This document shows positions 1-64,000 of a stretch of 64,000 nt of DNA, piece after piece. The notes below the pieces were generated by a model. The model had not been told where the DNA came from and did no database searches. It saw nothing but the letters and a program-made list of their open reading frames with translations. A program made the translations under genes and the position numbers. The stretch comes from an uncultured Sulfurovum sp. (lineage in GTDB: Bacteria > Campylobacterota > Campylobacteria > Campylobacterales > Sulfurovaceae), in assembly GCA_902727895.1 (NCBI GenBank), contig CACVAP010000086.1:1-64000 (forward strand). The letters are read 5' to 3'. Position 1 is the first letter of the stretch, and every line of letters starts with the position of its first letter.

Positions 1-75
1 AATGAAGTTTATTTTCAATCTGTGAATAATCCCAACTCAAAAGGAGAGTATAAGTTACCAAAGGTATCGTACTGA
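1..75 (+). CDS. C-terminal end of an unidentified protein (truncated by window start)
   Basis: Frame 1 is open from the first base and stops at a TGA at 73-75, giving 24 residues ending in KLPKVSY. The gene begins outside the window, so function cannot be judged. It converges on the minus-strand gene at 255-914. The 179 bases between them are AT-rich and show no clear terminator hairpin. Confidence 0.45.
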   Translation, partial: NEVYFQSVNNPNSKGEYKLPKVSY

Positions 76-254
76 GGTGATATTAAATAATCTTCTTTAC
101 TGGTATGAAAAAAAGGGAGCATTATACTGATGTCTGCTCTATGTATTTTTCTTTTTTACTCATATTCACCTCATTCTTCTTTTTTATTTCATCCTTTCGA
201 ATAAGAATATTCTATTACTCTAGGGAAATCACATCTCTGAATCTAATCTTTTAA

Positions 255-914
255 TCAATTTTCTTGAGTTAAAAACTCTTCTAAAGAGTTCCATCTTTCT
301 TCTAATCTATTTTTTTTTAAATTTTCTAAATTTTTTAAATTTTCTAAATTTTCTAAATTTTTAATATCAAATACTTTCTCATTCAATATATCATATAGCC
401 AAAAAAAATTATAATCTTTATTTTCTACTTTTTCCATTATAGCCATTTTAGAATTATAGATGAAATTATATTTTCGTACTTTTTCAATACAAATGAATCC
501 TTTGGGGATATTATACTCTTTACAAACTTCTCTAGACTGATTAAGAAATTTCTTTCTAAAACTCCTTTGCATATATGGATGTATTAAATTAAGTGTATCG
601 CTAGATTCTTCAAGAGGGGAATAAATATTATTTCCATTACCATTTTCTCCAAATTTAACAAGATATATTATACTATTTCCTCGTGATATAGCATTAAGCA
701 ATGAACCTTTTAGCATTGGTATCAATGGATATATATTTAATCTTATTTCTTCCAATGCTTTAAAATAATTATCCTCTATACACTCTTCAATTACATCATT
801 AAATATTATTTTTACATAGCTACGACTATTAGAATAGTACTCATAGAATAATCTCCCCTCTTCTATTTGATTTGTTTCTTTATTGAAAACTTGTATATTT
901 TTTTCTTTAATCAT
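255..914 (-). CDS. Hypothetical protein with Asn-Leu-Glu/Lys repeat near the C-terminus
   Basis: This is a 219-residue soluble protein that I do not recognise, with no signal peptide or membrane segment. The C-terminal part (about residues 184-200) is a low-complexity run of NLEN/NLKN units, encoded by a tandem of about 12 bp (TTTTCTAAATTT type) at roughly 312-362, so its length may vary by slippage. The body is rich in Asn, Ile, Lys and Glu, as expected for an AT-rich genome. Its position beside a decayed transposase and unknown genes suggests accessory DNA. An immunity-like or phage-like role is possible but nothing in the sequence shows it. Confidence 0.6.
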   Translation of the reverse strand: MIKEKNIQVFNKETNQIEEGRLFYEYYSNSRSYVKIIFNDVIEECIEDNYFKALEEIRLNIYPLIPMLKGSLLNAISRGNSIIYLVKFGENGNGNNIYSPLEESSDTLNLIHPYMQRSFRKKFLNQSREVCKEYNIPKGFICIEKVRKYNFIYNSKMAIMEKVENKDYNFFWLYDILNEKVFDIKNLENLENLKNLENLKKNRLEERWNSLEEFLTQEN

Positions 915-920
915 ATTTTA

Positions 921-1140
921 TTATTCACCTTTATAAACACAAGGGTCAGACGTTGAAAATACACTTTTAAGAAATCCCTCCACAAACAATTTTAGAAACC
1001 AAAGAGCGAGAAACTTTTAAATAGTTAGCAATCTCTATCTAAGTGTATCCATCATCTAATACTTCAAGTATTGTAGCGTTTCTCTCTTTTTTTGTCTGCC
1101 AAGACCTAAAAGTAGATTTTCAAGAGATCCCTTGATAAAA
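921..1140 (-). pseudogene. Decayed REP-associated (Y1/IS200-like) transposase, C-terminal remnant
   Basis: No intact ORF exists here, but the minus strand encodes QTKKERNATILEVLDDGYT, then a TAG (1039-1041), then IEIANYLKVSRSLVSKIV. This is the helix-turn-helix tail typical of Y1 transposases related to RAYTs, where the stop replaces the usual Gln of YTQ. A further TAA lies at 967-969. After a one-base frame change the family-like ending FSTSDPC follows, with a terminal stop at 921-923. Two nonsense changes and one frameshift show long decay. The catalytic N-terminal HUH domain is not recognisable. Confidence 0.7.
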
Positions 1141-1248
1141 TAAAGTTATAAATAGTGGCAGAAGAAGTAGTTTTTTCATGAGTAAACCTTAAAAAATATT
1201 ATTCCTAAAGTATACTCTTTTTTCGCCAAGAATAAATGAAGAAAGAAA

Positions 1249-2133
1249 TTACTTCTCCAACTTTTTCACATCCTCACAAGCATCATCATAGCCATACGCA
1301 CAAGAAAGCTTATAAAATTTTAAAGCTTGTTCAAGACTTTTATTAACACCATTACCTTCACTGTACATATAAGCTAAATTATTACAAGCGTACTCATCTT
1401 TACCCTTACATGCTTTTAGATATAAAGGATGTGCTTTTTTATAATCTTTTTTAACGCCCAAACCTTCATCGTAAAAATAACCTAAAAACCTACAAGCTAC
1501 CATATTGTCACCAGAACATGCTTCTTCGTAATACTTTGCTGCAATCTTATAATCTTTTTTTACCCCTAAAGCTTCATCATACATATAGCCTAAACACATA
1601 CAACCTTCTGCATTTTTTAACGTACAAGATTTATCATAAAAACTAAATGCTTTGACATAGTCTTGCTTAATTAGTTCACCTTCTTCGTAAAGCTCTCCTA
1701 TCTCTAAACATACTTGCCCATCGCCAGTATTACACTTTTCTGTATAACCTTTTAGTACTTCTTCTGTATTAAGAAAAAGATTCAACTCATTGATATTAAG
1801 AGAACCAACCGTACGTTTTACTTCTTTTCCATTTTCTAAAACAACGAAAGTAGGAAGGCTTTCTATTTCATACAGATTTGTAACCTTTTCATTCTCATCA
1901 GTATTAATTATTGTAAAAGCAGTCTTTGTTTCATTCTTAGCTTCAAATGCTTTATAGGTTGGTTTCATACTTTTACAAGCACCACACCAAGGTGCAGAAA
2001 ACATAAGAACAACTTTTTTATGTTCTTTCATTTTCTCTTTATAGTTACTATCTAGAAGTTCTATCACTTCTGCATTTAGTCCTGTGATTATTAGCCCACA
2101 AAGGAGTATAATAACTGCTTTTATTTTTAACAC
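1249..2133 (-). CDS. Periplasmic thioredoxin-fold protein fused to Cys-rich Sel1 repeats
   Basis: The 294-residue protein starts with a signal peptide (about residues 1-21) and a thioredoxin domain with active-site APWCGAC (C50, C53) and a cis-Pro segment (SLPTFVVL). From about residue 132 there are four Sel1-like repeats, each with the family core (LGYMYDEGLGVKKDYKKA type) and two Cys a few residues apart. That is the arrangement of the Helicobacter cysteine-rich (Hcp) proteins, whose repeats are disulfide-stapled. The fusion suggests a periplasmic thiol oxidoreductase or isomerase carrying a protein-binding scaffold; this is inference. It is followed upstream by the secreted protein at 2166-2885 with 32 bp between, a likely operon. 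Confidence 0.85.
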   Translation of the reverse strand: MLKIKAVIILLCGLIITGLNAEVIELLDSNYKEKMKEHKKVVLMFSAPWCGACKSMKPTYKAFEAKNETKTAFTIINTDENEKVTNLYEIESLPTFVVLENGKEVKRTVGSLNINELNLFLNTEEVLKGYTEKCNTGDGQVCLEIGELYEEGELIKQDYVKAFSFYDKSCTLKNAEGCMCLGYMYDEALGVKKDYKIAAKYYEEACSGDNMVACRFLGYFYDEGLGVKKDYKKAHPLYLKACKGKDEYACNNLAYMYSEGNGVNKSLEQALKFYKLSCAYGYDDACEDVKKLEK

Positions 2134-2165
2134 TTTATATCCTTTTAAAATAATATATTATTTTC

Positions 2166-2885
2166 TTATTTATTTGCGCCCATCATTTCCATCATTGCAG
2201 CCATTTGTTCTTCAGGTGTTAACACTTTGACATCAAAAATTTTCTTTTCATTGTTTACAATCTCTTGAGGTAAAACTTTTTTAAGTTCTGCAATCATTGC
2301 TGGTGCTGGTTCTACAAATTTCCAACCACTTTTATTTTCATTGATAGCAATCATCGTACTAGACTTTTTAATATCTACTATCATACTGTCTTTTTGAGGT
2401 GTAACCTCAGAATCTTTACCCATTGAGGTTTTTAACATTTGTAGCATAAATGATTTAAATGCTGCTAGTTCTTTAGGATTATTTAACATCTTCTGAACTT
2501 TTTCATACTCTTCTTTATTCTCTTTTTTTACAGGAGGCATCATGTTCATTGTCATACTCATAGTATAATCAACAAGTGTATAAATCCCTTTTTCATAAGA
2601 CTTTAATGGTGTTCTAATAGTTTCATTAAATGTATTTACTTTTGGCATCTTTCCTGACTCTTTTACCATTTTAAAACCATCAGATAATGTCTTCTTTGGT
2701 GTAATCTTAAACACTGGTTCATATACATAGTCAATCGTTTTTTCTAGCTCTCCATCTAAGTTAAACTGCTTATAGAGTGTTAATGTCTTTTCCAAACTTT
2801 CTAAATCACTCTTAGAATCTTTAGCAAATGCAGCTGTGTTGAAAACCATTATGGTTATTAGTAAATATTTAAAGATTTTTTTCAT
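2166..2885 (-). CDS. Secreted protein of unknown function
   Basis: The 239-residue protein has a clear signal peptide (MKKIFKYLLITIMVFNTAAFA) and no other membrane segment. The mature part is Lys/Met-rich with several MMxxM stretches, including a C-terminal MAAMMEMMG. I do not recognise a domain. Its size and fold pattern (alternating strands, DUF-like periplasmic protein) do not allow a function. It sits upstream of the thioredoxin-Sel1 gene in the same direction, so a role in periplasmic protein quality is conceivable. Two 11-bp direct repeats lie 55-76 bases upstream of the start. Confidence 0.65.
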   Translation of the reverse strand: MKKIFKYLLITIMVFNTAAFAKDSKSDLESLEKTLTLYKQFNLDGELEKTIDYVYEPVFKITPKKTLSDGFKMVKESGKMPKVNTFNETIRTPLKSYEKGIYTLVDYTMSMTMNMMPPVKKENKEEYEKVQKMLNNPKELAAFKSFMLQMLKTSMGKDSEVTPQKDSMIVDIKKSSTMIAINENKSGWKFVEPAPAMIAELKKVLPQEIVNNEKKIFDVKVLTPEEQMAAMMEMMGANK

Positions 2886-2939
2886 CTTTGTATCCTTCTG
2901 TTAATTTTGAAATACAAGTATATTATTTTTCTTTAAAAT

Positions 2940-2961
2940 AGTTAGTAAATAGTTAGTAAAC
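2940..2961. promoter_or_regulatory. 11-bp-phased direct repeat (candidate response-regulator site)
   Basis: Two tandem copies, AGTTAGTAAAT and AGTTAGTAAAC, lie at 2940-2950 and 2951-2961, upstream of the secreted protein gene starting at 2885. Closely related pairs with the same 11-bp period occur at 11242-11263 and 23447-23468. Direct repeats at one helical turn are the usual target form of OmpR/PhoB-type regulators; binding here is inference. Confidence 0.4.
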
Positions 2962-2967
2962 TTTGTT

Positions 2968-3360
2968 TTAACTTTTCTCATATAAAGAACGCACACTATG
3001 TACAAAAAGCTCTTTCAATTTTACTTTAAACTCAGCAATACTCATTGTATCAAAATCAAACTCTTTATGCTTTTTTCCTAAAAAACCTAAAAAGCCCTTA
3101 GCTAACTGTATCTCCATAAAGACGAAGCCTCTCCTAGCTTCTATAGGAGTGAACTGAAAATATGCATAAACCTCTTCTGCTTCTTGAAGCTTAAAATAGA
3201 GCGCTCCACCTTCAGCTGTTTTTTCAAACCACTCTTCCTCTGCTTCCCAAGGATAGTTATCTAAAATCTTACAAGCCTCATCATAAGTTTGATTTTCTTT
3301 TGTAAAAAATACTAACTCAGGATTATCATTTTCTCTACATAAATATACAACTTCTATCAT
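2968..3360 (-). CDS. Hypothetical cytoplasmic protein
   Basis: The start is placed at the ATG giving MIEVVYLC, because an AAGGA ribosome site lies just upstream. An upstream ATG at 3390 would add ten residues and place that ribosome site inside the coding region. The 130-residue protein is acidic in the middle (WEAEEEWFE) and aromatic-rich, with no signal peptide or membrane helix. I do not recognise a family. It lies between the broken CHAT gene and the secreted-protein gene, all on the minus strand. Confidence 0.6.
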   Translation of the reverse strand: MIEVVYLCRENDNPELVFFTKENQTYDEACKILDNYPWEAEEEWFEKTAEGGALYFKLQEAEEVYAYFQFTPIEARRGFVFMEIQLAKGFLGFLGKKHKEFDFDTMSIAEFKVKLKELFVHSVRSLYEKS

Positions 3361-3411
3361 CTTTATTTTTCCTTTTTTACATGGTCGCATCTAAATTAAA
3401 CTTCTAAATCT

Positions 3412-4005
3412 TTAAGCACCATTCAAAATAAATGCACTCCAAACAGCTGGAGAAATACCTTTTTTAATCATTTTTATTTTAGCTTCTTTTAGTGCTTCTA
3501 CGTAACCTAAGCCTTTTTCCACCTCTTTATAAAAAAGTTCCATTAACTCTTTTGTACCATCATCACTAACTGACCAAAGACTAGCCACAATTGATCCTGC
3601 GCCTGCTTGCATAAAAGCTTTACTCAACAAGCTAACATTGTTAGGAGCGTTCACACCAACTAAACCTGTTTCACATGCTGACAGAACTACCAACTCTGTA
3701 CCTTTTAAATCCATTCCTGAAAGTTTTAAAGCTGTTACAACACCCTCTCCTCTTCCTTCTTTTAATGCACTGTTTGCTCCAGTAAGTGCTATTCCAGCAT
3801 TTAACATAGGATTTGACAATTCACTTTTAATAAAAAAGCCATGCGTTGCTATATGTAATATCTTAGGTCGTTTTGTTTTAAGAAGATTCTCCTCATTCGC
3901 CTGAATTCCCTCATAAGAAAGAACACTATTTTTTTTCATAATTTCTTTAATACTTTCTGCTTCTCTCTTTGTTCCCTCTAAGTTTGAAAAGTGCATTTGA
4001 AACAT
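3412..4005 (-). CDS. CHAT (caspase-like) protease domain, C-terminal fragment of a frameshifted gene
   Basis: This fragment holds the catalytic half of a CHAT domain. It has the His motif ILHIATHGFF and the Cys motif VLSACETG, followed by the AGAGSIVASLWSVSD segment found in the family. The reading frame is open further upstream to about 4118, coding RLQTAKRSKN then VIIFANPEFDKA, which continues exactly the protein of the gene at 4035-6578. The two ORFs therefore belong to one original gene of about 3.17 kb spanning 3412-6578. Translation from the internal Met (MFQMHF) is unlikely to give a working protein. A sequencing error in a short A run is an alternative to a real mutation. Confidence 0.75.
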   Translation of the reverse strand: MFQMHFSNLEGTKREAESIKEIMKKNSVLSYEGIQANEENLLKTKRPKILHIATHGFFIKSELSNPMLNAGIALTGANSALKEGRGEGVVTALKLSGMDLKGTELVVLSACETGLVGVNAPNNVSLLSKAFMQAGAGSIVASLWSVSDDGTKELMELFYKEVEKGLGYVEALKEAKIKMIKKGISPAVWSAFILNGA

Positions 4006-4034
4006 TCTAGCATTCGTACTTCTACTGTTGGACT

Positions 4035-6578
4035 TTATGGCTTTATCAAACTCTGGATTAGCAAAAATAATAACCTCATCACTGTTGTTTTTAGATCTCT
4101 TAGCTGTCTGTAAACGTAAAACTCTCTTCCACTAGGAATATACTGCACTTGTTTATACTCTATTAAATACTGCTGTTGCTTTGTAGAGAAAAGAACTTCA
4201 AAAGGTAAAAGTCTCAAAAGACCATCAGCAGAAATGATTAACTCTTTTTTATCTACCGTAAGTGTTTCTAACAATGTTTTCAAAAGCATGTCATAAAGCG
4301 CTATAAGTTGTTTTTTACTCTCTGCTCTCTTAGTCTGTAAAGAGTCCTTCATCTCTTTTCTAAAAGATAAAATATACTTATCTATTTTCTTTGTATTTTC
4401 CACAGAGATTCGTCTAAAGAAAATTTTTCCTTTTGAATCTACAGCAAATCCAAAATAGTGATTTCCTATTCTTGAAAAATCAATATAGAGTTGTTCACTC
4501 GCTAGCTTTGCCACCAATGATTCAAAGTCAATATTTATAACTCTGGTCTTAAGAGAAAGTTCTTCTTTTAATGTGCTAACATTTTCTTCATATTCTTTAA
4601 TTTGTAAAGCCAAATTATTTGCACTTCTCTCTTCTACCTTACTTTGGTAGAGTCTTGACAATGCACGTTTATACTTGAGTAACTTTTCTACTTTATTCTT
4701 TAGCTCTATATTCTGACCTTGACTATAAAGAGCTGTCATACGATTTTGATTCTCTAACATAGCCCCTTTGTACGCTAACCAATAAGAGAAAGAGTCTTCA
4801 TAACTTTTTTTGTCTCCAAGGTAATAGGTACACTGAAAAAGTAAATCCATCTGATCTTCATTACTTTTTATAAAGTGTTCATACTCTAAAGCATCTAAGG
4901 CACTAAAATAACTACTACTTTCAGACAAGAGTATTTCTACAGACTTTTTTGCGTAAACATAAGCTTTTTTATAAGCTTTATTTCTAAAGTAAAGCCAACC
5001 TAAATTCTTATACTCTTTTTGTAAAGCATTACTCTTTGAACCTAAGACCTCTTCTTTAACCTCAATGGCTTTCTCCAAATATTTTTCAGACTTCTCAAAC
5101 TGATTTAAATTCATATAACTCACACCAATGTTGTTATATACCTCTGATAAATTAAGACTTTTGGTTTTGATTATGCTTTGTCGTATTTCTAACACTTTCA
5201 TATAGTAGTTAATGGCTTCTTGATAATTATTTAATCTAATATGAAGTGATCCCATCCCACTATATGCCGATGCTAAGGCTTCTGTTTTGGGTTTGTCTTT
5301 TAAAATTCGTTCATGTATAGCAATGGATTTTTCATGAAGAACCATGGCTTTTTCATAACGCTTTAGACTCTCATAGGTCGAACCCATTGCACTGTACACA
5401 GAAGCTGTAGTCTCAGACTCCTCACCCACGGTCTGCTTTCGTATTTTCAATGCTTTCTTTAAATTAACCAGTGCTTCTTTATGATTACCAATATCTTGAA
5501 AAGCAATGGCAAGATTATTATAACTATCAGCTAAAGAAGGATTAGAACTAAAGTGTTCTTCTCGTAATTGTAGAGATTTCTTAAAAAACTTTATTGCTTC
5601 TGCATACTTACCCATACTGTAGTAAATTATCCCCATATTGTCATAATTTATCGAAATAGCATCATACTTCTCAGGATAATATTTTAATTTAATGTCTAAA
5701 GATTTTTGATTGTATTTTAATGCTTCATCATACTCACCTAAGTCTTTGTGTAAAAGTGCTTTATTATTATACATATCAGCAGAGGCAATATGATTTTCTC
5801 CCTCTACATTTTCATAATAGTTAATTAACTTATTTTGATAAAGTAATGCTGTTGAAAAATCTCTTTTTTCTTTATACTCTGTCAAAGACTTATTTAGACT
5901 TTCTAATTTTTTATGATCTTTACTTGTTGCCATAGCCATAGTAGTTGATTGAGTAAGATGTGAGTTTTTATGTTTTCCAAGAGGCATAGTATACCAAGCA
6001 AAAGGGGCATAAACACCCCGTGATTGAATCTTATTTTGTTTATCTTCAACTTTAAAATAAATCTCTTTTCTATCCCAGTTTTCTGTTCCTCGAACTTTAA
6101 CTCTTAACACATATTCACCTTCTGGTAAATGATTGTTTTCCAAGAGATTTATCTGAGTTAAAAGAGGAGAGCTATTAACCAACACATCTTCACGTGCTTC
6201 TTCTTGCTTTTTAGAATTTAACTGTACTTTTTGTAAAGGAAACAGTGCCACCTCAAAAGCATTGGGCTTTAAGTACCCAATATAACTTTTTAATTTGTCT
6301 ATGGCTTCAATATTAATACTAATATCACCTAAGATACTTTTTTCTAATTTCCAAGTAATTGACCTTTTAGAACCTTTATACCTATCTAAAGATTTTAGTT
6401 TAGAAGAAGACTCTGAAAATACTACTTTTTCGTTATTAATATAAACATCAAAGCTATGTCCCTCATACATTTTACTTATGTCAAAGTTATTATCTTTTAT
6501 TATTGAGTTCGGACTAATTGAACTACTTGAACATGCCATAAAAAATATAAGCACCAATAAATGTATAAAATACTGCAT
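4035..6578 (-). CDS. TPR-CHAT lipoprotein, N-terminal part of a frameshifted gene
   Basis: The 847-residue ORF starts with a lipoprotein signal (LVLIFFMAC, Cys at about 16), then a beta-rich region. From about residue 260 it carries a long array of NPHP3-type tetratricopeptide repeats (YNNKALLHKDLGEYDEALKY and similar), then the N-terminal half of a CHAT domain from about residue 680. After YIPSGREF the frame is lost at the A run 4118-4121, and the last about 24 residues are out of frame. CHAT domains are clan CD (caspase/gingipain-like) peptidases. Export to the envelope is unusual compared with the cytoplasmic CHAT proteins of defence systems. A divergent regulator gene starts 109 bases away. 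Confidence 0.8.
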   Translation of the reverse strand: MQYFIHLLVLIFFMACSSSSISPNSIIKDNNFDISKMYEGHSFDVYINNEKVVFSESSSKLKSLDRYKGSKRSITWKLEKSILGDISINIEAIDKLKSYIGYLKPNAFEVALFPLQKVQLNSKKQEEAREDVLVNSSPLLTQINLLENNHLPEGEYVLRVKVRGTENWDRKEIYFKVEDKQNKIQSRGVYAPFAWYTMPLGKHKNSHLTQSTTMAMATSKDHKKLESLNKSLTEYKEKRDFSTALLYQNKLINYYENVEGENHIASADMYNNKALLHKDLGEYDEALKYNQKSLDIKLKYYPEKYDAISINYDNMGIIYYSMGKYAEAIKFFKKSLQLREEHFSSNPSLADSYNNLAIAFQDIGNHKEALVNLKKALKIRKQTVGEESETTASVYSAMGSTYESLKRYEKAMVLHEKSIAIHERILKDKPKTEALASAYSGMGSLHIRLNNYQEAINYYMKVLEIRQSIIKTKSLNLSEVYNNIGVSYMNLNQFEKSEKYLEKAIEVKEEVLGSKSNALQKEYKNLGWLYFRNKAYKKAYVYAKKSVEILLSESSSYFSALDALEYEHFIKSNEDQMDLLFQCTYYLGDKKSYEDSFSYWLAYKGAMLENQNRMTALYSQGQNIELKNKVEKLLKYKRALSRLYQSKVEERSANNLALQIKEYEENVSTLKEELSLKTRVINIDFESLVAKLASEQLYIDFSRIGNHYFGFAVDSKGKIFFRRISVENTKKIDKYILSFRKEMKDSLQTKRAESKKQLIALYDMLLKTLLETLTVDKKELIISADGLLRLLPFEVLFSTKQQQYLIEYKQVQYIPSGREFYVYRQLRDLKTTVMRLLFLLIQSLIKP

Positions 6579-6687
6579 TAAAAAATCCTAAAAAATATAA
6601 AGCAGTATATTCAATTTTGTTGATAATTTAGTGTATCTATAAAATATTTGAGTAAAATATAAAAATAAAGAAGGAAGTTTAGAGTTA

Positions 6688-7398
6688 ATGACAATATTAT
6701 ATAATAATGAAGAAAAATTAAACTATGTTATTAAAAAACTAAACCTGCAAACAAAAGAAATTGCTCAAAAACTTGAAATCTCTCCTGCATTAATCTCTCA
6801 AATACAAAATCATTACAATGGAAAATTAAGAAAAATACACCTCTATGCTATTTGTAATGCCTATAACATTCCCATAGAGATTTTTGAAAGTGAAAACATT
6901 AATCAAGAAGAGATGATTGACAGCTTACTAGAAAAAAACAAACATACTGTTATGTTTCATAACAACCCTACCGTATTAGATAAGTTAGTCGGTCGTTGGT
7001 ATGTCTATAGCTACCCTAGTAATCCAAAACTTTCAGAAGTATGGTGTACAGAAACTACTATCTATGACACTTTTCAAGTTGAAGATGCGCATAAAAACAA
7101 AGGTAAACTCTATATAGGCGAAAAACAATCTATTATCTTAAAGGAAAGTAATAACAGTAAAAACATTACTTCTATTACTTTTGACAACAATAGAATAACC
7201 TATGAAACATTTCCTTTCTCTCGTGTCTCTAAGTCAAATAGTTTAAACAAAGAACTTTTTAATTTCGGTTTTTTTTCAAGAAGAAAACTGAGCATAGCAG
7301 AAGCTAAAGAAGTTCTTGGTTCACTAGATGAAGTTCAACTTCAAATGAATTATGGACTTTTAGAACGTATTAATTCTTGTATTCAAATGGAAGGCTAA
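6688..7398 (+). CDS. XRE-family transcriptional regulator with unknown C-terminal domain
   Basis: The 236-residue protein has a Cro/C1-type helix-turn-helix at about residues 12-65 (TKEIAQKLEISPALISQIQN). An unknown C-terminal domain begins near LVGRWYVYSY and resembles a small beta-barrel in its strand pattern. A good ribosome site (AAGGAAG) precedes the ATG. It is transcribed away from the TPR-CHAT gene and is followed after one base by a small lipoprotein gene, so the three may form one divergently regulated unit. The C-terminal part may sense a ligand; this is inference. Confidence 0.75.
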   Translation: MTILYNNEEKLNYVIKKLNLQTKEIAQKLEISPALISQIQNHYNGKLRKIHLYAICNAYNIPIEIFESENINQEEMIDSLLEKNKHTVMFHNNPTVLDKLVGRWYVYSYPSNPKLSEVWCTETTIYDTFQVEDAHKNKGKLYIGEKQSIILKESNNSKNITSITFDNNRITYETFPFSRVSKSNSLNKELFNFGFFSRRKLSIAEAKEVLGSLDEVQLQMNYGLLERINSCIQMEG

Positions 7399-7399
7399 A

Positions 7400-7792
7400 A
7401 TGAAAAAACATATTATTTATACACTTATCTTAGTACTAAGTTTAGTAGCTTGTTCAAGTACTTCACCCAAAACTCCAATTTCGGCTGTTGAAAACAACAA
7501 TACCATGATTATTGATTTAGACAAAGAATCTAAATCAAATACAGACTTACGAGGTAAAGACACCCTAATTATAGATACACCTATTTATGTTGGAGATAAT
7601 GATGAAGTTTCATTTATAGGTGACATTATTGAAAAGAACTCACCGATTCAAGTAAAAATTGGTGACAATGACGAAGTTTCATTTACAGGGAAAAGTTATA
7701 AGATTAATACTATGGAATTACGTAATGGAGACATTATCAAAATGACAGGAAAGTCTGGAAATATTTTTGTAGAAATGGAAGTAGTCCAGTAA
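7400..7792 (+). CDS. Small lipoprotein with duplicated GDNDEVSF motif
   Basis: The 130-residue protein begins with a lipoprotein signal peptide (LVLSLVAC, Cys18). The mature part contains two near-identical segments, VGDNDEVSFIGD and IGDNDEVSFTGK, which look like repeated beta-hairpins. It starts one base after the XRE regulator stop and is certainly co-transcribed. Its 3' end overlaps the convergent gene at 7718-8128 by 75 bases. I do not recognise a family; it could be the regulator's envelope partner. Confidence 0.65.
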   Translation: MKKHIIYTLILVLSLVACSSTSPKTPISAVENNNTMIIDLDKESKSNTDLRGKDTLIIDTPIYVGDNDEVSFIGDIIEKNSPIQVKIGDNDEVSFTGKSYKINTMELRNGDIIKMTGKSGNIFVEMEVVQ

Positions 7793-8128
7793 AATATTAT
7801 TGTATAGAGCCTGAACTTCTTTAAAGAAATTCAGAACTCTTTTTCCAAGTGAAGGTTTTAAAACGCTAAGGAGAGTGTGATGTGGTAACCTAAATTCAAC
7901 ATCAACACTTTTAAGCTTAAAAGAGGGAATAGCTCCTCTAAGTAAAGAGTTATAACGCTCTTCACTCTGAACAACTTGAACATAAGGAAAATGATTAATC
8001 AACCAACGAAGAAAGTTTTTTTCTAACCATGAAGAAACCTCTATAGAGACTTTCTTCTCTTTCGCATAGAGAACAATACTCTGCTCCACTTGCGCTATGT
8101 TAATAACATTTCTTCCTTTGTTTTTCAT
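7718..8128 (-). CDS. Small hypothetical protein, last gene of the WGR-propeller cluster
   Basis: This 136-residue protein has no signal peptide or membrane segment and no domain I can name. The first about 108 residues look like a compact alpha/beta protein. The last about 25 run into the end of the convergent lipoprotein gene and may be a read-through extension after loss of an earlier stop. It begins six bases after the stop of the 233-residue membrane protein, so translation is probably coupled. Confidence 0.55.
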   Translation of the reverse strand: MKNKGRNVINIAQVEQSIVLYAKEKKVSIEVSSWLEKNFLRWLINHFPYVQVVQSEERYNSLLRGAIPSFKLKSVDVEFRLPHHTLLSVLKPSLGKRVLNFFKEVQALYNNILLDYFHFYKNISRLSCHFDNVSIT

Positions 8129-8134
8129 TTTTAT

Positions 8135-8836
8135 CTATCTTGAACGTGCTAAATCTTCAACATCAATCCAACCAAAGAACTCATCTGGAGTTTCTCCATC
8201 TTCATTCTCAACATCATCTTGAAACATGTCTAAACGTGCTTCATCATTCGCATCTTTTGCCAAAGGAAGCATTGTAGTTATGTAGGTATTTAACGCTGTA
8301 TAAACAGCATCATTTCCTTCTTTGTCATAAAGACCAAAAGTCTTAGGAGTTACATAGTCTTTCTTCTCAAAAATAAAAGCATTAAAGACAGCGTCACTCA
8401 TCTGTTCTCTACAATCCGTGTCATAAATTTCTCCATTTTCTAAAGCTATCTCAGCTAAACTATTGAGTAACCTTTCTAAAACTTTTTGCTTTTCATCATA
8501 CTCTCTATCTTCAACTTCATCATTATCAAGATAATCACTAAACTCATCATCAATTGCAGCATGTTCTGATCTTGCTTTATAGGCTTTAGCCATCATTACT
8601 TTGGCAAAAACAAGTCCTGCTACACCAATAACATTAAAAGCAAAAGAGAGCCAAAAAAACCATGTTGTCCCCCAGATAAAATAGATGGCTATTGTCACAG
8701 CGATCCAAATAATTGTCTGCACGATTCCTTTTTTAATTTTCTGTTCAGCATCCTCTACACTTTGATTTGCAATTGCATCCAAATTAGCCAATGTTTCTTC
8801 AGCTCTTTTTATTGTATCGTCCATATCTTTTGACAT
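8135..8836 (-). CDS. Membrane protein with two transmembrane helices and acidic C-terminus
   Basis: The 233-residue protein has a short cytoplasmic helix, a hairpin of two membrane helices (about residues 40-60 and 64-84) and a long acidic soluble domain ending in DEFFGWIDVEDLARSR. I do not recognise a family. Its start overlaps the stop of the 243-residue gene by one base, and together they follow the WGR-propeller gene. The architecture suggests a partner subunit of a membrane complex. Confidence 0.65.
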   Translation of the reverse strand: MSKDMDDTIKRAEETLANLDAIANQSVEDAEQKIKKGIVQTIIWIAVTIAIYFIWGTTWFFWLSFAFNVIGVAGLVFAKVMMAKAYKARSEHAAIDDEFSDYLDNDEVEDREYDEKQKVLERLLNSLAEIALENGEIYDTDCREQMSDAVFNAFIFEKKDYVTPKTFGLYDKEGNDAVYTALNTYITTMLPLAKDANDEARLDMFQDDVENEDGETPDEFFGWIDVEDLARSR

Positions 8837-9567
8837 TATTTTTTCCTTTTAAATAAATTTGCTACAGCATCATAAAATTTGATACTCCAGTGTTCTTTTT
8901 CTTCTTTAGCTATGAAAGCATTAAACGCCATAACATCCTCTAGTTGAGTGGTCCCTTTGAGTCTTTCAACACTTATATTATTTTCATGTTGAGAGTCTAT
9001 AAAGTGCCTAGCACCTTTAACCCACTTTTGATGTTTTTTATGTTTAAAATAGCTAGAAACTATGTCAAATACAGACCATGCTACAAGAAAGGTAAAAATT
9101 AAATTCCAGCAAAGAAAATAACCAAGTACAGCATAAAAAACGATACTGAATAAATGTAACTTAACTCTTTTCAAATCACTTAATCTAAATCTTTCGTTAA
9201 AAGTATCTAAAGCATCTAAACTCTTCTCTACATTTGTTATCTCGACATCTCTAAAAGTATCATCAGAAAGAAGATACTTCTTTTTATACTCCACAAGACC
9301 TATTTTAGAAAAAGTTGATTTGGTAAAAATAACTTTAAGGTTTTTCCACCAAGGCTTAGTTAGTACATCAAGCTCTTTAACTTCTTGATTAAACTTATCT
9401 AATTCATCAAGCGTGTACATTCTAAAATCAAAAGAGGAAGCATCACGTTCCTCTTCTTCCTCATCCCATTCTTCATATTCATTTTCTTCATGCAAATCAT
9501 ACTTATTAGGTGTCGATTCTATTTCTCTACGTTTGGAAAAGTTTCCTATTTCGTCATTTAAGCCCAT
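8836..9567 (-). CDS. Membrane protein with acidic N-terminus
   Basis: The 243-residue protein has a strongly acidic N-terminal stretch (EEWDEEEEERDASS, about residues 31-44), a soluble helical part, and a hydrophobic hairpin at about residues 139-172. The C-terminal part is basic. It lies two bases after the WGR-propeller stop and overlaps the next membrane protein. No named family is visible. The pair of two-helix membrane proteins next to a WGR protein looks conserved by design rather than chance, but only a comparative search can show it. Confidence 0.65.
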   Translation of the reverse strand: MGLNDEIGNFSKRREIESTPNKYDLHEENEYEEWDEEEEERDASSFDFRMYTLDELDKFNQEVKELDVLTKPWWKNLKVIFTKSTFSKIGLVEYKKKYLLSDDTFRDVEITNVEKSLDALDTFNERFRLSDLKRVKLHLFSIVFYAVLGYFLCWNLIFTFLVAWSVFDIVSSYFKHKKHQKWVKGARHFIDSQHENNISVERLKGTTQLEDVMAFNAFIAKEEKEHWSIKFYDAVANLFKRKK

Positions 9568-9569
9568 AG

Positions 9570-11021
9570 CTATTCACTCTCTAAACGTTTAATATCTCCA
9601 TACGCTCGGTAAAAGCCACCAGCTCCCGACTCTTTAACTTCGTCAACAACATATAAAGCACCCTCTTCTCGTAAGTTCTGAGGAAATTGAACATTCCAAG
9701 AACGCTCATAACCTTCTGAAACAACATGCACACGAAGTTTTGAACCTTTTTTACTACACTTCACCACCACACCATCGCTAATGTCTTTGGTGATTTCAAG
9801 CTCTTTGTCATTAAGTACTTCAACTGCTTTAGGTGCTTTAATACTTTTAGCTTCTGTAAATGTTCCCTCTTGTGCTTGAGCAATGGCTGTTTCGGAAGCA
9901 TCAATACATGCCATAGCCCCAGTTGTTGTTACAATGTAAAGCTTTTCATTTAAATACTGCATAGAGTAAGCCGATCCACAACCTGTACCAAGCTTCCAAA
10001 GACGTTCACCCTCTTTCGTAAAACAGTAAACAGAAGAATAGTTATCTCCAGCAAAAATGTATTCACCACCTTTAGAAGTAGCACAAGAGAAAACAGAGGC
10101 ATCACACTTATACGTCTGCTCAATCTTCCCTTGTTTTGTAATAGCCTGAACTACATTTGAAGTTGTTCCTACATAAAGCATCTCTTCATCTTGGTAACCA
10201 AAAAGAACCTGCCCTTGTGTTTTACAATCCCAAACATCGTCATCTGACATTTTATCTGGGTCTTCCCAACCATCATAAACTGTCACACCATTAGAGTGAC
10301 CATGATAAACACGCTCTTTGTCACAGCGAATCATCCAACCTGCAGTACCAGAGCTTTGATATTTAGAAATACCTTCATCTTCATAGTTTGTAATGAGTAC
10401 ATTTCCCTTTGCATCAGAAACCCCAAGAAGACCATCATAAATATCTATCCAGTAAATATCAACACCCTCTTCAATGTCATAAGCCACACGAGGCATTTTT
10501 CCTGTAAGGTCATACACTTTTCCATCATCACAACCAGCATAAAGCCAGTCGCCATCAGAAACAATAGATTTCACACCATCTTTCAGTCTAAACTGACGTT
10601 GTACTTCACCTTGTGGATTTAACTTAAAGATACTTCCTTTTTCATTTCCAACCCAACAACTCTCTTCATCGACAAAAATACCAAAGGCATCAGCCCCTGA
10701 AGCAAACTGCCAAAGTACAGGTGCTGTCTTAGAAGTAGAACGGTTACTGGTAATCGTACGTCTGGTAATGGCTCTAGGTGCGCGTTCTCCTTGTACAGCT
10801 AGGGCATAACCTTTTTTCTCTTTGGCTTTTATCTTCTTTCCTGCTTCAGCCAAAGCTTTTTCATGTGTTGCTAAGGTCTTAACAGAACAAGTACCTTTCG
10901 CACCAATACGTCCATAACGAATGCTCATATCACATCCTTCAACGGTCACTTCATAAAACTTATGTGCAGCACCTGTATCTTCTGATAACTCTAAATATTT
11001 TTTTTCTATTGTCTCTGACAT
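9570..11021 (-). CDS. WGR domain-beta-propeller protein
   Basis: The 483-residue protein opens with a WGR domain (about residues 8-70; core MSIRYGRIGAKGT, then a helix AEAGKKIKAKEKKGY), a nucleic-acid-associated fold named for its Trp-Gly-Arg motif, here Tyr-Gly-Arg. Residues of about 100-375 form a WD40/PQQ-like propeller with repeated blade motifs (IVSDGDWLYAGCDDGKVYDL). A C-terminal beta domain ends in FYRAYGDIKR. It starts a cluster with two membrane proteins and follows a ZorA/ZorB-like pair on the same strand. The retron operon 7 kb away also encodes a WGR protein. Function unknown; a sensor or scaffold role is inferred. Confidence 0.8.
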   Translation of the reverse strand: MSETIEKKYLELSEDTGAAHKFYEVTVEGCDMSIRYGRIGAKGTCSVKTLATHEKALAEAGKKIKAKEKKGYALAVQGERAPRAITRRTITSNRSTSKTAPVLWQFASGADAFGIFVDEESCWVGNEKGSIFKLNPQGEVQRQFRLKDGVKSIVSDGDWLYAGCDDGKVYDLTGKMPRVAYDIEEGVDIYWIDIYDGLLGVSDAKGNVLITNYEDEGISKYQSSGTAGWMIRCDKERVYHGHSNGVTVYDGWEDPDKMSDDDVWDCKTQGQVLFGYQDEEMLYVGTTSNVVQAITKQGKIEQTYKCDASVFSCATSKGGEYIFAGDNYSSVYCFTKEGERLWKLGTGCGSAYSMQYLNEKLYIVTTTGAMACIDASETAIAQAQEGTFTEAKSIKAPKAVEVLNDKELEITKDISDGVVVKCSKKGSKLRVHVVSEGYERSWNVQFPQNLREEGALYVVDEVKESGAGGFYRAYGDIKRLESE

Positions 11022-11241
11022 TTATATTCCTTTAAAATTTATTAACCTAAAATTTGACTCCAAATTGTAGGGTCGTCACTAACTATGCATAAGGATGATG
11101 GTGAGATTATCTTATTTTTCATGAAAGCTTTTGATTTCTTTCTTGTCAAAATCTTAATAATTTATTAAAAAATAATACTAATATAGTATTGATTGTTTTT
11201 TACTTAAATTATCAAAAAGTATACACAATATAGAGCCTAAA

Positions 11242-11263
11242 AGTTGGTAAATAATTGGTAAAT
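11242..11263. promoter_or_regulatory. 11-bp-phased direct repeat (second copy of shared motif)
   Basis: AGTTGGTAAAT at 11242-11252 and AATTGGTAAAT at 11253-11263 form a tandem pair about 220 bases upstream of the WGR-propeller start and 32 bases beyond the stop of the ZorB-like gene. It matches the pairs at 2940-2961 and 23447-23468 in sequence, orientation and 11-bp period. Confidence 0.45.
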
Positions 11264-11294
11264 TTTAAAGGGAAGAAAGAGGTTAGGATTTTTC

Positions 11295-11924
11295 TTACTT
11301 CTTTCCTTCTTTTAAATCTCTCAACCTAGAAAGCCGAATCTCAATTCGACGACGTAATTTATTACTAGAAACCTCATCCATAGAGGCAATTTTTCCACTA
11401 TCATCAATGAACCCACCAGCACTATAAGGGCGTATTATTTTAATGCTTGAATTTTTATTTACAAGCTTAGGTGTTAAAAAATTGACCACCGAAACAGCCC
11501 TTTTCATTCCCAACTCTAAATTGGAAGAGGCTTCAACGACATTCATGTCACAGCCTCGTACCAAACAATTATGCAAAGACTTATCAAATGACTGTTTGAT
11601 AGCATGACCTCCCCCAAAAGGTTTTCCATCGGTATAACCATAGACTTCGACAATGTCACATTTGTATTTTTTAGCAAATTGTTCTATTTTGGAAATGACC
11701 GAACTGTTTAGACTCACTTGAAAGTTTTCATTCAACGTTGCCGAACCCGAACCAAATGAATACCCATGTGCCTCATCCAAAACAATCAAAGGAGGTTGTT
11801 GATGCTCTTTTAATTTTGAGATGTAAAAAGAAGTGATAATAAAAAGTAAAACCATCACAATCATCAAAACAATAAAAATCTCACTCTGCATGGTAGCAGA
11901 ACTCTGTTTTTGACCTTGTCTCAT
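11295..11924 (-). CDS. MotB/ZorB-like OmpA-family membrane protein
   Basis: The 209-residue protein has one N-terminal membrane helix (about residues 15-36) and a periplasmic OmpA/MotB-like peptidoglycan-binding domain (EVYGYTDG at about 94, then LGMKRAVSVVNFL, then LRRRIEIRLSRL at the end). In MotB and ZorB an Asp near the start of the helix carries the proton. Here the only acidic residue in that place is Glu15 (MQSEIFIVL). It overlaps the MotA/ZorA-like gene by four bases. This is the stator-anchor half of an ion-driven motor pair; it is not near flagellar genes. Confidence 0.75.
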   Translation of the reverse strand: MRQGQKQSSATMQSEIFIVLMIVMVLLFIITSFYISKLKEHQQPPLIVLDEAHGYSFGSGSATLNENFQVSLNSSVISKIEQFAKKYKCDIVEVYGYTDGKPFGGGHAIKQSFDKSLHNCLVRGCDMNVVEASSNLELGMKRAVSVVNFLTPKLVNKNSSIKIIRPYSAGGFIDDSGKIASMDEVSSNKLRRRIEIRLSRLRDLKEGKK

Positions 11925-13000
11925 GATGAGGATTTATCTTTTCTTTTTATATTGGCAATGAAGTCATCTAAGTTCGTAAGCATCTCGCCTGCTTTTGGTA
12001 AAGTCTGTGCAATGGTTGAGATTTCATCTATCACCTTTTGACTGGTATGTGTCAACTGATCTATGGCAGAGTCTGAATGGGTAGAAAATCGTTTCATAGT
12101 TTTCAAATGTTTATCCCATTCTTTAGCAATATCTCCCATTTTATTCAGTCCATTGTCAAAAGTATCTATTGAGTTTCTAAACACTTTATCTGCATCCGTA
12201 GAGCTTCGTTCAAACTGATTCTTCATTAACTGAGAACTTTGTTCTATCTGCTTAAATTGTTCTTCTAATAGTGCTAAAGAATCTTTAATTATTTTTTGAG
12301 AATACTCCGAAGTATTTTTAAGATCTCGCTCCATAACCGTGCTAATACCTTCTAAGTTATGCTCCATTTTTTTATAAATATTGTCAAAACTTTCACTGAG
12401 AAGTGCATTCATCTCTTCTGAACGCTTGGCTGTCTCTTTCAGTTCCATTTCCAATTGCTCTGAAGTATTATGAACTTGATGGGTACTTTTATCGATGGTT
12501 TCTGCCCAAAACTTTGAACTTTTTTCTATAAGTAGTGCTGAGTTTGTAACTTTTTGAGCTAAAAACTCTAAAGCATTATTTGTTTCTTCTTCAGTTGAAA
12601 CTTTCAAACGATACTTCTCACGTTCCATCTCTTTACCAAATGCCCAACCAATAATACTCGTAATCAACGACGACCCAATAGGTGCAATAATATTTTCAAC
12701 ATGTTCAATCACCTCTGAACCATACTTAGCTGTCAAAATAAGTGCCACAGAAGTTCCAATAAGTGTGTGTAAATACCCCATCGTAGAAACACGGTTTCCT
12801 ACTTCAAAATTATAAGCCCTCTCTCTAATGGCAAAAAATCCTAACACCACCAAAACAACCATATGTTGAATCCCTACCAATAAAAAAAGCCCTCCTGCAT
12901 TGTCTCTAATAAACGCCACATCAGCATAAAGCCCTATCATCAAAGCAATGGCAACGACAAAACCAAACCACCATATAATACTAAAAAGTATTTTTATCAT
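11921..13000 (-). CDS. MotA/TolQ/ZorA-like channel protein with long coiled-coil tail
   Basis: The 359-residue protein has about four membrane helices in the first 125 residues, including the paired segment GYLHTLIGTSVALIL and APIGSSLITSIIGWAFGKE that resembles the proton-channel helices of MotA/ExbB/ZorA. Residues of about 130-345 are a continuous amphipathic helix or coiled coil (KTAKRSEEMNALLSESFDN). A long cytoplasmic tail after a MotA-like head is the hallmark of ZorA in Zorya defence. No ZorC, ZorD or ZorE is present, so this is not a standard Zorya. It abuts the 170-residue gene upstream (TAA directly followed by ATG). Confidence 0.7.
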   Translation of the reverse strand: MIKILFSIIWWFGFVVAIALMIGLYADVAFIRDNAGGLFLLVGIQHMVVLVVLGFFAIRERAYNFEVGNRVSTMGYLHTLIGTSVALILTAKYGSEVIEHVENIIAPIGSSLITSIIGWAFGKEMEREKYRLKVSTEEETNNALEFLAQKVTNSALLIEKSSKFWAETIDKSTHQVHNTSEQLEMELKETAKRSEEMNALLSESFDNIYKKMEHNLEGISTVMERDLKNTSEYSQKIIKDSLALLEEQFKQIEQSSQLMKNQFERSSTDADKVFRNSIDTFDNGLNKMGDIAKEWDKHLKTMKRFSTHSDSAIDQLTHTSQKVIDEISTIAQTLPKAGEMLTNLDDFIANIKRKDKSSS

Positions 13001-13513
13001 TTATCTATCCTTCTCATTTTTTAATTTATTCATCTCGTTAAGCAATCTGTCCACCTCTTCTAAATTGCCATTTGTCAAAGCAACATAAACAGGTCTACTA
13101 TCAAACGCCTCTTCACTTCTTAATCCATCCATTGTTCGTAATCTTCCAATAATTCTGTTTAATACAAAAGAGTTAATCAACCCATCTTCCTCAGCAAAAG
13201 TCATACAGAAATCTTCAAAAGATTTTCGAGGTGTTTTACTTTGGAGTTCAAAAATAGTAATCTCAGGAACATAACGAACCCCAATACTTGAAAAAAGTGC
13301 TACTAGAATTTCTTTAGAAAGTTGTGGAAAAGCTTTATAATATTCAAGAGGCTTATCCTCTATATCTTTGGGGAGTTCATAATAAGAAGAAGGTTTTCTT
13401 GAATGAGTTTCAAGGTACGTAAGAGGTAAGCGATGAGCATCTCCATATTTTATACGATTAATTATCTTTTTAAAGTTCTTTTTTAAACTTTTGCTAAATG
13501 ATTGAAAAGGCAC
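13001..13513 (-). CDS. Hypothetical protein heading the ZorA/ZorB-like operon
   Basis: The 170-residue protein has a basic N-terminus (FSKSLKKNFKKIINRIKYGD) and an acidic C-terminal helix, with no signal peptide or membrane helix. I do not recognise a domain. Its stop is immediately followed by the ATG of the channel gene, so the products should be made together. It could be a cytoplasmic partner of the motor-like pair. Confidence 0.6.
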   Translation of the reverse strand: MPFQSFSKSLKKNFKKIINRIKYGDAHRLPLTYLETHSRKPSSYYELPKDIEDKPLEYYKAFPQLSKEILVALFSSIGVRYVPEITIFELQSKTPRKSFEDFCMTFAEEDGLINSFVLNRIIGRLRTMDGLRSEEAFDSRPVYVALTNGNLEEVDRLLNEMNKLKNEKDR

Positions 13514-13775
13514 ACAGAATCCTAATAAATATTTATAGAATCATAGCGTAAGTGTTGTAATTCAGGGCTTTACTCTCTCTCAAACTTAGTATTTTTTACC
13601 TAAAAATAAAATGACTTCTTTCTGATTGATATAAACTTATTAAAGAGAAGATTTCATTTCATAAAGTTGTCAATAATCCCATCTACCATTGCATATACTA
13701 GAACATCTAAGTTTACATATCGATATTTAGTAAAATGTGCTAAAATCCATAAAAACTTTCATAAATGGGAAAAGA

Positions 13776-14582
13776 ATGCTTAAATTCAAAAAATGGCTCT
13801 ATTTAGCATTAACCTTAGTGGCATTATATTACATCTTTATCGTAAACATATTAGTAACACTTTCAATTCTAGCTTCGCTTTTTATAGCATTTCAAGTCTA
13901 TAAGGTTTATGCTAGAAGGAAATTAAATAAGCTTTCAAGTTCTAAAGAACTGTTTAGGGAGAGTGAGCTTGGCGTTTTTATTGCGCTTGTTGCCAAAGTC
14001 GCAAAAGCTGATGGGAGAGTCAGTGAATTAGAGGCACAACTTATTGCTATTATGTTTGATGATATTTCTAAAGTATTTATAGAAAAAGATAAAACCAGAA
14101 ACATTTTAAAAGAGATTTTTAATGAAGAAAAAGAAAAAACAGATAATACAAAAGAAGTAGCACAGTCTTTAAATAAACTATTAGGACGTAGCCGACTAAA
14201 ACCTAAGAAGTTTGTATCATTTTTAATTCAACTTGCATTAATAGACAGTAGTATCTCTTCTGCTGAAGACAAAGTTTTACGTGAAATTGTCAATGAATTA
14301 AACATGACGACTGATGAATACAATCAAATACTAAACAAATTTAATAGCATGAGACAAAATAAACAAGAAAGCATGAGCCTTAGCGAAGCCTATAAAGTTT
14401 TAGGGGTTAATGAAGGTGATGACATGAATACCATTAAGAAAACCTATAGAGGTCTTGTACGTAAATACCATCCCGACATTATAAAGTCACAAGATAAAGA
14501 TGACGCTTATATGGAAGAAGCTACTGCTAAGACACAGCAACTTAACCAAGCTTATCAGTTGATTAAGAAAATGAGAAATTAA
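13776..14582 (+). CDS. TerB-like/DnaJ-domain membrane protein (DjlA-like)
   Basis: The protein has an N-terminal membrane hairpin (LALTLVALYYIFIVNILVTL region), then a TerB-like helical domain (VAKVAKADGRVSELEAQLI and ALIDSSISSAEDKVL), and a C-terminal J domain with the HPD motif in RKYHPDII. The order is that of DjlA, a membrane co-chaperone of DnaK. The ATG at 13776 (MLKFKKWLY) is preferred over an upstream GTG at 13737 because it gives the usual short cytoplasmic N-terminus. It is divergent from the ZorA/B-like operon, with about 260 AT-rich bases between. Confidence 0.8.
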   Translation: MLKFKKWLYLALTLVALYYIFIVNILVTLSILASLFIAFQVYKVYARRKLNKLSSSKELFRESELGVFIALVAKVAKADGRVSELEAQLIAIMFDDISKVFIEKDKTRNILKEIFNEEKEKTDNTKEVAQSLNKLLGRSRLKPKKFVSFLIQLALIDSSISSAEDKVLREIVNELNMTTDEYNQILNKFNSMRQNKQESMSLSEAYKVLGVNEGDDMNTIKKTYRGLVRKYHPDIIKSQDKDDAYMEEATAKTQQLNQAYQLIKKMRN

Positions 14583-14830
14583 TAGAGTTTATAATGAAGT
14601 TAGCCAACTAAGGGAAGAAGCTTAGTTTAGATATAAATCAGATGTCAATTTCAATATCTTTTTAAATCAAAAAATATTTTTCATTTAAAAATTTTAACAC
14701 GAAATATTTTATTATATTGAAGCTATATGACTTTGTCGTATTTTAGCTGTTATTTAGGAATATACAACCTCTTATTGTTATAATGTTCCTTGAATAAACA
14801 GTTAGGCATACCTACATATAAAGGCAATAA

Positions 14831-15751
14831 ATGGGAATTGGACATAAAGATATTAAGTTACTTTGGGGACGGTCTGGGAATAGATGTGCAATATGCAAAA
14901 CTGAATTAACACAGGATAAAAAAGCAGTGAGTAGTTCTTTTACATTGGGAGAACAAGCTCATATTATTGGTGAAAAAGAGGATGCTGCAAGAGGGAAAAG
15001 TCAATTATCACTAAATGAGCGAAATACATATCATAATTTGATATTACTTTGTCCAACGCATCATACTGAAATAGATAAAAATGCAGAAGATTGGTCAGTA
15101 GAAAAACTACATTTAAAAAAATCAGAACATGAGCTATGGGTAACAGAAAAGTTAAGCGAAACTATAGACCATGTTTTATTAGCAAAACAAACAGCTATAA
15201 GTAGTGTTATTGATTCGGCAGTTGAGTTATGTGAACTAAATTCTTGGAAAAATTGGACTAGCTATGCGTTAGCCCCTAACCCAGTTTGGAAAAGTGAAAG
15301 GATAGAAAAAGTTTTTGAATTTCGTCAAAAAGTCATTTCTGCAATTTGGCCCAAGGAATTTAGTAAATTAAAAAATGCAACAATTACATTATCAATATTA
15401 TTAAATTCTGCAGCTCAAAAATTTGCTGACAACTCTACTAAAGCTAATGACAATTTATATGCATACAAATTTTATAAAGCTCATGGATATAATGATAACT
15501 ATCATAAGGATCTCAAAAAGTATGATAAATGGCTTGATGAATGTTATTATTTATTGAGAGAAGCAACTAAAGCTGCGAATTGGTTTGCTGATGAAGTGAG
15601 AGAATATATCAACCCTATGTTTTTTGCTGAAAAAGGCAAATACTTAATAGAAGAAGGACCTTTCATGGATATGAGTTTTCGCACAACATTACTGGAGTTC
15701 TCAGAAGAAGAAAAAAGTACTTTTCCTGAAGCACTAGACTTAAATGTCTAA
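14831..15751 (+). CDS. HNH endonuclease-domain protein
   Basis: The 306-residue protein has an HNH nuclease at residues 10-80. Zinc ligands C19-x2-C22 and C74-x2-H77, the catalytic-type His44 in EQAHIIG, Asn69 and His78 are all present, so the nuclease is likely active. The rest (about 110-306) is helical and unknown, probably the specificity or sensing part. A ribosome site AAGG precedes the start. It stands alone between the DjlA-like gene and a toxin module, in a region rich in defence-type genes. Solitary HNH proteins of this form occur as restriction or retron-type effectors, but nothing ties this one to a system. Confidence 0.75.
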   Translation: MGIGHKDIKLLWGRSGNRCAICKTELTQDKKAVSSSFTLGEQAHIIGEKEDAARGKSQLSLNERNTYHNLILLCPTHHTEIDKNAEDWSVEKLHLKKSEHELWVTEKLSETIDHVLLAKQTAISSVIDSAVELCELNSWKNWTSYALAPNPVWKSERIEKVFEFRQKVISAIWPKEFSKLKNATITLSILLNSAAQKFADNSTKANDNLYAYKFYKAHGYNDNYHKDLKKYDKWLDECYYLLREATKAANWFADEVREYINPMFFAEKGKYLIEEGPFMDMSFRTTLLEFSEEEKSTFPEALDLNV

Positions 15752-15833
15752 CAAATACGAATAAAAGAAACATAAAGGGATAGGCTACTTTAATTAAAAA
15801 TTTACTCAATAATAAACTTCAAAAAAGCTATGC

Positions 15834-15839
15834 TATAAT
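15834..15839 (+). promoter_or_regulatory. Extended -10 promoter box of the toxin module
   Basis: TATGCTATAAT ends at 15839, about 25 bases upstream of the ATG at 15864. The same TATGCTATAAT string occurs before priA (minus strand) and ppk1, suggesting it is the housekeeping extended -10 element of this organism. Confidence 0.55.
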
Positions 15840-15863
15840 TGAGAAATACCAAAGGAGCTAATA

Positions 15864-16265
15864 ATGACAGTTAGAATGAACAATAACTTTATCAATTACT
15901 CAGATTTTCTTTCTATCTCTTTAGAAACTCTGGAAACTGCACCAAGAAAACTTTTTGAAAAAATGATACAGATGATTAATTCTACATTACACCAACAAGT
16001 AGTAGAACTTGAAAAACAAGCTTTGCAAATAGATGTAATGACTGTTATTCCTGTACATGATTTAGAAGAGTATTATGATGTTACATTGGATGCCATTGAA
16101 GACGTTAAGCTATTTAAAAAGAGCATCTCTCAAATAGAAAAAAAAGATATATTGTTCTCAAAACTGAATAACACGGTTAATAGTTTACATGAAGCATATG
16201 TAAACCACATGGATAGAATGGGACAACTTGAAATTCGTATTCTTTCTAAAGAAAAAAGTGCATAA
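15864..16265 (+). CDS. Putative antitoxin of a ParE/RelE-type module
   Basis: The 133-residue protein is mostly helical (ETAPRKLFEKMIQMINSTLH and a coiled region near DVKLFKKSISQIEKKD). It has a strong ribosome site (AAGGAG) and sits six bases before the toxin-like gene. I do not recognise a DNA-binding domain. The antitoxin assignment rests on position and size only. It is longer than most RelB/ParD proteins. Confidence 0.5.
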   Translation: MTVRMNNNFINYSDFLSISLETLETAPRKLFEKMIQMINSTLHQQVVELEKQALQIDVMTVIPVHDLEEYYDVTLDAIEDVKLFKKSISQIEKKDILFSKLNNTVNSLHEAYVNHMDRMGQLEIRILSKEKSA

Positions 16266-16271
16266 AATTTT

Positions 16272-16559
16272 ATGGTTATTATTGAAACAACACAGTATGC
16301 ACGTACTAAGAAAAAAATAATTAAGAAGTTTATTTTAACTGAGGAAGATATAAATAGTACACTTACTCTTTTTAAAGAAAATCAAAATGACCCCTCATTA
16401 CACTATAAAAAAATGACTTGTAAAAAAGACAAAAATCGTTATTCTATTCGTGTCATTAATACTCAATATAGAATTTTAATGACTATATTAAATAATGAAG
16501 CAATTCTCGCTTGTATTTGTGACCACGATGATTATGACATGAGAAATAAAGGCTGTTAA
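16272..16559 (+). CDS. ParE/RelE/YoeB-like toxin
   Basis: The 95-residue protein follows the RelE/ParE fold pattern: an N-terminal strand and two helices, then strands KKMTCKKDKNRYSIRVINT, YRILMTIL and the ending ICDHDDYDMRN, which matches the family's C-terminal H/D-D-Y motif. Such toxins cut mRNA at the ribosome (RelE) or inhibit gyrase (ParE); which applies here cannot be told. It follows the 133-residue gene after six bases. Confidence 0.65.
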   Translation: MVIIETTQYARTKKKIIKKFILTEEDINSTLTLFKENQNDPSLHYKKMTCKKDKNRYSIRVINTQYRILMTILNNEAILACICDHDDYDMRNKGC

Positions 16560-16580
16560 AGGGTCGATAACTCAACCCTT
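16559..16580. terminator. Weak bidirectional hairpin between toxin and SWIM genes
   Basis: AAGGGT at 16559-16564 pairs with ACCCTT at 16575-16580 around a 10-base loop, starting at the toxin stop codon and 24 bases beyond the SWIM gene end. Short stem and no clean U run; it may end both convergent transcripts. Confidence 0.35.
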
Positions 16581-16603
16581 AACTAAGAAATAAAATAAAA
16601 AAC

Positions 16604-18241
16604 CTACTTCCCCCTACTCCACATAATCCTAGTAGCCAAAATATGCTCACAAGGTCCTTTATGCAATTTATTTTGCCCAAAGTACCAACAGTTACAAGTA
16701 GCATCTTTTAGTTTCATTTCATTGTCTATTACAAGCATGGTGCTGTAAGTTTTAGCATTATCTAAAACTGAACCTCTTATTTGCGTACTCTCTGCTTGTT
16801 GATACACTTTACCCATGGTTACCAAGTTTGCTAATACAAAGTTAGAAGCTTTTTCTTCACGTTCATTGGTAAACTGTAATTTGTCCATTGGTAGTGGGTC
16901 ACCTGAAAGTTCTCTGACTCTATAAGTCTTTTTATTCATGTCATAAAGTACTCTACCTTGCTGAGCATAAATGCCTAAAGCTGACTCAATAATAGGTTTG
17001 TCTAAACCTAAACGTGTCGCAAGACTTTGTGAACTCTCTACATGATTCTTAGTCAATGCGTCAAATACTTTTTTAGAAGTCATTGAATCAACTTCTGCTC
17101 TTGGACTCATGAGGTCAAAGTTGGCTGAAGAAGACCAATCATTGGCTGACCAACCACTTAAACCCAAAGTAAAGTTCATAGCTCCTAAATCTGCTTCCCA
17201 AAAACTTGGCATACCCGAACCTAGAAGACTTACCTTAAAACTTTTTGCCACAGGTAACAGACGTTCTAAGATGAACAGTCTTCGTCGTCCCCAAATACGA
17301 ATCTCTTGGCTAGTTTTTCCTTCGTAAATGCTTCGTCTAAAAGTTAGTTTCTTACCCCAAGGTTCAAACAAAACTTCCACAGGCTTGTCAGGTTGAAGTA
17401 TGAATCTTAGTGAACGTGGTGACTTTCTTTCTTTGTTTCTTTTGAGCATTAACAAGATGTTATACATATCCATCGGATGCAAAGTAAATGAAGTCTTCTC
17501 TAAAGTCATGGCAGAAGATATTTGTAAAAAACCACGTACCCATGAATCTGGTAAATCTATTTTTTCTTCTTTAAAGTCATCGGCTAATTCTGTCTGTACT
17601 TCAAATCCACTGGGGTCAATCTGAAACGTTGTCTCTTTATAGTCACGAATCTTTTGAAACTCATCATACAGTTTTTCAGAATAATCAATGTTCGTTGTTC
17701 CGTAAGAATGTTCATCAATGTCTTTAAAAGTATCGTAAGAACAAGACAGTTTTCCATAGCTTGACTCATCTTGTGAGAAACACTCAAAAAACACTTCATC
17801 AGGATGCACGGTAATCACAGGATCTAGTACAAACCAAGCATCAGAATCATGTTTATAAAGGTAGTCAAAATATTTACGTTGTGCTTTATAATAAGGCTGT
17901 AAAAGTGTATCTTCTTTAGTTCTAATGGCATTTAGTTCTCTTTGAACTCGATCATATTGTTCTTGATGCTTTTCTTTTTCAGCAACTAACTTTGCCAACC
18001 AAACTTTCTCTTGACTCTCTAACCATTCTTTGTAGTCAGACTTGTCTTTAGGTTTAAAACTCATGTCAGAAACTACCACGTCATGCAGTGCAGACATGGC
18101 TTCACGAAAGTTTAGTGAGTCTTGTAGTTTTGCCAAAAAAAAAGTAGGCTCTCGGTTAAGGTCAGGGCTAAAACTCATGTCTGTACTTGTATTACTCGAA
18201 CTAACGCCTGAATTGCCTTTAAATTTGTAATCAAACTCCAT
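16604..18241 (-). CDS. Winged-helix SWIM zinc-finger protein, retron accessory
   Basis: The 545-residue protein ends in a SWIM motif, CNCWYFGQNKLHKGPCEH (C-x-C-x12-C-x-H), a zinc-binding fold that contacts DNA or protein. A winged-helix-like segment lies at about residues 390-445 (SKKVFDALTKNHVESSQSLA then ALGIYAQQGRVLYD). A coiled coil lies at about 80-115. Its ATG overlaps the stop of the WGR-ARM gene (TAATG), and both follow the retron reverse transcriptase. This is the WHSWIM component that I recall for type XIII retrons. It is probably the effector or its DNA-binding partner; the mechanism is unknown. Confidence 0.8.
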   Translation of the reverse strand: MEFDYKFKGNSGVSSSNTSTDMSFSPDLNREPTFFLAKLQDSLNFREAMSALHDVVVSDMSFKPKDKSDYKEWLESQEKVWLAKLVAEKEKHQEQYDRVQRELNAIRTKEDTLLQPYYKAQRKYFDYLYKHDSDAWFVLDPVITVHPDEVFFECFSQDESSYGKLSCSYDTFKDIDEHSYGTTNIDYSEKLYDEFQKIRDYKETTFQIDPSGFEVQTELADDFKEEKIDLPDSWVRGFLQISSAMTLEKTSFTLHPMDMYNILLMLKRNKERKSPRSLRFILQPDKPVEVLFEPWGKKLTFRRSIYEGKTSQEIRIWGRRRLFILERLLPVAKSFKVSLLGSGMPSFWEADLGAMNFTLGLSGWSANDWSSSANFDLMSPRAEVDSMTSKKVFDALTKNHVESSQSLATRLGLDKPIIESALGIYAQQGRVLYDMNKKTYRVRELSGDPLPMDKLQFTNEREEKASNFVLANLVTMGKVYQQAESTQIRGSVLDNAKTYSTMLVIDNEMKLKDATCNCWYFGQNKLHKGPCEHILATRIMWSRGK

Positions 18242-21200
18242 TACACAACCTCTCTTTTTTCTACTTCTAGCATCTTTAATGGTAATGCTATTTCAGGATA
18301 TTTCTCTGCTATATACGCCATCATCTCCACATACAACTCTTTGTCAGACCAAACCATGGTAGCTGAATGATGAGAAGCCAAACGCCCTACCATTTCTGCT
18401 ATTTCTGGATTTTCTAAACGCTTTTTCAAGAGTTGCATTGTTCTTGTTTTAGCTACTCTATTTTGATTGACTGAATGTAAAAGGGTGTTAAAGAAACGCT
18501 CCATCTTTAACAACTGGTCATCAGACATTTCACCGAGCATAAGGTCAGTCACAAACTTTTGAATGGTCAGTGCTGGATGTTGAGAGAGTTTGCTTAGAAG
18601 TACTTCGGTGTCATAGTCTCCAAGTCCTATCATCTTTTTAGCAAATGCTTGTACATCTGCATAATTAGAGTCAGCTACTACCACAATATCATCTGTACTC
18701 ATTTCAAAATTTTCAAAATACCCAGAAGCAAATACCCTTGTGTCTTCCCAAGCAGAATCAAAAATCATAAGTGATTTTGGCATGGCTTCTTTTACAAGTT
18801 TCACATTATCCATGTAAGCATCATAAGCCCAAACTCTTACTTTTTTGTTTGGATTTTTCGCCATTCTAGCCCATTGAACTACTGAAAAGTCTGTGGCTTT
18901 ATACGCTGCTAAAATTAAAGAACCCAAAGCCACAGCCAACTTAGACTTAGCAATAAGCATTCGGTAAAGCTGGTCAGGTTCAATAGCTCCATAACTCCTT
19001 TTCATGCTCTTTACGGTCATTGTCACATTTTTAGCTACCTCATCAGAAGCAGATACAAAGGATTTTTCAACAATGGCTCTTAAAAGAACTTTTCCACTTT
19101 CCTTATCCATCGCCAATTTTTCAATAATAGCTCTAGCCTCTTTATGCACAGCTTTTTCTTCATGGTAAAGGAAAGTAACCAGCATCTCATGTGCAGCCAT
19201 CAGTTCACTTGGCTCTAACTGTCCAAGTAGGTAAATGGTGGTCGCTAACATTTCAGGGTGTTCATACTTGGCTATTTTTTCTTTAAGTGCTAAAGGAAGT
19301 TCCAAGTGAACCAATGCTTTGAGCCTAATAATTCTTACAGCAAAAAGATGACGTTCATTGAGTTCATCTTCTGCCATAAGTTTTGTAATATCTTCAACAT
19401 TTATGACTTCTGTTGAATAGCGTAGAAGTTTGTACATTCTCTGTACTTCTACAGGTTTAAATGGAAAAGTATCTCTAAGAATCTTAGAAACAATATCGTC
19501 GACTATGACTCTTTTATTTTCTAACTTCGGTACTAAAGTAAAAATTTGATCCATGCATGCTACATTACATTTTTCAATAATCTCAACCATTATGTTCTCT
19601 TCTAACAAAAAGTCTAAATTAGTGCTAATCTTCTCAATAGCAAAAGCATTAATTTCTTCATCTTCACTAAAAAGACAAGCTTTAATAATTCGTGTATCTT
19701 CTGTTTTAGCATACTGCTCTTTCAGTACTTCAAAGAAGAGTTTTCTAGCTTCATCATGTGCTAAGTTCATCATCTGTAAAAGCATCTCTAACGCAATGTT
19801 TTTTAACGCTTCAGGATTGTCTTTTAAAATGTTAAAGGCAAAAGTTTGAACCAAGAGGACTTTACTATTTGCTAAAATTTCAACTACTGTTTCTACATTT
19901 TTGTCCCAAAGTTCTTTATGCAGTTCTGGACGTATTTCATCTTTAATATTTTTATTGGCTGTTTCCCATACTTTTTTAGAAGGTGCTAACATATAACGCT
20001 GACCTGCTCCATATAAAATCTTCATAAAGGTTAGATGAGAAGCATAAGCATCATACTTTTTAGTTTTCATATTCCAATTGTCATCATAGTACTCAGTAGT
20101 GAACGCTGCAAACTCTTTTTCGTACCCATTAACAGAAAGTAAGACATTTTTAGCAAATTCTATGTAGGCATCTTCATTATGCGTTGACAAATGTTCTAAA
20201 TGACGTAAACTTCTCTTTTTAAAATACTGTCGTGAACACCCTAAACTTCTCTTGTTGTCTGCATTCCATTCATATATCTCATAACATGCCATTTTCTTTG
20301 ACTCTATTTTAGAGATTAACTGTGCTAACACTTTATGGTCGTCACGCATATCTGCCATCTTATAAAGTCTTCTAAAGAGTGAGAAGTTAAATTCAGTCAG
20401 AGGTAAATAAGTAATAACAGAAGAAAGTGCTTCATGCATAAATTCATCTACCGAGGCATACATATAAAGTTTTAGGTAAAGTTCATCGGCACTTTGGAGT
20501 AAAGGCATTAACTCATCTTTAACACGCTTTTTATCTTCTTCATACCAAGAATCTACATTTTTATAACGTAGGTAAGTACTGCTTATCATTTCATCTAAAA
20601 GTTTTACTTGTGTTCTAAAGTTTTCTAAGTCTCTATTTTTCAATGCTGTTTTAAATGGCATTGAAAAAGTAAGTTCTTTTATTTGTCGAGTTTCAAGGTC
20701 TTCTTTTAGTAAAAAAAGTGCCTCTTCAACAATGTACTTAGAACCATCATCAAGTTTGTCTCTAAGCGACTCAATGCTTGGGCGTAAAGAAGAGTCTCTA
20801 AAACGTCCTAATGCCCAAGTTACAGCATAGTAAAAAGCATTAGAACTTTCAACATCTTGATTGTAAAGATCTAAAATATACTGTTTACTCTCTTCTAGTT
20901 TTAATGTTCCAGCTTTATAAATCAGTCTTGAAACATTATAGTTGTCCAATGTTTTAAAAGAAGTGCTAACCGTTGTAACGGTTTCTCTACTACTGTGTAA
21001 AGCTCTAAATCCTGTTACTCCATTACTGGCTCGGGTAGTTGTCGATTCTTCAGATTCAACTTCTCCAGCACGACTTAAACGCTCTACTAATAATGCTTTA
21101 TATTCATCTGAAGACAAAACATTACGCTCTTTCTTCTCTTCTTTTTTTGTAGCATCATAACCCTGTTTTACAACATAGTCTTTATTCATTTTAGAAACGA

Positions 21201-21402
21201 CCAAAGAGTCAAAAAGTTTTTGAGCCCTTTCAAGTCCTACAGGAGATGACGTTTTTGTACCGTCTCTAAGTGTTGAACCAAATCTTCCGTATTCGAAATT
21301 TACCAAGTATTCAGAAGAACTCACTTCAATAAGATAAACATTATAAACTTTGTTAGAAGTACCTTTTTGATAGTGCAATAGTGTTGTTTTAATTGTTTTC
21401 AT
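18241..21402 (-). CDS. WGR domain plus HEAT/ARM-repeat protein, retron accessory
   Basis: The 1053-residue protein begins with a WGR-type domain (about residues 15-80; core VNFEYGRFGSTLRDGTKT). A linker rich in Glu and Ser follows, then about 900 residues of helical repeats of HEAT/ARM type (VVQWARMAKNPNKKVRVWAY, LLRAIVEKSFVSASDEVAKN and others). No catalytic motif is visible, so it looks like a large scaffold. A strong AGGAGG ribosome site precedes the ATG, 11 bases after the reverse transcriptase stop. It corresponds to the ARM protein I recall from type XIII retrons; the WGR head could bind the msDNA or nicked DNA (inference). Confidence 0.8.
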   Translation of the reverse strand: MKTIKTTLLHYQKGTSNKVYNVYLIEVSSSEYLVNFEYGRFGSTLRDGTKTSSPVGLERAQKLFDSLVVSKMNKDYVVKQGYDATKKEEKKERNVLSSDEYKALLVERLSRAGEVESEESTTTRASNGVTGFRALHSSRETVTTVSTSFKTLDNYNVSRLIYKAGTLKLEESKQYILDLYNQDVESSNAFYYAVTWALGRFRDSSLRPSIESLRDKLDDGSKYIVEEALFLLKEDLETRQIKELTFSMPFKTALKNRDLENFRTQVKLLDEMISSTYLRYKNVDSWYEEDKKRVKDELMPLLQSADELYLKLYMYASVDEFMHEALSSVITYLPLTEFNFSLFRRLYKMADMRDDHKVLAQLISKIESKKMACYEIYEWNADNKRSLGCSRQYFKKRSLRHLEHLSTHNEDAYIEFAKNVLLSVNGYEKEFAAFTTEYYDDNWNMKTKKYDAYASHLTFMKILYGAGQRYMLAPSKKVWETANKNIKDEIRPELHKELWDKNVETVVEILANSKVLLVQTFAFNILKDNPEALKNIALEMLLQMMNLAHDEARKLFFEVLKEQYAKTEDTRIIKACLFSEDEEINAFAIEKISTNLDFLLEENIMVEIIEKCNVACMDQIFTLVPKLENKRVIVDDIVSKILRDTFPFKPVEVQRMYKLLRYSTEVINVEDITKLMAEDELNERHLFAVRIIRLKALVHLELPLALKEKIAKYEHPEMLATTIYLLGQLEPSELMAAHEMLVTFLYHEEKAVHKEARAIIEKLAMDKESGKVLLRAIVEKSFVSASDEVAKNVTMTVKSMKRSYGAIEPDQLYRMLIAKSKLAVALGSLILAAYKATDFSVVQWARMAKNPNKKVRVWAYDAYMDNVKLVKEAMPKSLMIFDSAWEDTRVFASGYFENFEMSTDDIVVVADSNYADVQAFAKKMIGLGDYDTEVLLSKLSQHPALTIQKFVTDLMLGEMSDDQLLKMERFFNTLLHSVNQNRVAKTRTMQLLKKRLENPEIAEMVGRLASHHSATMVWSDKELYVEMMAYIAEKYPEIALPLKMLEVEKREVV

Positions 21403-21413
21403 AGCTACCTCCT

Positions 21414-22967
21414 CTACTTTCTAAACATGCTTAAAATATTGTTAACAAAAGATGGTGTTTCTTTTTGCTCAGCTACTTCTTTAACTTGCATTTCAGGCTC
21501 TAAAGTTTTCGCTTCAATCTCTTGAACTTTAGACTCCCAAGGCTGTTCCCCTTTGGCTGACTTAGCTCTAAATTCACCTGAACTTGAACCTAAATTTCCT
21601 AATGGATACTTTTCAAGTAATACTTCAACTTGTTTTTTATACTTCGCCCCTTTTTCAGGGTCTACCATGTTTATAAAATTCGCATAACCCCAAACAGAAG
21701 CCATCAAGTTTTCAGATTTTCCTTGCCATCTTTTACCCTCTAATCCACTCTCTTCTATTTGGTAAAGTAATGCCCTAAATTTTTTGAGATTTTTACGATT
21801 GACAGAAAGCTTTTCATTGACCACAATTCCTGTAACCTCATGTCTTGCACCTTTTTTCATAATCTTCGTTTTCTTAGGATGTAAAATAAAACCTTCTTCT
21901 TTTACAATGCCTTTAATCCAAAACATCATTTTGTTTATGTTTAAATAAGTGTCAGAAGAAAAAGTCATGTCATCAGCATAACGGGTGTAGTTAAAGTCCA
22001 ATGATTTAGAAATTCCACTCATCCGTTTATCCAATTTTCGACAAATAAGATTTGTAATCATCGGTGACGCTGGTGAACCCTGAGGTAAATAACGTTTACC
22101 CGTATAAAGGTAAAGTTTCTCACCATCTAAAAGTACCTCTTTTTGTTCTGCTTCCGTGGTCAAAATAGCCAAGATGGTTGCCAACTCAACCGAGTAACCC
22201 AAAGATTTAAAAAGCCCTTTAACTCGTGCATAGCTCAAAGTAGGAAAAAAGTTTTCTAAGTCACAGTTAATGACCAATGCCTTTTGTAAATGAGGTTTAG
22301 CATTAGAGACAATACTTCTTTTAGCCACAAAACCATGTGCTTCATTACTCACGGCTACTTTATTTAAAATGTTCTCTAAAATCCAATATTGTAAACGTTT
22401 GAGCTGAGGTTTAGGAGCAGATATCTCACGGAAACCTCCACTTTTTTTAACCATCTTAAAATGTACATAATCGGTTCTGTTTGAAAGTTTTTGTGTGTGG
22501 GTTAAAAAACGCAGTTCTTTAAGTGTTATGCCCATTTTAGAAGCCAAGTCTTTGGCATCTTTAATCAAAAAAAGATTGTTCTCATTTAATAATTTTTGAT
22601 TGCTTTCTTTTTCATCCAAGTCAGCCATAAAAGCATGACCGATAAAGCCGAGTTCACTATTTTTTTTCTCTTGACGCTTGGCAAGGTTCTCTTGAAAAAT
22701 TTTCTCTTTTTTAGCTTTTGTCTCTTCGCGTCTAAGTAGTGCATCTGCCATCCGTTGTTTATGAATATCTTTGATAACAGCTTCAGGGTTTCTAATCTTA
22801 GTTGAAAGCCCATTTAGTTCTTTTTGTAGTGCTGTCTTTTTTTCAATGAGTTCTTGTGCAACTTTTGGTTTAGCGCTGTCCCAAAAGCCAAGACGTTTCA
22901 TCTCAGATAAAATATAGCTGTCTTTGGAGGTCTTTTTTATTTCGTCGTATAGTTCTTGACGTGTCAT
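21414..22967 (-). CDS. Retron-type reverse transcriptase
   Basis: The 517-residue protein carries the full set of retron RT marks: NAKPH (222-226, the NAxxH motif), the catalytic Asp in NCDLENFF (about 236), LPQGSPASP (about 294-302), the YADD box (330-333) and the VTG triplet (378-380). An N-terminal extension of about 130 residues, Lys/Glu-rich and helical, precedes the RT core, and a C-terminal tail of about 65 residues follows, so it is longer than the usual 300-350 residue retron RT. It should copy the msd part of the structured RNA encoded 165 bases upstream, making a branched RNA-DNA. Followed directly by the WGR-ARM and SWIM genes. Confidence 0.9.
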   Translation of the reverse strand: MTRQELYDEIKKTSKDSYILSEMKRLGFWDSAKPKVAQELIEKKTALQKELNGLSTKIRNPEAVIKDIHKQRMADALLRREETKAKKEKIFQENLAKRQEKKNSELGFIGHAFMADLDEKESNQKLLNENNLFLIKDAKDLASKMGITLKELRFLTHTQKLSNRTDYVHFKMVKKSGGFREISAPKPQLKRLQYWILENILNKVAVSNEAHGFVAKRSIVSNAKPHLQKALVINCDLENFFPTLSYARVKGLFKSLGYSVELATILAILTTEAEQKEVLLDGEKLYLYTGKRYLPQGSPASPMITNLICRKLDKRMSGISKSLDFNYTRYADDMTFSSDTYLNINKMMFWIKGIVKEEGFILHPKKTKIMKKGARHEVTGIVVNEKLSVNRKNLKKFRALLYQIEESGLEGKRWQGKSENLMASVWGYANFINMVDPEKGAKYKKQVEVLLEKYPLGNLGSSSGEFRAKSAKGEQPWESKVQEIEAKTLEPEMQVKEVAEQKETPSFVNNILSMFRK

Positions 22968-23131
22968 GAGTATTCCTATAAAATATTTAAAATAAATGTG
23001 TAATGATTTGATAATTTGGTAATTTTTAGATATTTCTTAGAGTGCGTTAATTTTTCAAAGTAAAAATGGAGATATAGGTCACTATTTCGATATTTTAACT
23101 TTGGAAAAGTGATGTGCTATAAGAGATATAA

Positions 23132-23344
23132 AAAGTATGAGAGTCTTCGTTCGTTCAAATATTAGCCTGTTCAACTCGACACAAATAGCACTACTATATG
23201 CACTATTTGTTTTTACAAAACCACTACGAAATATGCATATAGTAGTGTTATTTGTAATAGTAAAGAATAGGTTAATAACGCTTTGCTAGACTCTATACAA
23301 ACATAGCGATACACTATGCAGATTGCAAGGTTCTCTCATACTTT
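23132..23344 (-). ncRNA. Retron msr-msd non-coding RNA
   Basis: On the minus strand, upstream of the reverse transcriptase, a 12-bp perfect inverted repeat (AAAGTATGAGAG, a1 at 23333-23344; a2 at 23132-23143) brackets about 210 bases. Inside are a small msr hairpin at 23302-23318 (CATAGTG/CGCTATG) and a long msd stem, whose 22-base arms at 23234-23255 and 23181-23202 pair with a single mismatch. The loop (23203-23233) has a weaker inner hairpin. The order a1-msr-msd-a2-RT is that of retrons. A branching G probably lies just after a1 (ACCTTGC); its exact position is not certain. Confidence 0.85.
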
Positions 23345-23446
23345 CTAGAAAAGTTTATCCAATAAAGATAAAAATAATCTTAATTATTAAAACTAAATAA
23401 AGTTTATTTAAACTTCAAAGTAAGTATACAAAAGTTCACTAGGAAA

Positions 23447-23468
23447 AAGTGGTAAATGTTTGGTAAAT
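23447..23468. promoter_or_regulatory. 11-bp-phased direct repeat upstream of retron RNA
   Basis: AAGTGGTAAAT at 23447-23457 and GTTTGGTAAAT at 23458-23468 lie about 105 bases upstream of the retron RNA 5' end. A weaker third copy (CTTTTATAAAT) may follow at 23469-23479. Same motif and spacing as at 2940-2961 and 11242-11263. Confidence 0.45.
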
Positions 23469-23490
23469 CTTTTATAAATTTTTACCAAAC
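23458..23490 (-). terminator. Hairpin downstream of the DUF945 gene
   Basis: GTTTGGTAAA (23458-23467) and TTTACCAAAC (23481-23490) form a perfect 10-bp stem with a 13-base loop, 14 bases after the stop of the 489-residue gene. AT-rich with no long U run; it overlaps the direct-repeat site, so it may equally be an operator. Confidence 0.4.
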
Positions 23491-23503
23491 TTTATTTAAA
23501 ATA

Positions 23504-24973
23504 CTATTGAGGTAGTCCTAGCTCCAACATTTGTAGCATCTCTGTACGATCTTGACCATTTACTGTTAGTACTTTTGGTTTATAGTTTACGTCTAAATTA
23601 TATGAGGTGTTATTATCTTTCACAACACCAAACATAGCACCTACTTGTAGTTGACCTGAGAGTTCTTGTTTAAAGCGTTCTGGTAAATTTGCAATGTATT
23701 CTTTGTCCAGTCCAATATTGATATCGACAGCTAGTAAATTTAAAAAGTCTTTTGTAAACTTCTCTTCTAATTCCTTCGCAGTTGTTGGTAGTGCTTCATC
23801 TCCAACATAAGCAAATTTCATATTTAAAGTACTTTCTTTGTCTTTCTTGTCTAACATTTTCATTTCAACAGCCAAGTTACTACTGTCTTTTTTAAGAAGT
23901 CCAGCCAACATAAGCATCATATCACCCTGCATATCTTTTTCAAAATTTTCAAATTCTTGAAGTGCTTTCATATCCATCTCACCTGTTTTAGGAGAGGTCA
24001 ACTTCAACATAAGTTCTTGTTGTCTAGTCTGTAAACGTTTTGAAAAGTCTTGAAATGCAAGTAGTCCTTCTAATTTTGTACCATTTAATGCATAAGCTAA
24101 CTCAACTTTTTTAAGCGATGAATAATCCTCAGGTAGTTTTGACTTACCTGTGTCAGCATCTACTTTAAACTGCATGTCAATTGTTTTATCTTCATTCTCA
24201 TTAATGTTCATATCCATATGAATTATAGCCTCATCTAATACAAAAGGTAAATTTTTACTTTTTATACTTAAAGAGCCAACATCAAATGCAAAGTCTCCTA
24301 GGTAAAATCCATTATCAAAAAACTTTGTAATGTCTGCATCTAGTACAATGTTTTTCGCGTTTATACCTGCTATTTCATTCTCTGAAGTAACAGAATCTAC
24401 TAACATTTGTACTTTCCCTTGGAAGGTTTTAACATTAAAGTCACCGTTCATTTTTAAAGGTGTTATATACATCTTGTCTTCATCAACATTTGCTACAATC
24501 TTGTTACTAATAGCTGAAAAAGAAGCATTCTTAAAGAAGTCAATTGTTGTACTACTTTCCAATAAAACATCATCATTAAACATTTTAAGAAAAGCCTCTT
24601 TATCTACAAGGTAATCACTTACTTTCATATTATTGTCTATACGACTCATACCCATACCTAAACCATTTTTAAAGAAGAGAGGACCATTCTCTATGGTGTA
24701 GTTTATGTCTATTGGTAACTTGAGTGTTTCAGCAACTACTTGTCGTAAAGTAGGCTCAACAAAATCAATTTTCAACTTTGCATCAGAAGAGAAGAAGCCT
24801 TTATCAAATTTCTCAATGATTAACTTCATTCCATTTTGTGTATACAAACTATTTGTTTTATCCACGTAGTTTTTTAAATACCCTTCAGTATTTGAACTCA
24901 CATAAGCTGTTCCTCCAAGCCAAAGGGCTGTGGCTGCTACTAAAGAGCCTACAATTTTTTTTGTTGCTGACAT
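23504..24973 (-). CDS. DUF945 (YdgA-like) envelope protein
   Basis: The 489-residue protein has a signal-anchor (VGSLVAATALWLGGTAYVSS) and the DUF945 pattern: YLKNYVDKTNSLYTQNGMKL, then FDKGFFSSDAKLKIDF, with a long beta-rich body and a C-terminal YKPKVLTVNGQ. Family members such as E. coli YdgA are inner-membrane-anchored periplasmic proteins of unclear function with an AsmA-like look. It is monocistronic, followed by a palindrome, and precedes the retron region on the same strand. Confidence 0.75.
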   Translation of the reverse strand: MSATKKIVGSLVAATALWLGGTAYVSSNTEGYLKNYVDKTNSLYTQNGMKLIIEKFDKGFFSSDAKLKIDFVEPTLRQVVAETLKLPIDINYTIENGPLFFKNGLGMGMSRIDNNMKVSDYLVDKEAFLKMFNDDVLLESSTTIDFFKNASFSAISNKIVANVDEDKMYITPLKMNGDFNVKTFQGKVQMLVDSVTSENEIAGINAKNIVLDADITKFFDNGFYLGDFAFDVGSLSIKSKNLPFVLDEAIIHMDMNINENEDKTIDMQFKVDADTGKSKLPEDYSSLKKVELAYALNGTKLEGLLAFQDFSKRLQTRQQELMLKLTSPKTGEMDMKALQEFENFEKDMQGDMMLMLAGLLKKDSSNLAVEMKMLDKKDKESTLNMKFAYVGDEALPTTAKELEEKFTKDFLNLLAVDINIGLDKEYIANLPERFKQELSGQLQVGAMFGVVKDNNTSYNLDVNYKPKVLTVNGQDRTEMLQMLELGLPQ

Positions 24974-25039
24974 TATAATCCTTATATCTTTATATTATTG
25001 AAAGAATTATATCAAGTCTTTAGTGAATTTTAAGGTTAA

Positions 25040-25660
25040 TTACTCACGTATTTCTACTACTGTCTTATGACTTATCATACTTAAAACGGTATTCATTCCG
25101 TGGTTTGTAAGTGCTAAACATCCTTCTGTCCAGTCATTAGCTAGAGTATGGTCATCTCCTGAACCATTCCAGTTCCAAGGTACTTGAGCATGAAAAGTAA
25201 TGCCACCTCCAGGGTTATGACCTAGTTTTTTAGAACGTTGTTTGTCTTCATGGTTAGGGTAAGAAATTAGGATTTCTTTGTAGTACTTTTTATCTCCTCG
25301 AATATCACGAATACTATAAGTTCCAACAGGTGTTTTTTTGTCACCTTGCTTTAACTTAGTTCCCACAGGATTTTCACCTAAAGAGAGTCGATGTCTACTT
25401 AAAACATCTCCTTCTTTATCAAAAAGAACCAATACTCTTTTAGACTTTACAGCAACCATTTTAGTCGCTTCCCCAGTTTTAATTAACTCATCATTCTGTT
25501 GCCAATCAAAAACACTTTTTTCAGGAATTATTATTTCTTCTTCTACCTCAACAATGGGTTCAACTACTTTTGGTTCTGGCACTTTTATTTTTACTTTTTC
25601 ATTACACCCTGTAAAGACTAATATTCCCAAAATCACTAAAACTATTTTTTTTTGCATCAC
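25040..25660 (-). CDS. L,D-transpeptidase (YkuD) lipoprotein
   Basis: The 206-residue protein has a lipobox (LVFTGC, Cys19), a Pro/Glu/Val-rich linker and a YkuD catalytic domain (about 68-206). The catalytic His (GGITFHAQ, H157) and Cys (NDWTEGCLALTN, C181) are present. The enzyme would form 3-3 peptidoglycan cross-links or attach or trim stem peptides in the periplasm. The GTKLKQGDKKTPVGTYSI segment matches the family. Single gene with 54 bases to the PlsC-like gene upstream. Confidence 0.85.
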   Translation of the reverse strand: MMQKKIVLVILGILVFTGCNEKVKIKVPEPKVVEPIVEVEEEIIIPEKSVFDWQQNDELIKTGEATKMVAVKSKRVLVLFDKEGDVLSRHRLSLGENPVGTKLKQGDKKTPVGTYSIRDIRGDKKYYKEILISYPNHEDKQRSKKLGHNPGGGITFHAQVPWNWNGSGDDHTLANDWTEGCLALTNHGMNTVLSMISHKTVVEIRE

Positions 25661-25714
25661 TATTTCCTTGTAGTAATTGTCATTAACTTTATAGTAAAAA
25701 ATATTATTATTACT

Positions 25715-26338
25715 TTAATCCAATGCTTCTTCTAAACCAAACATACTCTCTTCTAAACTATTTGTATACTCAACTTTACTTTCGCCCTCATGGTAACGTC
25801 CCTCACCAACATTAACATGAATGACAAAAGGCACAAATAACGCTTCACCACGTGGTAAGGCTTTCCCTGCCCCATGAATATACAAAGGCACCACAGGAAC
25901 CAAAGGATAAGCCTCAGCAATATGAGCAATCCCTGTCTTAAATGGTTTCATCACCTCAGGGTCACCCCTACTTCCTTCTGGAAAAAGTAAAACAATGTCA
26001 CCTTTATCTAAAGCCTCATATATCTCACCAAAAGGATGCCCATCAACTTTAGAAGGTCGTCGTTTTAAAGCTATTAAATCAATCAAATTTTTAGACAACC
26101 ACTTTTTATAAGGTTTATCACAAAAATAATCCTCAGCCCCAATGGGTCGCACTTTTTCCAAGGTTTTCAAAGAGAAAAGAGACATGATGACCATGGTGTC
26201 TAAATGACTATTATGGTTCGCTACAAGAATAGCTGGACCTTTTGTGGGTAGGTTTTCTTTGCCTTTTACGGATACTCCTGAGATTATGAGTACTAAAGGA
26301 CGTACTAAGAAAATGAAAAATATTTTTTTAATCCACAT
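25715..26338 (-). CDS. 1-acyl-sn-glycerol-3-phosphate acyltransferase-like (PlsC family)
   Basis: The 207-residue protein has the acyltransferase motif NHNSHLD (H42-x4-D47) and the substrate-binding motif FPEGSRG (119-125), with an N-terminal membrane segment. It would transfer an acyl chain to lysophosphatidate or a related lysolipid at the inner membrane. It is the last gene of a minus-strand run that includes CdsA and a CDP-alcohol phosphotransferase, so these may act in one lipid pathway. The Fic gene lies directly upstream, ending where this one begins. Confidence 0.85.
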   Translation of the reverse strand: MWIKKIFFIFLVRPLVLIISGVSVKGKENLPTKGPAILVANHNSHLDTMVIMSLFSLKTLEKVRPIGAEDYFCDKPYKKWLSKNLIDLIALKRRPSKVDGHPFGEIYEALDKGDIVLLFPEGSRGDPEVMKPFKTGIAHIAEAYPLVPVVPLYIHGAGKALPRGEALFVPFVIHVNVGEGRYHEGESKVEYTNSLEESMFGLEEALD

Positions 26339-27466
26339 CTAAAATCTCATTACGTATCGTGTATTACGCCCAGCAGAACCTTCTACTTGTTCAATGAGTC
26401 CATAATCAATAAGCCCTGTAATATCCCTTTTTGCCGTAGGAATAGAAGTACTCACCATATTGGCATATTTTTTCGTACTTAGCCCACCCTCAAAGTTTTC
26501 AACCCCTTTGTCAAGTAATTTATTGAGTACTTTTAGTTGTCTCTCATTTAAAGGATACTCTCTTGCTTTATCCCAAAACTTTGTTTTTTGAGTAATGATT
26601 TTTATCTGTTCAAGCGAACTTTCAATGGCAAGACTTATCATCGTAGTATGCCATTCTATCCATTTGGTAAAATCAAAATCTCGATTATAAAAAAGGTTTT
26701 GTGATTTCTCTAATACATCATAATAACCTTTTCTGTCTTTCCGAATGGCTGTTGAAAGTGAATAATATTTATGGTCAAGTCCAAGTTCTTTAGAAAGAAC
26801 ATAATTGGTAATGGTTCTAGCGATTCTCCCATTTCCATCGTCGTAAGGGTGGATAGACACAAACCAAATATGAGCAATAGCACTTTTTATAAAAGGATCT
26901 TCTTTACTGCTGTTAACATAGTCTAAAAACTTATTCATCTCTTGTCTAAGTTGCTCATGTGGAGGTGCAAGGTAGTGTACGGTTTCTCTATAACCTTTAT
27001 TAGACACAACACTCATTTCGTCGGAACGATAAGTAGCAACATCAATTTTATGTCCATCACTATAACCTGTGGGAAACAATATATTGTGCCACGCATGTAA
27101 ACGCTCTTCGGTAAGAAGAGTGTCATTTTGCCTACTATCAAGAAGTAATGAAACAAGCCCATCGGTGTGTCTGGTTGAACTATCATTCCCATAATCAAAA
27201 TTTTCATCTAATTTCTTTCTCACCGATGACCTAACGCTGTCACGACTCAAAATTTCTCCCTCAATTTCCGAAGACTCTAAAATCTCATTAATTGAGGCAT
27301 CTATTACAAGTAAGTTAATATTTTTATCATTAAGCCCATAAATAGCACCTTCTAACCTACCTGTATTGCGTGAAGCTTTTGAAAGTAAAGTATTGAGAGT
27401 AGACTGAATATAGTTAAAGTTTGGATATTCCTCATGTTGCCAAATCCATTTTTTGATGGGTTCCAT
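26339..27466 (-). CDS. Fic-domain protein (AMP-transferase type) with DUF4172 and self-inhibitory helix
   Basis: The 375-residue protein has an N-terminal DUF4172-type segment (KWIWQHEEYPNFNY), the Fic core HPYDDGNGRIAR (H206-R215), and a C-terminal winged-helix part (STKKYANMVSTSIPTAKRD). The motif SSEIEG at 65-70 fits the inhibitory (S/T)xxxE(G/N) helix that blocks ATP binding in class II Fic proteins. It probably AMPylates a cellular target under self-control. Its presence between CdsA and PlsC, next to a palindromic repeat, suggests later insertion. Confidence 0.85.
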   Translation of the reverse strand: MEPIKKWIWQHEEYPNFNYIQSTLNTLLSKASRNTGRLEGAIYGLNDKNINLLVIDASINEILESSEIEGEILSRDSVRSSVRKKLDENFDYGNDSSTRHTDGLVSLLLDSRQNDTLLTEERLHAWHNILFPTGYSDGHKIDVATYRSDEMSVVSNKGYRETVHYLAPPHEQLRQEMNKFLDYVNSSKEDPFIKSAIAHIWFVSIHPYDDGNGRIARTITNYVLSKELGLDHKYYSLSTAIRKDRKGYYDVLEKSQNLFYNRDFDFTKWIEWHTTMISLAIESSLEQIKIITQKTKFWDKAREYPLNERQLKVLNKLLDKGVENFEGGLSTKKYANMVSTSIPTAKRDITGLIDYGLIEQVEGSAGRNTRYVMRF

Positions 27467-27637
27467 ACTTTACCTTTAAGAGAATTTGTGTAGATGAGCT
27501 GATTAATTCAATAATCCTATCATTTTTTGAGCTGATTGTCAATGTTAGATGAGATTTTCTATTTTAGAGTACGAAGTGAAAGCTATTATTTTTTATCGTC
27601 AAATCAAAACCTTATCTCCAAAAATATTGAAAACGGC

Positions 27638-27777
27638 GTAGGTCGGGATGTCCCCTTCCCGACATGAACATGCATAAGGTAAAAGTCCAATCAAACAAAA
27701 CCATATTCTGATACTATTGAACGATAAAATAATTTTGGTATGCCAATTATTGTCGGGAGGAGGGCAACCCGACCTAC
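27638..27777. repeat. REP-like inverted repeat pair
   Basis: In 312 bases without a gene (27467-27778), two GC-rich 27-base arms face each other: GTAGGTCGGG... at 27638-27664 and its near reverse complement at 27751-27777. Each arm is itself a hairpin (GTCGGG/CCCGAC). The element ends against the CdsA stop codon. The rest of the gap is AT-rich with nothing recognised. This form is typical of REP/BIME elements mobilised by RAYT transposases. Confidence 0.75.
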
Positions 27778-27778
27778 C

Positions 27779-28690
27779 CTAATAATACAAATAATAAACA
27801 AAATGAAAAAACAATGGTGCTGTATACACCAAAGAATCTACTCTATCTAAAACCCCACCATGCCCAGGAATAAGATTCCCAGAATCTTTTACACCAATGT
27901 CACGCTTTATCATAGAGATGACTACATCTCCCACAAAACCAAAAGCTGAAATAATTGCTCCTGCAAGTAAAGCTTCATACCAAGTAAATGGTGTTAGAAA
28001 AGAAAATACCCATGCTAAAAATATAATAGTGAAAAATGCTCCCACAAAACCTTCTACTGTTTTGTTTGGGCTAACCTTTGGGATGATTTTATGTTTTCCA
28101 AAACTCTTTCCCCAGAGGTATTGGAGTACATCGTTAAAGGCTGTGAGTAATACCAAGTAAAGTACCAACTCTTTTCCTCCTGCTCCATTTACATCCTCTA
28201 AGGTAAGCATATAAGCTAAATGACTTAGTCCAAAGACAAACATCATCAAGCCCCATTGAACTCTGGCTGTATTTTCTAAAAAGCCTTTGGTCTCGCCTAT
28301 GAGTACTTGTCTAAAAGGTAGCAACAAAAATAGATAAACAGGAATCCAAATAATAAACATACCATACCAAGCAATGCCAGCAAAATAGTACTGAAATGGA
28401 ATTGCCATGTAAGCGTAAAACATAATCCGTCGGTCAGTTTGTCGTGAGGGAATAAGGGTGAAGTATTCTTTAAGTGCTAAAAAGCTCAAAAACCCAAAGA
28501 AGAACATGGCAAGTGTGAGATTAAGCATAATTCCAACGGTAAAGAAACCTAAAATATACCACCAAGAATTCACTCTGTCTTTTAGCTCTTTAGTGGGAAA
28601 CTTGAAGTAAATAATTACTGTTGCTAAAGCTAAAATAGCTATTAACACCACAAGTGTTAACATGGCTTTTGGAACTAAAATATCTTGCAT
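27779..28690 (-). CDS. cdsA: Phosphatidate cytidylyltransferase (CdsA family)
   Basis: The 303-residue integral membrane protein has about eight helices and the complete CDP-diglyceride synthetase signature at its C-terminus (SMIKRDIGVKDSGNLIPGHG, then GVLDRVDS). It activates phosphatidic acid with CTP to CDP-diacylglycerol. Its start overlaps the stop of the CDP-alcohol phosphotransferase gene. The gene order with that enzyme and PlsC suggests an auxiliary lipid set; the organism may have another CdsA elsewhere. Stop codon abuts the REP-like element. Confidence 0.85.
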   Translation of the reverse strand: MQDILVPKAMLTLVVLIAILALATVIIYFKFPTKELKDRVNSWWYILGFFTVGIMLNLTLAMFFFGFLSFLALKEYFTLIPSRQTDRRIMFYAYMAIPFQYYFAGIAWYGMFIIWIPVYLFLLLPFRQVLIGETKGFLENTARVQWGLMMFVFGLSHLAYMLTLEDVNGAGGKELVLYLVLLTAFNDVLQYLWGKSFGKHKIIPKVSPNKTVEGFVGAFFTIIFLAWVFSFLTPFTWYEALLAGAIISAFGFVGDVVISMIKRDIGVKDSGNLIPGHGGVLDRVDSLVYTAPLFFHFVYYLYY

Positions 28691-29283
28691 TATTTTGAAC
28701 CTCTTATGGCACGGTTATAGGTCGAAAGAACAGCCAACAAAGTAGCTACTATAAATAAAATGTCTACCCAAAGTCCAGCTTCTACTCCCAAACCTAAGAG
28801 TAAAGCAATAAATCCAACCACAAAAACACGATCACTTTTTCCCATAGGCCCATCGTAACGTCTTTCACCATTGAGCGTTTGGGCTACCACACCAGCCATC
28901 TCATTGAACACGCCAATGACAGCAAACAAAACAACATAAATAGGATTAATCCCGACTATAAAAGCAAACGGTAAAAACAACGCCACATCTGCAATAACAT
29001 CAGACATCTCATTGAACATTGCCCCTCGTTTGGTTTTCATGTTATGTTCTTTTGCTAACAATCCATCTATGGCATTAAGTGCCATACGCAAAAACATAAA
29101 GAGAGGCACAAAGAGTAAAATCCATTTGGCTCCTTGGGTAAGGGCTATAATGGCTCCAACGATAATGGAAAGTAGTATGGCAAACATGGTTACTTGATTT
29201 GGGGTTATGTTTCTCTCAGCTAAAAAAATTACTGTTGGTCTTAGTACTGCTTGAAATTTTGGTTTTAGGTCGTATATGGTCAT
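28690..29283 (-). CDS. CDP-alcohol phosphatidyltransferase family protein with altered Asp motif
   Basis: The 197-residue protein has six predicted membrane helices and the family motif region NAIDGLLAKEHNMKTKRG followed by AMFNEMSD (about residues 70-95). The canonical motif is DxxDGxxARx8GxxxDxxxD. Here the first and third Asp are replaced by Asn (N70, N91), and Lys replaces Arg (K78), with an extra Asp at 99. The enzyme would join CDP-diacylglycerol to an alcohol, but the missing carboxylates make metal binding and activity uncertain. Overlaps cdsA and the YjdF-like gene. Confidence 0.8.
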   Translation of the reverse strand: MTIYDLKPKFQAVLRPTVIFLAERNITPNQVTMFAILLSIIVGAIIALTQGAKWILLFVPLFMFLRMALNAIDGLLAKEHNMKTKRGAMFNEMSDVIADVALFLPFAFIVGINPIYVVLFAVIGVFNEMAGVVAQTLNGERRYDGPMGKSDRVFVVGFIALLLGLGVEAGLWVDILFIVATLLAVLSTYNRAIRGSK

Positions 29284-29987
29284 TTATTTTCCTTAGTCAT
29301 ATTCTTCATCATCTCATCCAAAAGAACCTCTCCCATAGGCTTGTCATCTTTAGGCAGTTTAAAACTCTCTTTGAATTCATGGTAAAAATCTCGGTTATAT
29401 ATCATATATACAATCATAACCATTAGCAATGTCACGAATGAACCAACAATAGCTAAAAACATGTCTTTTTGCGCATCCCATATGTCACCCTGTGTACCTA
29501 AAAATGCTGTACCAGATTCAGGATCTACCACAACTGCCACTCCCCACTCAACAATTTCATAAAAACCTGCGAAGGAAGAGACAATCATAAAAGGCACAAA
29601 GTAACCCCAAAACCCTTTGGTCTTAGCTATGCGTACGGACATCTCTCGTACAGGATAGACAAACAATACCCCAAAAAGTAAATGCACCAATCTGTCATAC
29701 ATATTACGTTCTGTTCCAAGCCATTCTCCAAGTGTAAAACCCCAAGGAACTTCTGCATAAGTATAATGTGAACCAATCACGTGGAGTACCATAAAAGTGG
29801 TCATAAATACATAAGAAACAATGGAAAATTCAAATAAGCGACCCGTAAGAAGTATAAGGACAATAAAGAGTAAAACTAAAATATTTTCTAACACCCAATC
29901 ATCATAATATAAAGGTTCAATAGCTGCCCATATCCATGTGATACTAAATAAAAATAATAAAATAAAATAGATAACTTTTTTCTTCAT
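29280..29987 (-). CDS. DUF2238 / YjdF-like membrane protein
   Basis: The 235-residue protein has about seven membrane helices with the DUF2238 hallmarks: HVIGSHYTYAEVPWG, ERNMYDRLVHLLFGVL and YEIVEWGVAVVVDPESGTAF, GTQGDIWDAQKDM. Conserved acidic and His residues in the membrane suggest an enzyme or transporter, but the family role is not established. It heads the lipid-type operon and overlaps the next gene by four bases. Confidence 0.8.
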   Translation of the reverse strand: MKKKVIYFILLFLFSITWIWAAIEPLYYDDWVLENILVLLFIVLILLTGRLFEFSIVSYVFMTTFMVLHVIGSHYTYAEVPWGFTLGEWLGTERNMYDRLVHLLFGVLFVYPVREMSVRIAKTKGFWGYFVPFMIVSSFAGFYEIVEWGVAVVVDPESGTAFLGTQGDIWDAQKDMFLAIVGSFVTLLMVMIVYMIYNRDFYHEFKESFKLPKDDKPMGEVLLDEMMKNMTKENK

Positions 29988-30012
29988 ACTTCATTATATC
30001 AATTTTTTTTAC

Positions 30013-30018
30013 TATAAT
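30013..30018 (+). promoter_or_regulatory. -10 promoter box
   Basis: TATAAT (context TTTTTACTATAATCTC) lies 35 bases before the ATG at 30053, with a GGAG ribosome site between, in the 65-base divergent gap. Expected for a housekeeping promoter. Confidence 0.5.
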
Positions 30019-30052
30019 CTCACTTATTAAAGTCCTTTTACGGAGTGAAGCC

Positions 30053-30865
30053 ATGCTTATGCAAAATTACCTAATCATATTGCTAAGTATTATTTTCATT
30101 GCTTTAGGCTCGTACCTCTATTTTAAATGGCGTAAGAAAAATCCTTATATTAACTTAAAACCTTATGCACTTCTTGACAATCAAAATATAAAAGAGTTCT
30201 CCTTACTAAAACAGCAAGGACATTGTAATATTAACTATTTTCTTCAAACTGATGAAGAGAACTATTTAGTAAGAAAATTTAAACATAAAAGTGACAGAAA
30301 AACTGAGTTTTACATACAAAATTTAGCACATAAACAAGGTATAGCATCTAAGGCTCTAGTTTTAGATGAAAAAAAACAACTGATGATTTGTGAGTTTGCC
30401 ATAGGCGAACATGCTTTTAAACTTACAGCCCAACAGTTAAAAAAATTAGCCTTGGTTATAAAAAAACTGCACAAACTCAAGCTACAGCAAAAGCCCAATA
30501 CTTTTAAAGGTTTGTTCACCTACAAAGACAAAAAAGTTTATGAGGCATTTAAAACAATCGAACGCTTCAAACCAGAATACGTTGTATCACACAATGACCT
30601 GCACCCTAAAAACATTTTATTTGGCGATAAAATACAATTAATCGACTGGGAGTACGCAGGTAAAAGCGACCGATACTTTGACTTAGCAGCCATTAGCATA
30701 GAATTTAAACTCAATACTAAAGATGAAAAGAGTTTTTTACAAAGCTACTTTAATCCTAAAGAACGTCCAAATTATAAAAAGTTAAATGCTTATAAAGTGA
30801 TTTATAAAACCTTATGGACAGTTTGGTTGGGAGAACTTGAACGAGGTCAAATTGAAACGGTTTAA
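30053..30865 (+). CDS. Aminoglycoside/choline-kinase-like phosphotransferase, membrane-anchored
   Basis: The 270-residue protein has an N-terminal membrane helix (YLIILLSIIFIALGSYLYF) and a kinase-like fold with the catalytic loop VSHNDLHPKNILFG and metal motif LIDWEYAGKSDRYFDLA. These are characteristic of the APH/LicA/choline kinase group. It likely phosphorylates a small alcohol or amine, perhaps a head-group for the neighbouring lipid genes (inference). The last four bases overlap the convergent truC-like gene. Confidence 0.75.
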   Translation: MLMQNYLIILLSIIFIALGSYLYFKWRKKNPYINLKPYALLDNQNIKEFSLLKQQGHCNINYFLQTDEENYLVRKFKHKSDRKTEFYIQNLAHKQGIASKALVLDEKKQLMICEFAIGEHAFKLTAQQLKKLALVIKKLHKLKLQQKPNTFKGLFTYKDKKVYEAFKTIERFKPEYVVSHNDLHPKNILFGDKIQLIDWEYAGKSDRYFDLAAISIEFKLNTKDEKSFLQSYFNPKERPNYKKLNAYKVIYKTLWTVWLGELERGQIETV

Positions 30866-31566
30866 AAGATTTCTAAAACTCTTTTAAACACATCATCTAA
30901 TCCAGCTTCTACACACATATTTTCTTTACTCACAGGATGTAAAAACTCCAGCTTACTCGCATGAAGTAGTAAACGATGGCAGTCAAACTTTTCACGAAAC
31001 AGATTATTATGCTCATTACGTCCATATTTTGTGTCACCCACTATGGGATGAAGTATATGTTTCATATGTCTTCTTAACTGATGTTTTCGTCCAGTTCTTG
31101 GTAGGAGTTTTAAGAGTGAGTATCTAGCAACAGGGTAACGACTTACAGCATAGGGTAACTCTGCTATTTTTAAACGCTCATACTCTGTTTGTGCCTCTTG
31201 AGGTTCTTTGTTTTTACTTCGGTCTTTGTCTGCTTTTTTGTCCAAAATTACTTTTAAATCATAGTCAATCAACTCTTCTTCTTTAGTATACCCACGAACC
31301 ACAGCCAAATACTCTTTTTGAATGCTATGTTCTCTAAACTGTTCAGACAAAAGATTGGCTACTTCTGAACTAAGTGCAAAAACCAATACACCTGATGTAG
31401 GTTTGTCTAAACGATGTACAGGGTAAACCCATTGTCCTATTTGATCACGAACCAACTGTAAGGCAAATTCTGTCTCTTTTTTATCAATCGGTGACTTATG
31501 AACCAACAGTCCAGAGGGTTTGTTAATGACTACTAAATACGCGTCTTGGTAAAGAATCTCTAACAT
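30862..31566 (-). CDS. truC: tRNA pseudouridine synthase C-like (RluA family)
   Basis: The 234-residue protein has the RluA-family catalytic motif HRLDKPTSG and the close TruC pattern LEILYQDAYLVVINKPSG followed by VRDQIGQ, without an S4 domain. TruC makes pseudouridine at position 65 of tRNAs. It overlaps the methyltransferase gene upstream by seven bases, indicating co-translation. Confidence 0.8.
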   Translation of the reverse strand: MLEILYQDAYLVVINKPSGLLVHKSPIDKKETEFALQLVRDQIGQWVYPVHRLDKPTSGVLVFALSSEVANLLSEQFREHSIQKEYLAVVRGYTKEEELIDYDLKVILDKKADKDRSKNKEPQEAQTEYERLKIAELPYAVSRYPVARYSLLKLLPRTGRKHQLRRHMKHILHPIVGDTKYGRNEHNNLFREKFDCHRLLLHASKLEFLHPVSKENMCVEAGLDDVFKRVLEIF

Positions 31567-32204
31567 TTTTGAAAGATGACAATATTTTCATTGATTGTTT
31601 TTAAAACTTTTAAGCCAACTTTTTTAGCCATGATTTCAAAACTTTTTGGCGTAAAAAAACTAATATGTGTGGGGTCACGTCTATACCACCAAGCTAGAAA
31701 TACTTTGTCATCTTTTGGTGGGAACTTGGTCATTAAAACAATATAGCCATTGTCATTCGTATGCTCTCCTAAAAGTTCTAAAACCTCAAGAGGTTTTTGT
31801 AAATGTTCAAAGACTTCTGTAGAAGTAATAAGGTCATATTTTTTTGTTTCATAAACTTTTAAAGGTGAATAATATAAATCATAAATATCCACTTCCAGAC
31901 CTCTGTCTTCTAAAAGTTTTGACAACACAGGACCGGGACCAGAACCAAACTCTAACGCTGTATTCATAGTAGATATATAAGGTGTAATGGATAGGTCAAT
32001 AAAGTCTTCAAACATTTGAACATAACCTTCATTCTCAAAGCCATTATTATGTGCGTCATATTGCTTTTTTTCTTTAACTTCATCAACCATGTATTTGTCA
32101 TCTAAAGAAACAAATCCACATGAGCCACAACGATGATACGTTAAGCCTTTTTTTTCATCTTCTATTGATGTTCCTGCTGTCCCACAAATTTTACAAAAAT
32201 GCAT
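31560..32204 (-). CDS. Zinc-ribbon class I SAM-dependent methyltransferase
   Basis: The 214-residue protein starts with a zinc-ribbon-like C-x2-C...C-x2-C (FCKICG and RCGSCG) and continues with a Rossmann methyltransferase (ALEFGSGPGPVLSKLL, then DLITSTEVFEHL). The order is common in methyltransferases acting on sugars or small metabolites, but the substrate cannot be named. It is co-directional with and overlaps truC. Confidence 0.75.
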   Translation of the reverse strand: MHFCKICGTAGTSIEDEKKGLTYHRCGSCGFVSLDDKYMVDEVKEKKQYDAHNNGFENEGYVQMFEDFIDLSITPYISTMNTALEFGSGPGPVLSKLLEDRGLEVDIYDLYYSPLKVYETKKYDLITSTEVFEHLQKPLEVLELLGEHTNDNGYIVLMTKFPPKDDKVFLAWWYRRDPTHISFFTPKSFEIMAKKVGLKVLKTINENIVIFQKC

Positions 32205-32368
32205 ATTATTTACCTAGTTATTTTCTAGACAACATTATAACTAACTACAATAATGTTTCTTAAAAGATCACCTTTAATATTAATATTAAAAATTATATTA
32301 ACAGAAGTATTGTTATTTAAGTAAGAAAGTGTTAGAGTTACATACATATTTAAATAAAGGATGAATTA

Positions 32369-32605
32369 ATGAAATTACTATTAAGCTTAATGATCGCAGG
32401 AACAGCACTATTTGCAGGGGGAGACATTCTTCCAGTACAAATTATGGAAAAACCAGTAATGCAAAAACAAGCACCAACAAGAGGATGTTACAAGCCAAAC
32501 ATTCAAAAATGTCCAGAGTGTGTTGATGTAGCTGAAATTTGTCCAGATAATCCAGAATTACCAATGGCACAAACAGAACCTTGTGAAGTTTCAATAAACA
32601 GATAG
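32369..32605 (+). CDS. Small secreted Cys-rich protein
   Basis: The 78-residue protein has a signal peptide (MKLLLSLMIAGTALFAG) and a mature part with five Cys, arranged GCYKPNIQKCPEC, then ICPDN and PCEVS. A clear AAAGGA ribosome site precedes the start, and a strong hairpin follows. I do not recognise a family. The Cys/Pro pattern suggests a disulfide-bonded or metal-binding periplasmic peptide. Confidence 0.7.
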   Translation: MKLLLSLMIAGTALFAGGDILPVQIMEKPVMQKQAPTRGCYKPNIQKCPECVDVAEICPDNPELPMAQTEPCEVSINR

Positions 32606-32613
32606 AATTTCTC

Positions 32614-32639
32614 AGCTTACCACATTATTGTGGTAGGCT
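32614..32639. terminator. Bidirectional terminator hairpin
   Basis: AGCTTACCACA and TGTGGTAGGCT (32614-32624/32629-32639) form an 11-bp stem with a TTAT loop between two convergent genes. The stop codon of the minus-strand lipoprotein gene lies at the loop. Confidence 0.65.
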
Positions 32640-33152
32640 TCTATATAAACCAGCTCTTTCTTTCCACTCATACTCCATATCTTCATTTATTTTCTTAAAA
32701 TACAAGTCACCAGAACCTCGCCAAGCATCTAACACAATACTATTATGTACACCCTCACCTCGTGCAGAAACACTTAAGGCACTGTGTTCATTCAAATAAC
32801 CAACATTCGCACCAATAGAATGAAATGCCAAAGTTTTATAATTCTTTCTCAATAAATATGCGACTAAATCTTCTCCCCACTCATAGCATAAACCTCGTTT
32901 TTTAATACCAATATTTACCAGAGTATTTTGTATCCAAGGGGCAGCAATGGCTTCATATTTTTTAGTAAGTTTTTGACTATAGAGTATGCTATTTCTTGCT
33001 AAAGAACGCGCTTCAACTCTACTAATTTTTGGACTAAGTGTAATGAGTAATGTTTCTAGTTCTCTAACTTTTTGATCACTTTGTTGTATGGAAAGTTCTT
33101 TAACTGAACATCCCAAAAATATAAAAGAAAGAAGAATCACCCTAAGCAGCAT
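32625..33152 (-). CDS. Lipoprotein with transglutaminase-like Cys-His-Asp pattern
   Basis: Starting at the ATG at 33152 (MLLRVILLSFIFLGC) gives a compact lipoprotein signal. The upstream TTG at 33179 would lie deep inside the rhomboid gene and is less likely. The protein has GLCYEWGEDL, then EHSALSV, then IVLDAWRG, a Cys-His-Asp order and spacing like that of transglutaminase or papain-like folds. It may be a peptidoglycan- or protein-processing enzyme. The assignment is by pattern only. It overlaps the rhomboid gene by 11 bases. Confidence 0.65.
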   Translation of the reverse strand: MLLRVILLSFIFLGCSVKELSIQQSDQKVRELETLLITLSPKISRVEARSLARNSILYSQKLTKKYEAIAAPWIQNTLVNIGIKKRGLCYEWGEDLVAYLLRKNYKTLAFHSIGANVGYLNEHSALSVSARGEGVHNSIVLDAWRGSGDLYFKKINEDMEYEWKERAGLYRSLPQ

Positions 33153-33804
33153 AAAGCGTATGAATATACTGATGAGCAAATACTAATACTAATAGCATAG
33201 CCAACATGTAACTCCAAAGATATTTCGGATTCTTAGCAATCATAAAACCACCTACCATACCAGCCAATAAACCACCCACATGTGCTGAAACATCAATAGA
33301 AGGAAATACAAATCCAATAACAAGGTTAATCACTAAAATAAGCCCAAAGTTTTTCATAAAAGATATAAACTGATCTCTCATGGTAATTCTATGGACAAAA
33401 GCAAAACCAGCCAAAGCACCAAAAAGACCAAATATAGCCCCACTAGCCCCCACAGCTTGTCCTCCTAAATGCATATAAATAGAAGTAAAAGAACCTACAA
33501 AAGCAGCTATAAAATAAATACTTAAATAGGCTGTTTTACTAAAGAGTTTTTCAACCATTGTCCCTACAATATACAAGGAGAGCATGTTCATAACAATATG
33601 CATTGCATCAGCATGTAAAAAAGTAGAACTAACAAGCCTAGATAATTCACCTTCCATAACTACAGAGTAGCCATGTAAAACACCATTCATGTAAAAGTAT
33701 TCATGTAAAGAAGGAGATATCTGTCCTAAAATAAACATAATAATAGACATAGCCATTAAAGTATAGGTAAGAGAGGTTTCTTTATATTTTTCTAAATAAT
33801 TCAT
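33142..33804 (-). CDS. Rhomboid-family intramembrane serine protease
   Basis: The 220-residue protein has six or seven membrane helices, the active-site GASGAIFG (Ser nucleophile) and HVGGLLAG (His), and an upstream HIVMNMLSLY with the oxyanion-helping Asn. It would cleave transmembrane segments of other membrane proteins. It lies between comEC and the lipoprotein gene on the same strand, 12 bases downstream of comEC. Confidence 0.9.
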   Translation of the reverse strand: MNYLEKYKETSLTYTLMAMSIIMFILGQISPSLHEYFYMNGVLHGYSVVMEGELSRLVSSTFLHADAMHIVMNMLSLYIVGTMVEKLFSKTAYLSIYFIAAFVGSFTSIYMHLGGQAVGASGAIFGLFGALAGFAFVHRITMRDQFISFMKNFGLILVINLVIGFVFPSIDVSAHVGGLLAGMVGGFMIAKNPKYLWSYMLAMLLVLVFAHQYIHTLYAA

Positions 33805-33816
33805 AAAACATCATAC

Positions 33817-35082
33817 CTAAAAGCCCATAAATAGCCAAACACTAAAAGCTAAAGCCACAAAAAATAAAAGGTAAAAAAGCTTTTTTGAAAAGATAGATAG
33901 AAATGATAGGAAGAGATAAACTAATCCATAATAAATATTTAGAGTAAACATCGTCTCTGTTGACTGTAAAGTAAAAAGTTCAAGTAATATAGGATCAAAT
34001 AAATCTCCTAAACCTACAAGGTGTAAACCCATAGAAATAGGATAAAAAACACTAAAAAGTAATGATAAAAATGGAGATAACAACTGTAAAATATTCACTA
34101 TAGGAAAGACCATATGAACAATAGGTAGCATTAAAATAAAGATACCAAAACTAATAAATAAGGTCATCAGATATTTGTTTAGTTTAGAAAAGTGTTGAAG
34201 TAATAAAAAAATATAAAATACCCCAACCACAGAAAACCAAAATGCCAAAGAGACCAACATCTTAGGAAAAATAATTAATAAAATTAAAATAATACTCGAC
34301 AAAAAAGTAAAAGAGAGTAACTCCATTCCTAAGACTAAAAGTAACCAAGCCACAGCCATCATACCATAAGAGCGAAGTAATGAAGGAGGAGAATCGACAA
34401 ACCAAACATACCAAGCTAGAAGAACCAATACTAACAATCCTACATCGTGTAAATCGAATCTGTAAGGAAAATATCTTTTTTGGAATACCCTATAAAGAGG
34501 ACGTAAAAAAAAGAAAAGTAATGTCGAAAGTATGGCAAGATGAAAACCACTTAACGCAATAAGGTGACTAACTCCTAAAGATGAAACTTGGGTTCGTAAT
34601 TCTCTGTCTAAGGGTGTAGCAAAATAAATAGCCTTATAAAAAGAAGATAATATATTTTCTTTATGCTGTTCTTCTACAAAAGTTAAAGCTTTATTTTTAA
34701 CATTTTTCTCTTCATCATAAATCTCATTAACACTTGAAAACATAAATGAAGTTCCCAAATAATCAAAAAAAGTCATTCGCTCATCAGGGAAAAGTTTTAA
34801 GCGTAGGGAGGAGCTTACTTCCTTGGCACGAATTTTAGTTCTTGAAAAAAAACTCAAATTTAAAGAAGGTGCATAAACTTTTAAAATCGTATGATATTCA
34901 TCCTCATTCCATTTTTCATAAGCTTGAATAACTTGTACATCAGTATAGTAAAAAGGTTTTACTTTGAATTCTTCATACTCTTCATAGAAAAAGAAAAGAC
35001 GTGTCAGAAGCAACAAAGTCAGTACTAACATAGTCAACCAAAACTCTTTTAAATTCAAAAAAAACTTTGGCTTTTCTAACAT
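33817..35082 (-). CDS. comEC: ComEC/Rec2-family competence protein (short form)
   Basis: The 421-residue membrane protein has the ComEC core (SLGVSHLIALSGFHLAILS; PPSLLRSYGMMAVAWLLL) and about ten helices. It forms the inner-membrane channel for DNA in natural transformation. The C-terminal metallo-beta-lactamase-like domain of long ComEC is absent, as is usual in Helicobacter and relatives. It follows dnaB by ten bases, an arrangement also known in Helicobacter pylori. Confidence 0.85.
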   Translation of the reverse strand: MLEKPKFFLNLKEFWLTMLVLTLLLLTRLFFFYEEYEEFKVKPFYYTDVQVIQAYEKWNEDEYHTILKVYAPSLNLSFFSRTKIRAKEVSSSLRLKLFPDERMTFFDYLGTSFMFSSVNEIYDEEKNVKNKALTFVEEQHKENILSSFYKAIYFATPLDRELRTQVSSLGVSHLIALSGFHLAILSTLLFFFLRPLYRVFQKRYFPYRFDLHDVGLLVLVLLAWYVWFVDSPPSLLRSYGMMAVAWLLLVLGMELLSFTFLSSIILILLIIFPKMLVSLAFWFSVVGVFYIFLLLQHFSKLNKYLMTLFISFGIFILMLPIVHMVFPIVNILQLLSPFLSLLFSVFYPISMGLHLVGLGDLFDPILLELFTLQSTETMFTLNIYYGLVYLFLSFLSIFSKKLFYLLFFVALAFSVWLFMGF

Positions 35083-35092
35083 ATTTTAGCAC

Positions 35093-36535
35093 TTAAATCA
35101 TAGGTAAATCTATGTTCCCCATGTCACGTGTATCCATATTTTCATCATCATAAATTATTTCAAAAGGTGCATCACCACCTACTTGAGCATCTATAAATCG
35201 TGTAAAGCGTTTTTGGAACAATAACTTAACTGTACCCGTAGGTCCATTTCTGTGTTTACCAAGAATTAATTCAGTATCTTCTTCAGGTTTATTTTGAAAC
35301 TTGTTTTCATACTCTTTACCTTCAGCTTTTGCTTTCATCTCTCGCTCTTTTTCAGCAGCTTCACGATACACATCATCACGATACACAAACATAACAATAT
35401 CAGCATCTTGCTCAATAGAACCCGACTCTCTAAGGTCAGAGAGCATTGGACGCTTATTATCCCTACTCTCAACCCCACGGTTCAACTGTGAAAGTGCTAA
35501 GATAGGAATTTCTAACTCCCTTGCCAACTGTTTAAGCCCTCTTGAAATCTCAGAAATAACTTGTTGACGACCTTCAGAGTTGTCACCAGACATCAACTGT
35601 AAGTAATCAATAACAGCCATGGTAATCTCAGGATGCTTCGCTTTTAATTTTCTAAGTTTTGATCGTACATGATGAATAGTCGCCATACCACCATCATCTA
35701 CAAAGAGTTTACGTGTTGCCATTTTATCAGCAGACTTTGAAAGATTTGACCACTCATCATCTGTCAAATCTCCAATTCTAAGCTTTTGAAGAGGAATAGA
35801 AGTTTCCGTAGAAAGTAAACGTAACATCAACTGTTCAGCAGGCATTTCCAGTGAGAAAAAAGCAACACCCTCCCCTCTTTCAATGGCTTTTTGTGTCATG
35901 TTTAACACTAAAGAAGTTTTCCCCATCGCAGGTCTCGCAGCAATAATAACCAAGTCCCCTTTACCAAAGCCCTGAGTCTTATCATTTAAATTATGAAACC
36001 CTGTGTCAATACCAAGAAGTTTTGAATTACCCAAAGCCTTTAAACGATTAATCTCTTCAATCATAGAAAGTGTTATCTCTTTAGACTCTCTAAAGTCTTC
36101 AGAAGTACTGTTTTGCGTAATTTCATAAAGCTTTTTTTCTACCATATTCATAACTTCATCAGTTGGCAAGTCATCTTCTATGGTTACTTTTTTAATGGTA
36201 GTGGCTAATGTGGCTAATGCTCTTTTAGTTGAACGAGATTTAATCTCACCCAAATAAGCATCTGTATTTGAAATAGGGTTAGAAGCTAAAATATCTAGTA
36301 ATGCAACCTCATCATAGTTACCAGTACTGTTTAATTTAGACTTTAAAAACTCTTCATCTATGGGTTTGTCTTCTCTAGCCAACTCCTCCATACCAGCAAA
36401 AACATGCTGATGAAAAGGCAAATAAAAATCATGTGCTTTTAACTTAGCAGCCAACTCTTCAAATATTTGAGGATCAAATATAATGGCTGAGAGAACTGCC
36501 CTCTCAATGTTTAAATTGTACATATTTTCACTCAT
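35093..36535 (-). CDS. dnaB: Replicative DNA helicase DnaB
   Basis: The 480-residue protein has the DnaB N-terminal helical domain (about 5-110) and the RecA-like helicase domain with Walker A IAARPAMGKTS, Walker B MAVIDYLQLM and the motif SQLNRGVE. It unwinds DNA ahead of the replisome as a hexamer. The C-terminal linker EDTELILGKHRNGPTG is standard. It is followed by comEC and preceded by ispG on the same strand. Confidence 0.97.
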   Translation of the reverse strand: MSENMYNLNIERAVLSAIIFDPQIFEELAAKLKAHDFYLPFHQHVFAGMEELAREDKPIDEEFLKSKLNSTGNYDEVALLDILASNPISNTDAYLGEIKSRSTKRALATLATTIKKVTIEDDLPTDEVMNMVEKKLYEITQNSTSEDFRESKEITLSMIEEINRLKALGNSKLLGIDTGFHNLNDKTQGFGKGDLVIIAARPAMGKTSLVLNMTQKAIERGEGVAFFSLEMPAEQLMLRLLSTETSIPLQKLRIGDLTDDEWSNLSKSADKMATRKLFVDDGGMATIHHVRSKLRKLKAKHPEITMAVIDYLQLMSGDNSEGRQQVISEISRGLKQLARELEIPILALSQLNRGVESRDNKRPMLSDLRESGSIEQDADIVMFVYRDDVYREAAEKEREMKAKAEGKEYENKFQNKPEEDTELILGKHRNGPTGTVKLLFQKRFTRFIDAQVGGDAPFEIIYDDENMDTRDMGNIDLPMI

Positions 36536-36560
36536 TAAAACTCCTTAGCCATAAAACTTC

Positions 36561-37622
36561 TTAACCTTGTTTCGCTGCAAAGGCTTCAACTTCTTGTACA
36601 AATCTATCTACCAATTCATTCTCAGGAAGTCTTGCAACCACTTCACCTTTAAGCATAACAAGTCCAGCATCCTTACCATAAGCAATGGCAACATCAGCAT
36701 GTTTTGCTTCGCCAATGGCATTTACTACACAACCCATTACAGAAACATCCATTGGCGTTTTAATGTGAGCTGTTCTTCTTTCAACCTCTGCAACAGCTGT
36801 TACTAAGTCAGCTTCTATTCGTCCACAAGTTGGACAAGAGATAATATTGAGTCCCTCTTTAATACGTCCAGAATCTTTTAAAATAGCTTTACCTACTTTG
36901 ATTTCTTCTTCAAGCTCACCTGTAATTGAAATACGCATCGTATCACCAATACCGTCAAGCAGTAAAGCCCCAAGACCAATAGAAGACTTAACCGTCGCAT
37001 GAAAAATAGTTCCAGCTTCAGTTACTCCTAGGTGGAAAGGGTAATGGTTTTTAGGTCGTAACATTCTATATGCATCTACCGTTCTATCAACATCTGAAGC
37101 TTTAAGGGAAACTTTAATGTCTGTAAAACCTAAATCTTCCAAGAACTTAATGTTGTACTCAGCAGAAGCAACCATACCTTCAGCCGTTGCACCATATTTG
37201 TTTTCAAATTCTTCTTCTAATGAACCAGCATTTACCCCTACACGCACAGGAAGAGAACGCTCTTGACAGGCTTTTATAATCTCTTTAATTTTATGCTTGT
37301 CATTAATATTACCAGGATTAAAACGAATACAATCCACCCACTTAGCAGCTTCAAGTGCCAACTTATAGTTAAAGTGAATATCAGCAATAATAGGAATCGA
37401 AACCTGCTCTTTAATCGACTTAAGTGCCAAAGCATCTTCCATTTTTGGAACAGCTACCCGAACCATGTCAGCACCTGCAAAGTGTAAACGGTTAATCTGC
37501 TCTACTGTTTCATACACATTATGGGTGTCTGAATAAGTCATTGATTGTACTGAAATAGGCGCATCTCCACCTACAGCTACATCACCTACATAAATTTTTT
37601 TAGTGGGATATCTTTCTTTCAT
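36561..37622 (-). CDS. ispG: 4-hydroxy-3-methylbut-2-enyl-diphosphate synthase (IspG/GcpE)
   Basis: The 353-residue protein matches IspG over its whole length, from [14 protein letters not shown] to the iron-sulfur-binding Cys motif [15 protein letters not shown] and the later [11 protein letters not shown]. It catalyses the reductive ring-opening of methylerythritol cyclodiphosphate, the penultimate step of the MEP isoprenoid pathway. Its stop lies 25 bases before dnaB. Confidence 0.97.
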
Positions 37623-37706
37623 CTTAACTTCTTTTATAATTTATTTTTATCACTATTTAGTTATATCAGATTTTATCAAAATTCACAACACAATCTGTTA
37701 AAAATA

Positions 37707-39572
37707 TTAAGAAAATTCGACAGGATCCATGTCAATTTCTATGAGAGGATTATTTACTTGATGCAGTGCTTTTAACATGTCACTTCGTTTTACAGCTCGT
37801 AGTAAAATATTAAAACGGTACTTGTTTGCAATCCGTTCAATGGGTGCTTTTCCATGTCCCACAATTTCAATACCTTCAAACGCTTTTAACTTGATAACCG
37901 TGTCTAAAGTTATTTTTCCAGCTTTCTCTTCTTTGACATGTGAAATCAAAATTCGTGCCAAAGAGACAAAAGGAGGATACATGTCTTCAACAAAAAACAT
38001 CTCATCTTTTAAAAAAGCTTCATAGTCATTCAAATACATCGAAAAAAAGTCTGCATTTTGTGACTGAACAATAACCTCTGCACTTTTCGCCCTACCTGAA
38101 CGCCCTGCAACTTGTAAGAGTAATGACATGGCTCTCTCTCTAGCCCTATAGTCACCCAAACCTAAAATGTAATCCATTCCTAAAATAACTGAGAGCGTTA
38201 TGTTTGCATAATCATGCCCTTTAGAAAGCATCTGCGTACCTAAAAGTAAATGACTCTCTTTATTCTCAAAACGTTTTAAAGCTTTTTTTAACTTACTAGC
38301 TGTGGTAATGCTATCTCGGTCAAACTGTTCTACGACCATCTCTGGTATACTTTGTTCTACCATCTCTTTTGCTTCAGCTGTTCCCATACGCTCAGAGGTC
38401 AATGGTGTATGCCCACAGGAAGTACAAACATCTCTAATAACCTCTGTAAAATTACAATAATGGCACTTTAAATGCCGAACATTACGGTGCAGTGCCATCC
38501 CCACAGAACAATAAGGACAAAGGTGGGTCTTACCACATTTTTGACAATACAAATACTTAAAGTTCCCACGTGTAGGCACAAAAAGAAGTGATTGTTGCTC
38601 TTCTTCAAAATTGGCTTTTATCTTTTTAATCATTTGATTATTAAGGGTTGTTCCCTCTACAAAATAATAATTTTTCTTAGTCTCTATAAAAGGCTTTTTG
38701 AGTCTTACTGCATCATATTTATGATAAGAGCCTAAACTAGGTGTTGCAGAAGCCATCACGACTTTAGCCCCTATTTTAGAACCTATATACACAGCCATAT
38801 CACGTGCATGGTAACGTGGCTTCATCATTGCTTTATAGGAATCATCATGTTCTTCATCTACAATGATTAAGCCTACATCTTCCAAAGGAGTAAACAGAGC
38901 TGACCTTGCTCCTGCTACAATGTCTACTCTACCTTCGTAAATTGCATTCAGTCGTTCTTCTTTTTGTTTTTTCGTCAATTTAGAGTGCCACATAACCACA
39001 CGGTCACCAAAATATTTTTTAAGTCTATTTTCCATTTGAGGGGTTAATGAAATTTCTGGCATTAAAAAGATACAACGTTTCTTCTCTTCAATGGTTTTTG
39101 CCATAAGACTAATAAATACTTCAGTTTTTCCTGAACCTGTTACCCCAAAAAGTAAAGCCCGTTCTTTTGTTAGAAGTTCTTCATAGGCTTTTTGTTGGTC
39201 TGTCGATAAGGTTGGAGATTCGTAGGGTGCGATTGCCATCGTACTTTCTGGTGCTTCTAATACTTGCTGCGATGGCAATTGCACCCTACATGGCACAAAC
39301 AATGCAATAGCCTCACCCAAAGAAGAAAAGTAATAAGAAGAAATAAATTTAGCAATCTCTATTTGTTGTGAAGAGTAATAAGTATCTAGTACATTCGAAA
39401 CTTCCGAAGTTTCAAAGGCTTCAGGCTTTTCTACTTCTTTTAAAATCATGGCTAGTTTAGTTTTAGAATGTACAGGAATGTCTACTAATTGTCCTATATT
39501 TAAAGATTTTTCAAAATGATAAGTAAGAACAGGGGCTGAGGAGCGAAGAAGTGAAACTTGATAGTAGTAGAT
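37707..39572 (-). CDS. priA: Primosomal helicase PriA, apparently with a non-ATG start
   Basis: The helicase core shows Walker [11 protein letters not shown], the DEEH box VDEEHDDSY, and four zinc pairs (CQKC, CPYC, CHYC, CTSC). PriA restarts stalled replication forks. The first in-frame ATG (39449) would cut off the conserved start YYYQVSLLRSSAPVL, which is open and in frame upstream. No ATG, GTG or TTG lies between the upstream stop and that segment. A GAGGAG ribosome site at 39579-39584 is followed by ATT ATC ATC, so I place the start at the ATC at 39572 (ATT at 39578 is the alternative). A palindromic element encodes residues of about 95-117. Confidence 0.85.
   Translation of the reverse strand: MYYYQVSLLRSSAPVLTYHFEKSLNIGQLVDIPVHSKTKLAMILKEVEKPEAFETSEVSNVLDTYYSSQQIEIAKFISSYYFSSLGEAIALFVPCRVQLPSQQVLEAPESTMAIAPYESPTLSTDQQKAYEELLTKERALLFGVTGSGKTEVFISLMAKTIEEKKRCIFLMPEISLTPQMENRLKKYFGDRVVMWHSKLTKKQKEERLNAIYEGRVDIVAGARSALFTPLEDVGLIIVDEEHDDSYKAMMKPRYHARDMAVYIGSKIGAKVVMASATPSLGSYHKYDAVRLKKPFIETKKNYYFVEGTTLNNQMIKKIKANFEEEQQSLLFVPTRGNFKYLYCQKCGKTHLCPYCSVGMALHRNVRHLKCHYCNFTEVIRDVCTSCGHTPLTSERMGTAEAKEMVEQSIPEMVVEQFDRDSITTASKLKKALKRFENKESHLLLGTQMLSKGHDYANITLSVILGMDYILGLGDYRARERAMSLLLQVAGRSGRAKSAEVIVQSQNADFFSMYLNDYEAFLKDEMFFVEDMYPPFVSLARILISHVKEEKAGKITLDTVIKLKAFEGIEIVGHGKAPIERIANKYRFNILLRAVKRSDMLKALHQVNNPLIEIDMDPVEFS
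39222..39289. repeat. Palindromic element inserted in frame in priA
   Basis: GTAGGGTGCGATTGCCATCG (39222-39241) and its reverse complement with one mismatch (39270-39289) flank 28 bases. The 68-base element is read through in frame by priA and encodes RVQLPSQQVLEAPESTMA plus a few residues. It sits just after the N-terminal DNA-binding domain (ALFVPC), where longer PriA proteins carry a winged-helix domain. Confidence 0.8.
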
Positions 39573-39600
39573 GATAATCTCCTCAATAAATATTGAAGAG

Positions 39601-39606
39601 ATTATA
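39601..39606 (-). promoter_or_regulatory. Extended -10 promoter box of priA
   Basis: The minus strand reads TATGCTATAAT ending at 39601, about 17 bases before the GAGGAG ribosome site of priA. This gives a very short leader and supports translation starting near 39570-39578. It overlaps the end of the pseudopilin gene region. Confidence 0.55.
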
Positions 39607-39615
39607 GCATAATGG

Positions 39616-40083
39616 CTAGTCTATAAGAGAAGAACAATCACTTCCTGTTTTACATACAAATTTACCATCTTCAACTACAAAAACAGGATTTGTCATGCTG
39701 TTTTGATTAAAAGTATATGTTGTTAATGCATCATCATTATTAACAACAATAGACCAATGACCCGAACTAGTTGATGATGTCATAGGATACTCTAAAACAT
39801 CTCCTTGATTTCCATCCTTATCTGCACTAAACTTATCAAATACATTAGTACCACTACCCACAGCCGTAATGGCTGCAAAGTCACCACGTAATATTCGTTT
39901 TTGTCTTTCCATAGAAAGTGCATTTCGAATAGAAGCTACAGTTACTCTAGCTTTCGTAACCTCTGCATCATCACGTGTTGCTGCTAACCTAGGAATGGCT
40001 ACAGCTGCTAAAATTCCAATAACTACAATAACAAATACTAATTCTATCATGGTGAATGCTGATTTTGATTTTTGGTTCTTCAT
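39616..40083 (-). CDS. Type IV pilin-like / type II pseudopilin (third of three)
   Basis: The 155-residue protein has a short basic leader and the prepilin peptidase site (KSAF-TMIEL, with Glu at +5) followed by the hydrophobic helix VFVIVVIGILAAVAIPRLAA. The C-terminal part differs from the two neighbours and has a Cys pair (VCKTGSDC). It is the last of three tandem pseudopilin genes. No secretion ATPase or platform genes are adjacent, so the assembly machine must be encoded elsewhere. Confidence 0.85.
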   Translation of the reverse strand: MKNQKSKSAFTMIELVFVIVVIGILAAVAIPRLAATRDDAEVTKARVTVASIRNALSMERQKRILRGDFAAITAVGSGTNVFDKFSADKDGNQGDVLEYPMTSSTSSGHWSIVVNNDDALTTYTFNQNSMTNPVFVVEDGKFVCKTGSDCSSLID

Positions 40084-40105
40084 CTTTTAATCCTTTAAAT
40101 TTATA

Positions 40106-40624
40106 TTATCTTTTTGTACGAATACCTGTAATGGGATGATCAATGCCTAAACCATCAGAAGCGATATTTTTGACATTTAACAAATATCCTAAATCTCCAT
40201 CAACAGTTCCTTGTACAACAGATGAAGTAATTGCATTTAAATTTGTTCTTAAGTTCCCAGTTCCATCATCAATCTTTGAAAACTTAAAAGTAATAGCAGC
40301 ATCTACAGCTGTCATTTCCGTTTTTATTTTATTACAAACAAAATAATACTCTCCACTTTCTCCACTTTCTGTAATGGGTATGGTTTCATATACTTCTATA
40401 TTTGACATATGTTTCATGTTTAAAGAAAATTTTCCCTGTGATGTATAATAATTTGAAATGTCTCGCATAAATAAAGTAATATTCTCAACACAAAATGCTA
40501 CTTTCGCATCATCTCTAGTTGTTGCTAAACGAGGAATAATAACTGTTGCTAAAATACCTAAAATAACAATCACAAAAATAATCTCCATAACTGTAAACGC
40601 TTTTTTAGTATCTGGCATATTCAT
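40106..40624 (-). CDS. Type IV pilin-like / type II pseudopilin (second of three)
   Basis: The 172-residue protein has the prepilin site (KKAF-TVMEI), the N-terminal helix and the conserved ATRDDAKVAFCV. Its ending QGTVDGDLGYLLNVKN and GIRTKR closely matches the 174-residue protein upstream, indicating a tandem duplication. A Cys pair (AFCV; VCNK) probably forms a disulfide loop. Located 22 bases before the third pseudopilin. Confidence 0.85.
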   Translation of the reverse strand: MNMPDTKKAFTVMEIIFVIVILGILATVIIPRLATTRDDAKVAFCVENITLFMRDISNYYTSQGKFSLNMKHMSNIEVYETIPITESGESGEYYFVCNKIKTEMTAVDAAITFKFSKIDDGTGNLRTNLNAITSSVVQGTVDGDLGYLLNVKNIASDGLGIDHPITGIRTKR

Positions 40625-40632
40625 TTCTTTTT

Positions 40633-40697
40633 AATTTATATTATAAAATTTACTTTGATAAATTTTATAATATAAATTCCCAAGATTTACTTGGGAA
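40633..40697 (-). terminator. Double hairpin between first and second pseudopilin genes
   Basis: A perfect 20-bp AT-only stem (40633-40652 with 40659-40678, loop CTTTGA) overlaps a second hairpin, TTCCCAAG/CTTGGGAA (40677-40684 with 40690-40697). They fill the 83-base gap after the first pseudopilin stop. This may be an attenuator or a stabilising 3' end that makes the first pilin more abundant than the next two. Confidence 0.65.
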
Positions 40698-40707
40698 TAA
40701 ACTTATA

Positions 40708-41232
40708 TTATCTTTTAATTCTAATACCTGAAATTGTATAGTTATGATCTTCACCAGCTGTTGCACCAACAATATTCTTTTTACTTAGTAAAAATCCTAG
40801 GTCTCCATCTACTGTACCTTGTGTTACACTTGTAGCTTTAGCTTGAAGAACAACCATATTGTTTCCATCTGCATTTGCTACTTTATCAAATGTAAATGTA
40901 ACTGCAGGAGTAGTTGCAATAGCTAATGGATTATCACAAGCATATTTTAATGTTCCATCACTACCATCTGCTGCAAGACTAGCTGCATTTAACTCTACAT
41001 TTGTCATTGCTGTAATATCTGTACTAAGTGAACCTTGAGAAGTATAGTAAGAACTTACATCTTTTAAAAGTGTTGTAACATCAGCAACACACGAAGCTAC
41101 TTTCGCATCATCTCTAGTAGCTGCAAGTCTAGGGATAGCAACTGCTGCTAAAATACCAATAATTACGATTACAAAGATCAATTCGATCATTGTAAAACCT
41201 TTTTTTGTTTGAACGTTCTGTGTATTTGTCAT
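40708..41232 (-). CDS. Type IV pilin-like / type II pseudopilin (first of three, probably major)
   Basis: The 174-residue protein has the leader and cleavage site KKGF-TMIELIFVIVIIG (Glu at +5) and the family helix, then ATRDDAKVASCV with a Cys paired to a later one (YACDN). It is the first gene of the set and the only one followed by strong hairpins, so it is probably the most expressed. Type II secretion or competence pilus use is plausible, since comEC lies 6 kb away. Confidence 0.85.
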   Translation of the reverse strand: MTNTQNVQTKKGFTMIELIFVIVIIGILAAVAIPRLAATRDDAKVASCVADVTTLLKDVSSYYTSQGSLSTDITAMTNVELNAASLAADGSDGTLKYACDNPLAIATTPAVTFTFDKVANADGNNMVVLQAKATSVTQGTVDGDLGFLLSKKNIVGATAGEDHNYTISGIRIKR

Positions 41233-41364
41233 AAATACTCCTTAAATATTTTATAGTTCTTTTCTTTGTTATATTGAACTAGGAGTATTATAAACTAAAA
41301 AATAATATAACTTACTTAATTAAAACTTTAATTTAATAAAACTTTAATAATTTCACATTTACTG

Positions 41365-41589
41365 CTAATTTGAATCTTCTATGTTATTTAATAATATTTT
41401 TATTTGTTCTTCTGATTGATATTCTTTATGAATTGTTTTTAAATAAAGTTGTAAGAGCTGACTTACTTCATTGTCTCTCTCCAATGATACTTTATTGTCC
41501 AATAAATCTTTAGAGACATAATCAGCAAAGTCATCTTCTAACTCAACTTCCAATCGTCTACTAGCAATCATAAAAACAATTCTTTTCAT
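41365..41589 (-). CDS. Small hypothetical protein
   Basis: The 74-residue protein (MKRIVFMIASRRLEVELEDD start) is acidic and helical, with a good ribosome site (AGGAACTTTAT context). It has no signal peptide and no domain I know. It stands alone between the pseudopilins and the divergent coiled-coil/uvrB unit. The pattern of a short strand followed by helices recalls small cytoplasmic regulators, but this is a guess. Confidence 0.6.
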   Translation of the reverse strand: MKRIVFMIASRRLEVELEDDFADYVSKDLLDNKVSLERDNEVSQLLQLYLKTIHKEYQSEEQIKILLNNIEDSN

Positions 41590-41654
41590 ATAAAGTTCCT
41601 TTATTTGTGATATTATTATATTAATAATACCATTATATAGCTAAAGGATTAATC

Positions 41655-41840
41655 ATTACTTCATTAGATAAATTAGTACGCCAGATTGAAAATATTTTGG
41701 AGAAACAACGCAACTTAGAAAAAGAGAATGAAAAACTTAGAAATGAACTTAAGCAAATTAAAGAAAATGAATTAAAAACTTTAAACTATGAAAAGACAAT
41801 AGAAAGCTTAAGTAATCGTTTAGAAAAATTACTGAAATAA
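41655..41840 (+). CDS. Small coiled-coil protein with apparent ATT start
   Basis: An open frame encodes [16 protein letters not shown], then [16 protein letters not shown] and ends SNRLEKLLK at a TAA (41838-41840). It is an almost continuous heptad coiled coil of about 61 residues, resembling ZapB-like division proteins. No ATG, GTG or TTG lies at the proper place, but an AAAGGA ribosome site is followed after six bases by ATT (41655). The stop is 14 bases before the uvrB ATG, so the two are co-transcribed. The coding pattern is convincing; the start codon is inferred. Confidence 0.6.
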
Positions 41841-41854
41841 AGAAGAATACAGAA

Positions 41855-43831
41855 ATGCCTACTTTTACCGTAAATTCAAAATACCAACCAGCAGGTGACC
41901 AACCAACTGCCATTAAATCTTTAAGTAAATCCATAAATGAAGGAAGCCAATACCAAACGCTTCTTGGGGTTACAGGTTCAGGAAAAACTTACACTATGGC
42001 AAAAGTCATAGAAGCAACTAATAAACCAACACTTATTATGACCCATAACAAAACGCTGGCTGCACAACTCTACTCTGAGTTTAGAACCTTCTTTCCTAAC
42101 AATCATGTAGAATACTTCATCTCCTACTATGACTACTACCAACCTGAAGCTTACATTCCTCGTCAAGACCTCTTTATAGAAAAAGACTCTTCAATAAATG
42201 AAGAGCTAGAACGTCTACGTCTTTCTACCACAGCTTCCCTTCTTTCACATGAAGATGTCATTGTCATTGCTTCAGTTTCTGCTAACTATGGATTAGGTTC
42301 ACCAGAAGATTATAAGACCATTGTTCAAAAACTAGCCGTGGGTGAAGAGTATGCGCAAAAGGCTTTACTACTTAAGCTCGTAGAAATGGGATACAAAAGA
42401 AATGATGAATTCTTTGACCGTGGAGATTTCAGGGTCAATGGTGAGGTCATTGACATCTATCCAGCTTACAATGAAGAGTTTGCCATACGTGTTGAGTTTT
42501 TTGGTGATGAGATAGAAGATGTCTATACCTTTAATACACTCACAGGCGAAAAGATAGAACACTTTAAAGAAGCTACTGTTTATGCTGCTAATCAGTTCAT
42601 TGTTTCACAAGAGAAATTAGCCCTAGCTGTCAAAAGTATAGAAGAAGAGTTAGGTGAACGTTTGGCTTTTTATCAAAAAGAAGACCGAATGTTAGAATAC
42701 AATCGACTAAAACAAAGAGTTGAATTTGACTTAGAGATGATAGAAGCCACAGGTATGTGTAAGGGAATTGAAAACTATTCAAGACACCTTACAGGAAAAG
42801 CAGTGGGTGAAACACCTTTTTCTATGATGGACTATTTTGAAGCCATGCATGGTCATGACTTTCTGTGTATAGTCGATGAATCACATGTCTCCCTTTCACA
42901 GTTTAGAGGAATGTACGCAGGAGACAGAAGTCGTAAAGAAGTTTTAGTAGAGCATGGCTTTCGACTACCTTCTGCACTTGACAACCGACCTTTAATGTTT
43001 GATGAATACATTAACAAAGCACCCTACTTTCTTTTTGTCTCTGCTACGCCCAATGAATTAGAATTAGACCTATCTACTGTTGTAGCTGAACAAGTTGTAC
43101 GACCAACGGGACTGCTTGATCCTCCTATTGAGGTTATTCCTTCTACTTATCAAGTAGAAAACTTACATGACAGAATGAAACCTGTTATTGCAAAAGGGGA
43201 AAGAGTCTTAATAACCGTACTGACTAAAAAAATGGCTGAAGAGTTAAGTACTTACTATAATGATTTAGGACTCAAATGTCGTCACATGCACTCAGATATG
43301 GATGCCATAGAACGAAACCAAACCATACGCTCTTTACGTTTAGGAGAATTCGACATCCTCATTGGGATTAACTTACTTAGAGAAGGTCTTGATTTACCTG
43401 AGGTGAGTTTAGTTGCTATTTTAGATGCAGACAAAGAAGGGTTCTTACGTTCAAAAACAGCACTCATTCAAACTTCAGGACGTGCTGCGAGAAATTCAAA
43501 CGGGCAAGTACTTATGTATGCTAACAAAATGACTGAGTCTATGAAATATACCATTGAAGTTACCTCTAAACGTCGTGAAAAACAAATAGCTTACAATAAA
43601 AAGCATGGTATCACACCAACAACAACGCTTCGTCAACTCGATACTGACTTAAAAGTTGAAGATGCTGGAGAGCTTTATAATAAACAATCAAAAATGGACA
43701 AAATGCCAAAGGCAGAACGTCAGAAAATGGTGAAAGAATTAAAAGCAAAAATGCTTCTTGCTGCTAAGAGTTTAGAGTTTGAAGAAGCTGCTAGAATACG
43801 TGACCAAATAGCAAAAATTAAGAAGTTGTAA
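41855..43831 (+). CDS. uvrB: UvrABC excinuclease subunit B
   Basis: The 658-residue protein matches UvrB throughout: [10 protein letters not shown] at the start, Walker [15 protein letters not shown], the beta-hairpin [12 protein letters not shown], the helicase motifs [14 protein letters not shown] and TSGRAARN, and the C-terminal UvrC-binding UVR motif ([17 protein letters not shown]). It verifies damage handed over by UvrA in nucleotide excision repair. Directly follows the small coiled-coil gene. Confidence 0.97.
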
Positions 43832-43840
43832 ACAATATGC

Positions 43841-43846
43841 TATAAT
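43841..43846 (+). promoter_or_regulatory. Extended -10 promoter box of ppk1
   Basis: TATGCTATAAT ends at 43846, ten bases after the uvrB stop and 59 bases before the ppk1 ATG, the same string as at the priA and toxin promoters. Confidence 0.5.
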
Positions 43847-43905
43847 ATAGACATATAATACACTCCCCCAAATTATAAACCTTATGAAAAAGAGAGCATA
43901 TCCCC

Positions 43906-45993
43906 ATGAGCATCGACTTAACATCCCCAGACCTCTATTTCAACCGTGAACTTTCATGGTTAAAGTTTAACTCACGCGTACTAGCACAAGCAAAAAACAA
44001 AGCTTTACCCCCACTCGAACGCTTAAAATTTCTTGCTATTTATGGTACAAATCTAGATGAATTTTACATGATTCGTGTGGCAGGACTTAAAACACTTTTT
44101 AAAGCACGTGTCCAAGAAACAGCCATTGACAAGTTGACACCTTCCGAGCAACTTCATGCTATTCATAAAACCATACACAAAGAACAAAAAACTGTTGAGT
44201 CAACATTTAAAACCATTATGGAAGACTTAAAAGAACACAAAGTTGCTATTAAATCTGTTGAGGAACTCTCCCCTAAACAAAAAGAAGTGATTGAAAATGA
44301 ATTCTTTGAACAACTTTACCCTGTTATTATGCCCATTGCCATTGATGCAACACACCCCTTCCCACACCTTAACAATCTAAGTTTTGCACTGGCACTTAAG
44401 CTTAAAGATAAAGAAGGAAATATCAAACATGGTCTTATTCGAATTCCTAGGATTTTACCACGATTTTTAAAAGTAGATCATTGTTATGTCCCTATTGAAG
44501 ATGTTGTGGATTACTTTTCAGGAGAACTCTTTGGAGGACTCAAGAAAATTTCTTCAACACCTTTTAGAGTAACCCGAAATGCTGACCTAGACATTGAAGA
44601 GGAAGAAGCAGATGACTTTCTTGAAATTATGGAAGAGGGTTTACGTACTAGAAATAGAGGGATGTTAGTACGTTTAGAGCTTATGGAAGATGTTGATGAC
44701 AGTCTTATTGAATTTTTAACAACGCATTTAGAGCTTGATCCTCATGATATTTATCAGTATAACATACCTTTAAATCTTGGAACCCTCTGGAGTATTGTTG
44801 GTGAAGAATCTTTAGCACACTTAACATTACCTACCTACAGTCCTAAAAATTTACCCCCATTCTCAGAGAACAAAAGCCTTTTTAAAGCCATAGAGAAACA
44901 AGATGTTTTACTTTATCACCCTTATGAAAGTTTTGATCCTGTAGTACGTTTTATCCAAGAAGCAGCGAAAGACCCTGACACGCTTTCTATGAGAATGACT
45001 CTTTACCGAGTAGGACCAAACTCTCCTATTGTTAAAGCACTTATCAAAGCTGCTAAGGCTGGTAAACAAGTTACAGTTTTAGTAGAACTAAAAGCAAGGT
45101 TTGATGAAGAGAACAACTTACATTGGGCAAAAAAACTTGAAGAAGCTGGAGCCCATGCTATTTATGGAATTAAAGGGCTAAAAGTACATGCAAAAGTAGC
45201 ACAAGTCACCAAAAGAAAAGACAAAAAACTTCAAGCATATGTACACCTAGGTACAGGAAACTACAACCCAAGTACTTCACGTATCTATACGGATATCTCT
45301 TACTTTACGACCAAAGCAGAGTTTAACAAAGATGTCACAAAGTTTTTTCATTTTTTAACAGGTTTCTCTAATCATAGTGAACTAAAAACGCTTACCTTAT
45401 CTCCTGAGCATATTAAACCAAAACTCATCGCTATGATTGATTATGAAACTACCTTTAAAGACAAAGGTCACATTGTCCTAAAAGCAAATGCCTTGGTTGA
45501 CTCAGATATCATCCAAGCACTTTATAAAGCTTCCATTGCAGGCGTAAAGGTTCAACTGATTATTCGTGGTGTTTGTGCCTTAAGACCAGGGATTAAAGAC
45601 GTAAGTGAAAATATTACTGTACATTCTATCATTGGGAAATATCTTGAGCATGCAAGAATTTATGTTTTTAAACATGATAAAAATGAATGCTACATTTCAT
45701 CAGCTGATCTAATGCCTAGAAACCTTATTCGACGTATTGAAATTTTAACACCTATTAAAGAACCTGTATTAGTACAGAAAGTTAAACAACTACTTTCATT
45801 ACAACTTCAAGACAACCAACTAGCTTGGAAGCTTAAGAGTTCAGGAGAGTATAAGCATGTTAAACAAAATGAGGACAAAGCCATAAACAACCATGAGATT
45901 TTAGAAGACTATATGACTAAAATCCATGATAAAAGCCAAAAAGAAACGCCTGAGTATGTCACTCAATTAGCTAAAAAAGTGTTAAAAGATTAA
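43906..45993 (+). CDS. ppk1: Polyphosphate kinase 1
   Basis: The 695-residue protein has the PPK1 N domain (NRELSWLKFNSRVL; NLDEFYMIRVAGL), the head domain and the C1/C2 catalytic domains with the conserved His in IKGLKVHAKVAQV (autophosphorylated in the family) and LGTGNYNPSTSRIYTDISYF. It reversibly makes polyphosphate from ATP. The length is standard. It heads a plus-strand run with the gamma-carbonic-anhydrase-like gene 21 bases on. Confidence 0.95.
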   Translation: MSIDLTSPDLYFNRELSWLKFNSRVLAQAKNKALPPLERLKFLAIYGTNLDEFYMIRVAGLKTLFKARVQETAIDKLTPSEQLHAIHKTIHKEQKTVESTFKTIMEDLKEHKVAIKSVEELSPKQKEVIENEFFEQLYPVIMPIAIDATHPFPHLNNLSFALALKLKDKEGNIKHGLIRIPRILPRFLKVDHCYVPIEDVVDYFSGELFGGLKKISSTPFRVTRNADLDIEEEEADDFLEIMEEGLRTRNRGMLVRLELMEDVDDSLIEFLTTHLELDPHDIYQYNIPLNLGTLWSIVGEESLAHLTLPTYSPKNLPPFSENKSLFKAIEKQDVLLYHPYESFDPVVRFIQEAAKDPDTLSMRMTLYRVGPNSPIVKALIKAAKAGKQVTVLVELKARFDEENNLHWAKKLEEAGAHAIYGIKGLKVHAKVAQVTKRKDKKLQAYVHLGTGNYNPSTSRIYTDISYFTTKAEFNKDVTKFFHFLTGFSNHSELKTLTLSPEHIKPKLIAMIDYETTFKDKGHIVLKANALVDSDIIQALYKASIAGVKVQLIIRGVCALRPGIKDVSENITVHSIIGKYLEHARIYVFKHDKNECYISSADLMPRNLIRRIEILTPIKEPVLVQKVKQLLSLQLQDNQLAWKLKSSGEYKHVKQNEDKAINNHEILEDYMTKIHDKSQKETPEYVTQLAKKVLKD

Positions 45994-46014
45994 AAAAACT
46001 TTAAAGGATAGTAG

Positions 46015-46542
46015 ATGTTAATAAAATACAAGAACTGGTCACCTAAACTCAAAAAAGGTGCATGGATAGCAGAAGGTTCAACTGTTATTGGTAGAACTAC
46101 TATGGGTGAAGACTCTGCTGTATGGTTTGGCTGTGTTGTTCGTGGAGATGTACACAATATTAGTATCGGTGACCGTTCAAATATCCAAGACCTTAGCATG
46201 GTTCATGTCACGCACCATAAAAAAGATGACATGAGTGATGGGAATCCAACAGTTATTGGTAATGACGTAACTGTTGGACATAGAGTGATGCTTCATGGTT
46301 GTACCATAGAAGATGCTTGTCTAATTGGTATGTCAGCTACTATTTTAGATGGTGCTGTTATTGGAAAAGAATCCATTGTTGGTGCGAGTTCACTGGTTAC
46401 TAAAAATAAAGTATTTCCTCCAAGAAGTCTTATCATGGGAAGTCCTGCAAAACGTATTCGAGAATTAACAGATACAGAAGTAGCAGAACTTTATGCTTCA
46501 GCAGCACGATACGTTGAATTTAAAAACAACTACGTTGACTAA
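46015..46542 (+). CDS. Gamma-carbonic-anhydrase-like hexapeptide-repeat protein (YrdA/CaiE type)
   Basis: The 175-residue protein is a left-handed beta-helix of hexapeptide repeats with the zinc-ligand histidines placed as in the family (VHVTHHK, then VGHRVMLHGCTI) and the ending FPPRSLIMGSPAKRIREL. The usual annotation is gamma carbonic anhydrase family, but many members have no shown activity. Zinc binding looks intact. Co-transcribed with ppk1 and the EI24 gene. Confidence 0.85.
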   Translation: MLIKYKNWSPKLKKGAWIAEGSTVIGRTTMGEDSAVWFGCVVRGDVHNISIGDRSNIQDLSMVHVTHHKKDDMSDGNPTVIGNDVTVGHRVMLHGCTIEDACLIGMSATILDGAVIGKESIVGASSLVTKNKVFPPRSLIMGSPAKRIRELTDTEVAELYASAARYVEFKNNYVD

Positions 46543-46551
46543 AGAGAAATA

Positions 46552-47202
46552 ATGATAAATACCATAAAGAAAAGTCTAACAGACAGTTTAAGTCCTATGG
46601 TTCTAATATTTATTTTAAAAATTGGATTAGCAAGTATTGCTATCTGGAGTACTATTCTATGGTACTTTTGGGACTTTTTCTCAGGATTTGTTACATCATA
46701 TCTTACCTGGATACCTTGGGATTGGGCACAAGATAGTGTTAGCTATGTGGCAGCTCCTTTTATTGGATATACACTTATTATTATCACTATTTCTATTCTT
46801 ACCTCTCTTTATAGTGAGACCCTACTTATAGCTTTGGCTAAAAAACACTACCCTGAAAAAAAAGTTATTGGCTCACCAAGTATTAGGGGTTCAATATTTG
46901 CAACTCTTAAATCAGCGTTCATCTTTGCTTTCTTATTTATGATTCTTTGGCCTACAATTTTTATTCCTCTTGTAGGACAAGTAATTATGCTTTATCTTTG
47001 GTCTATACTTTTGAAAGCACCTACTGTACATGATGTAGGAGGCTTATTTATAAGTAATAAAAAAGAACTAAAAATTAAAAGAAAGAAATCTACCCTTATT
47101 GCTATGACTGCCTCTTTATTTAATTATATTCCTCTCCTTAATCTTTTTGCACCAATATTTGCTCAAATTATGTTTCTACACCATATTTTAGGAAAAAAAT
47201 AG
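46552..47202 (+). CDS. EI24-domain membrane protein (CysZ-like)
   Basis: The 216-residue protein has about five membrane segments, with the pattern of the EI24/CysZ family (N-terminal LTDSLSPMVLIFILKIGLAS, ending NYIPLLNLFAPIFAQIMFLHHIL). CysZ members move sulfate; whether this one does is unknown. It begins nine bases after the carbonic-anhydrase-like gene. Confidence 0.7.
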   Translation: MINTIKKSLTDSLSPMVLIFILKIGLASIAIWSTILWYFWDFFSGFVTSYLTWIPWDWAQDSVSYVAAPFIGYTLIIITISILTSLYSETLLIALAKKHYPEKKVIGSPSIRGSIFATLKSAFIFAFLFMILWPTIFIPLVGQVIMLYLWSILLKAPTVHDVGGLFISNKKELKIKRKKSTLIAMTASLFNYIPLLNLFAPIFAQIMFLHHILGKK

Positions 47203-47261
47203 AGATATAAGGAACAATAAAACACATTTTTATGTTAGAATTAAATAAAAGGATTTTAATT

Positions 47262-48485
47262 ATGCATAAAATAACAAAACTAACTCTGTTAGCACTTATA
47301 TTAGTGTTCAGTAGTGGTTGTATTCAAAGGCAACTAAGTACGACAACTGTTCAAAACCCTAATGAGCTTCCTATTGCTGTTACTACCCCTCTACCAGGTA
47401 CTCAAACTATCTATACCCCCAACACAACCGTAGCAACCCAACCAGTATATACAACTCCAATTTATACAGACCCTGGTTATACACAACCTGCATCAGAATC
47501 AACATATGTCCAGCAACGAACTCCTTATTTACAAGGTGCCTATTCAAGTAGCTATCAACTTAAACAATTTATTAGCAGTATTGCAAAAAAATACAACTAC
47601 GATGCCTATGAACTAAATGCTATATTCTCAACAGTAACAAGAGATACAGAAGCATTGAAAAAATACAATGTATTTAAAACTGCAAAGCCTACTTACTCAA
47701 AAGCTGTACAAGTTGGTTCATGGGACAAATACCGTGGAAATTTCTTGACGACTTCAAGAATTAATAAAGGGGTAGCTTTTTGGCAAGAAAATGCTCACTA
47801 CTTAAATAAAGCAGCTCAAAAGTATGGTGTAGCTCCAGAATATATTGTAGGAATTATAGGTGTTGAAACAAACTATGGAGGATATACAGGAACGCACTCT
47901 GTACTTAATGCATTAACAACCCTTTCACTTGAGTACAAAAAACGTTCAAAATTCTTTACTTCTGAACTTGAAAACTATTTGTTAATGCTTAGAGATGAAA
48001 GAGTAGATCCACAAAGAATCAAGGGTTCTTACGCTGGTGCCTTTGGACTAGCTCAGTTTATGCCAAGTTCATTTAGAGACTATGCTGTAGATTTTAATGG
48101 AGATGGTCACATTAACCTTTTTAACAAAGCAGATGCTATTGGAAGTATTGCAAACTACTTTATAGGAAAAGGAAAGTGGCAACCGAATGTTCCTGTTACC
48201 ATGATGACTTACTATAATAAGAATAGGTTTTATGGTGTACCAGCAGGACATAAAACAAACTATACACAACAATATATGTATTCAATAGGTATGAGACCAA
48301 GCTCAAACTTCAATGGATATAAAGGAAATGTATCACTGATTAAACTTAGTAAAGCTAACAGAGATGAACTATGGTGGGGAACACCAAACTTCCGTGCAAT
48401 TACTCGTTATAACCCAAAAGACCACTATGCTATGGCTGTACATCAGTTAGCACAAGCTATTAAATTAGCCCGTTACGGTCGATAA
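47262..48485 (+). CDS. mltB: Membrane-bound lytic murein transglycosylase B-like lipoprotein
   Basis: I start at the ATG at 47262 (MHKITKLTLL), which follows an AAAGGA site and gives a lipoprotein signal with the lipobox FSSGC. The ATG at 47232 would hide that site. After a Pro/Thr-rich linker the SLT_2 domain has the catalytic Glu in IIGVETNYGGYTG, then GSYAGAFGLAQFMPSSFRDY and DFNGDGHINLF. It cleaves the glycan strand with formation of 1,6-anhydromuramic acid. A hairpin follows. Confidence 0.9.
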   Translation: MHKITKLTLLALILVFSSGCIQRQLSTTTVQNPNELPIAVTTPLPGTQTIYTPNTTVATQPVYTTPIYTDPGYTQPASESTYVQQRTPYLQGAYSSSYQLKQFISSIAKKYNYDAYELNAIFSTVTRDTEALKKYNVFKTAKPTYSKAVQVGSWDKYRGNFLTTSRINKGVAFWQENAHYLNKAAQKYGVAPEYIVGIIGVETNYGGYTGTHSVLNALTTLSLEYKKRSKFFTSELENYLLMLRDERVDPQRIKGSYAGAFGLAQFMPSSFRDYAVDFNGDGHINLFNKADAIGSIANYFIGKGKWQPNVPVTMMTYYNKNRFYGVPAGHKTNYTQQYMYSIGMRPSSNFNGYKGNVSLIKLSKANRDELWWGTPNFRAITRYNPKDHYAMAVHQLAQAIKLARYGR

Positions 48486-48495
48486 TATTTTAAGA

Positions 48496-48531
48496 AGTTC
48501 AGTAACCTTTTTGCTATAAGGGTACTGAGTT
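48496..48531. terminator. Bidirectional terminator hairpin between mltB and the exonuclease gene
   Basis: AGTTCAGTAACCTT (48496-48509) pairs imperfectly with AAGGGTACTGAGTT (48518-48531) around an eight-base loop (TTTGCTAT) in the 54-base gap between convergent genes. Confidence 0.6.
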
Positions 48532-48539
48532 CTATAGAG

Positions 48540-49283
48540 CTAAACGTTTTCTAAGACATTCTCTAAAGTATATTGTAAATCTTCATCTAACTCTAACGAC
48601 TTCAACATCCATTTAATATAACCAGCATCAGAACGTGCAATATCCTCAATCTGCTCACCTTTATACTTTCCAAACTTAAAGCTTTTCATCATAACAGCTG
48701 TATTTGTCAGCTCTTCTAGTTTTACCATAGGGTTTACATCAGGATACTGTTCTTTAACTTTTGATACCAATTCAGAGAGAAATAACTTCATTACCAACAC
48801 ATCCCCAATAGCATCATGGGCCTTAATAGTAATGTTATATTTAGAAGCCTCAGCTTGCTCTTTTTTATAGAGTTCTAATGAATATCGTAAATACTGTAAA
48901 CGATGGTAAGAAGCATCAGGGAAAAGATGTTTCGCACAACGAAGCGTATCAATAAGCTTCATAGAGTTTTCAAAACCTTCTTTTTTTAGCATACCCAAAT
49001 CAAAAGTAATGTGATGCGCAATTAAATAGTTATTTTCATTGTTTAACTCAGCTAAATCATTCCAGAAACGCGTTGAAGTAAAAGGAGCCTTTCCTTCTAT
49101 AATATCTGGTGTAATGTTATGTACTTCCATCGCCTCTGTCTTTATGGCTACGTCAGAGGAACAAAGCTCATCATAAACTTCGACAGCACCTTTTGCCCCA
49201 ATCACCATAGCCCCTACTTGAATAATTCTATCATCACTTTGATTACCTGTCGTTTCAGTATCAAATAAAACATATTTAGTCAA
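48540..49283 (-). CDS. DnaQ-like 3'-5' exonuclease with DUF3820-like C-terminus
   Basis: The 247-residue protein has the DEDDh exonuclease residues in order: FDTETTG, AHHITFDLGML, and HDAIGD, where the His and Asp form ExoIII. The C-terminal segment FKFGKYKGEQIEDIARSDAG, then YIKWMLK, matches the short DUF3820-type domain often joined to such exonucleases. It may act in proofreading or RNA/DNA trimming. It follows the membrane protein at 49285 with one base between. Confidence 0.85.
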   Translation of the reverse strand: MTKYVLFDTETTGNQSDDRIIQVGAMVIGAKGAVEVYDELCSSDVAIKTEAMEVHNITPDIIEGKAPFTSTRFWNDLAELNNENNYLIAHHITFDLGMLKKEGFENSMKLIDTLRCAKHLFPDASYHRLQYLRYSLELYKKEQAEASKYNITIKAHDAIGDVLVMKLFLSELVSKVKEQYPDVNPMVKLEELTNTAVMMKSFKFGKYKGEQIEDIARSDAGYIKWMLKSLELDEDLQYTLENVLENV

Positions 49284-49284
49284 T

Positions 49285-49884
49285 TTATTTATCCTCTTTA
49301 TTTGTATTCTTTTTAAAGTTCTTCATATAAGCATAAAATGCTTTTAATTCTTTCATAAATGAACCTTCTTCAGAAAAATATTTATCTTTAATTATTTTCC
49401 ATTTCTTTTTAATTATTATTTTTACTTCAAGCATATATTTCATCATACGCTTATAGCTTTCTCTCTCTTTTAACCAGTCTAAACCAGCCATAAGCTTTTC
49501 ATAAGACCAATTAAACCAAGAAAAACTAAGTAACTTCTCTTTTCCTGCTTTAAACAACCAAAAAACAAAAGCTGCGATTGGTATTTTTGCTATGTATAAA
49601 ACAAGACCAAAAACTACTTTACCTTGCACAAAAAACACTCCAGCCAAAAGACCAGCAGCTTCAACGCCTAAAAGAAGTGTTGTAAAAATAGCTAAGATTA
49701 CATAGCGATGAGTATGTTGGATTTTTGCTTCAAGCTTTTGAGTAATCTGTAAAGATTCAATCTTATTGTAAATAGGTTTAGCAATACCTTCCCAAATAAC
49801 CTCTTCGAAAAGTATAAAAAGAAAAACAAGTATAAATTGAAAAATAAGAAGCAGACGCCCAAAAATTTTGTTAAAAAAACCCAA
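49285..49884 (-). CDS. Hypothetical membrane protein
   Basis: The 199-residue protein has an N-terminal membrane helix (LLLIFQFILVFLFILFEEVI), two further helices at about 61-110 and a basic C-terminal tail of about 80 residues. The pattern WEGIAKPIYNKIESLQ is one I associate with uncharacterised proteobacterial membrane proteins, with no known role. Co-directional with the exonuclease gene. Confidence 0.7.
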   Translation of the reverse strand: MGFFNKIFGRLLLIFQFILVFLFILFEEVIWEGIAKPIYNKIESLQITQKLEAKIQHTHRYVILAIFTTLLLGVEAAGLLAGVFFVQGKVVFGLVLYIAKIPIAAFVFWLFKAGKEKLLSFSWFNWSYEKLMAGLDWLKERESYKRMMKYMLEVKIIIKKKWKIIKDKYFSEEGSFMKELKAFYAYMKNFKKNTNKEDK

Positions 49885-50031
49885 AAAAAATCCTTATAAA
49901 TTAATAGAGAAATTATAACAGATAATAGTAAAAGTGTAAGGAGGAAATAGGAAAGTTTATAAAATGAGAGGAAAGAACCTCTCATAAGGAGTCTGAGAAA
50001 TAAACTCCAAATAAATTTAAAGAATCGAAGA

Positions 50032-50391
50032 TTATTTTCTTCTAAGTTCTTTAATTCTAGCTTTTTTACCTTTAAGTTCTCTAAGGTAGAAAAGTTTTGC
50101 ACGTCTAACTCTACCACGTCTAAGTACTTCAATACTCTCAACTGAATCAGAATAAACTGGGAAAATTCTTTCAACACCAACCGAGTTAGCACCGATTTTT
50201 CTAATCATCATAGTTCTACCAGTACCTTGACCTCTAACTGCAATACATACACCTTCAAAAGCTTGTACTCTAGTCTTATCACCCTCTTTAATAGTTACAT
50301 GAACTCTTAAAGTATCACCTGCTCTAAAATCTGGAACAGACTTGTTTTCTAATTGTGCTTGTTCAAAGCTTTCAATATATTTATTTCTCAT
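50032..50391 (-). CDS. rplS: 50S ribosomal protein L19
   Basis: The start [14 protein letters not shown] at 50391 has a good AAAGGTG site. The upstream ATG at 50478 lies inside trmD and is rejected. The 119-residue protein has the L19 motifs [27 protein letters not shown] and [16 protein letters not shown]. It sits at the subunit interface of the ribosome. Last gene of the rpsP-KH-rimM-trmD-rplS operon. Confidence 0.97.
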
Positions 50392-50425
50392 AATATCACC
50401 TTTAAATTCATTAGCCCTAATTGAG

Positions 50426-51097
50426 CTATTTGTGCATATCAGGTCTAAAGTATTTTGTTTTACATTTAGCCATAGCACTTTTTAAGTCCGAAATTTTACC
50501 GTGATTTCCCTTTAGAAACTCTTGGGGAACACCGATTTCATTATAGACTTTTGGCTTGGAAAAGGAAGGGGCTTCAAGAGAAGCATCTTCGAAGCTCTCT
50601 ATACACAATGAGTTAGCATTACCTAACACACCTTCAACATTTCTAGCAATCGCATCACACATCACAAGAGAAGGCAATTCGCCTCCTGTTAAAATGAAGT
50701 CTCCTACAGAAAATAGTTCATCTGCTTCTTCAATAAAACGTTCATCCAGTCCCTCATAACGTCCTGAGACAAAAATAACATGCTCCTTAGAAGCTAAGCG
50801 TTTTGCATCATTTTGTTTAAAAGGTTTTCCAACAGGTGTTGCCACAATTACATAAGCTTTTGGAGAGTTCTCTCTTATGGCTGCAACTGTGTCAAAAAGA
50901 GGCTGAGGTGTCATTAACATCCCTGCTCCTCCACCTATTATAGGTTCATCTACTTTCATATGCTTATTATTTGTATAGTCACGAGGATTAAAAAAATCAA
51001 CAGACATTAACTTACTCTCTATTGCTCTAGACAAAATAGAGTCAGAAAAATAACCCTCAATAATCTGAGGAAAAAGTGTTACAAAAGTAAACTTCAT
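50426..51097 (-). CDS. trmD: tRNA (guanine-N1)-methyltransferase TrmD
   Basis: The 223-residue protein has the SPOUT knot motifs of Trm[18 protein letters not shown] and [18 protein letters not shown]. It methylates G37 in tRNAs to prevent frameshifting. Its start is two bases from the rimM stop. Confidence 0.97.
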
Positions 51098-51099
51098 TT

Positions 51100-51630
51100 C
51101 TAACTTGCTTCAAGAATCTCTTTAGCATCTTTAGTAAGAACAGTTTGTTTTTCAACATCTGTCTCTAACACATATCTTTCAATATATGGCACTAAAAATG
51201 TACTAGAAAATCCTTCTTCAATCAATTTAGCATCTGTTTCAATGAACATATAATTCACATCTGCTAAGCGTTGCATTTCAGCAATCTTCCCTAAGGTTTG
51301 ACCTTCTTCTACTACAGAACATTTTTCAATATCAAACCAAAAATGTTCACCATCTTCCAGTTTACATCTTTCTTTTGTCTCTTCTAAAGAAGTATAAATC
51401 TTAGTATTGGTTAGCTTTTTAGCATAATCAATACCTTCATAGCCTTTAAAAGAGATGATGTTACGATCAAGATTTACTTTTAAAATCTCAAGTACACCTG
51501 AAGAAGTTTGAAAGGTATAACCCTCTTTAAACTGTTCTGGGAAATCAGTATGAATATGAAGTTTTAAATCTCCATGTAAACCATGTGTCTTACCCACTTG
51601 GGCAATAAAAAAACGTTTATTATCAGCCAT
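51100..51630 (-). CDS. rimM: Ribosome maturation factor RimM
   Basis: The 176-residue protein (ATG at 51630, MADNKRFFIAQ; the codon before it is TTG) has the N-terminal barrel (VGKTHGLHGDLKLHIHTD) and the C-terminal PRC-barrel (FLVPYIERYVLETDV). It helps 16S rRNA 3' domain maturation with S19. It lies between the KH protein and trmD in the usual order. Confidence 0.95.
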   Translation of the reverse strand: MADNKRFFIAQVGKTHGLHGDLKLHIHTDFPEQFKEGYTFQTSSGVLEILKVNLDRNIISFKGYEGIDYAKKLTNTKIYTSLEETKERCKLEDGEHFWFDIEKCSVVEEGQTLGKIAEMQRLADVNYMFIETDAKLIEEGFSSTFLVPYIERYVLETDVEKQTVLTKDAKEILEAS

Positions 51631-51636
51631 CAAAAA

Positions 51637-51876
51637 CTATTTAGATTCAACATTAACACGGTAGTTAGAACCACCTTTGGCTTTACAACCAGAGATAACC
51701 GTTTTAATTGAGTTAATCATTCGTCCTTCTTTACCAATAAGTTTACCAACATCATCTGCATTAGCAACAATGGTAATCTCATTGTAGTTCTCTTCCAAGT
51801 TTTTTACAGAAACTGCAATATCTTCTGGATGACTCACTAACAGTTTGGCATATTCAGCAACGAATTCAGTAACCAT
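51637..51876 (-). CDS. KH-domain RNA-binding protein (KhpA-like)
   Basis: The 79-residue protein is a single KH domain with the GxxG loop in VGKLIGKEGRMINSIK. Family members (KhpA/YlqC) bind RNA and lie between rpsP and rimM in many bacteria. Start five bases after the rpsP stop. Confidence 0.92.
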   Translation of the reverse strand: MVTEFVAEYAKLLVSHPEDIAVSVKNLEENYNEITIVANADDVGKLIGKEGRMINSIKTVISGCKAKGGSNYRVNVESK

Positions 51877-51881
51877 GTTGA

Positions 51882-52109
51882 TTATTTTCCTGTAATTTTT
51901 TTAACTCTGTCACTCATTTGAGCACCAACAGAAATCCAGTAATCCAATCTTTCAGAATCAACAGTTAAGTTATCTTCTTTAATCATTGGATTATAGTGAC
52001 CAATTGATTCAACCCAACCACCATCTCTTCTTTTTCTGCTATCTGTTACTACGATTCTGTAAAATGGCATTTTTTTTCTACCCATTCTTGTAAGTCTAAT
52101 TGTTGTCAT
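51882..52109 (-). CDS. rpsP: 30S ribosomal protein S16
   Basis: The 75-residue protein matches S16 throughout ([39 protein letters not shown]). It heads the operon with the KH protein, rimM, trmD and rplS. The 229 bases upstream separate it from ffh and hold two small hairpins. Confidence 0.97.
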
Positions 52110-52280
52110 ATCTATCCTTGAAATATTTTAATTTCAATATATGGGATAACTAGTCCCTAAACACATTACTGTGGAGCTGTCTATTGAAACAACTACAAAC
52201 AAGTACTGACAACTGTTCTTAATGAGAGAACACTCATCAACACTATAAAAACGAATTTTATCTGATTTTTACTTTGATGT

Positions 52281-52301
52281 AGGTTCACAAATAGCGAACC
52301 T
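52281..52301 (-). terminator. Possible terminator hairpin downstream of ffh
   Basis: AGGTTC (52281-52286) and GAACCT (52296-52301) form a six-bp stem with a nine-base loop in the 229-base gap between ffh and rpsP. There is no U run, so ffh transcripts may read on into rpsP. Confidence 0.35.
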
Positions 52302-52338
52302 TTGAGCTTTTATTTACATCTTTTGAATAAAATAAAGA

Positions 52339-53682
52339 TTAGCGTGGAATTCCACCACCTTGTGCTTGTTTCATCATGTCTTGCATTTGTTTCATTCCAC
52401 CCTTACCAGAAAGCTGTTTTGCCATCTTCCCAGCATTTTTAAACTGTTTTAAAACACGGTTAACATGCATCTGCGACATTCCTGCACCAGCTGCTAATCT
52501 ACGTTTACGTGTATTATTTAGTAACTCTGGATTTTCACGCTCTTTTTTGGTCATAGAACCAATCAATGCACGTATCTGTTTCATTTCAGTAGAGTTCTCT
52601 AAATCCATGTCACCAATCTGCTTAGCCATAGCACCCATACCAGGAATCATTCCCATAATAGATTTCATAGATCCAAGCTTCTTCATAGACTCCATTTGCT
52701 CTAAAAAGTCATTAAAGTTAAACTTACCCTTTTTAATTTTAGTTGAGAGTTGTTTAGCTTGTTTTTCATCTATAATATTGGCAGTTTTTTCAGCCAAAGA
52801 TTCTAAATCACCAGAACCCATAAGACGAGAAACAATTCTCTCAGGAATAAATGCTTCAAGGTCAGGCATTTTCTCACCAGCACCAATGAAACGTAATGGT
52901 ACGCCTACTTGATGTGCAATACCCATAGCAACACCACCTTTTGAATCACCATCAAATTTAGAAAGTACTACCCCTGTAATCCCAATCTTTTCTTTAAAAG
53001 TCTGAGCTGTACGAACAGCATCCATACCCGTCATCGCGTCTGCAACATAGAAAAGTTCATCTGGATTTGCTACTTTTTGAACAGATGCTAATTCATCCAT
53101 AAGTTCATCATCAATAGCTAAACGTCCAGCTGTATCAATTAATACAACATCATAAAGATCTTTTTTAGCTTTAGCCAATGCTTCTTTAACAATTTCTTGT
53201 GGTGTTTTATTTTCATCTGCTACGAGTGTAACATCTATCTGCTCACAAATTTGTTTAAGTTGCTCAACAGCAGCTAAACGTTGTAAATCGGCAGCAGCAA
53301 TAAGAACTTTTTTCTTCTTTTGCTCTTTTAAGAAATAAGCCAATTTACCAGTGGTCGTAGTTTTACCTGAACCTTGAAGACCAATCATTAACACAACCGT
53401 TGGTGGCTTTGAAGCAAAAACGAAACCTTGATTTCCTTCTGCAGTTAAAATACGTGTTAAGTCATTTTGCAATGCTTTTAAAAAGTTCTCTTTCCCAACA
53501 CCGTTCTCTTTTACTTCTTTTTCAACATTTGCTAAAAGTTCTTTTACAACTTTGTGATGAACATCTGCTTTAAGAAGTGATTTTTTAAGTTCTACTAGTG
53601 CTTTTTTAAGTGCTTTATCATCATCATAAAAACGAATCTTATCTATCGCACCTTTAAAACTGTCGGTTAGGGTATCAAACAT
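52339..53682 (-). CDS. ffh: Signal recognition particle protein Ffh
   Basis: The 447-residue GTPase has the N domain, the G domain (GLQGSGKTTTTGKLA; VLIDTAGRLAID; SKFDGDSKGG) and a Met-rich M domain (GMIPGMGAMAKQIGDMD) for signal sequence and 4.5S RNA binding. It targets nascent membrane proteins to FtsY and SecYEG. It lies upstream of the rpsP operon, the order known in Helicobacter. Confidence 0.97.
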   Translation of the reverse strand: MFDTLTDSFKGAIDKIRFYDDDKALKKALVELKKSLLKADVHHKVVKELLANVEKEVKENGVGKENFLKALQNDLTRILTAEGNQGFVFASKPPTVVLMIGLQGSGKTTTTGKLAYFLKEQKKKKVLIAAADLQRLAAVEQLKQICEQIDVTLVADENKTPQEIVKEALAKAKKDLYDVVLIDTAGRLAIDDELMDELASVQKVANPDELFYVADAMTGMDAVRTAQTFKEKIGITGVVLSKFDGDSKGGVAMGIAHQVGVPLRFIGAGEKMPDLEAFIPERIVSRLMGSGDLESLAEKTANIIDEKQAKQLSTKIKKGKFNFNDFLEQMESMKKLGSMKSIMGMIPGMGAMAKQIGDMDLENSTEMKQIRALIGSMTKKERENPELLNNTRKRRLAAGAGMSQMHVNRVLKQFKNAGKMAKQLSGKGGMKQMQDMMKQAQGGGIPR

Positions 53683-53739
53683 ATTTTCTCTTTATATTAT
53701 AAAATTATTAACGCGATTATAGCAAAATAGGATTAAAGC

Positions 53740-53862
53740 CTATTCCCTCTCATTCTTTTTCTTCTTATCATCTTTCTTATCTTTAGGAGATTTCAAAATA
53801 AAATAAGTTCCTACTAAAATTAGTCCGTAAAGAATATAATGAATAATATTATCTGCTGGCAT
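53740..53862 (-). CDS. Small single-pass membrane protein (40 residues)
   Basis: An ATG at 53862 preceded by AAAGGA opens a 40-codon frame: MPADNIIHYILYGLILVGTY, then FILKSPKDKKDD and a Lys-rich tail, ending in TAG at 53740. One membrane helix with a strongly basic cytoplasmic tail. The ribosome site and the charge pattern make it a likely real gene despite its size. It lies between the lipoprotein gene and ffh, same strand. Confidence 0.6.
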   Translation of the reverse strand: MPADNIIHYILYGLILVGTYFILKSPKDKKDDKKKKNERE

Positions 53863-53915
53863 GGTAAATCCTTTTTTTAATATTATAGCTATATTTTTGA
53901 ACACTTTTCAAAATT

Positions 53916-54170
53916 CTACTGAACTTGAACTTCACCATTCGTAATAGTAATAACATTAATTCCTGTAATAGGATCACTCTCTATATCAAAAGTTGTAGAA
54001 TTCACGAGAGCTTTCATACTCTGCCCTTTAAAAATAGGAAATGTCTCACCCTCTTTATACTCTTGAGCCTTAGCCGTATTACTAATAGGTTCAGAAGGAC
54101 TAGAACTTTCTCTATTTCCACAACCAATGAATAATAAAATAGTACTCAAAATAAATAACTGTTTTTTCAT
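53916..54170 (-). CDS. Small lipoprotein
   Basis: The 84-residue protein has a lipoprotein signal (FILSTILLFIGC, Cys17) and a short mature part ending in NVITITNGEVQVQ. I do not recognise a family. It begins nine bases after the stop of the giant lyase/beta-helix gene and is probably co-transcribed with it; it might help its export or anchoring. Confidence 0.65.
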   Translation of the reverse strand: MKKQLFILSTILLFIGCGNRESSSPSEPISNTAKAQEYKEGETFPIFKGQSMKALVNSTTFDIESDPITGINVITITNGEVQVQ

Positions 54171-54179
54171 ATTTCACTC

Positions 54180-57100
54180 CTAGAAGTTTATTACTTCATC
54201 TTTATCCATCGCTGAAACTTCAGATTTTATTTTTAAATTACCATTTTCATCTTCAAAAATCTTCACAATGGAACCAACTTTTAATTTTGGTAATTCTAGC
54301 TTTTCTGAATTAATTTCTACTATACCATCTTTTGAAATAACTATGTTAATTGCAATGCTTTCGCCTGAAGATATCTGAACCTTAGATAACACTATTTCTA
54401 ATGAGCCATCATCTTGCATCTTAATATCACTTCCAACAATATTAATCATAACTTCTGATACCACTCCCCCAACAAATACTCTATTATTAATAACTCCATT
54501 TTTTTTGACTTCAATTTCACTCACTATCAGAATACCTAATACATCAAGAGAATTACTTCTTGTAATAAAAGAGCCTTCACTATTCTCTTTCGTTTCAGCT
54601 TCTTTATTATCAATAGTAACAATTATGTCTTCTTTTTGTGCTAATTCATCCACAAAAGACACAACCTGCTTAACTGTTCCATCCTCTTGGACTTCTGTAC
54701 TAAATCCTTCAAGATAGAAACCAACAGTATTATTGCTCTCAATAATTTCATCTTCATTATTAATCACAGTTGTAGTATTCTCATCATTATCAATCGTTTC
54801 ATTTTCATCTACGGAAGTAATATCCTCAAAAGCAACATCATCTTCATTATCATTGATTACTGTTGTAGTGTTCTCATCAGAACTAACATCATCTTCATTA
54901 TCATTGATTACTGTTGTAGTGTTCTCATCAGAAACAACATCATCTTCATTATTATTGATTACAGTTGTCGTATTCTCATCACTATCAATCGTTTCATTTT
55001 CGTCTACAGAAGGAATATCCTCAAAAGCAACATCATCTTCATTATTATTTATTGTTGTAGTATTCTCATCACTATCAGTCGTTTCATTTTCATCGACTAA
55101 AGGAGTATCGTCAAAACTAACATCCTCTTCATTAATTATAATTATAGTATTTTCATCACTATTACTAGTTTCATTGTCATCTGTATCATTTATAGATGTA
55201 CTACTATTCAAAGGTTTAAATAAAGCTACCATATCAACTAACATAGCATTTTCAACCATGCACTCACTATCTTCACATTCAATGACTTCACCCCACCCTA
55301 TAAACGTATTATTTTGATCACTTATAGCTTTAATAGTATGACTACTAATTGTATCTAACTGAATTTTCGTAGGATAATCATACTCTGCATCATCTATACT
55401 AACCGTCCCTTTTCCCATACCTACTTGTACCCAAATATCAGTACCAGTACGCTCAACTAACTCATTCTCAAATTTCTCATTCGGAGTATCTACCTCTACA
55501 TGAACTTTTTCATTTTTAAATATTCCTAAGAGATGATTCCAGTAAATCTTATTACCTTCATTTCCTTCCCAATGATGATTAATTGCAACGCCCCATGACA
55601 TAAGATTATTGTTACTTTCAATAGTATTAAGACTTACAGTACAATTTGTCACATACTGTTCCAAATAAATTCCTGAATCCCATACGGTATTCCATCCAGA
55701 ATAAAGAGCTTCCCTCTCTCCTGCTTCTACCATACCAGCATTTATAACATTATTCTTAGCCACATAAATATTATCCGAATAATAAAGATAAATTCCAGAG
55801 AAGTCAGGAGACTCAATCGTATTGTCACGTATCACAGAGTATTCTAAATTATTAATTGCAATTCCATGATTACGTGCATTTTCTACTTTATTTCCTTCTA
55901 TGTAAATTCCCGAACTTCGATATTCATCTGAAAGTAAAGCCTCACCATTCTCATCCATATGATCCGTCTGAAGCTTCACCGTAATTCCTGTAGAAGTAGG
56001 ATTTAAAATCGTATTACTTTTAATCGTAACATCGTATGAAGGTAAGGACAAAAAGATTCCTTGAGCTATTGGATTGTTTAATATATTATTTTCACAAGTT
56101 ACGTTTCTATCAAGAAAAAGTGCTATTAGTCCTCCATTCAACGTATTGCCACTTACCAAACCATCTTTTTGTAAAGAAAATGACAGTACATCCCCATCAA
56201 AGTTTGATGTTATCTCATTATTTAAAACTTGATTATGATGGTCAAGCTGATTCTCTTCCACCATTGTTAGAGGCTCTTGCCCAATTGTATGATTTGGACC
56301 AGAAAAATAGACAGCGAAGCCAAGGTCTGAACCAATAATTTTTGAATCTTTTAAAGTAATATGATGATGATTCGCCGAAACAAATGGTGCGTATTTACAA
56401 TCTGAGTTTTGCTGTATCGTAATATCCGAAATCGTTACATAGTCAGCACCCACATAAAAGAGATCAACACAAACATTATTATCAGCAGGCTCAATGACCA
56501 CCCCATCAACAGACTCTCCTCGAACCTCTACCCCATCACGTGTAAGTTCTAAGCCTTTACTTAACTTGTATGTTCCATCTAAAATAAGTATTTTGCTAAC
56601 ATTTGAATCAAATGCAGATTGGATATCATTAAAGTCTGAAGTATTGTCATCACTACTTACAGTAGCCCACTGCTCACTATCTTCTTGACAAGGTGTATCC
56701 ATAAAAGCATCAATCTTAAATGCTCCATCAACTTTTTTAAATTGTAAGCCTCGTACTTGCTCTTCAATCGTTATGTTAAAACAGGCATCCAATTCATCTG
56801 ATTGATTCGTAGAAACAGATGCATTCGGAAGTTCCCCATTGGGCGTTGCCTGAAGTAAAAAGATTCGTATATCTTCCTCTATAGGAACCAAAGAACCATA
56901 TTTAGCTCTTTTAAGAGAACTCTCCGTACCATTTCTATTTTGATAAACAATGGTTTCTGGCTCAATTTCAAATGCACCCTCTTGTAATGAAGAAGCAATA
57001 ATCTTAGCACTAACAGTACTGTTTCCTTCCCGTTCTAACATACTACAAACAGGTTTTAGCGTTAAGGTTGTTGAATTCTCTAATCCCAATTCTACTTTAT

Positions 57101-59753
57101 CTTTATTAAACGCACAGGAGGTTAAATTAACCTCATCACTACTGTGCCAATACTCTTTAACATTTGCTACACCTCTATCATCTTTGGCTTTAAAGGTATC
57201 AACAACAATAAAATTTCCATCATCCAACGCTATCGTATAACGATAAAAGTATTCAAGCCAGCCAAAAGTTTCATCATCACGACCATAAACAGCACTACCA
57301 TCTGCCATAAAAGCTCGATGTCCATTAAGGTCAACTTCTATAAGCTCCCCTCTAGCACCATAAATTTGACTACTATTAATCAAATCATTATCATAGTTTC
57401 CACCAGTATAACCCTCAATAGTAGCATCCTCTACCACCAAAGTATTCGCACCCAATGCTAAATTATCAAAAAGTTGTACATCTCCATCTTCAATCAAATA
57501 GCCTTTGTTACTGGATGTTTTCCCAATCTCACCATAACCAAAGTCATGTAAGAGCCTATTTCCATACGCTGTCCAAATCAATGCACCAAAATCCAACTCT
57601 CTGTGAGGAAAATCATTAGGCACACCATTGAACCCAAGCCATGTATAATCTGCTTGCGAAAACCTCAAACTCTCTTCATCTCCAATATTACTAGAGTTCG
57701 GTAGATAACTTTTAAGTACCCCACTCTCTGCCTGATCAAACAAAACTGATTTCGTTTCATTGACTGTTGAGGTATTACAATCATTAACAATCGAAAGCCA
57801 ATCTCTCGCCATTGAAGGTTGCACACTCCATGGGTCATCAAAACCTTTCACAAACCATACATTGGAAAAATATTCATAAACCGTACAAGCATCAAGTTCA
57901 ACACTTCCAATATCTTTAATGCCTATCATCTCTTCCCAAAGCATCATATGCAGTGGATCAAAAGTTGACCATCCTCGTTTGTCCCAAGAATCCCCAAAGT
58001 CAGCCATACGCCCATCCGTTGCCATAAAATCAAGATACCACCTTGTCGTCTTCTCAATCCTCTCCCATCGAACACTGGCTAAAGACTCTCCAAAAGATTG
58101 TCGCATGAGGTTATTTATGGCTCTTAGATTACTGTAAGAAACATTGGTATACTCAACAACTCCCTCCATATACATACCATCTTCAAGGTAAAAATCCCTA
58201 TGTAACCACAGTGTTCGTAAAACCTCTTTGACAACATCATTTGCTCTACTGTCTTCATGATAATAAGCAATCGCCCAATAGAGTGCAGCTTTATCTAAGA
58301 TAGGTGTCCAATTGTTACCGTTGAAAATTGACCAATCTTTGCTCTCTACTTGATCCATAAAACAGCCTATCTTTTCAGATAATTTATTGTCTATCTTTTC
58401 CTTATCACTACTCTTTAAATCACTCCAAAAGGTATCCACAAAAATCGACCAAAACTTCATGGCTGGTTCTGTTCCTATGTCAAAACACTTATAACCCCAA
58501 TCCCATGTAACCGTGTCAAACCTAGCCATTTCAGAAGAAATAAATGCTTCTTTTAGTGCATTAACATCACTAACAGAGTAAAGACATTCTCCACCACTAC
58601 TATAACAATCCATCATCTCTCGAAGTAAAAATAGCACTCTCAACGCTCTATTTCGTTGCCAACTATCATCCTCTTCTCTATTCAGATAATAAGCTGTATC
58701 GGATACCTCTGCTAAAGATGTCGGGGCAGTATCTCGACAGAGTGAAACACCTTTGGTATTTTTATCCCAAATATTTTTAGCATTAAAGACCACTCCCCAA
58801 CCCATGTCTTTATCCGTGTCGGTACAGTTTAAATCATCAAATGATTGATAATACGCTTTAAAAGCACTATTATCACCCAATATTCTAGGATGTGATAATA
58901 GTGGCTCTTTTATGGGGACAAAAGGCTCTTCACTCTTTAAAGTCACAGCATGAATGCGAAAGTTTTCATTTTCATGGGTGGTACATCGGCTACTGTTATC
59001 TTTGTCACACCCTTTGGTGTATTGATTATACGCCACAAACGTAACAATTAACTCTTGAACTTCTCTATATGCATCGGGAACTTCAACTTTAAACGTATCA
59101 ATCCCACTGTAACCAATGGTCTCTATGGGTGCATGAGGTCCAGTCATAACCTGTTCACTACTATTAGGTGTGGTCCAAAAAAGATAAATCCCTGCATCCA
59201 CATCATCACGCCATTCACTACTTACATCAACCTGACACTCTCCAGTCGTTTCATTGCGTTCATTTTCATGACAGTTCGTAGGAGAGGAACCAAAAAGCTT
59301 ATACCAACTTATCTCATACTCAATCTCATCAGCAACATGTTCATTCGGAACAGGAAATCGAAATCTTGCCCATGCTGGCTCAGGAGTTAAAGGGTAGTGT
59401 ATGTTATTGATTGGCCATTTTGTTAAAAAGTTCAAATCAAAATTAGTATCACTGGTAATTTGAACTTTACAAACATCCTCATCTCGTCCTTCTGCTCTAC
59501 CACCCACCATCACTCGACTGCTATCCCAAAAACTTGAGACATTACAGTCTGAAATATTATAATCAGTACCCAAAGCTTCAGAAAAACTTTCAATTCTGTC
59601 ATAACGTACTTCTAACTCTGTCTCTATTTGATTTTCATAGAGTAATGTTGTGGGAATTTGGGGTAAGAAATCATCCTCTAACGTAGTATTATTTAGAGCA
59701 TTAAGATTTGTAAGTAAAACAAGAATTGGGAGAAAAAACTTAAAAAACATCAA
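54180..59753 (-). CDS. Giant secreted polysaccharide lyase-like / parallel beta-helix protein
   Basis: The 1857-residue protein has a signal peptide (to about 20). An N-terminal jelly-roll-like region (about 120-290) is followed by an (alpha/alpha)-barrel of alginate-lyase/heparinase type (about 330-640; EDGMYMEGVVEYTNVSYSNL, DFGDSWDKRGW) and a beta-sandwich of heparinase II/III type (about 700-960). A parallel beta-helix (about 1035-1400; DITIQQNSDCKYAPFVSANH, ITLKDSKIIGSDLGF) resembles mannuronan C5-epimerases and NosD. An InlB-like GW module lies at about 1450-1510 (FIGWGEVIECEDSEC). A repeat stalk of DENTTTVINDNEDDV units spans about 1523-1674, then a C-terminal domain. It probably acts on acidic polysaccharide outside the cell; substrate is inferred. 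Confidence 0.75.
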   Translation of the reverse strand: MMFFKFFLPILVLLTNLNALNNTTLEDDFLPQIPTTLLYENQIETELEVRYDRIESFSEALGTDYNISDCNVSSFWDSSRVMVGGRAEGRDEDVCKVQITSDTNFDLNFLTKWPINNIHYPLTPEPAWARFRFPVPNEHVADEIEYEISWYKLFGSSPTNCHENERNETTGECQVDVSSEWRDDVDAGIYLFWTTPNSSEQVMTGPHAPIETIGYSGIDTFKVEVPDAYREVQELIVTFVAYNQYTKGCDKDNSSRCTTHENENFRIHAVTLKSEEPFVPIKEPLLSHPRILGDNSAFKAYYQSFDDLNCTDTDKDMGWGVVFNAKNIWDKNTKGVSLCRDTAPTSLAEVSDTAYYLNREEDDSWQRNRALRVLFLLREMMDCYSSGGECLYSVSDVNALKEAFISSEMARFDTVTWDWGYKCFDIGTEPAMKFWSIFVDTFWSDLKSSDKEKIDNKLSEKIGCFMDQVESKDWSIFNGNNWTPILDKAALYWAIAYYHEDSRANDVVKEVLRTLWLHRDFYLEDGMYMEGVVEYTNVSYSNLRAINNLMRQSFGESLASVRWERIEKTTRWYLDFMATDGRMADFGDSWDKRGWSTFDPLHMMLWEEMIGIKDIGSVELDACTVYEYFSNVWFVKGFDDPWSVQPSMARDWLSIVNDCNTSTVNETKSVLFDQAESGVLKSYLPNSSNIGDEESLRFSQADYTWLGFNGVPNDFPHRELDFGALIWTAYGNRLLHDFGYGEIGKTSSNKGYLIEDGDVQLFDNLALGANTLVVEDATIEGYTGGNYDNDLINSSQIYGARGELIEVDLNGHRAFMADGSAVYGRDDETFGWLEYFYRYTIALDDGNFIVVDTFKAKDDRGVANVKEYWHSSDEVNLTSCAFNKDKVELGLENSTTLTLKPVCSMLEREGNSTVSAKIIASSLQEGAFEIEPETIVYQNRNGTESSLKRAKYGSLVPIEEDIRIFLLQATPNGELPNASVSTNQSDELDACFNITIEEQVRGLQFKKVDGAFKIDAFMDTPCQEDSEQWATVSSDDNTSDFNDIQSAFDSNVSKILILDGTYKLSKGLELTRDGVEVRGESVDGVVIEPADNNVCVDLFYVGADYVTISDITIQQNSDCKYAPFVSANHHHITLKDSKIIGSDLGFAVYFSGPNHTIGQEPLTMVEENQLDHHNQVLNNEITSNFDGDVLSFSLQKDGLVSGNTLNGGLIALFLDRNVTCENNILNNPIAQGIFLSLPSYDVTIKSNTILNPTSTGITVKLQTDHMDENGEALLSDEYRSSGIYIEGNKVENARNHGIAINNLEYSVIRDNTIESPDFSGIYLYYSDNIYVAKNNVINAGMVEAGEREALYSGWNTVWDSGIYLEQYVTNCTVSLNTIESNNNLMSWGVAINHHWEGNEGNKIYWNHLLGIFKNEKVHVEVDTPNEKFENELVERTGTDIWVQVGMGKGTVSIDDAEYDYPTKIQLDTISSHTIKAISDQNNTFIGWGEVIECEDSECMVENAMLVDMVALFKPLNSSTSINDTDDNETSNSDENTIIIINEEDVSFDDTPLVDENETTDSDENTTTINNNEDDVAFEDIPSVDENETIDSDENTTTVINNNEDDVVSDENTTTVINDNEDDVSSDENTTTVINDNEDDVAFEDITSVDENETIDNDENTTTVINNEDEIIESNNTVGFYLEGFSTEVQEDGTVKQVVSFVDELAQKEDIIVTIDNKEAETKENSEGSFITRSNSLDVLGILIVSEIEVKKNGVINNRVFVGGVVSEVMINIVGSDIKMQDDGSLEIVLSKVQISSGESIAINIVISKDGIVEINSEKLELPKLKVGSIVKIFEDENGNLKIKSEVSAMDKDEVINF

Positions 59754-59858
59754 CTGCCTTCTTTCAAGGAATTGCTAGTAATATAACATAAGCAGCTTGA
59801 AAGCGAGACAAAAAATATTTAAAATATAAGAAATAAGTATTAGTTTTATAATTAAGTA

Positions 59859-60599
59859 TTATTTATACTGAACAATGTCCCTAGGTTCTTTAGCTTCAAA
59901 AGCATACCCTAGAAGAGAAATAGCTTTTGCATGAAGTAAAATTCTTTTTGAACGGGTCACAGAACCATAACGCTCATCACCCACAATAGGATGTCCAATA
60001 GAAGAAAGGTGTACACGAATTTGGTGTGTTCGTCCTGTTAAAATCTCAATCTCGACTTTTGACTTCTTTCCTTGTATCTCTATTGGTTTTACAATGGTAA
60101 TGGCAGGTCGTCCACGTTCTTCATTGATTTCAGAAAAAGCTTTTCCACCTTGTTTATGTGTTGCTATCGGTGCATCTATCCTTATTTCTTCACAAAATAC
60201 ACCTTCAACCCATGCAACATAACGTTTTTTTACTTTTCGTTGTTTAAAGGCTTCAATAGCATCTTTTAGAAACTCTTGATTTCTAGCTAAAAGCAATACA
60301 CCTGAAGTATCACGGTCAAGACGGTGAATCAATTCTGTTTCATCTTCTTCAACAGCTTCTGCTAACTCATAAGTATCTAAAAGTGCTGGTTTATTAATGG
60401 CAATAACATTGTCATCTTGATAAATAATTTTAACACTGTCTAACGTCTCTACTCTAAAAAAAGTATCATTAGGCATCTGAGCTCTGGCTACTTTAATTTT
60501 TTTATCAAGATAATAAACCAAACCACGGTCAATCAAATCTTTTGCTTTTTTATTTGAAATTCCTTCTTGAACTGCTAATATTTTATACGCTTTTTCCAT
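59859..60599 (-). CDS. RluA-family pseudouridine synthase with S4 domain
   Basis: The 246-residue protein has an N-terminal S4-like segment (GISNKKAKDLIDRGLVYYLD) and the RluA catalytic motif LIHRLDRDTSGVLLLARN, then GRTHQIRVHLSSIGHPIVGD. It corresponds in position to the RluA-type gene next to waaA in Helicobacter pylori (HP0956). It isomerises uridines in 23S rRNA; the exact site is unknown. Co-directional with waaA, one base apart. Confidence 0.9.
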   Translation of the reverse strand: MEKAYKILAVQEGISNKKAKDLIDRGLVYYLDKKIKVARAQMPNDTFFRVETLDSVKIIYQDDNVIAINKPALLDTYELAEAVEEDETELIHRLDRDTSGVLLLARNQEFLKDAIEAFKQRKVKKRYVAWVEGVFCEEIRIDAPIATHKQGGKAFSEINEERGRPAITIVKPIEIQGKKSKVEIEILTGRTHQIRVHLSSIGHPIVGDERYGSVTRSKRILLHAKAISLLGYAFEAKEPRDIVQYK

Positions 60600-60600
60600 T

Positions 60601-61782
60601 TTATAACTCTTTCTTAATAGATTCTAATATCGGATTTATATCCGTTTTCTGTGTAATTCTTGTCTCTATCAACTTTTCATGCTCTATCAAAGTTGTAGCC
60701 AAGTCAAATTCGATTACAGTCTTTATTCCCTCAATCATAGAAAAAATATCTCGTTGGTTAAAATAATATTTACCTGAAATAATCTTACAACCAAATTGAG
60801 CTGCTTCAGCTGCATTATGTCCACCAACTTTAGCAAAAGCACCACCTAAAACCACAACATCTGAAATAGCATAAATATTTACCAATTCACCTAGAACATC
60901 TGCTACGATTATGTCAGAGTTTAAAGCTTCATTATCTGAATATTTATGCCATGTATAATGCTCTTGTGTAGCATAAGTCTTAACCATTTCACTTACTTCC
61001 TCAAATCGTTCTGGATGACGAGGTACTACAATTAGGCGAGCTTCAGGCTCTTCTTTTTTTAACTTTACAAAAGCATCTAAAATCAATGCTTCTTCACCAT
61101 GATGAGTACTCGCAGCACACACGAGTAAATTCTTTGGTTTAGTCAACTCTTTAGTCGCTTTAGGTGTATCTGCTAACTTAATATTACCAATGACTTGTAC
61201 ATTTTTAGCACCAAGTAATTCTAAACGTTTTTTATCTAGTTCACTTTGAGCATACACTTCATCAATATGTCTAAAAATCATTTTATAAAGCCAAGAAATT
61301 CTTCTGTACTTTGGAAAAGAACGGTCACTCATACGTGCATTTATAAGCATTGTTTTAGCACCTCTACTCTTTGCCAAAGCAAAAAGTAAATACCAAAACT
61401 CAGCTTCCATGACAAGTAAGACTTTTTGAGGCTTTATCCACGAAAAAAGTAAAGGTTCAAAAGGTAAATACCTACTCTGCTCTTCTTGCTTTAAAGAAAT
61501 TGCTTCATGCCCAGTTTGTGTTGTTGTACTTAATCGTAACAATTCATCTGGTAAAGCATCTAACAAGGGATAGATTGCTCTGGCTTCTCCAAAACTACAA
61601 ACATGAAACCAAATACCACCTTCTTTTAAAGGCTTATTATTCTTAAGCAAAAAACGTGCTGGAATTGATTCTTTATACTTAACTTTACGTTTTGAAAAAA
61701 AATAGAGGAAAGGGAGAGCTAAGAGATAGACCAAACTCAAAAGAGCTGTATAGAGGATAAAGAAAAGTTTATCCAATATCAT
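60601..61782 (-). CDS. waaA: 3-deoxy-D-manno-octulosonic-acid (Kdo) transferase
   Basis: The 393-residue protein has an N-terminal membrane anchor and the family motifs GGIWFHVCSFGEARAIYPLL, LSTTTQTGHEA, and the GT-B C-terminal VLGGAFAKVGGHNAAEAAQF. It transfers Kdo to lipid IVA in lipopolysaccharide synthesis at the inner membrane. Gene order matches Helicobacter. Confidence 0.95.
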   Translation of the reverse strand: MILDKLFFILYTALLSLVYLLALPFLYFFSKRKVKYKESIPARFLLKNNKPLKEGGIWFHVCSFGEARAIYPLLDALPDELLRLSTTTQTGHEAISLKQEEQSRYLPFEPLLFSWIKPQKVLLVMEAEFWYLLFALAKSRGAKTMLINARMSDRSFPKYRRISWLYKMIFRHIDEVYAQSELDKKRLELLGAKNVQVIGNIKLADTPKATKELTKPKNLLVCAASTHHGEEALILDAFVKLKKEEPEARLIVVPRHPERFEEVSEMVKTYATQEHYTWHKYSDNEALNSDIIVADVLGELVNIYAISDVVVLGGAFAKVGGHNAAEAAQFGCKIISGKYYFNQRDIFSMIEGIKTVIEFDLATTLIEHEKLIETRITQKTDINPILESIKKEL

Positions 61783-61824
61783 AGTAAGCTCTTTTATAAT
61801 TTTTTATAAAAACAAAAAAAGCGA

Positions 61825-62544
61825 TTATGCTTCTTCTGTTTGAACTTCTAAGTGCATGATACGACCACAATGAGGACATGTTAAAAGTTCTTCAGACTTA
61901 ATCAATGTTGCATAAGTACTATCATTTAATTTCATGTAACAACCATAACAAGCTTGTTTCTTAACAGGAACAACTGCTGTATTTTTAGCCCAAATACGAA
62001 TTTTTTCATAAAATGAAAGAATCTTCATATCTATTGCCATGGTCTTAGTATTACGCTCTTCAAAAAGTTTACCTTTATCAGCATCAATTGACGCCATTTT
62101 AGTACCAACTTCTGTAGAAACTTTTTCATATTCAGCATTTGCTGCTTCTAACTCTTCATTTGCTATTTCAATCTCATTTGTTTTAGATTCAACAATGGTT
62201 TGTTGTCTTTCAATTTCAGAGTTTGCATGACCTAGTTTTTCTTTAGCAAGTTCAGCTTCCATAGAGAGTGCTTTCATCTCTTTTTCAGTTTTAACGTCTT
62301 TTTCTTTAGCTACACCCAATGTCATTTGTTCATTCAAAGCTTTAATTTGCTCTTCATAAGAAGATACTGATTCATTTGCTTTTACAATAATCGCATTTAT
62401 CTCAGCTATTCTTTCAACAATTTCATCTCTTTTTGTTGCTCTTCTTGCTAGTTTTTTCTGTGCTGTTTCAATAAGTGGCGTAAAATCATCAATTGACTTG
62501 TCTAATTTTGAAAGCTCTATTAACTCTTCTAAATGTTTATTCAA
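61825..62544 (-). CDS. Coiled-coil zinc-ribbon protein (HP0958/FlgZ-like)
   Basis: The 239-residue protein is a long coiled coil (about 1-175) ending in a C4 zinc ribbon (ACYGCYMKL, then LTCPHCGR). This is the architecture of Helicobacter HP0958, which controls RpoN stability and flagellin mRNA and sits in the same gene context. Whether the flagellar role holds here is unknown; the fold is clear. Confidence 0.88.
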   Translation of the reverse strand: MNKHLEELIELSKLDKSIDDFTPLIETAQKKLARRATKRDEIVERIAEINAIIVKANESVSSYEEQIKALNEQMTLGVAKEKDVKTEKEMKALSMEAELAKEKLGHANSEIERQQTIVESKTNEIEIANEELEAANAEYEKVSTEVGTKMASIDADKGKLFEERNTKTMAIDMKILSFYEKIRIWAKNTAVVPVKKQACYGCYMKLNDSTYATLIKSEELLTCPHCGRIMHLEVQTEEA

Positions 62545-62601
62545 TCTCTATCCTTTGGGGTTTAAAGCGTCTTTATGTAGACCCTATTTGTTCAATATAA
62601 T

Positions 62602-63324
62602 CTATGATATTACAAATGGGTTTTGTGATTGCGAGATTATACCTAAAATTCCTAAATTTTCTAACTCTGATTTTAAGACATCTGCAAAAAATTGTTCACT
62701 TTCATAATGTCCAATATCAACCATCATCAAATTTTGACTCATGGCTTTCATGGCATCATGATATTTTATGTCACCAGTTAAAAAACAGTCTGCATCTACT
62801 TCATCCATAAGTGAAGCTCCAGCTCCAGTTGTTAATGCAATAGAACTAATTCTCTGCTTAGGTGAAACTACTCGTAAAGTTGACAAACCCAATTTGCTCT
62901 TCAGTAAGTTCAATAACTCGTCTTTACTCCAACTACCCGTTACTTTACAAATAAAATCATTTTGAAACTCTTTTTTAAACCCAAGTATTTTTTCAAATAC
63001 ATAGGCATTTAAATGTGTTTTATCAAAGTTGGTATGCATTGCAATAAGCGAAAGATTTTTCTTAACCATAATTTCTAAAAGGTTTGCAGGATAAACAGAG
63101 AAATCAAGTTCTTTCAATCCAGAGAAAATCAAAGGATGATGCACAATAAAAAGTGTATTGTCTTTTGCAGATTCTAAGTTCTCTTGATCCAAGTCCAAGC
63201 CTAAAGCTATATGTTCAAATTCTCGGTTAATTTCTCCCACAAGAAGACCTGAGTTATCCCATTTTTCTTGTAAATCAAAGGGACTTAAGGTATTTAGTTT
63301 TTCGTATATTTCTGATATTTTCAT
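62602..63324 (-). CDS. Nif3/DUF34-family metal-binding protein (YbgI-like)
   Basis: The 240-residue protein has the Nif3 motifs WDNSGLLVG, LFIVHHPLIFSGL (metal-binding HH), HTNFDK and, near the C-terminus, DIGHYESEQFF. The dinuclear metal site looks intact; a GTP-cyclohydrolase-like or repair role has been proposed for the family but is not settled. Placed between glyQ and the zinc-ribbon gene as in Helicobacter. Confidence 0.9.
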   Translation of the reverse strand: MKISEIYEKLNTLSPFDLQEKWDNSGLLVGEINREFEHIALGLDLDQENLESAKDNTLFIVHHPLIFSGLKELDFSVYPANLLEIMVKKNLSLIAMHTNFDKTHLNAYVFEKILGFKKEFQNDFICKVTGSWSKDELLNLLKSKLGLSTLRVVSPKQRISSIALTTGAGASLMDEVDADCFLTGDIKYHDAMKAMSQNLMMVDIGHYESEQFFADVLKSELENLGILGIISQSQNPFVIS

Positions 63325-63349
63325 TTGGATTCCTCGAAAAATTTCTTTT

Positions 63350-63408
63350 CCCTTCGACTACGCTCAGGGAACGAAATTTAGCAACGGTCACTGAGCGAAG
63401 CCGAAGTG
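63350..63408. repeat. REP-like palindrome between glyQ and the Nif3 gene
   Basis: CCCTTCGACTACGCTCAG (from 63350) and CTGAGCGAAGCCGAAGTG (to 63408) form an imperfect stem of about 22 bases around 13 bases. GC-rich against its surroundings, in the 92-base gap after the glyQ stop. This sequence type is a familiar REP family. Confidence 0.7.
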
Positions 63409-63416
63409 AAAGTGGG

Positions 63417-64000
63417 TTACCCCTTCACACGCTTATTTCTATCTTCTTCTTGCTCTTTATACAATTTAGCACAACCAATAGAAAGTTCACGAACCTTCAA
63501 AATGTAATTCTGTCTTTGAGCTTGTGAAATTGCTTTACGTGCATCAAGTACATTAAAAGCATGAGAAGCTACCATACATTGGTCATATGCAGGAAGAGGA
63601 AGACCATTATCTAAACATAATTTACACTCAGCAGATGCATCATCAAAATCTTTTAAAAGCTTTTCAACATTCGCTACTTCAAAATGGTACTTAGAAAACT
63701 CATATTCACTCTCTTTATGAACATCAGCATAAGTAGTGACATTATCACCTTGTCTATTCCACACAATGTCAAATACTGATTCAACCCCTTGAAGATACAT
63801 CGCCAAACGCTCAGTACCATAAGTAATCTCAACAGCCACAGGGTCACAAGCAATGCCTCCTACCTGTTGAAAGTAAGTAAACTGTGTCACTTCCATTCCA
63901 TCAAGCCAAACTTCCCAACCAAGACCCCAAGCACCAAGTGTTGGTGATTCCCAGTTATCTTCTACAAAACGAATGTCATGCTCTTGTAAATTAAGTCCTA
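63417..64000 (-). CDS. glyQ: Glycyl-tRNA synthetase alpha subunit (5' end beyond window)
   Basis: The reading frame is open to the window edge at 64000, giving [39 protein letters not shown] and later [19 protein letters not shown], standard GlyQ. An internal Met in WLDGMEVTQ is not the true start. The C-terminus ends ...[15 protein letters not shown]. It charges tRNA-Gly with GlyS. First in the HP0960-like block. Confidence 0.97.

What the first reader, a model, noticed from the sequence alone, without database searches (positions are those of the whole stretch)
7718..13513. Candidate new membrane system: ZorA/ZorB-like motor with a WGR beta-propeller and two membrane proteins
Seven minus-strand genes are tightly packed in two blocks: 170 aa unknown, MotA/ZorA-like with a coiled-coil tail, and MotB/ZorB-like; then WGR-propeller, two membrane proteins with overlapping genes, and a 136 aa protein. 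Flagellar genes are absent. Known: Zorya uses ZorA/ZorB as a proton-driven envelope sensor plus ZorC/D or ZorE effectors, none of which are here. Inference: the WGR-propeller block may replace the effectors, or the two blocks may be independent neighbours. The setting, a defence-rich stretch, supports a defence or stress role.
Basis: partly seen in the sequence, partly recalled or inferred. Interest (0 to 1): 0.8.

Follow-up and report, generated by a model that had tools for sequence, protein, structure and literature searches.

The report
Three-gene Zorya-like motor beside a retron
Three of the seven genes form a small self-contained ion-driven membrane-motor set, distantly like the anti-phage Zorya motor but with an unknown partner protein; the other genes are a separate neighbour belonging to a retron defence locus, so the proposed seven-gene machine does not exist.

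Summary
The seven ORFs exist as described, but they are not one system. The window is a Sulfurovum-type MAG.

(1) p170, MotA-like and MotB-like (13513-11295, minus strand) form a conserved, tightly packed trio. It occurs in 7 of 34 genus genomes, always in that order, at several genomic sites, and never elsewhere beside the WGR block. In three genomes it fills a slot behind crcB where relatives carry a type II methyltransferase or a HEC-02 defence set. MotB-like has an OmpA domain and matches ZorB/MotB profiles. MotA-like matches only through TM3-TM4, weakly but consistently to ZorA2. A Glu replaces the motor Asp, the TM2-TM3 loop is about 16 aa, and no ZorC/D/E/F/G is present.

(2) The WGR-propeller is a widespread single gene. 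The two membrane proteins sit 15 nt behind the SWIM gene of the retron type XIII operon in relatives; here about 7 kb separates them. The 136-aa ORF is a truncated remnant of a PcfJ-like gene.

Best reading: an uncatalogued, laterally moving, Zorya-like 5:2 motor module with p170 as cytoplasmic partner. Motor nature is likely. A defence role is plausible but unproven.

The parts
13001..13513 (-). p170: 170 aa, no TM helix, no known family; first gene of the trio
   Evidence: Conserved upstream of MotA-like in 7/7 loci; no Pfam/PADLOC/NCBIfam/PDB match; AlphaFold model mostly helical, low-moderate confidence, no fold match; dN/dS 0.24
11921..13000 (-). MotA/TolQ/ExbB/ZorA-like subunit: hydrophobic TM1 and TM2, amphipathic TM3-TM4, about 16-aa TM2-TM3 loop, coiled-coil cytoplasmic tail
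   Evidence: TM3-TM4 motif with Thr79 and Thr114/Ser115; 7/7 members match ZorA2 as best PADLOC family (E 0.005-0.05); A4 profile hits a MotA-like segment directly upstream of a ZorB-like gene (E 2.5e-5)
11295..11924 (-). MotB/ZorB-like subunit: one TM helix and a periplasmic OmpA-type peptidoglycan-binding domain with an insertion
   Evidence: OmpA E 7.5e-6, just below the curated cut-off; 6/6 members match ZorB1, best E 1.4e-7; hhalign to Campylobacterota MotB-like family, prob 92.9, E 3.7e-7
11880..11882 (-). Codon of Glu15, invariant carboxylate at the TM start, in the place of the conserved Asp of MotB/ZorB
   Evidence: Invariant in alignment A2; manual alignment with 'SISDMMSG' of ZorB-like genes; Asp role from PMC11890865
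9570..11021 (-). WGR domain + beta-propeller protein, 483 aa; NOT part of the motor module
   Evidence: WGR E 1.9e-15; only in genomes that also carry retron XIII SWIM; 47-55% identical relatives in Streptomyces, Nonomuraea, Deinococcus, Hymenobacter, without motor or retron annotation in the four regions viewed
8836..9567 (-). Membrane protein m243 (TM hairpin); retron XIII-associated cargo
   Evidence: 15 nt behind SWIM in L035/L036; all 4 genomes with it carry SWIM_XIII
8135..8836 (-). Membrane protein m233; first ~92-98 aa shared with the 95-107 aa partner of m243
7718..8128 (-). 136-aa ORF: truncated N-terminus of a PcfJ-like gene (remnant)
16604..22967 (-). Retron type XIII operon: RT (21414-22967), WGR/HEAT (18241-21402), SWIM (16604-18241); neighbour from which m243/m233 are displaced
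   Evidence: RT_XIII 568 bits, WGR_XIII 590 bits, SWIM_XIII 772 bits
23144..23358 (-). Candidate retron ncRNA, conserved and structured, upstream of RT
   Evidence: 84% identity to L049 over 217 nt; fold -54.5 kcal/mol, z -2.9; paired changes in the long hairpin visible in the two-sequence alignment

Best explanation
The p170-MotA-MotB trio (13513-11295) is a self-contained, laterally moving three-gene module of the 5:2 ion-driven rotary motor superfamily, built like Zorya's ZorAB. Inferred mechanism: five MotA-like chains surround two MotB-like chains. The OmpA domains bind peptidoglycan. Ion flow past Glu15 and the Thr79/Thr114 ring turns or shifts the complex, and movement of the bundled coiled-coil tail acts on p170, the only constant partner, as cytoplasmic signal receiver or effector. 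The most likely use is sensing envelope damage, plausibly phage entry. Shown: gene set, conservation, motifs, separability from the WGR block, cargo-like distribution. Inferred: stoichiometry, ion flow, role of p170, defence. The WGR-propeller, m243 and m233 belong to the neighbouring retron XIII locus, and the 136-aa ORF is a remnant.
For: Trio in 7/34 genus genomes, same order every time. At least four site contexts: behind core vWA-crcB (three genomes), beside A2M, between CHAT and kinase, and in this window. The crcB slot in trio-less relatives or elsewhere in this genome holds a type II methyltransferase (G000, G024) or HEC-02 (G018). ZorB1 matches in 6/6 MotB-like; ZorA2 in 7/7 MotA-like TM regions; profile hit next to a ZorB-like gene; polar-ring residues invariant. 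WGR block separable and retron-linked.
Against: MotA-like similarity is weak: no PF01618 match, hhalign to MotA/TolQ not above membrane-protein controls, and the AlphaFold model failed (pLDDT 52). Glu replaces Asp. The PADLOC ZorB model also hits MotB-like proteins in 270/298 Campylobacterota genomes, so it does not single out Zorya. Some trio neighbours (A2M, vWA, transporters) are not defence genes. No phage or plasmid carrier was found.
Confidence: 0.65

Rival explanations
1. The trio is an envelope-maintenance or transport energiser (Tol/Ton/Agl-like) rather than a defence sensor: the motor acts on periplasmic partners such as A2M, vWA or CHAT proteins.
For: Same-strand neighbours upstream of p170 in other loci are mostly secreted: A2M (L018), vWA-crcB (L019-L021), CHAT (L022).
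Against: vWA-crcB is a core genus pair present without the trio, so that linkage is by insertion site; no partner is constant; patchy 7/34 distribution and a cytoplasmic tail point away from housekeeping.
Confidence: 0.3
2. One seven-gene membrane system in which the WGR-propeller block replaces Zorya effectors.
For: Adjacency and shared strand in this window only.
Against: 0 of 6 other trio loci carry it; 0 of 3 other WGR-propeller genomes carry the trio; overlap 1 genome against 0.8 expected; m243/m233 lie 15 nt behind SWIM in relatives; the 136-aa ORF is a remnant.
Confidence: 0.03
3. An ordinary MotAB, TolQR or ExbBD pair.
For: Same superfamily motifs; OmpA domain as in MotB.
Against: No FliG in the genome; not a PF01618 hit, unlike the genome's own five; coiled-coil tail; short TM2-TM3 loop; separate MotAB-like (C74) and ExbBD (C59) pairs exist in the same genome.
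Confidence: 0.07
4. A genuine Zorya subtype using p170 in place of ZorC/D, ZorE or ZorF/G.
For: p170 is encoded upstream of the A subunit; Zorya III shows that unrelated small partners can replace ZorCD/E (PMC8565338); tail and OmpA architecture match.
Against: ZorA/ZorB matches weak; conserved Asp is Glu; no room for the Zorya cytoplasmic domain between TM2 and TM3; no defence assay.
Confidence: 0.2
5. The 'MotA-like' protein is only a coiled-coil membrane anchor with no ion channel.
For: Weak superfamily signal; PDB and PADLOC hits with the full-length protein are coiled-coil driven.
Against: The TM region alone, without coiled coil, still picks ZorA2 and a MotA-like segment; it is the best conserved part of the protein and is paired with an OmpA/MotB-like gene.
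Confidence: 0.08

Closest known systems
Zorya ZorA/ZorB (types I-III)
   Same: A/B pair order; OmpA peptidoglycan-binding B subunit; A subunit with long cytoplasmic coiled-coil tail; conserved Thr/Ser in TM3-TM4; extra small partner gene
   Different: Glu instead of Asp on B; only about 16 aa between TM2 and TM3; no ZorC/D/E/F/G; profile scores far below curated cut-offs; partner p170 unrelated to any known Zorya gene
Campylobacterota MotAB-like pair (own genome C74; ZorB-like hits)
   Same: Same architecture; OmpA domain is the best profile-profile match to trio MotB (prob 92.9)
   Different: Keeps the Asp (WISYADLMAG), larger cytoplasmic loop, no p170 found beside it; ZorB-like matches near-universal in the phylum versus patchy trio
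TolQR / ExbBD
   Same: TM3-TM4 motif of the pentameric subunit
   Different: B subunit has an OmpA-type domain rather than the ExbD/TolR domain; no TolA/TonB partner gene seen beside it
Retron type XIII (neighbour)
   Same: RT_XIII, WGR_XIII and SWIM_XIII all present at 16604-22967, with a conserved structured RNA upstream
   Different: Independent of the trio; m243/m233 displaced from SWIM by about 7 kb here

Membership tests
5:2 ion-driven rotary motor superfamily | A subunit with MotA/TolQ/ExbB TM3-TM4 motif and polar Thr/Ser ring | tested here: met
   Thr79, Thr114 and Ser115 aligned and conserved; weak scores, so met by motif and consistent ranking rather than by a curated cut-off
5:2 ion-driven rotary motor superfamily | B subunit with a single N-terminal TM and conserved Asp | tested here: not met
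   Single TM 16-34, but invariant Glu15 instead of Asp: carboxylate kept, residue changed
5:2 ion-driven rotary motor superfamily | 5:2 stoichiometry and ion flow | not testable with these tools
   Needs cryo-EM and flux assays; AlphaFold monomer of the A subunit failed
Zorya | ZorB peptidoglycan-binding OmpA domain | tested here: met
Zorya | ZorA long cytoplasmic tail | tested here: met
   Coiled-coil C-terminal ~220 aa, variable length in relatives
Zorya | Additional cytoplasmic beta-sheet domain of ZorA (PMC12505986) | tested here: inconclusive
   TM2-TM3 loop only about 16 aa and tail predicted all-helical, but model confidence low
Zorya | ZorC+ZorD, ZorE, or ZorF+ZorG beside ZorAB | tested here: not met
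   No such PADLOC match for p170 or for flanking ORFs scanned
Zorya | Anti-phage activity | not testable with these tools
   No assay possible
Flagellar MotAB | Torque-generating interface between TM2 and TM3, and a FliG rotor in the genome | tested here: not met
   About 16-aa loop; FliG_C absent in G000
TolQR/ExbBD | PF01618 (MotA_ExbB) match in A subunit | tested here: not met
   Window protein not matched; five other places in the genome are
Retron type XIII (neighbour, not the trio) | RT_XIII + WGR_XIII + SWIM_XIII genes | tested here: met

The most novel reading that the evidence does not exclude
A previously undescribed class of Zorya-like envelope-sensing motor: a minimal A subunit without the usual TM2-TM3 cytoplasmic domain, a Glu-based ion site, and one small fast-evolving cytoplasmic partner (p170) that is the whole effector, moving between genomes as a three-gene defence cassette.
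Probability: 0.35. Interest if true: 0.68.

Novelty: new variant of a known kind. Interest (0 to 1): 0.5.

Why it matters
How ZorAB turns an event at the cell wall into action by cytoplasmic effectors is still being worked out. A naturally minimal motor with a single 170-aa partner, a stripped cytoplasmic loop and a natural Asp-to-Glu change would be a simpler system for testing that signal path. The case also shows that adjacency in a defence island can mislead: three unrelated histories (motor cassette, retron cargo, gene remnant) looked like one operon.

Tried and rejected
Seven-gene unit: rejected by distribution. Structure prediction of MotA-like: pLDDT 52, not used. p170 fold search: best E 1.7, nothing. 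Full-length MotA-like against PDB: only coiled-coil noise. Relatives in viral contigs, plasmids and phages: none. p170 in 398 other genomes of the order: none, though that draw favoured very complete genomes and left out most of the genus. Promoter and terminator scan of 7300-17000: promoter-like sites no more than shuffles, terminator-like sites within their spread; no significant fold in 11230-11310. LeoBC and HEAT-ARM_XIII PADLOC matches to the membrane protein and the propeller: weak and partial (the latter overlapping the WGR domain), not used. The apparently short motB in L017 is a scaffold gap (run of N), not a broken gene. L059-L068 rank high with the A4 profile but were fetched by it, so they are not independent support.
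Full report
WHAT IS THERE. The window lies in a 2.96 Mb draft genome of a Sulfurovum-type bacterium (named close relatives are Sulfurovum or Campylobacteraceae MAGs). The seven minus-strand ORFs exist as stated. p170 and motA abut, motA and motB overlap by 4 nt, and the WGR-propeller, m243, m233 and p136 ORFs are spaced by 0-6 nt. Sequence comparison with a close relative shows purifying selection on p170 (dN/dS 0.24), motA (0.06), the sequenced part of motB (0.13) and the WGR-propeller (0.07). No promoter or terminator signal rises clearly above shuffles between the blocks.

THE TRIO IS A UNIT OF ITS OWN. Searching 100 relatives with MotA-like found it in seven genomes, all of the same GTDB genus. 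In every one p170, MotA-like and MotB-like stand in the same order (alignments). None of the six other loci carries the WGR-propeller, m243, m233 or p136. Neighbours differ: an alpha-2-macroglobulin gene (L018); vWA and crcB genes (L019-L021); a CHAT gene upstream and a protein kinase downstream (L022). The vWA-crcB pair, usually with RsmD and NYN before it, is a core arrangement of the genus, present without the trio in most genomes, including this one at contig C46. Behind crcB, other genomes hold a type II C5 methyltransferase (G024 and this genome), a HEC-02 defence set (G018), tRNA genes or other genes. The trio therefore behaves as a cargo module that enters slots also used by defence genes.

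THE WGR BLOCK IS RETRON NEIGHBOURHOOD. Directly upstream of the region lies a complete retron type XIII gene set: RT_XIII 568 bits, WGR_XIII 590 bits, SWIM_XIII 772 bits. In the genus the WGR-propeller occurs in 4 of 34 genomes and m243 in 4 of 34, all among the nine with a SWIM_XIII match; the trio and the WGR-propeller share only this genome, against 0.8 expected (by hand, four of four inside nine of 34 has chance probability about 0.003). In L035 and L036 the m243 gene begins 15 nt behind the SWIM gene. In the window that junction is split: SWIM homology ends at 16608 and m243 homology starts at 9558, with about 7 kb in between holding the WGR-propeller, the trio, a TerB-DnaJ gene, an HNH gene and a likely toxin-antitoxin pair. 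The propeller homology is confined to 9566-11045, the gene and its ribosome-binding region. Outside the genus the propeller protein is a 47-55% identical gene without motor or retron annotation beside it in the four plasmid regions viewed. The 136-aa ORF shares its first 83 residues with full-length 391-aa PcfJ-like proteins, one of them elsewhere in the same contig, and is a remnant.

IS THE PAIR A MOTOR? MotB-like: OmpA domain (E 7.5e-6, just under the curated cut-off); 6/6 family members match ZorB1, best E 1.4e-7; hhalign against a Campylobacterota MotB-like family gives probability 92.9 and E 3.7e-7, while membrane controls score near zero. One TM helix at 16-34 is preceded by an invariant Glu15 where ZorB-like genes have Asp (SISDMMSG, WISYADLMAG). 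MotA-like: no PF01618 match, while five other places in the genome match it. With the coiled coil cut off, 7/7 members match ZorA2 as the leading PADLOC family through TM3-TM4 (E 0.005-0.05). Among 298 genomes of the phylum the best outside hit of the TM profile (E 2.5e-5) is a MotA-like segment directly upstream of a ZorB-like gene. The alignment places Thr79 on TM3 and Thr114/Ser115 on TM4 at the positions of the conserved polar residues, which in ZorAB and MotAB ring the B-subunit carboxylate (PMC11890865). This is consistent but individually weak evidence; structure prediction failed. Only about 16 residues lie between TM2 and TM3, far fewer than in the comparators aligned.

p170. No TM helix; no Pfam, NCBIfam, PADLOC or PDB match; a mostly helical low-moderate confidence model without fold match. 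It evolves faster than MotA-like (about 38-44% against 57-64% identity between this genome and the same four genomes), as a sensor or effector might. It is the only constant partner.

MECHANISM. Best-supported model, steps marked. Shown: a peptidoglycan-binding type B subunit, a TM3-TM4 channel-type A subunit with a cytoplasmic coiled coil, and a constant small cytoplasmic partner, co-inherited. Inferred from ZorAB (PMC11890865): 5:2 assembly, ion flow, tail signalling. Inferred only here: p170 receives the signal, Glu15 serves as ion site, and the trigger is envelope disturbance. Defence is favoured by the cargo slots and the setting, but not shown; I put it at about 0.4.

COMPARISON. Zorya types I and II use ZorC/D and ZorE; type III uses ZorF and ZorG (PMC8565338). 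None is here. By membership rules this is not filed as Zorya (Asp and effector tests not met); it probably works like ZorAB. It is not flagellar MotAB (no FliG; no torque interface) and not TolQR/ExbBD (no PF01618 match, OmpA-type B subunit).

LIMITS. Most genomes are incomplete MAGs, so absences are soft. Trio relatives outside the genus were not found in the collections searched, but the viral, plasmid, phage and genome-contig searches reach mainly close relatives. No experiment supports any function.

Noticed in passing
window 16604-22967 (-) and 23144-23358 (-): Complete retron type XIII (RT, WGR/HEAT, SWIM) with a conserved, strongly folding candidate ncRNA upstream of RT (z -2.9); the long hairpin shows paired changes against L049. 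In relatives the region behind SWIM is variable cargo (m243/m233, trypsin-like protease, APP1, YcxB).
   Followed up: partly
window 3412-6578 (-): A TPR-CHAT lipoprotein-type gene split over two ORFs (847 and 197 aa), the CHAT domain divided between them: a broken gene or an assembly error.
   Followed up: no
window 14831-16559 (+): HNH endonuclease of PDC-M68A/SAVED-HNH type and a likely two-gene toxin-antitoxin pair (133 + 95 aa) between the retron and the trio.
   Followed up: partly
L105, L110, L112, L019-L021: Slot behind the core vWA-crcB pair is a cargo site in this genus: C5 methyltransferase, HEC-02, tRNA cluster or the motor trio depending on genome.
   Followed up: partly
L069:6370-7601: In genome G106 a ComEA-like helix-hairpin-helix segment is read in frame into a MotA TM3-TM4 segment directly upstream of a ZorB-like gene: natural fusion or assembly artefact.
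   Followed up: no
window 11295-11924 (-): Three invariant cysteines (C89, C120, C125) in the periplasmic part of MotB-like, two of them in an insertion of the OmpA domain: possible disulfide.
   Followed up: no
L046:2668-4974: A retron XIII relative carries a 361-aa protein whose N-terminal part resembles the protease domain of retron type XI RT-protease fusions, next to an unknown 404-aa protein.
   Followed up: no
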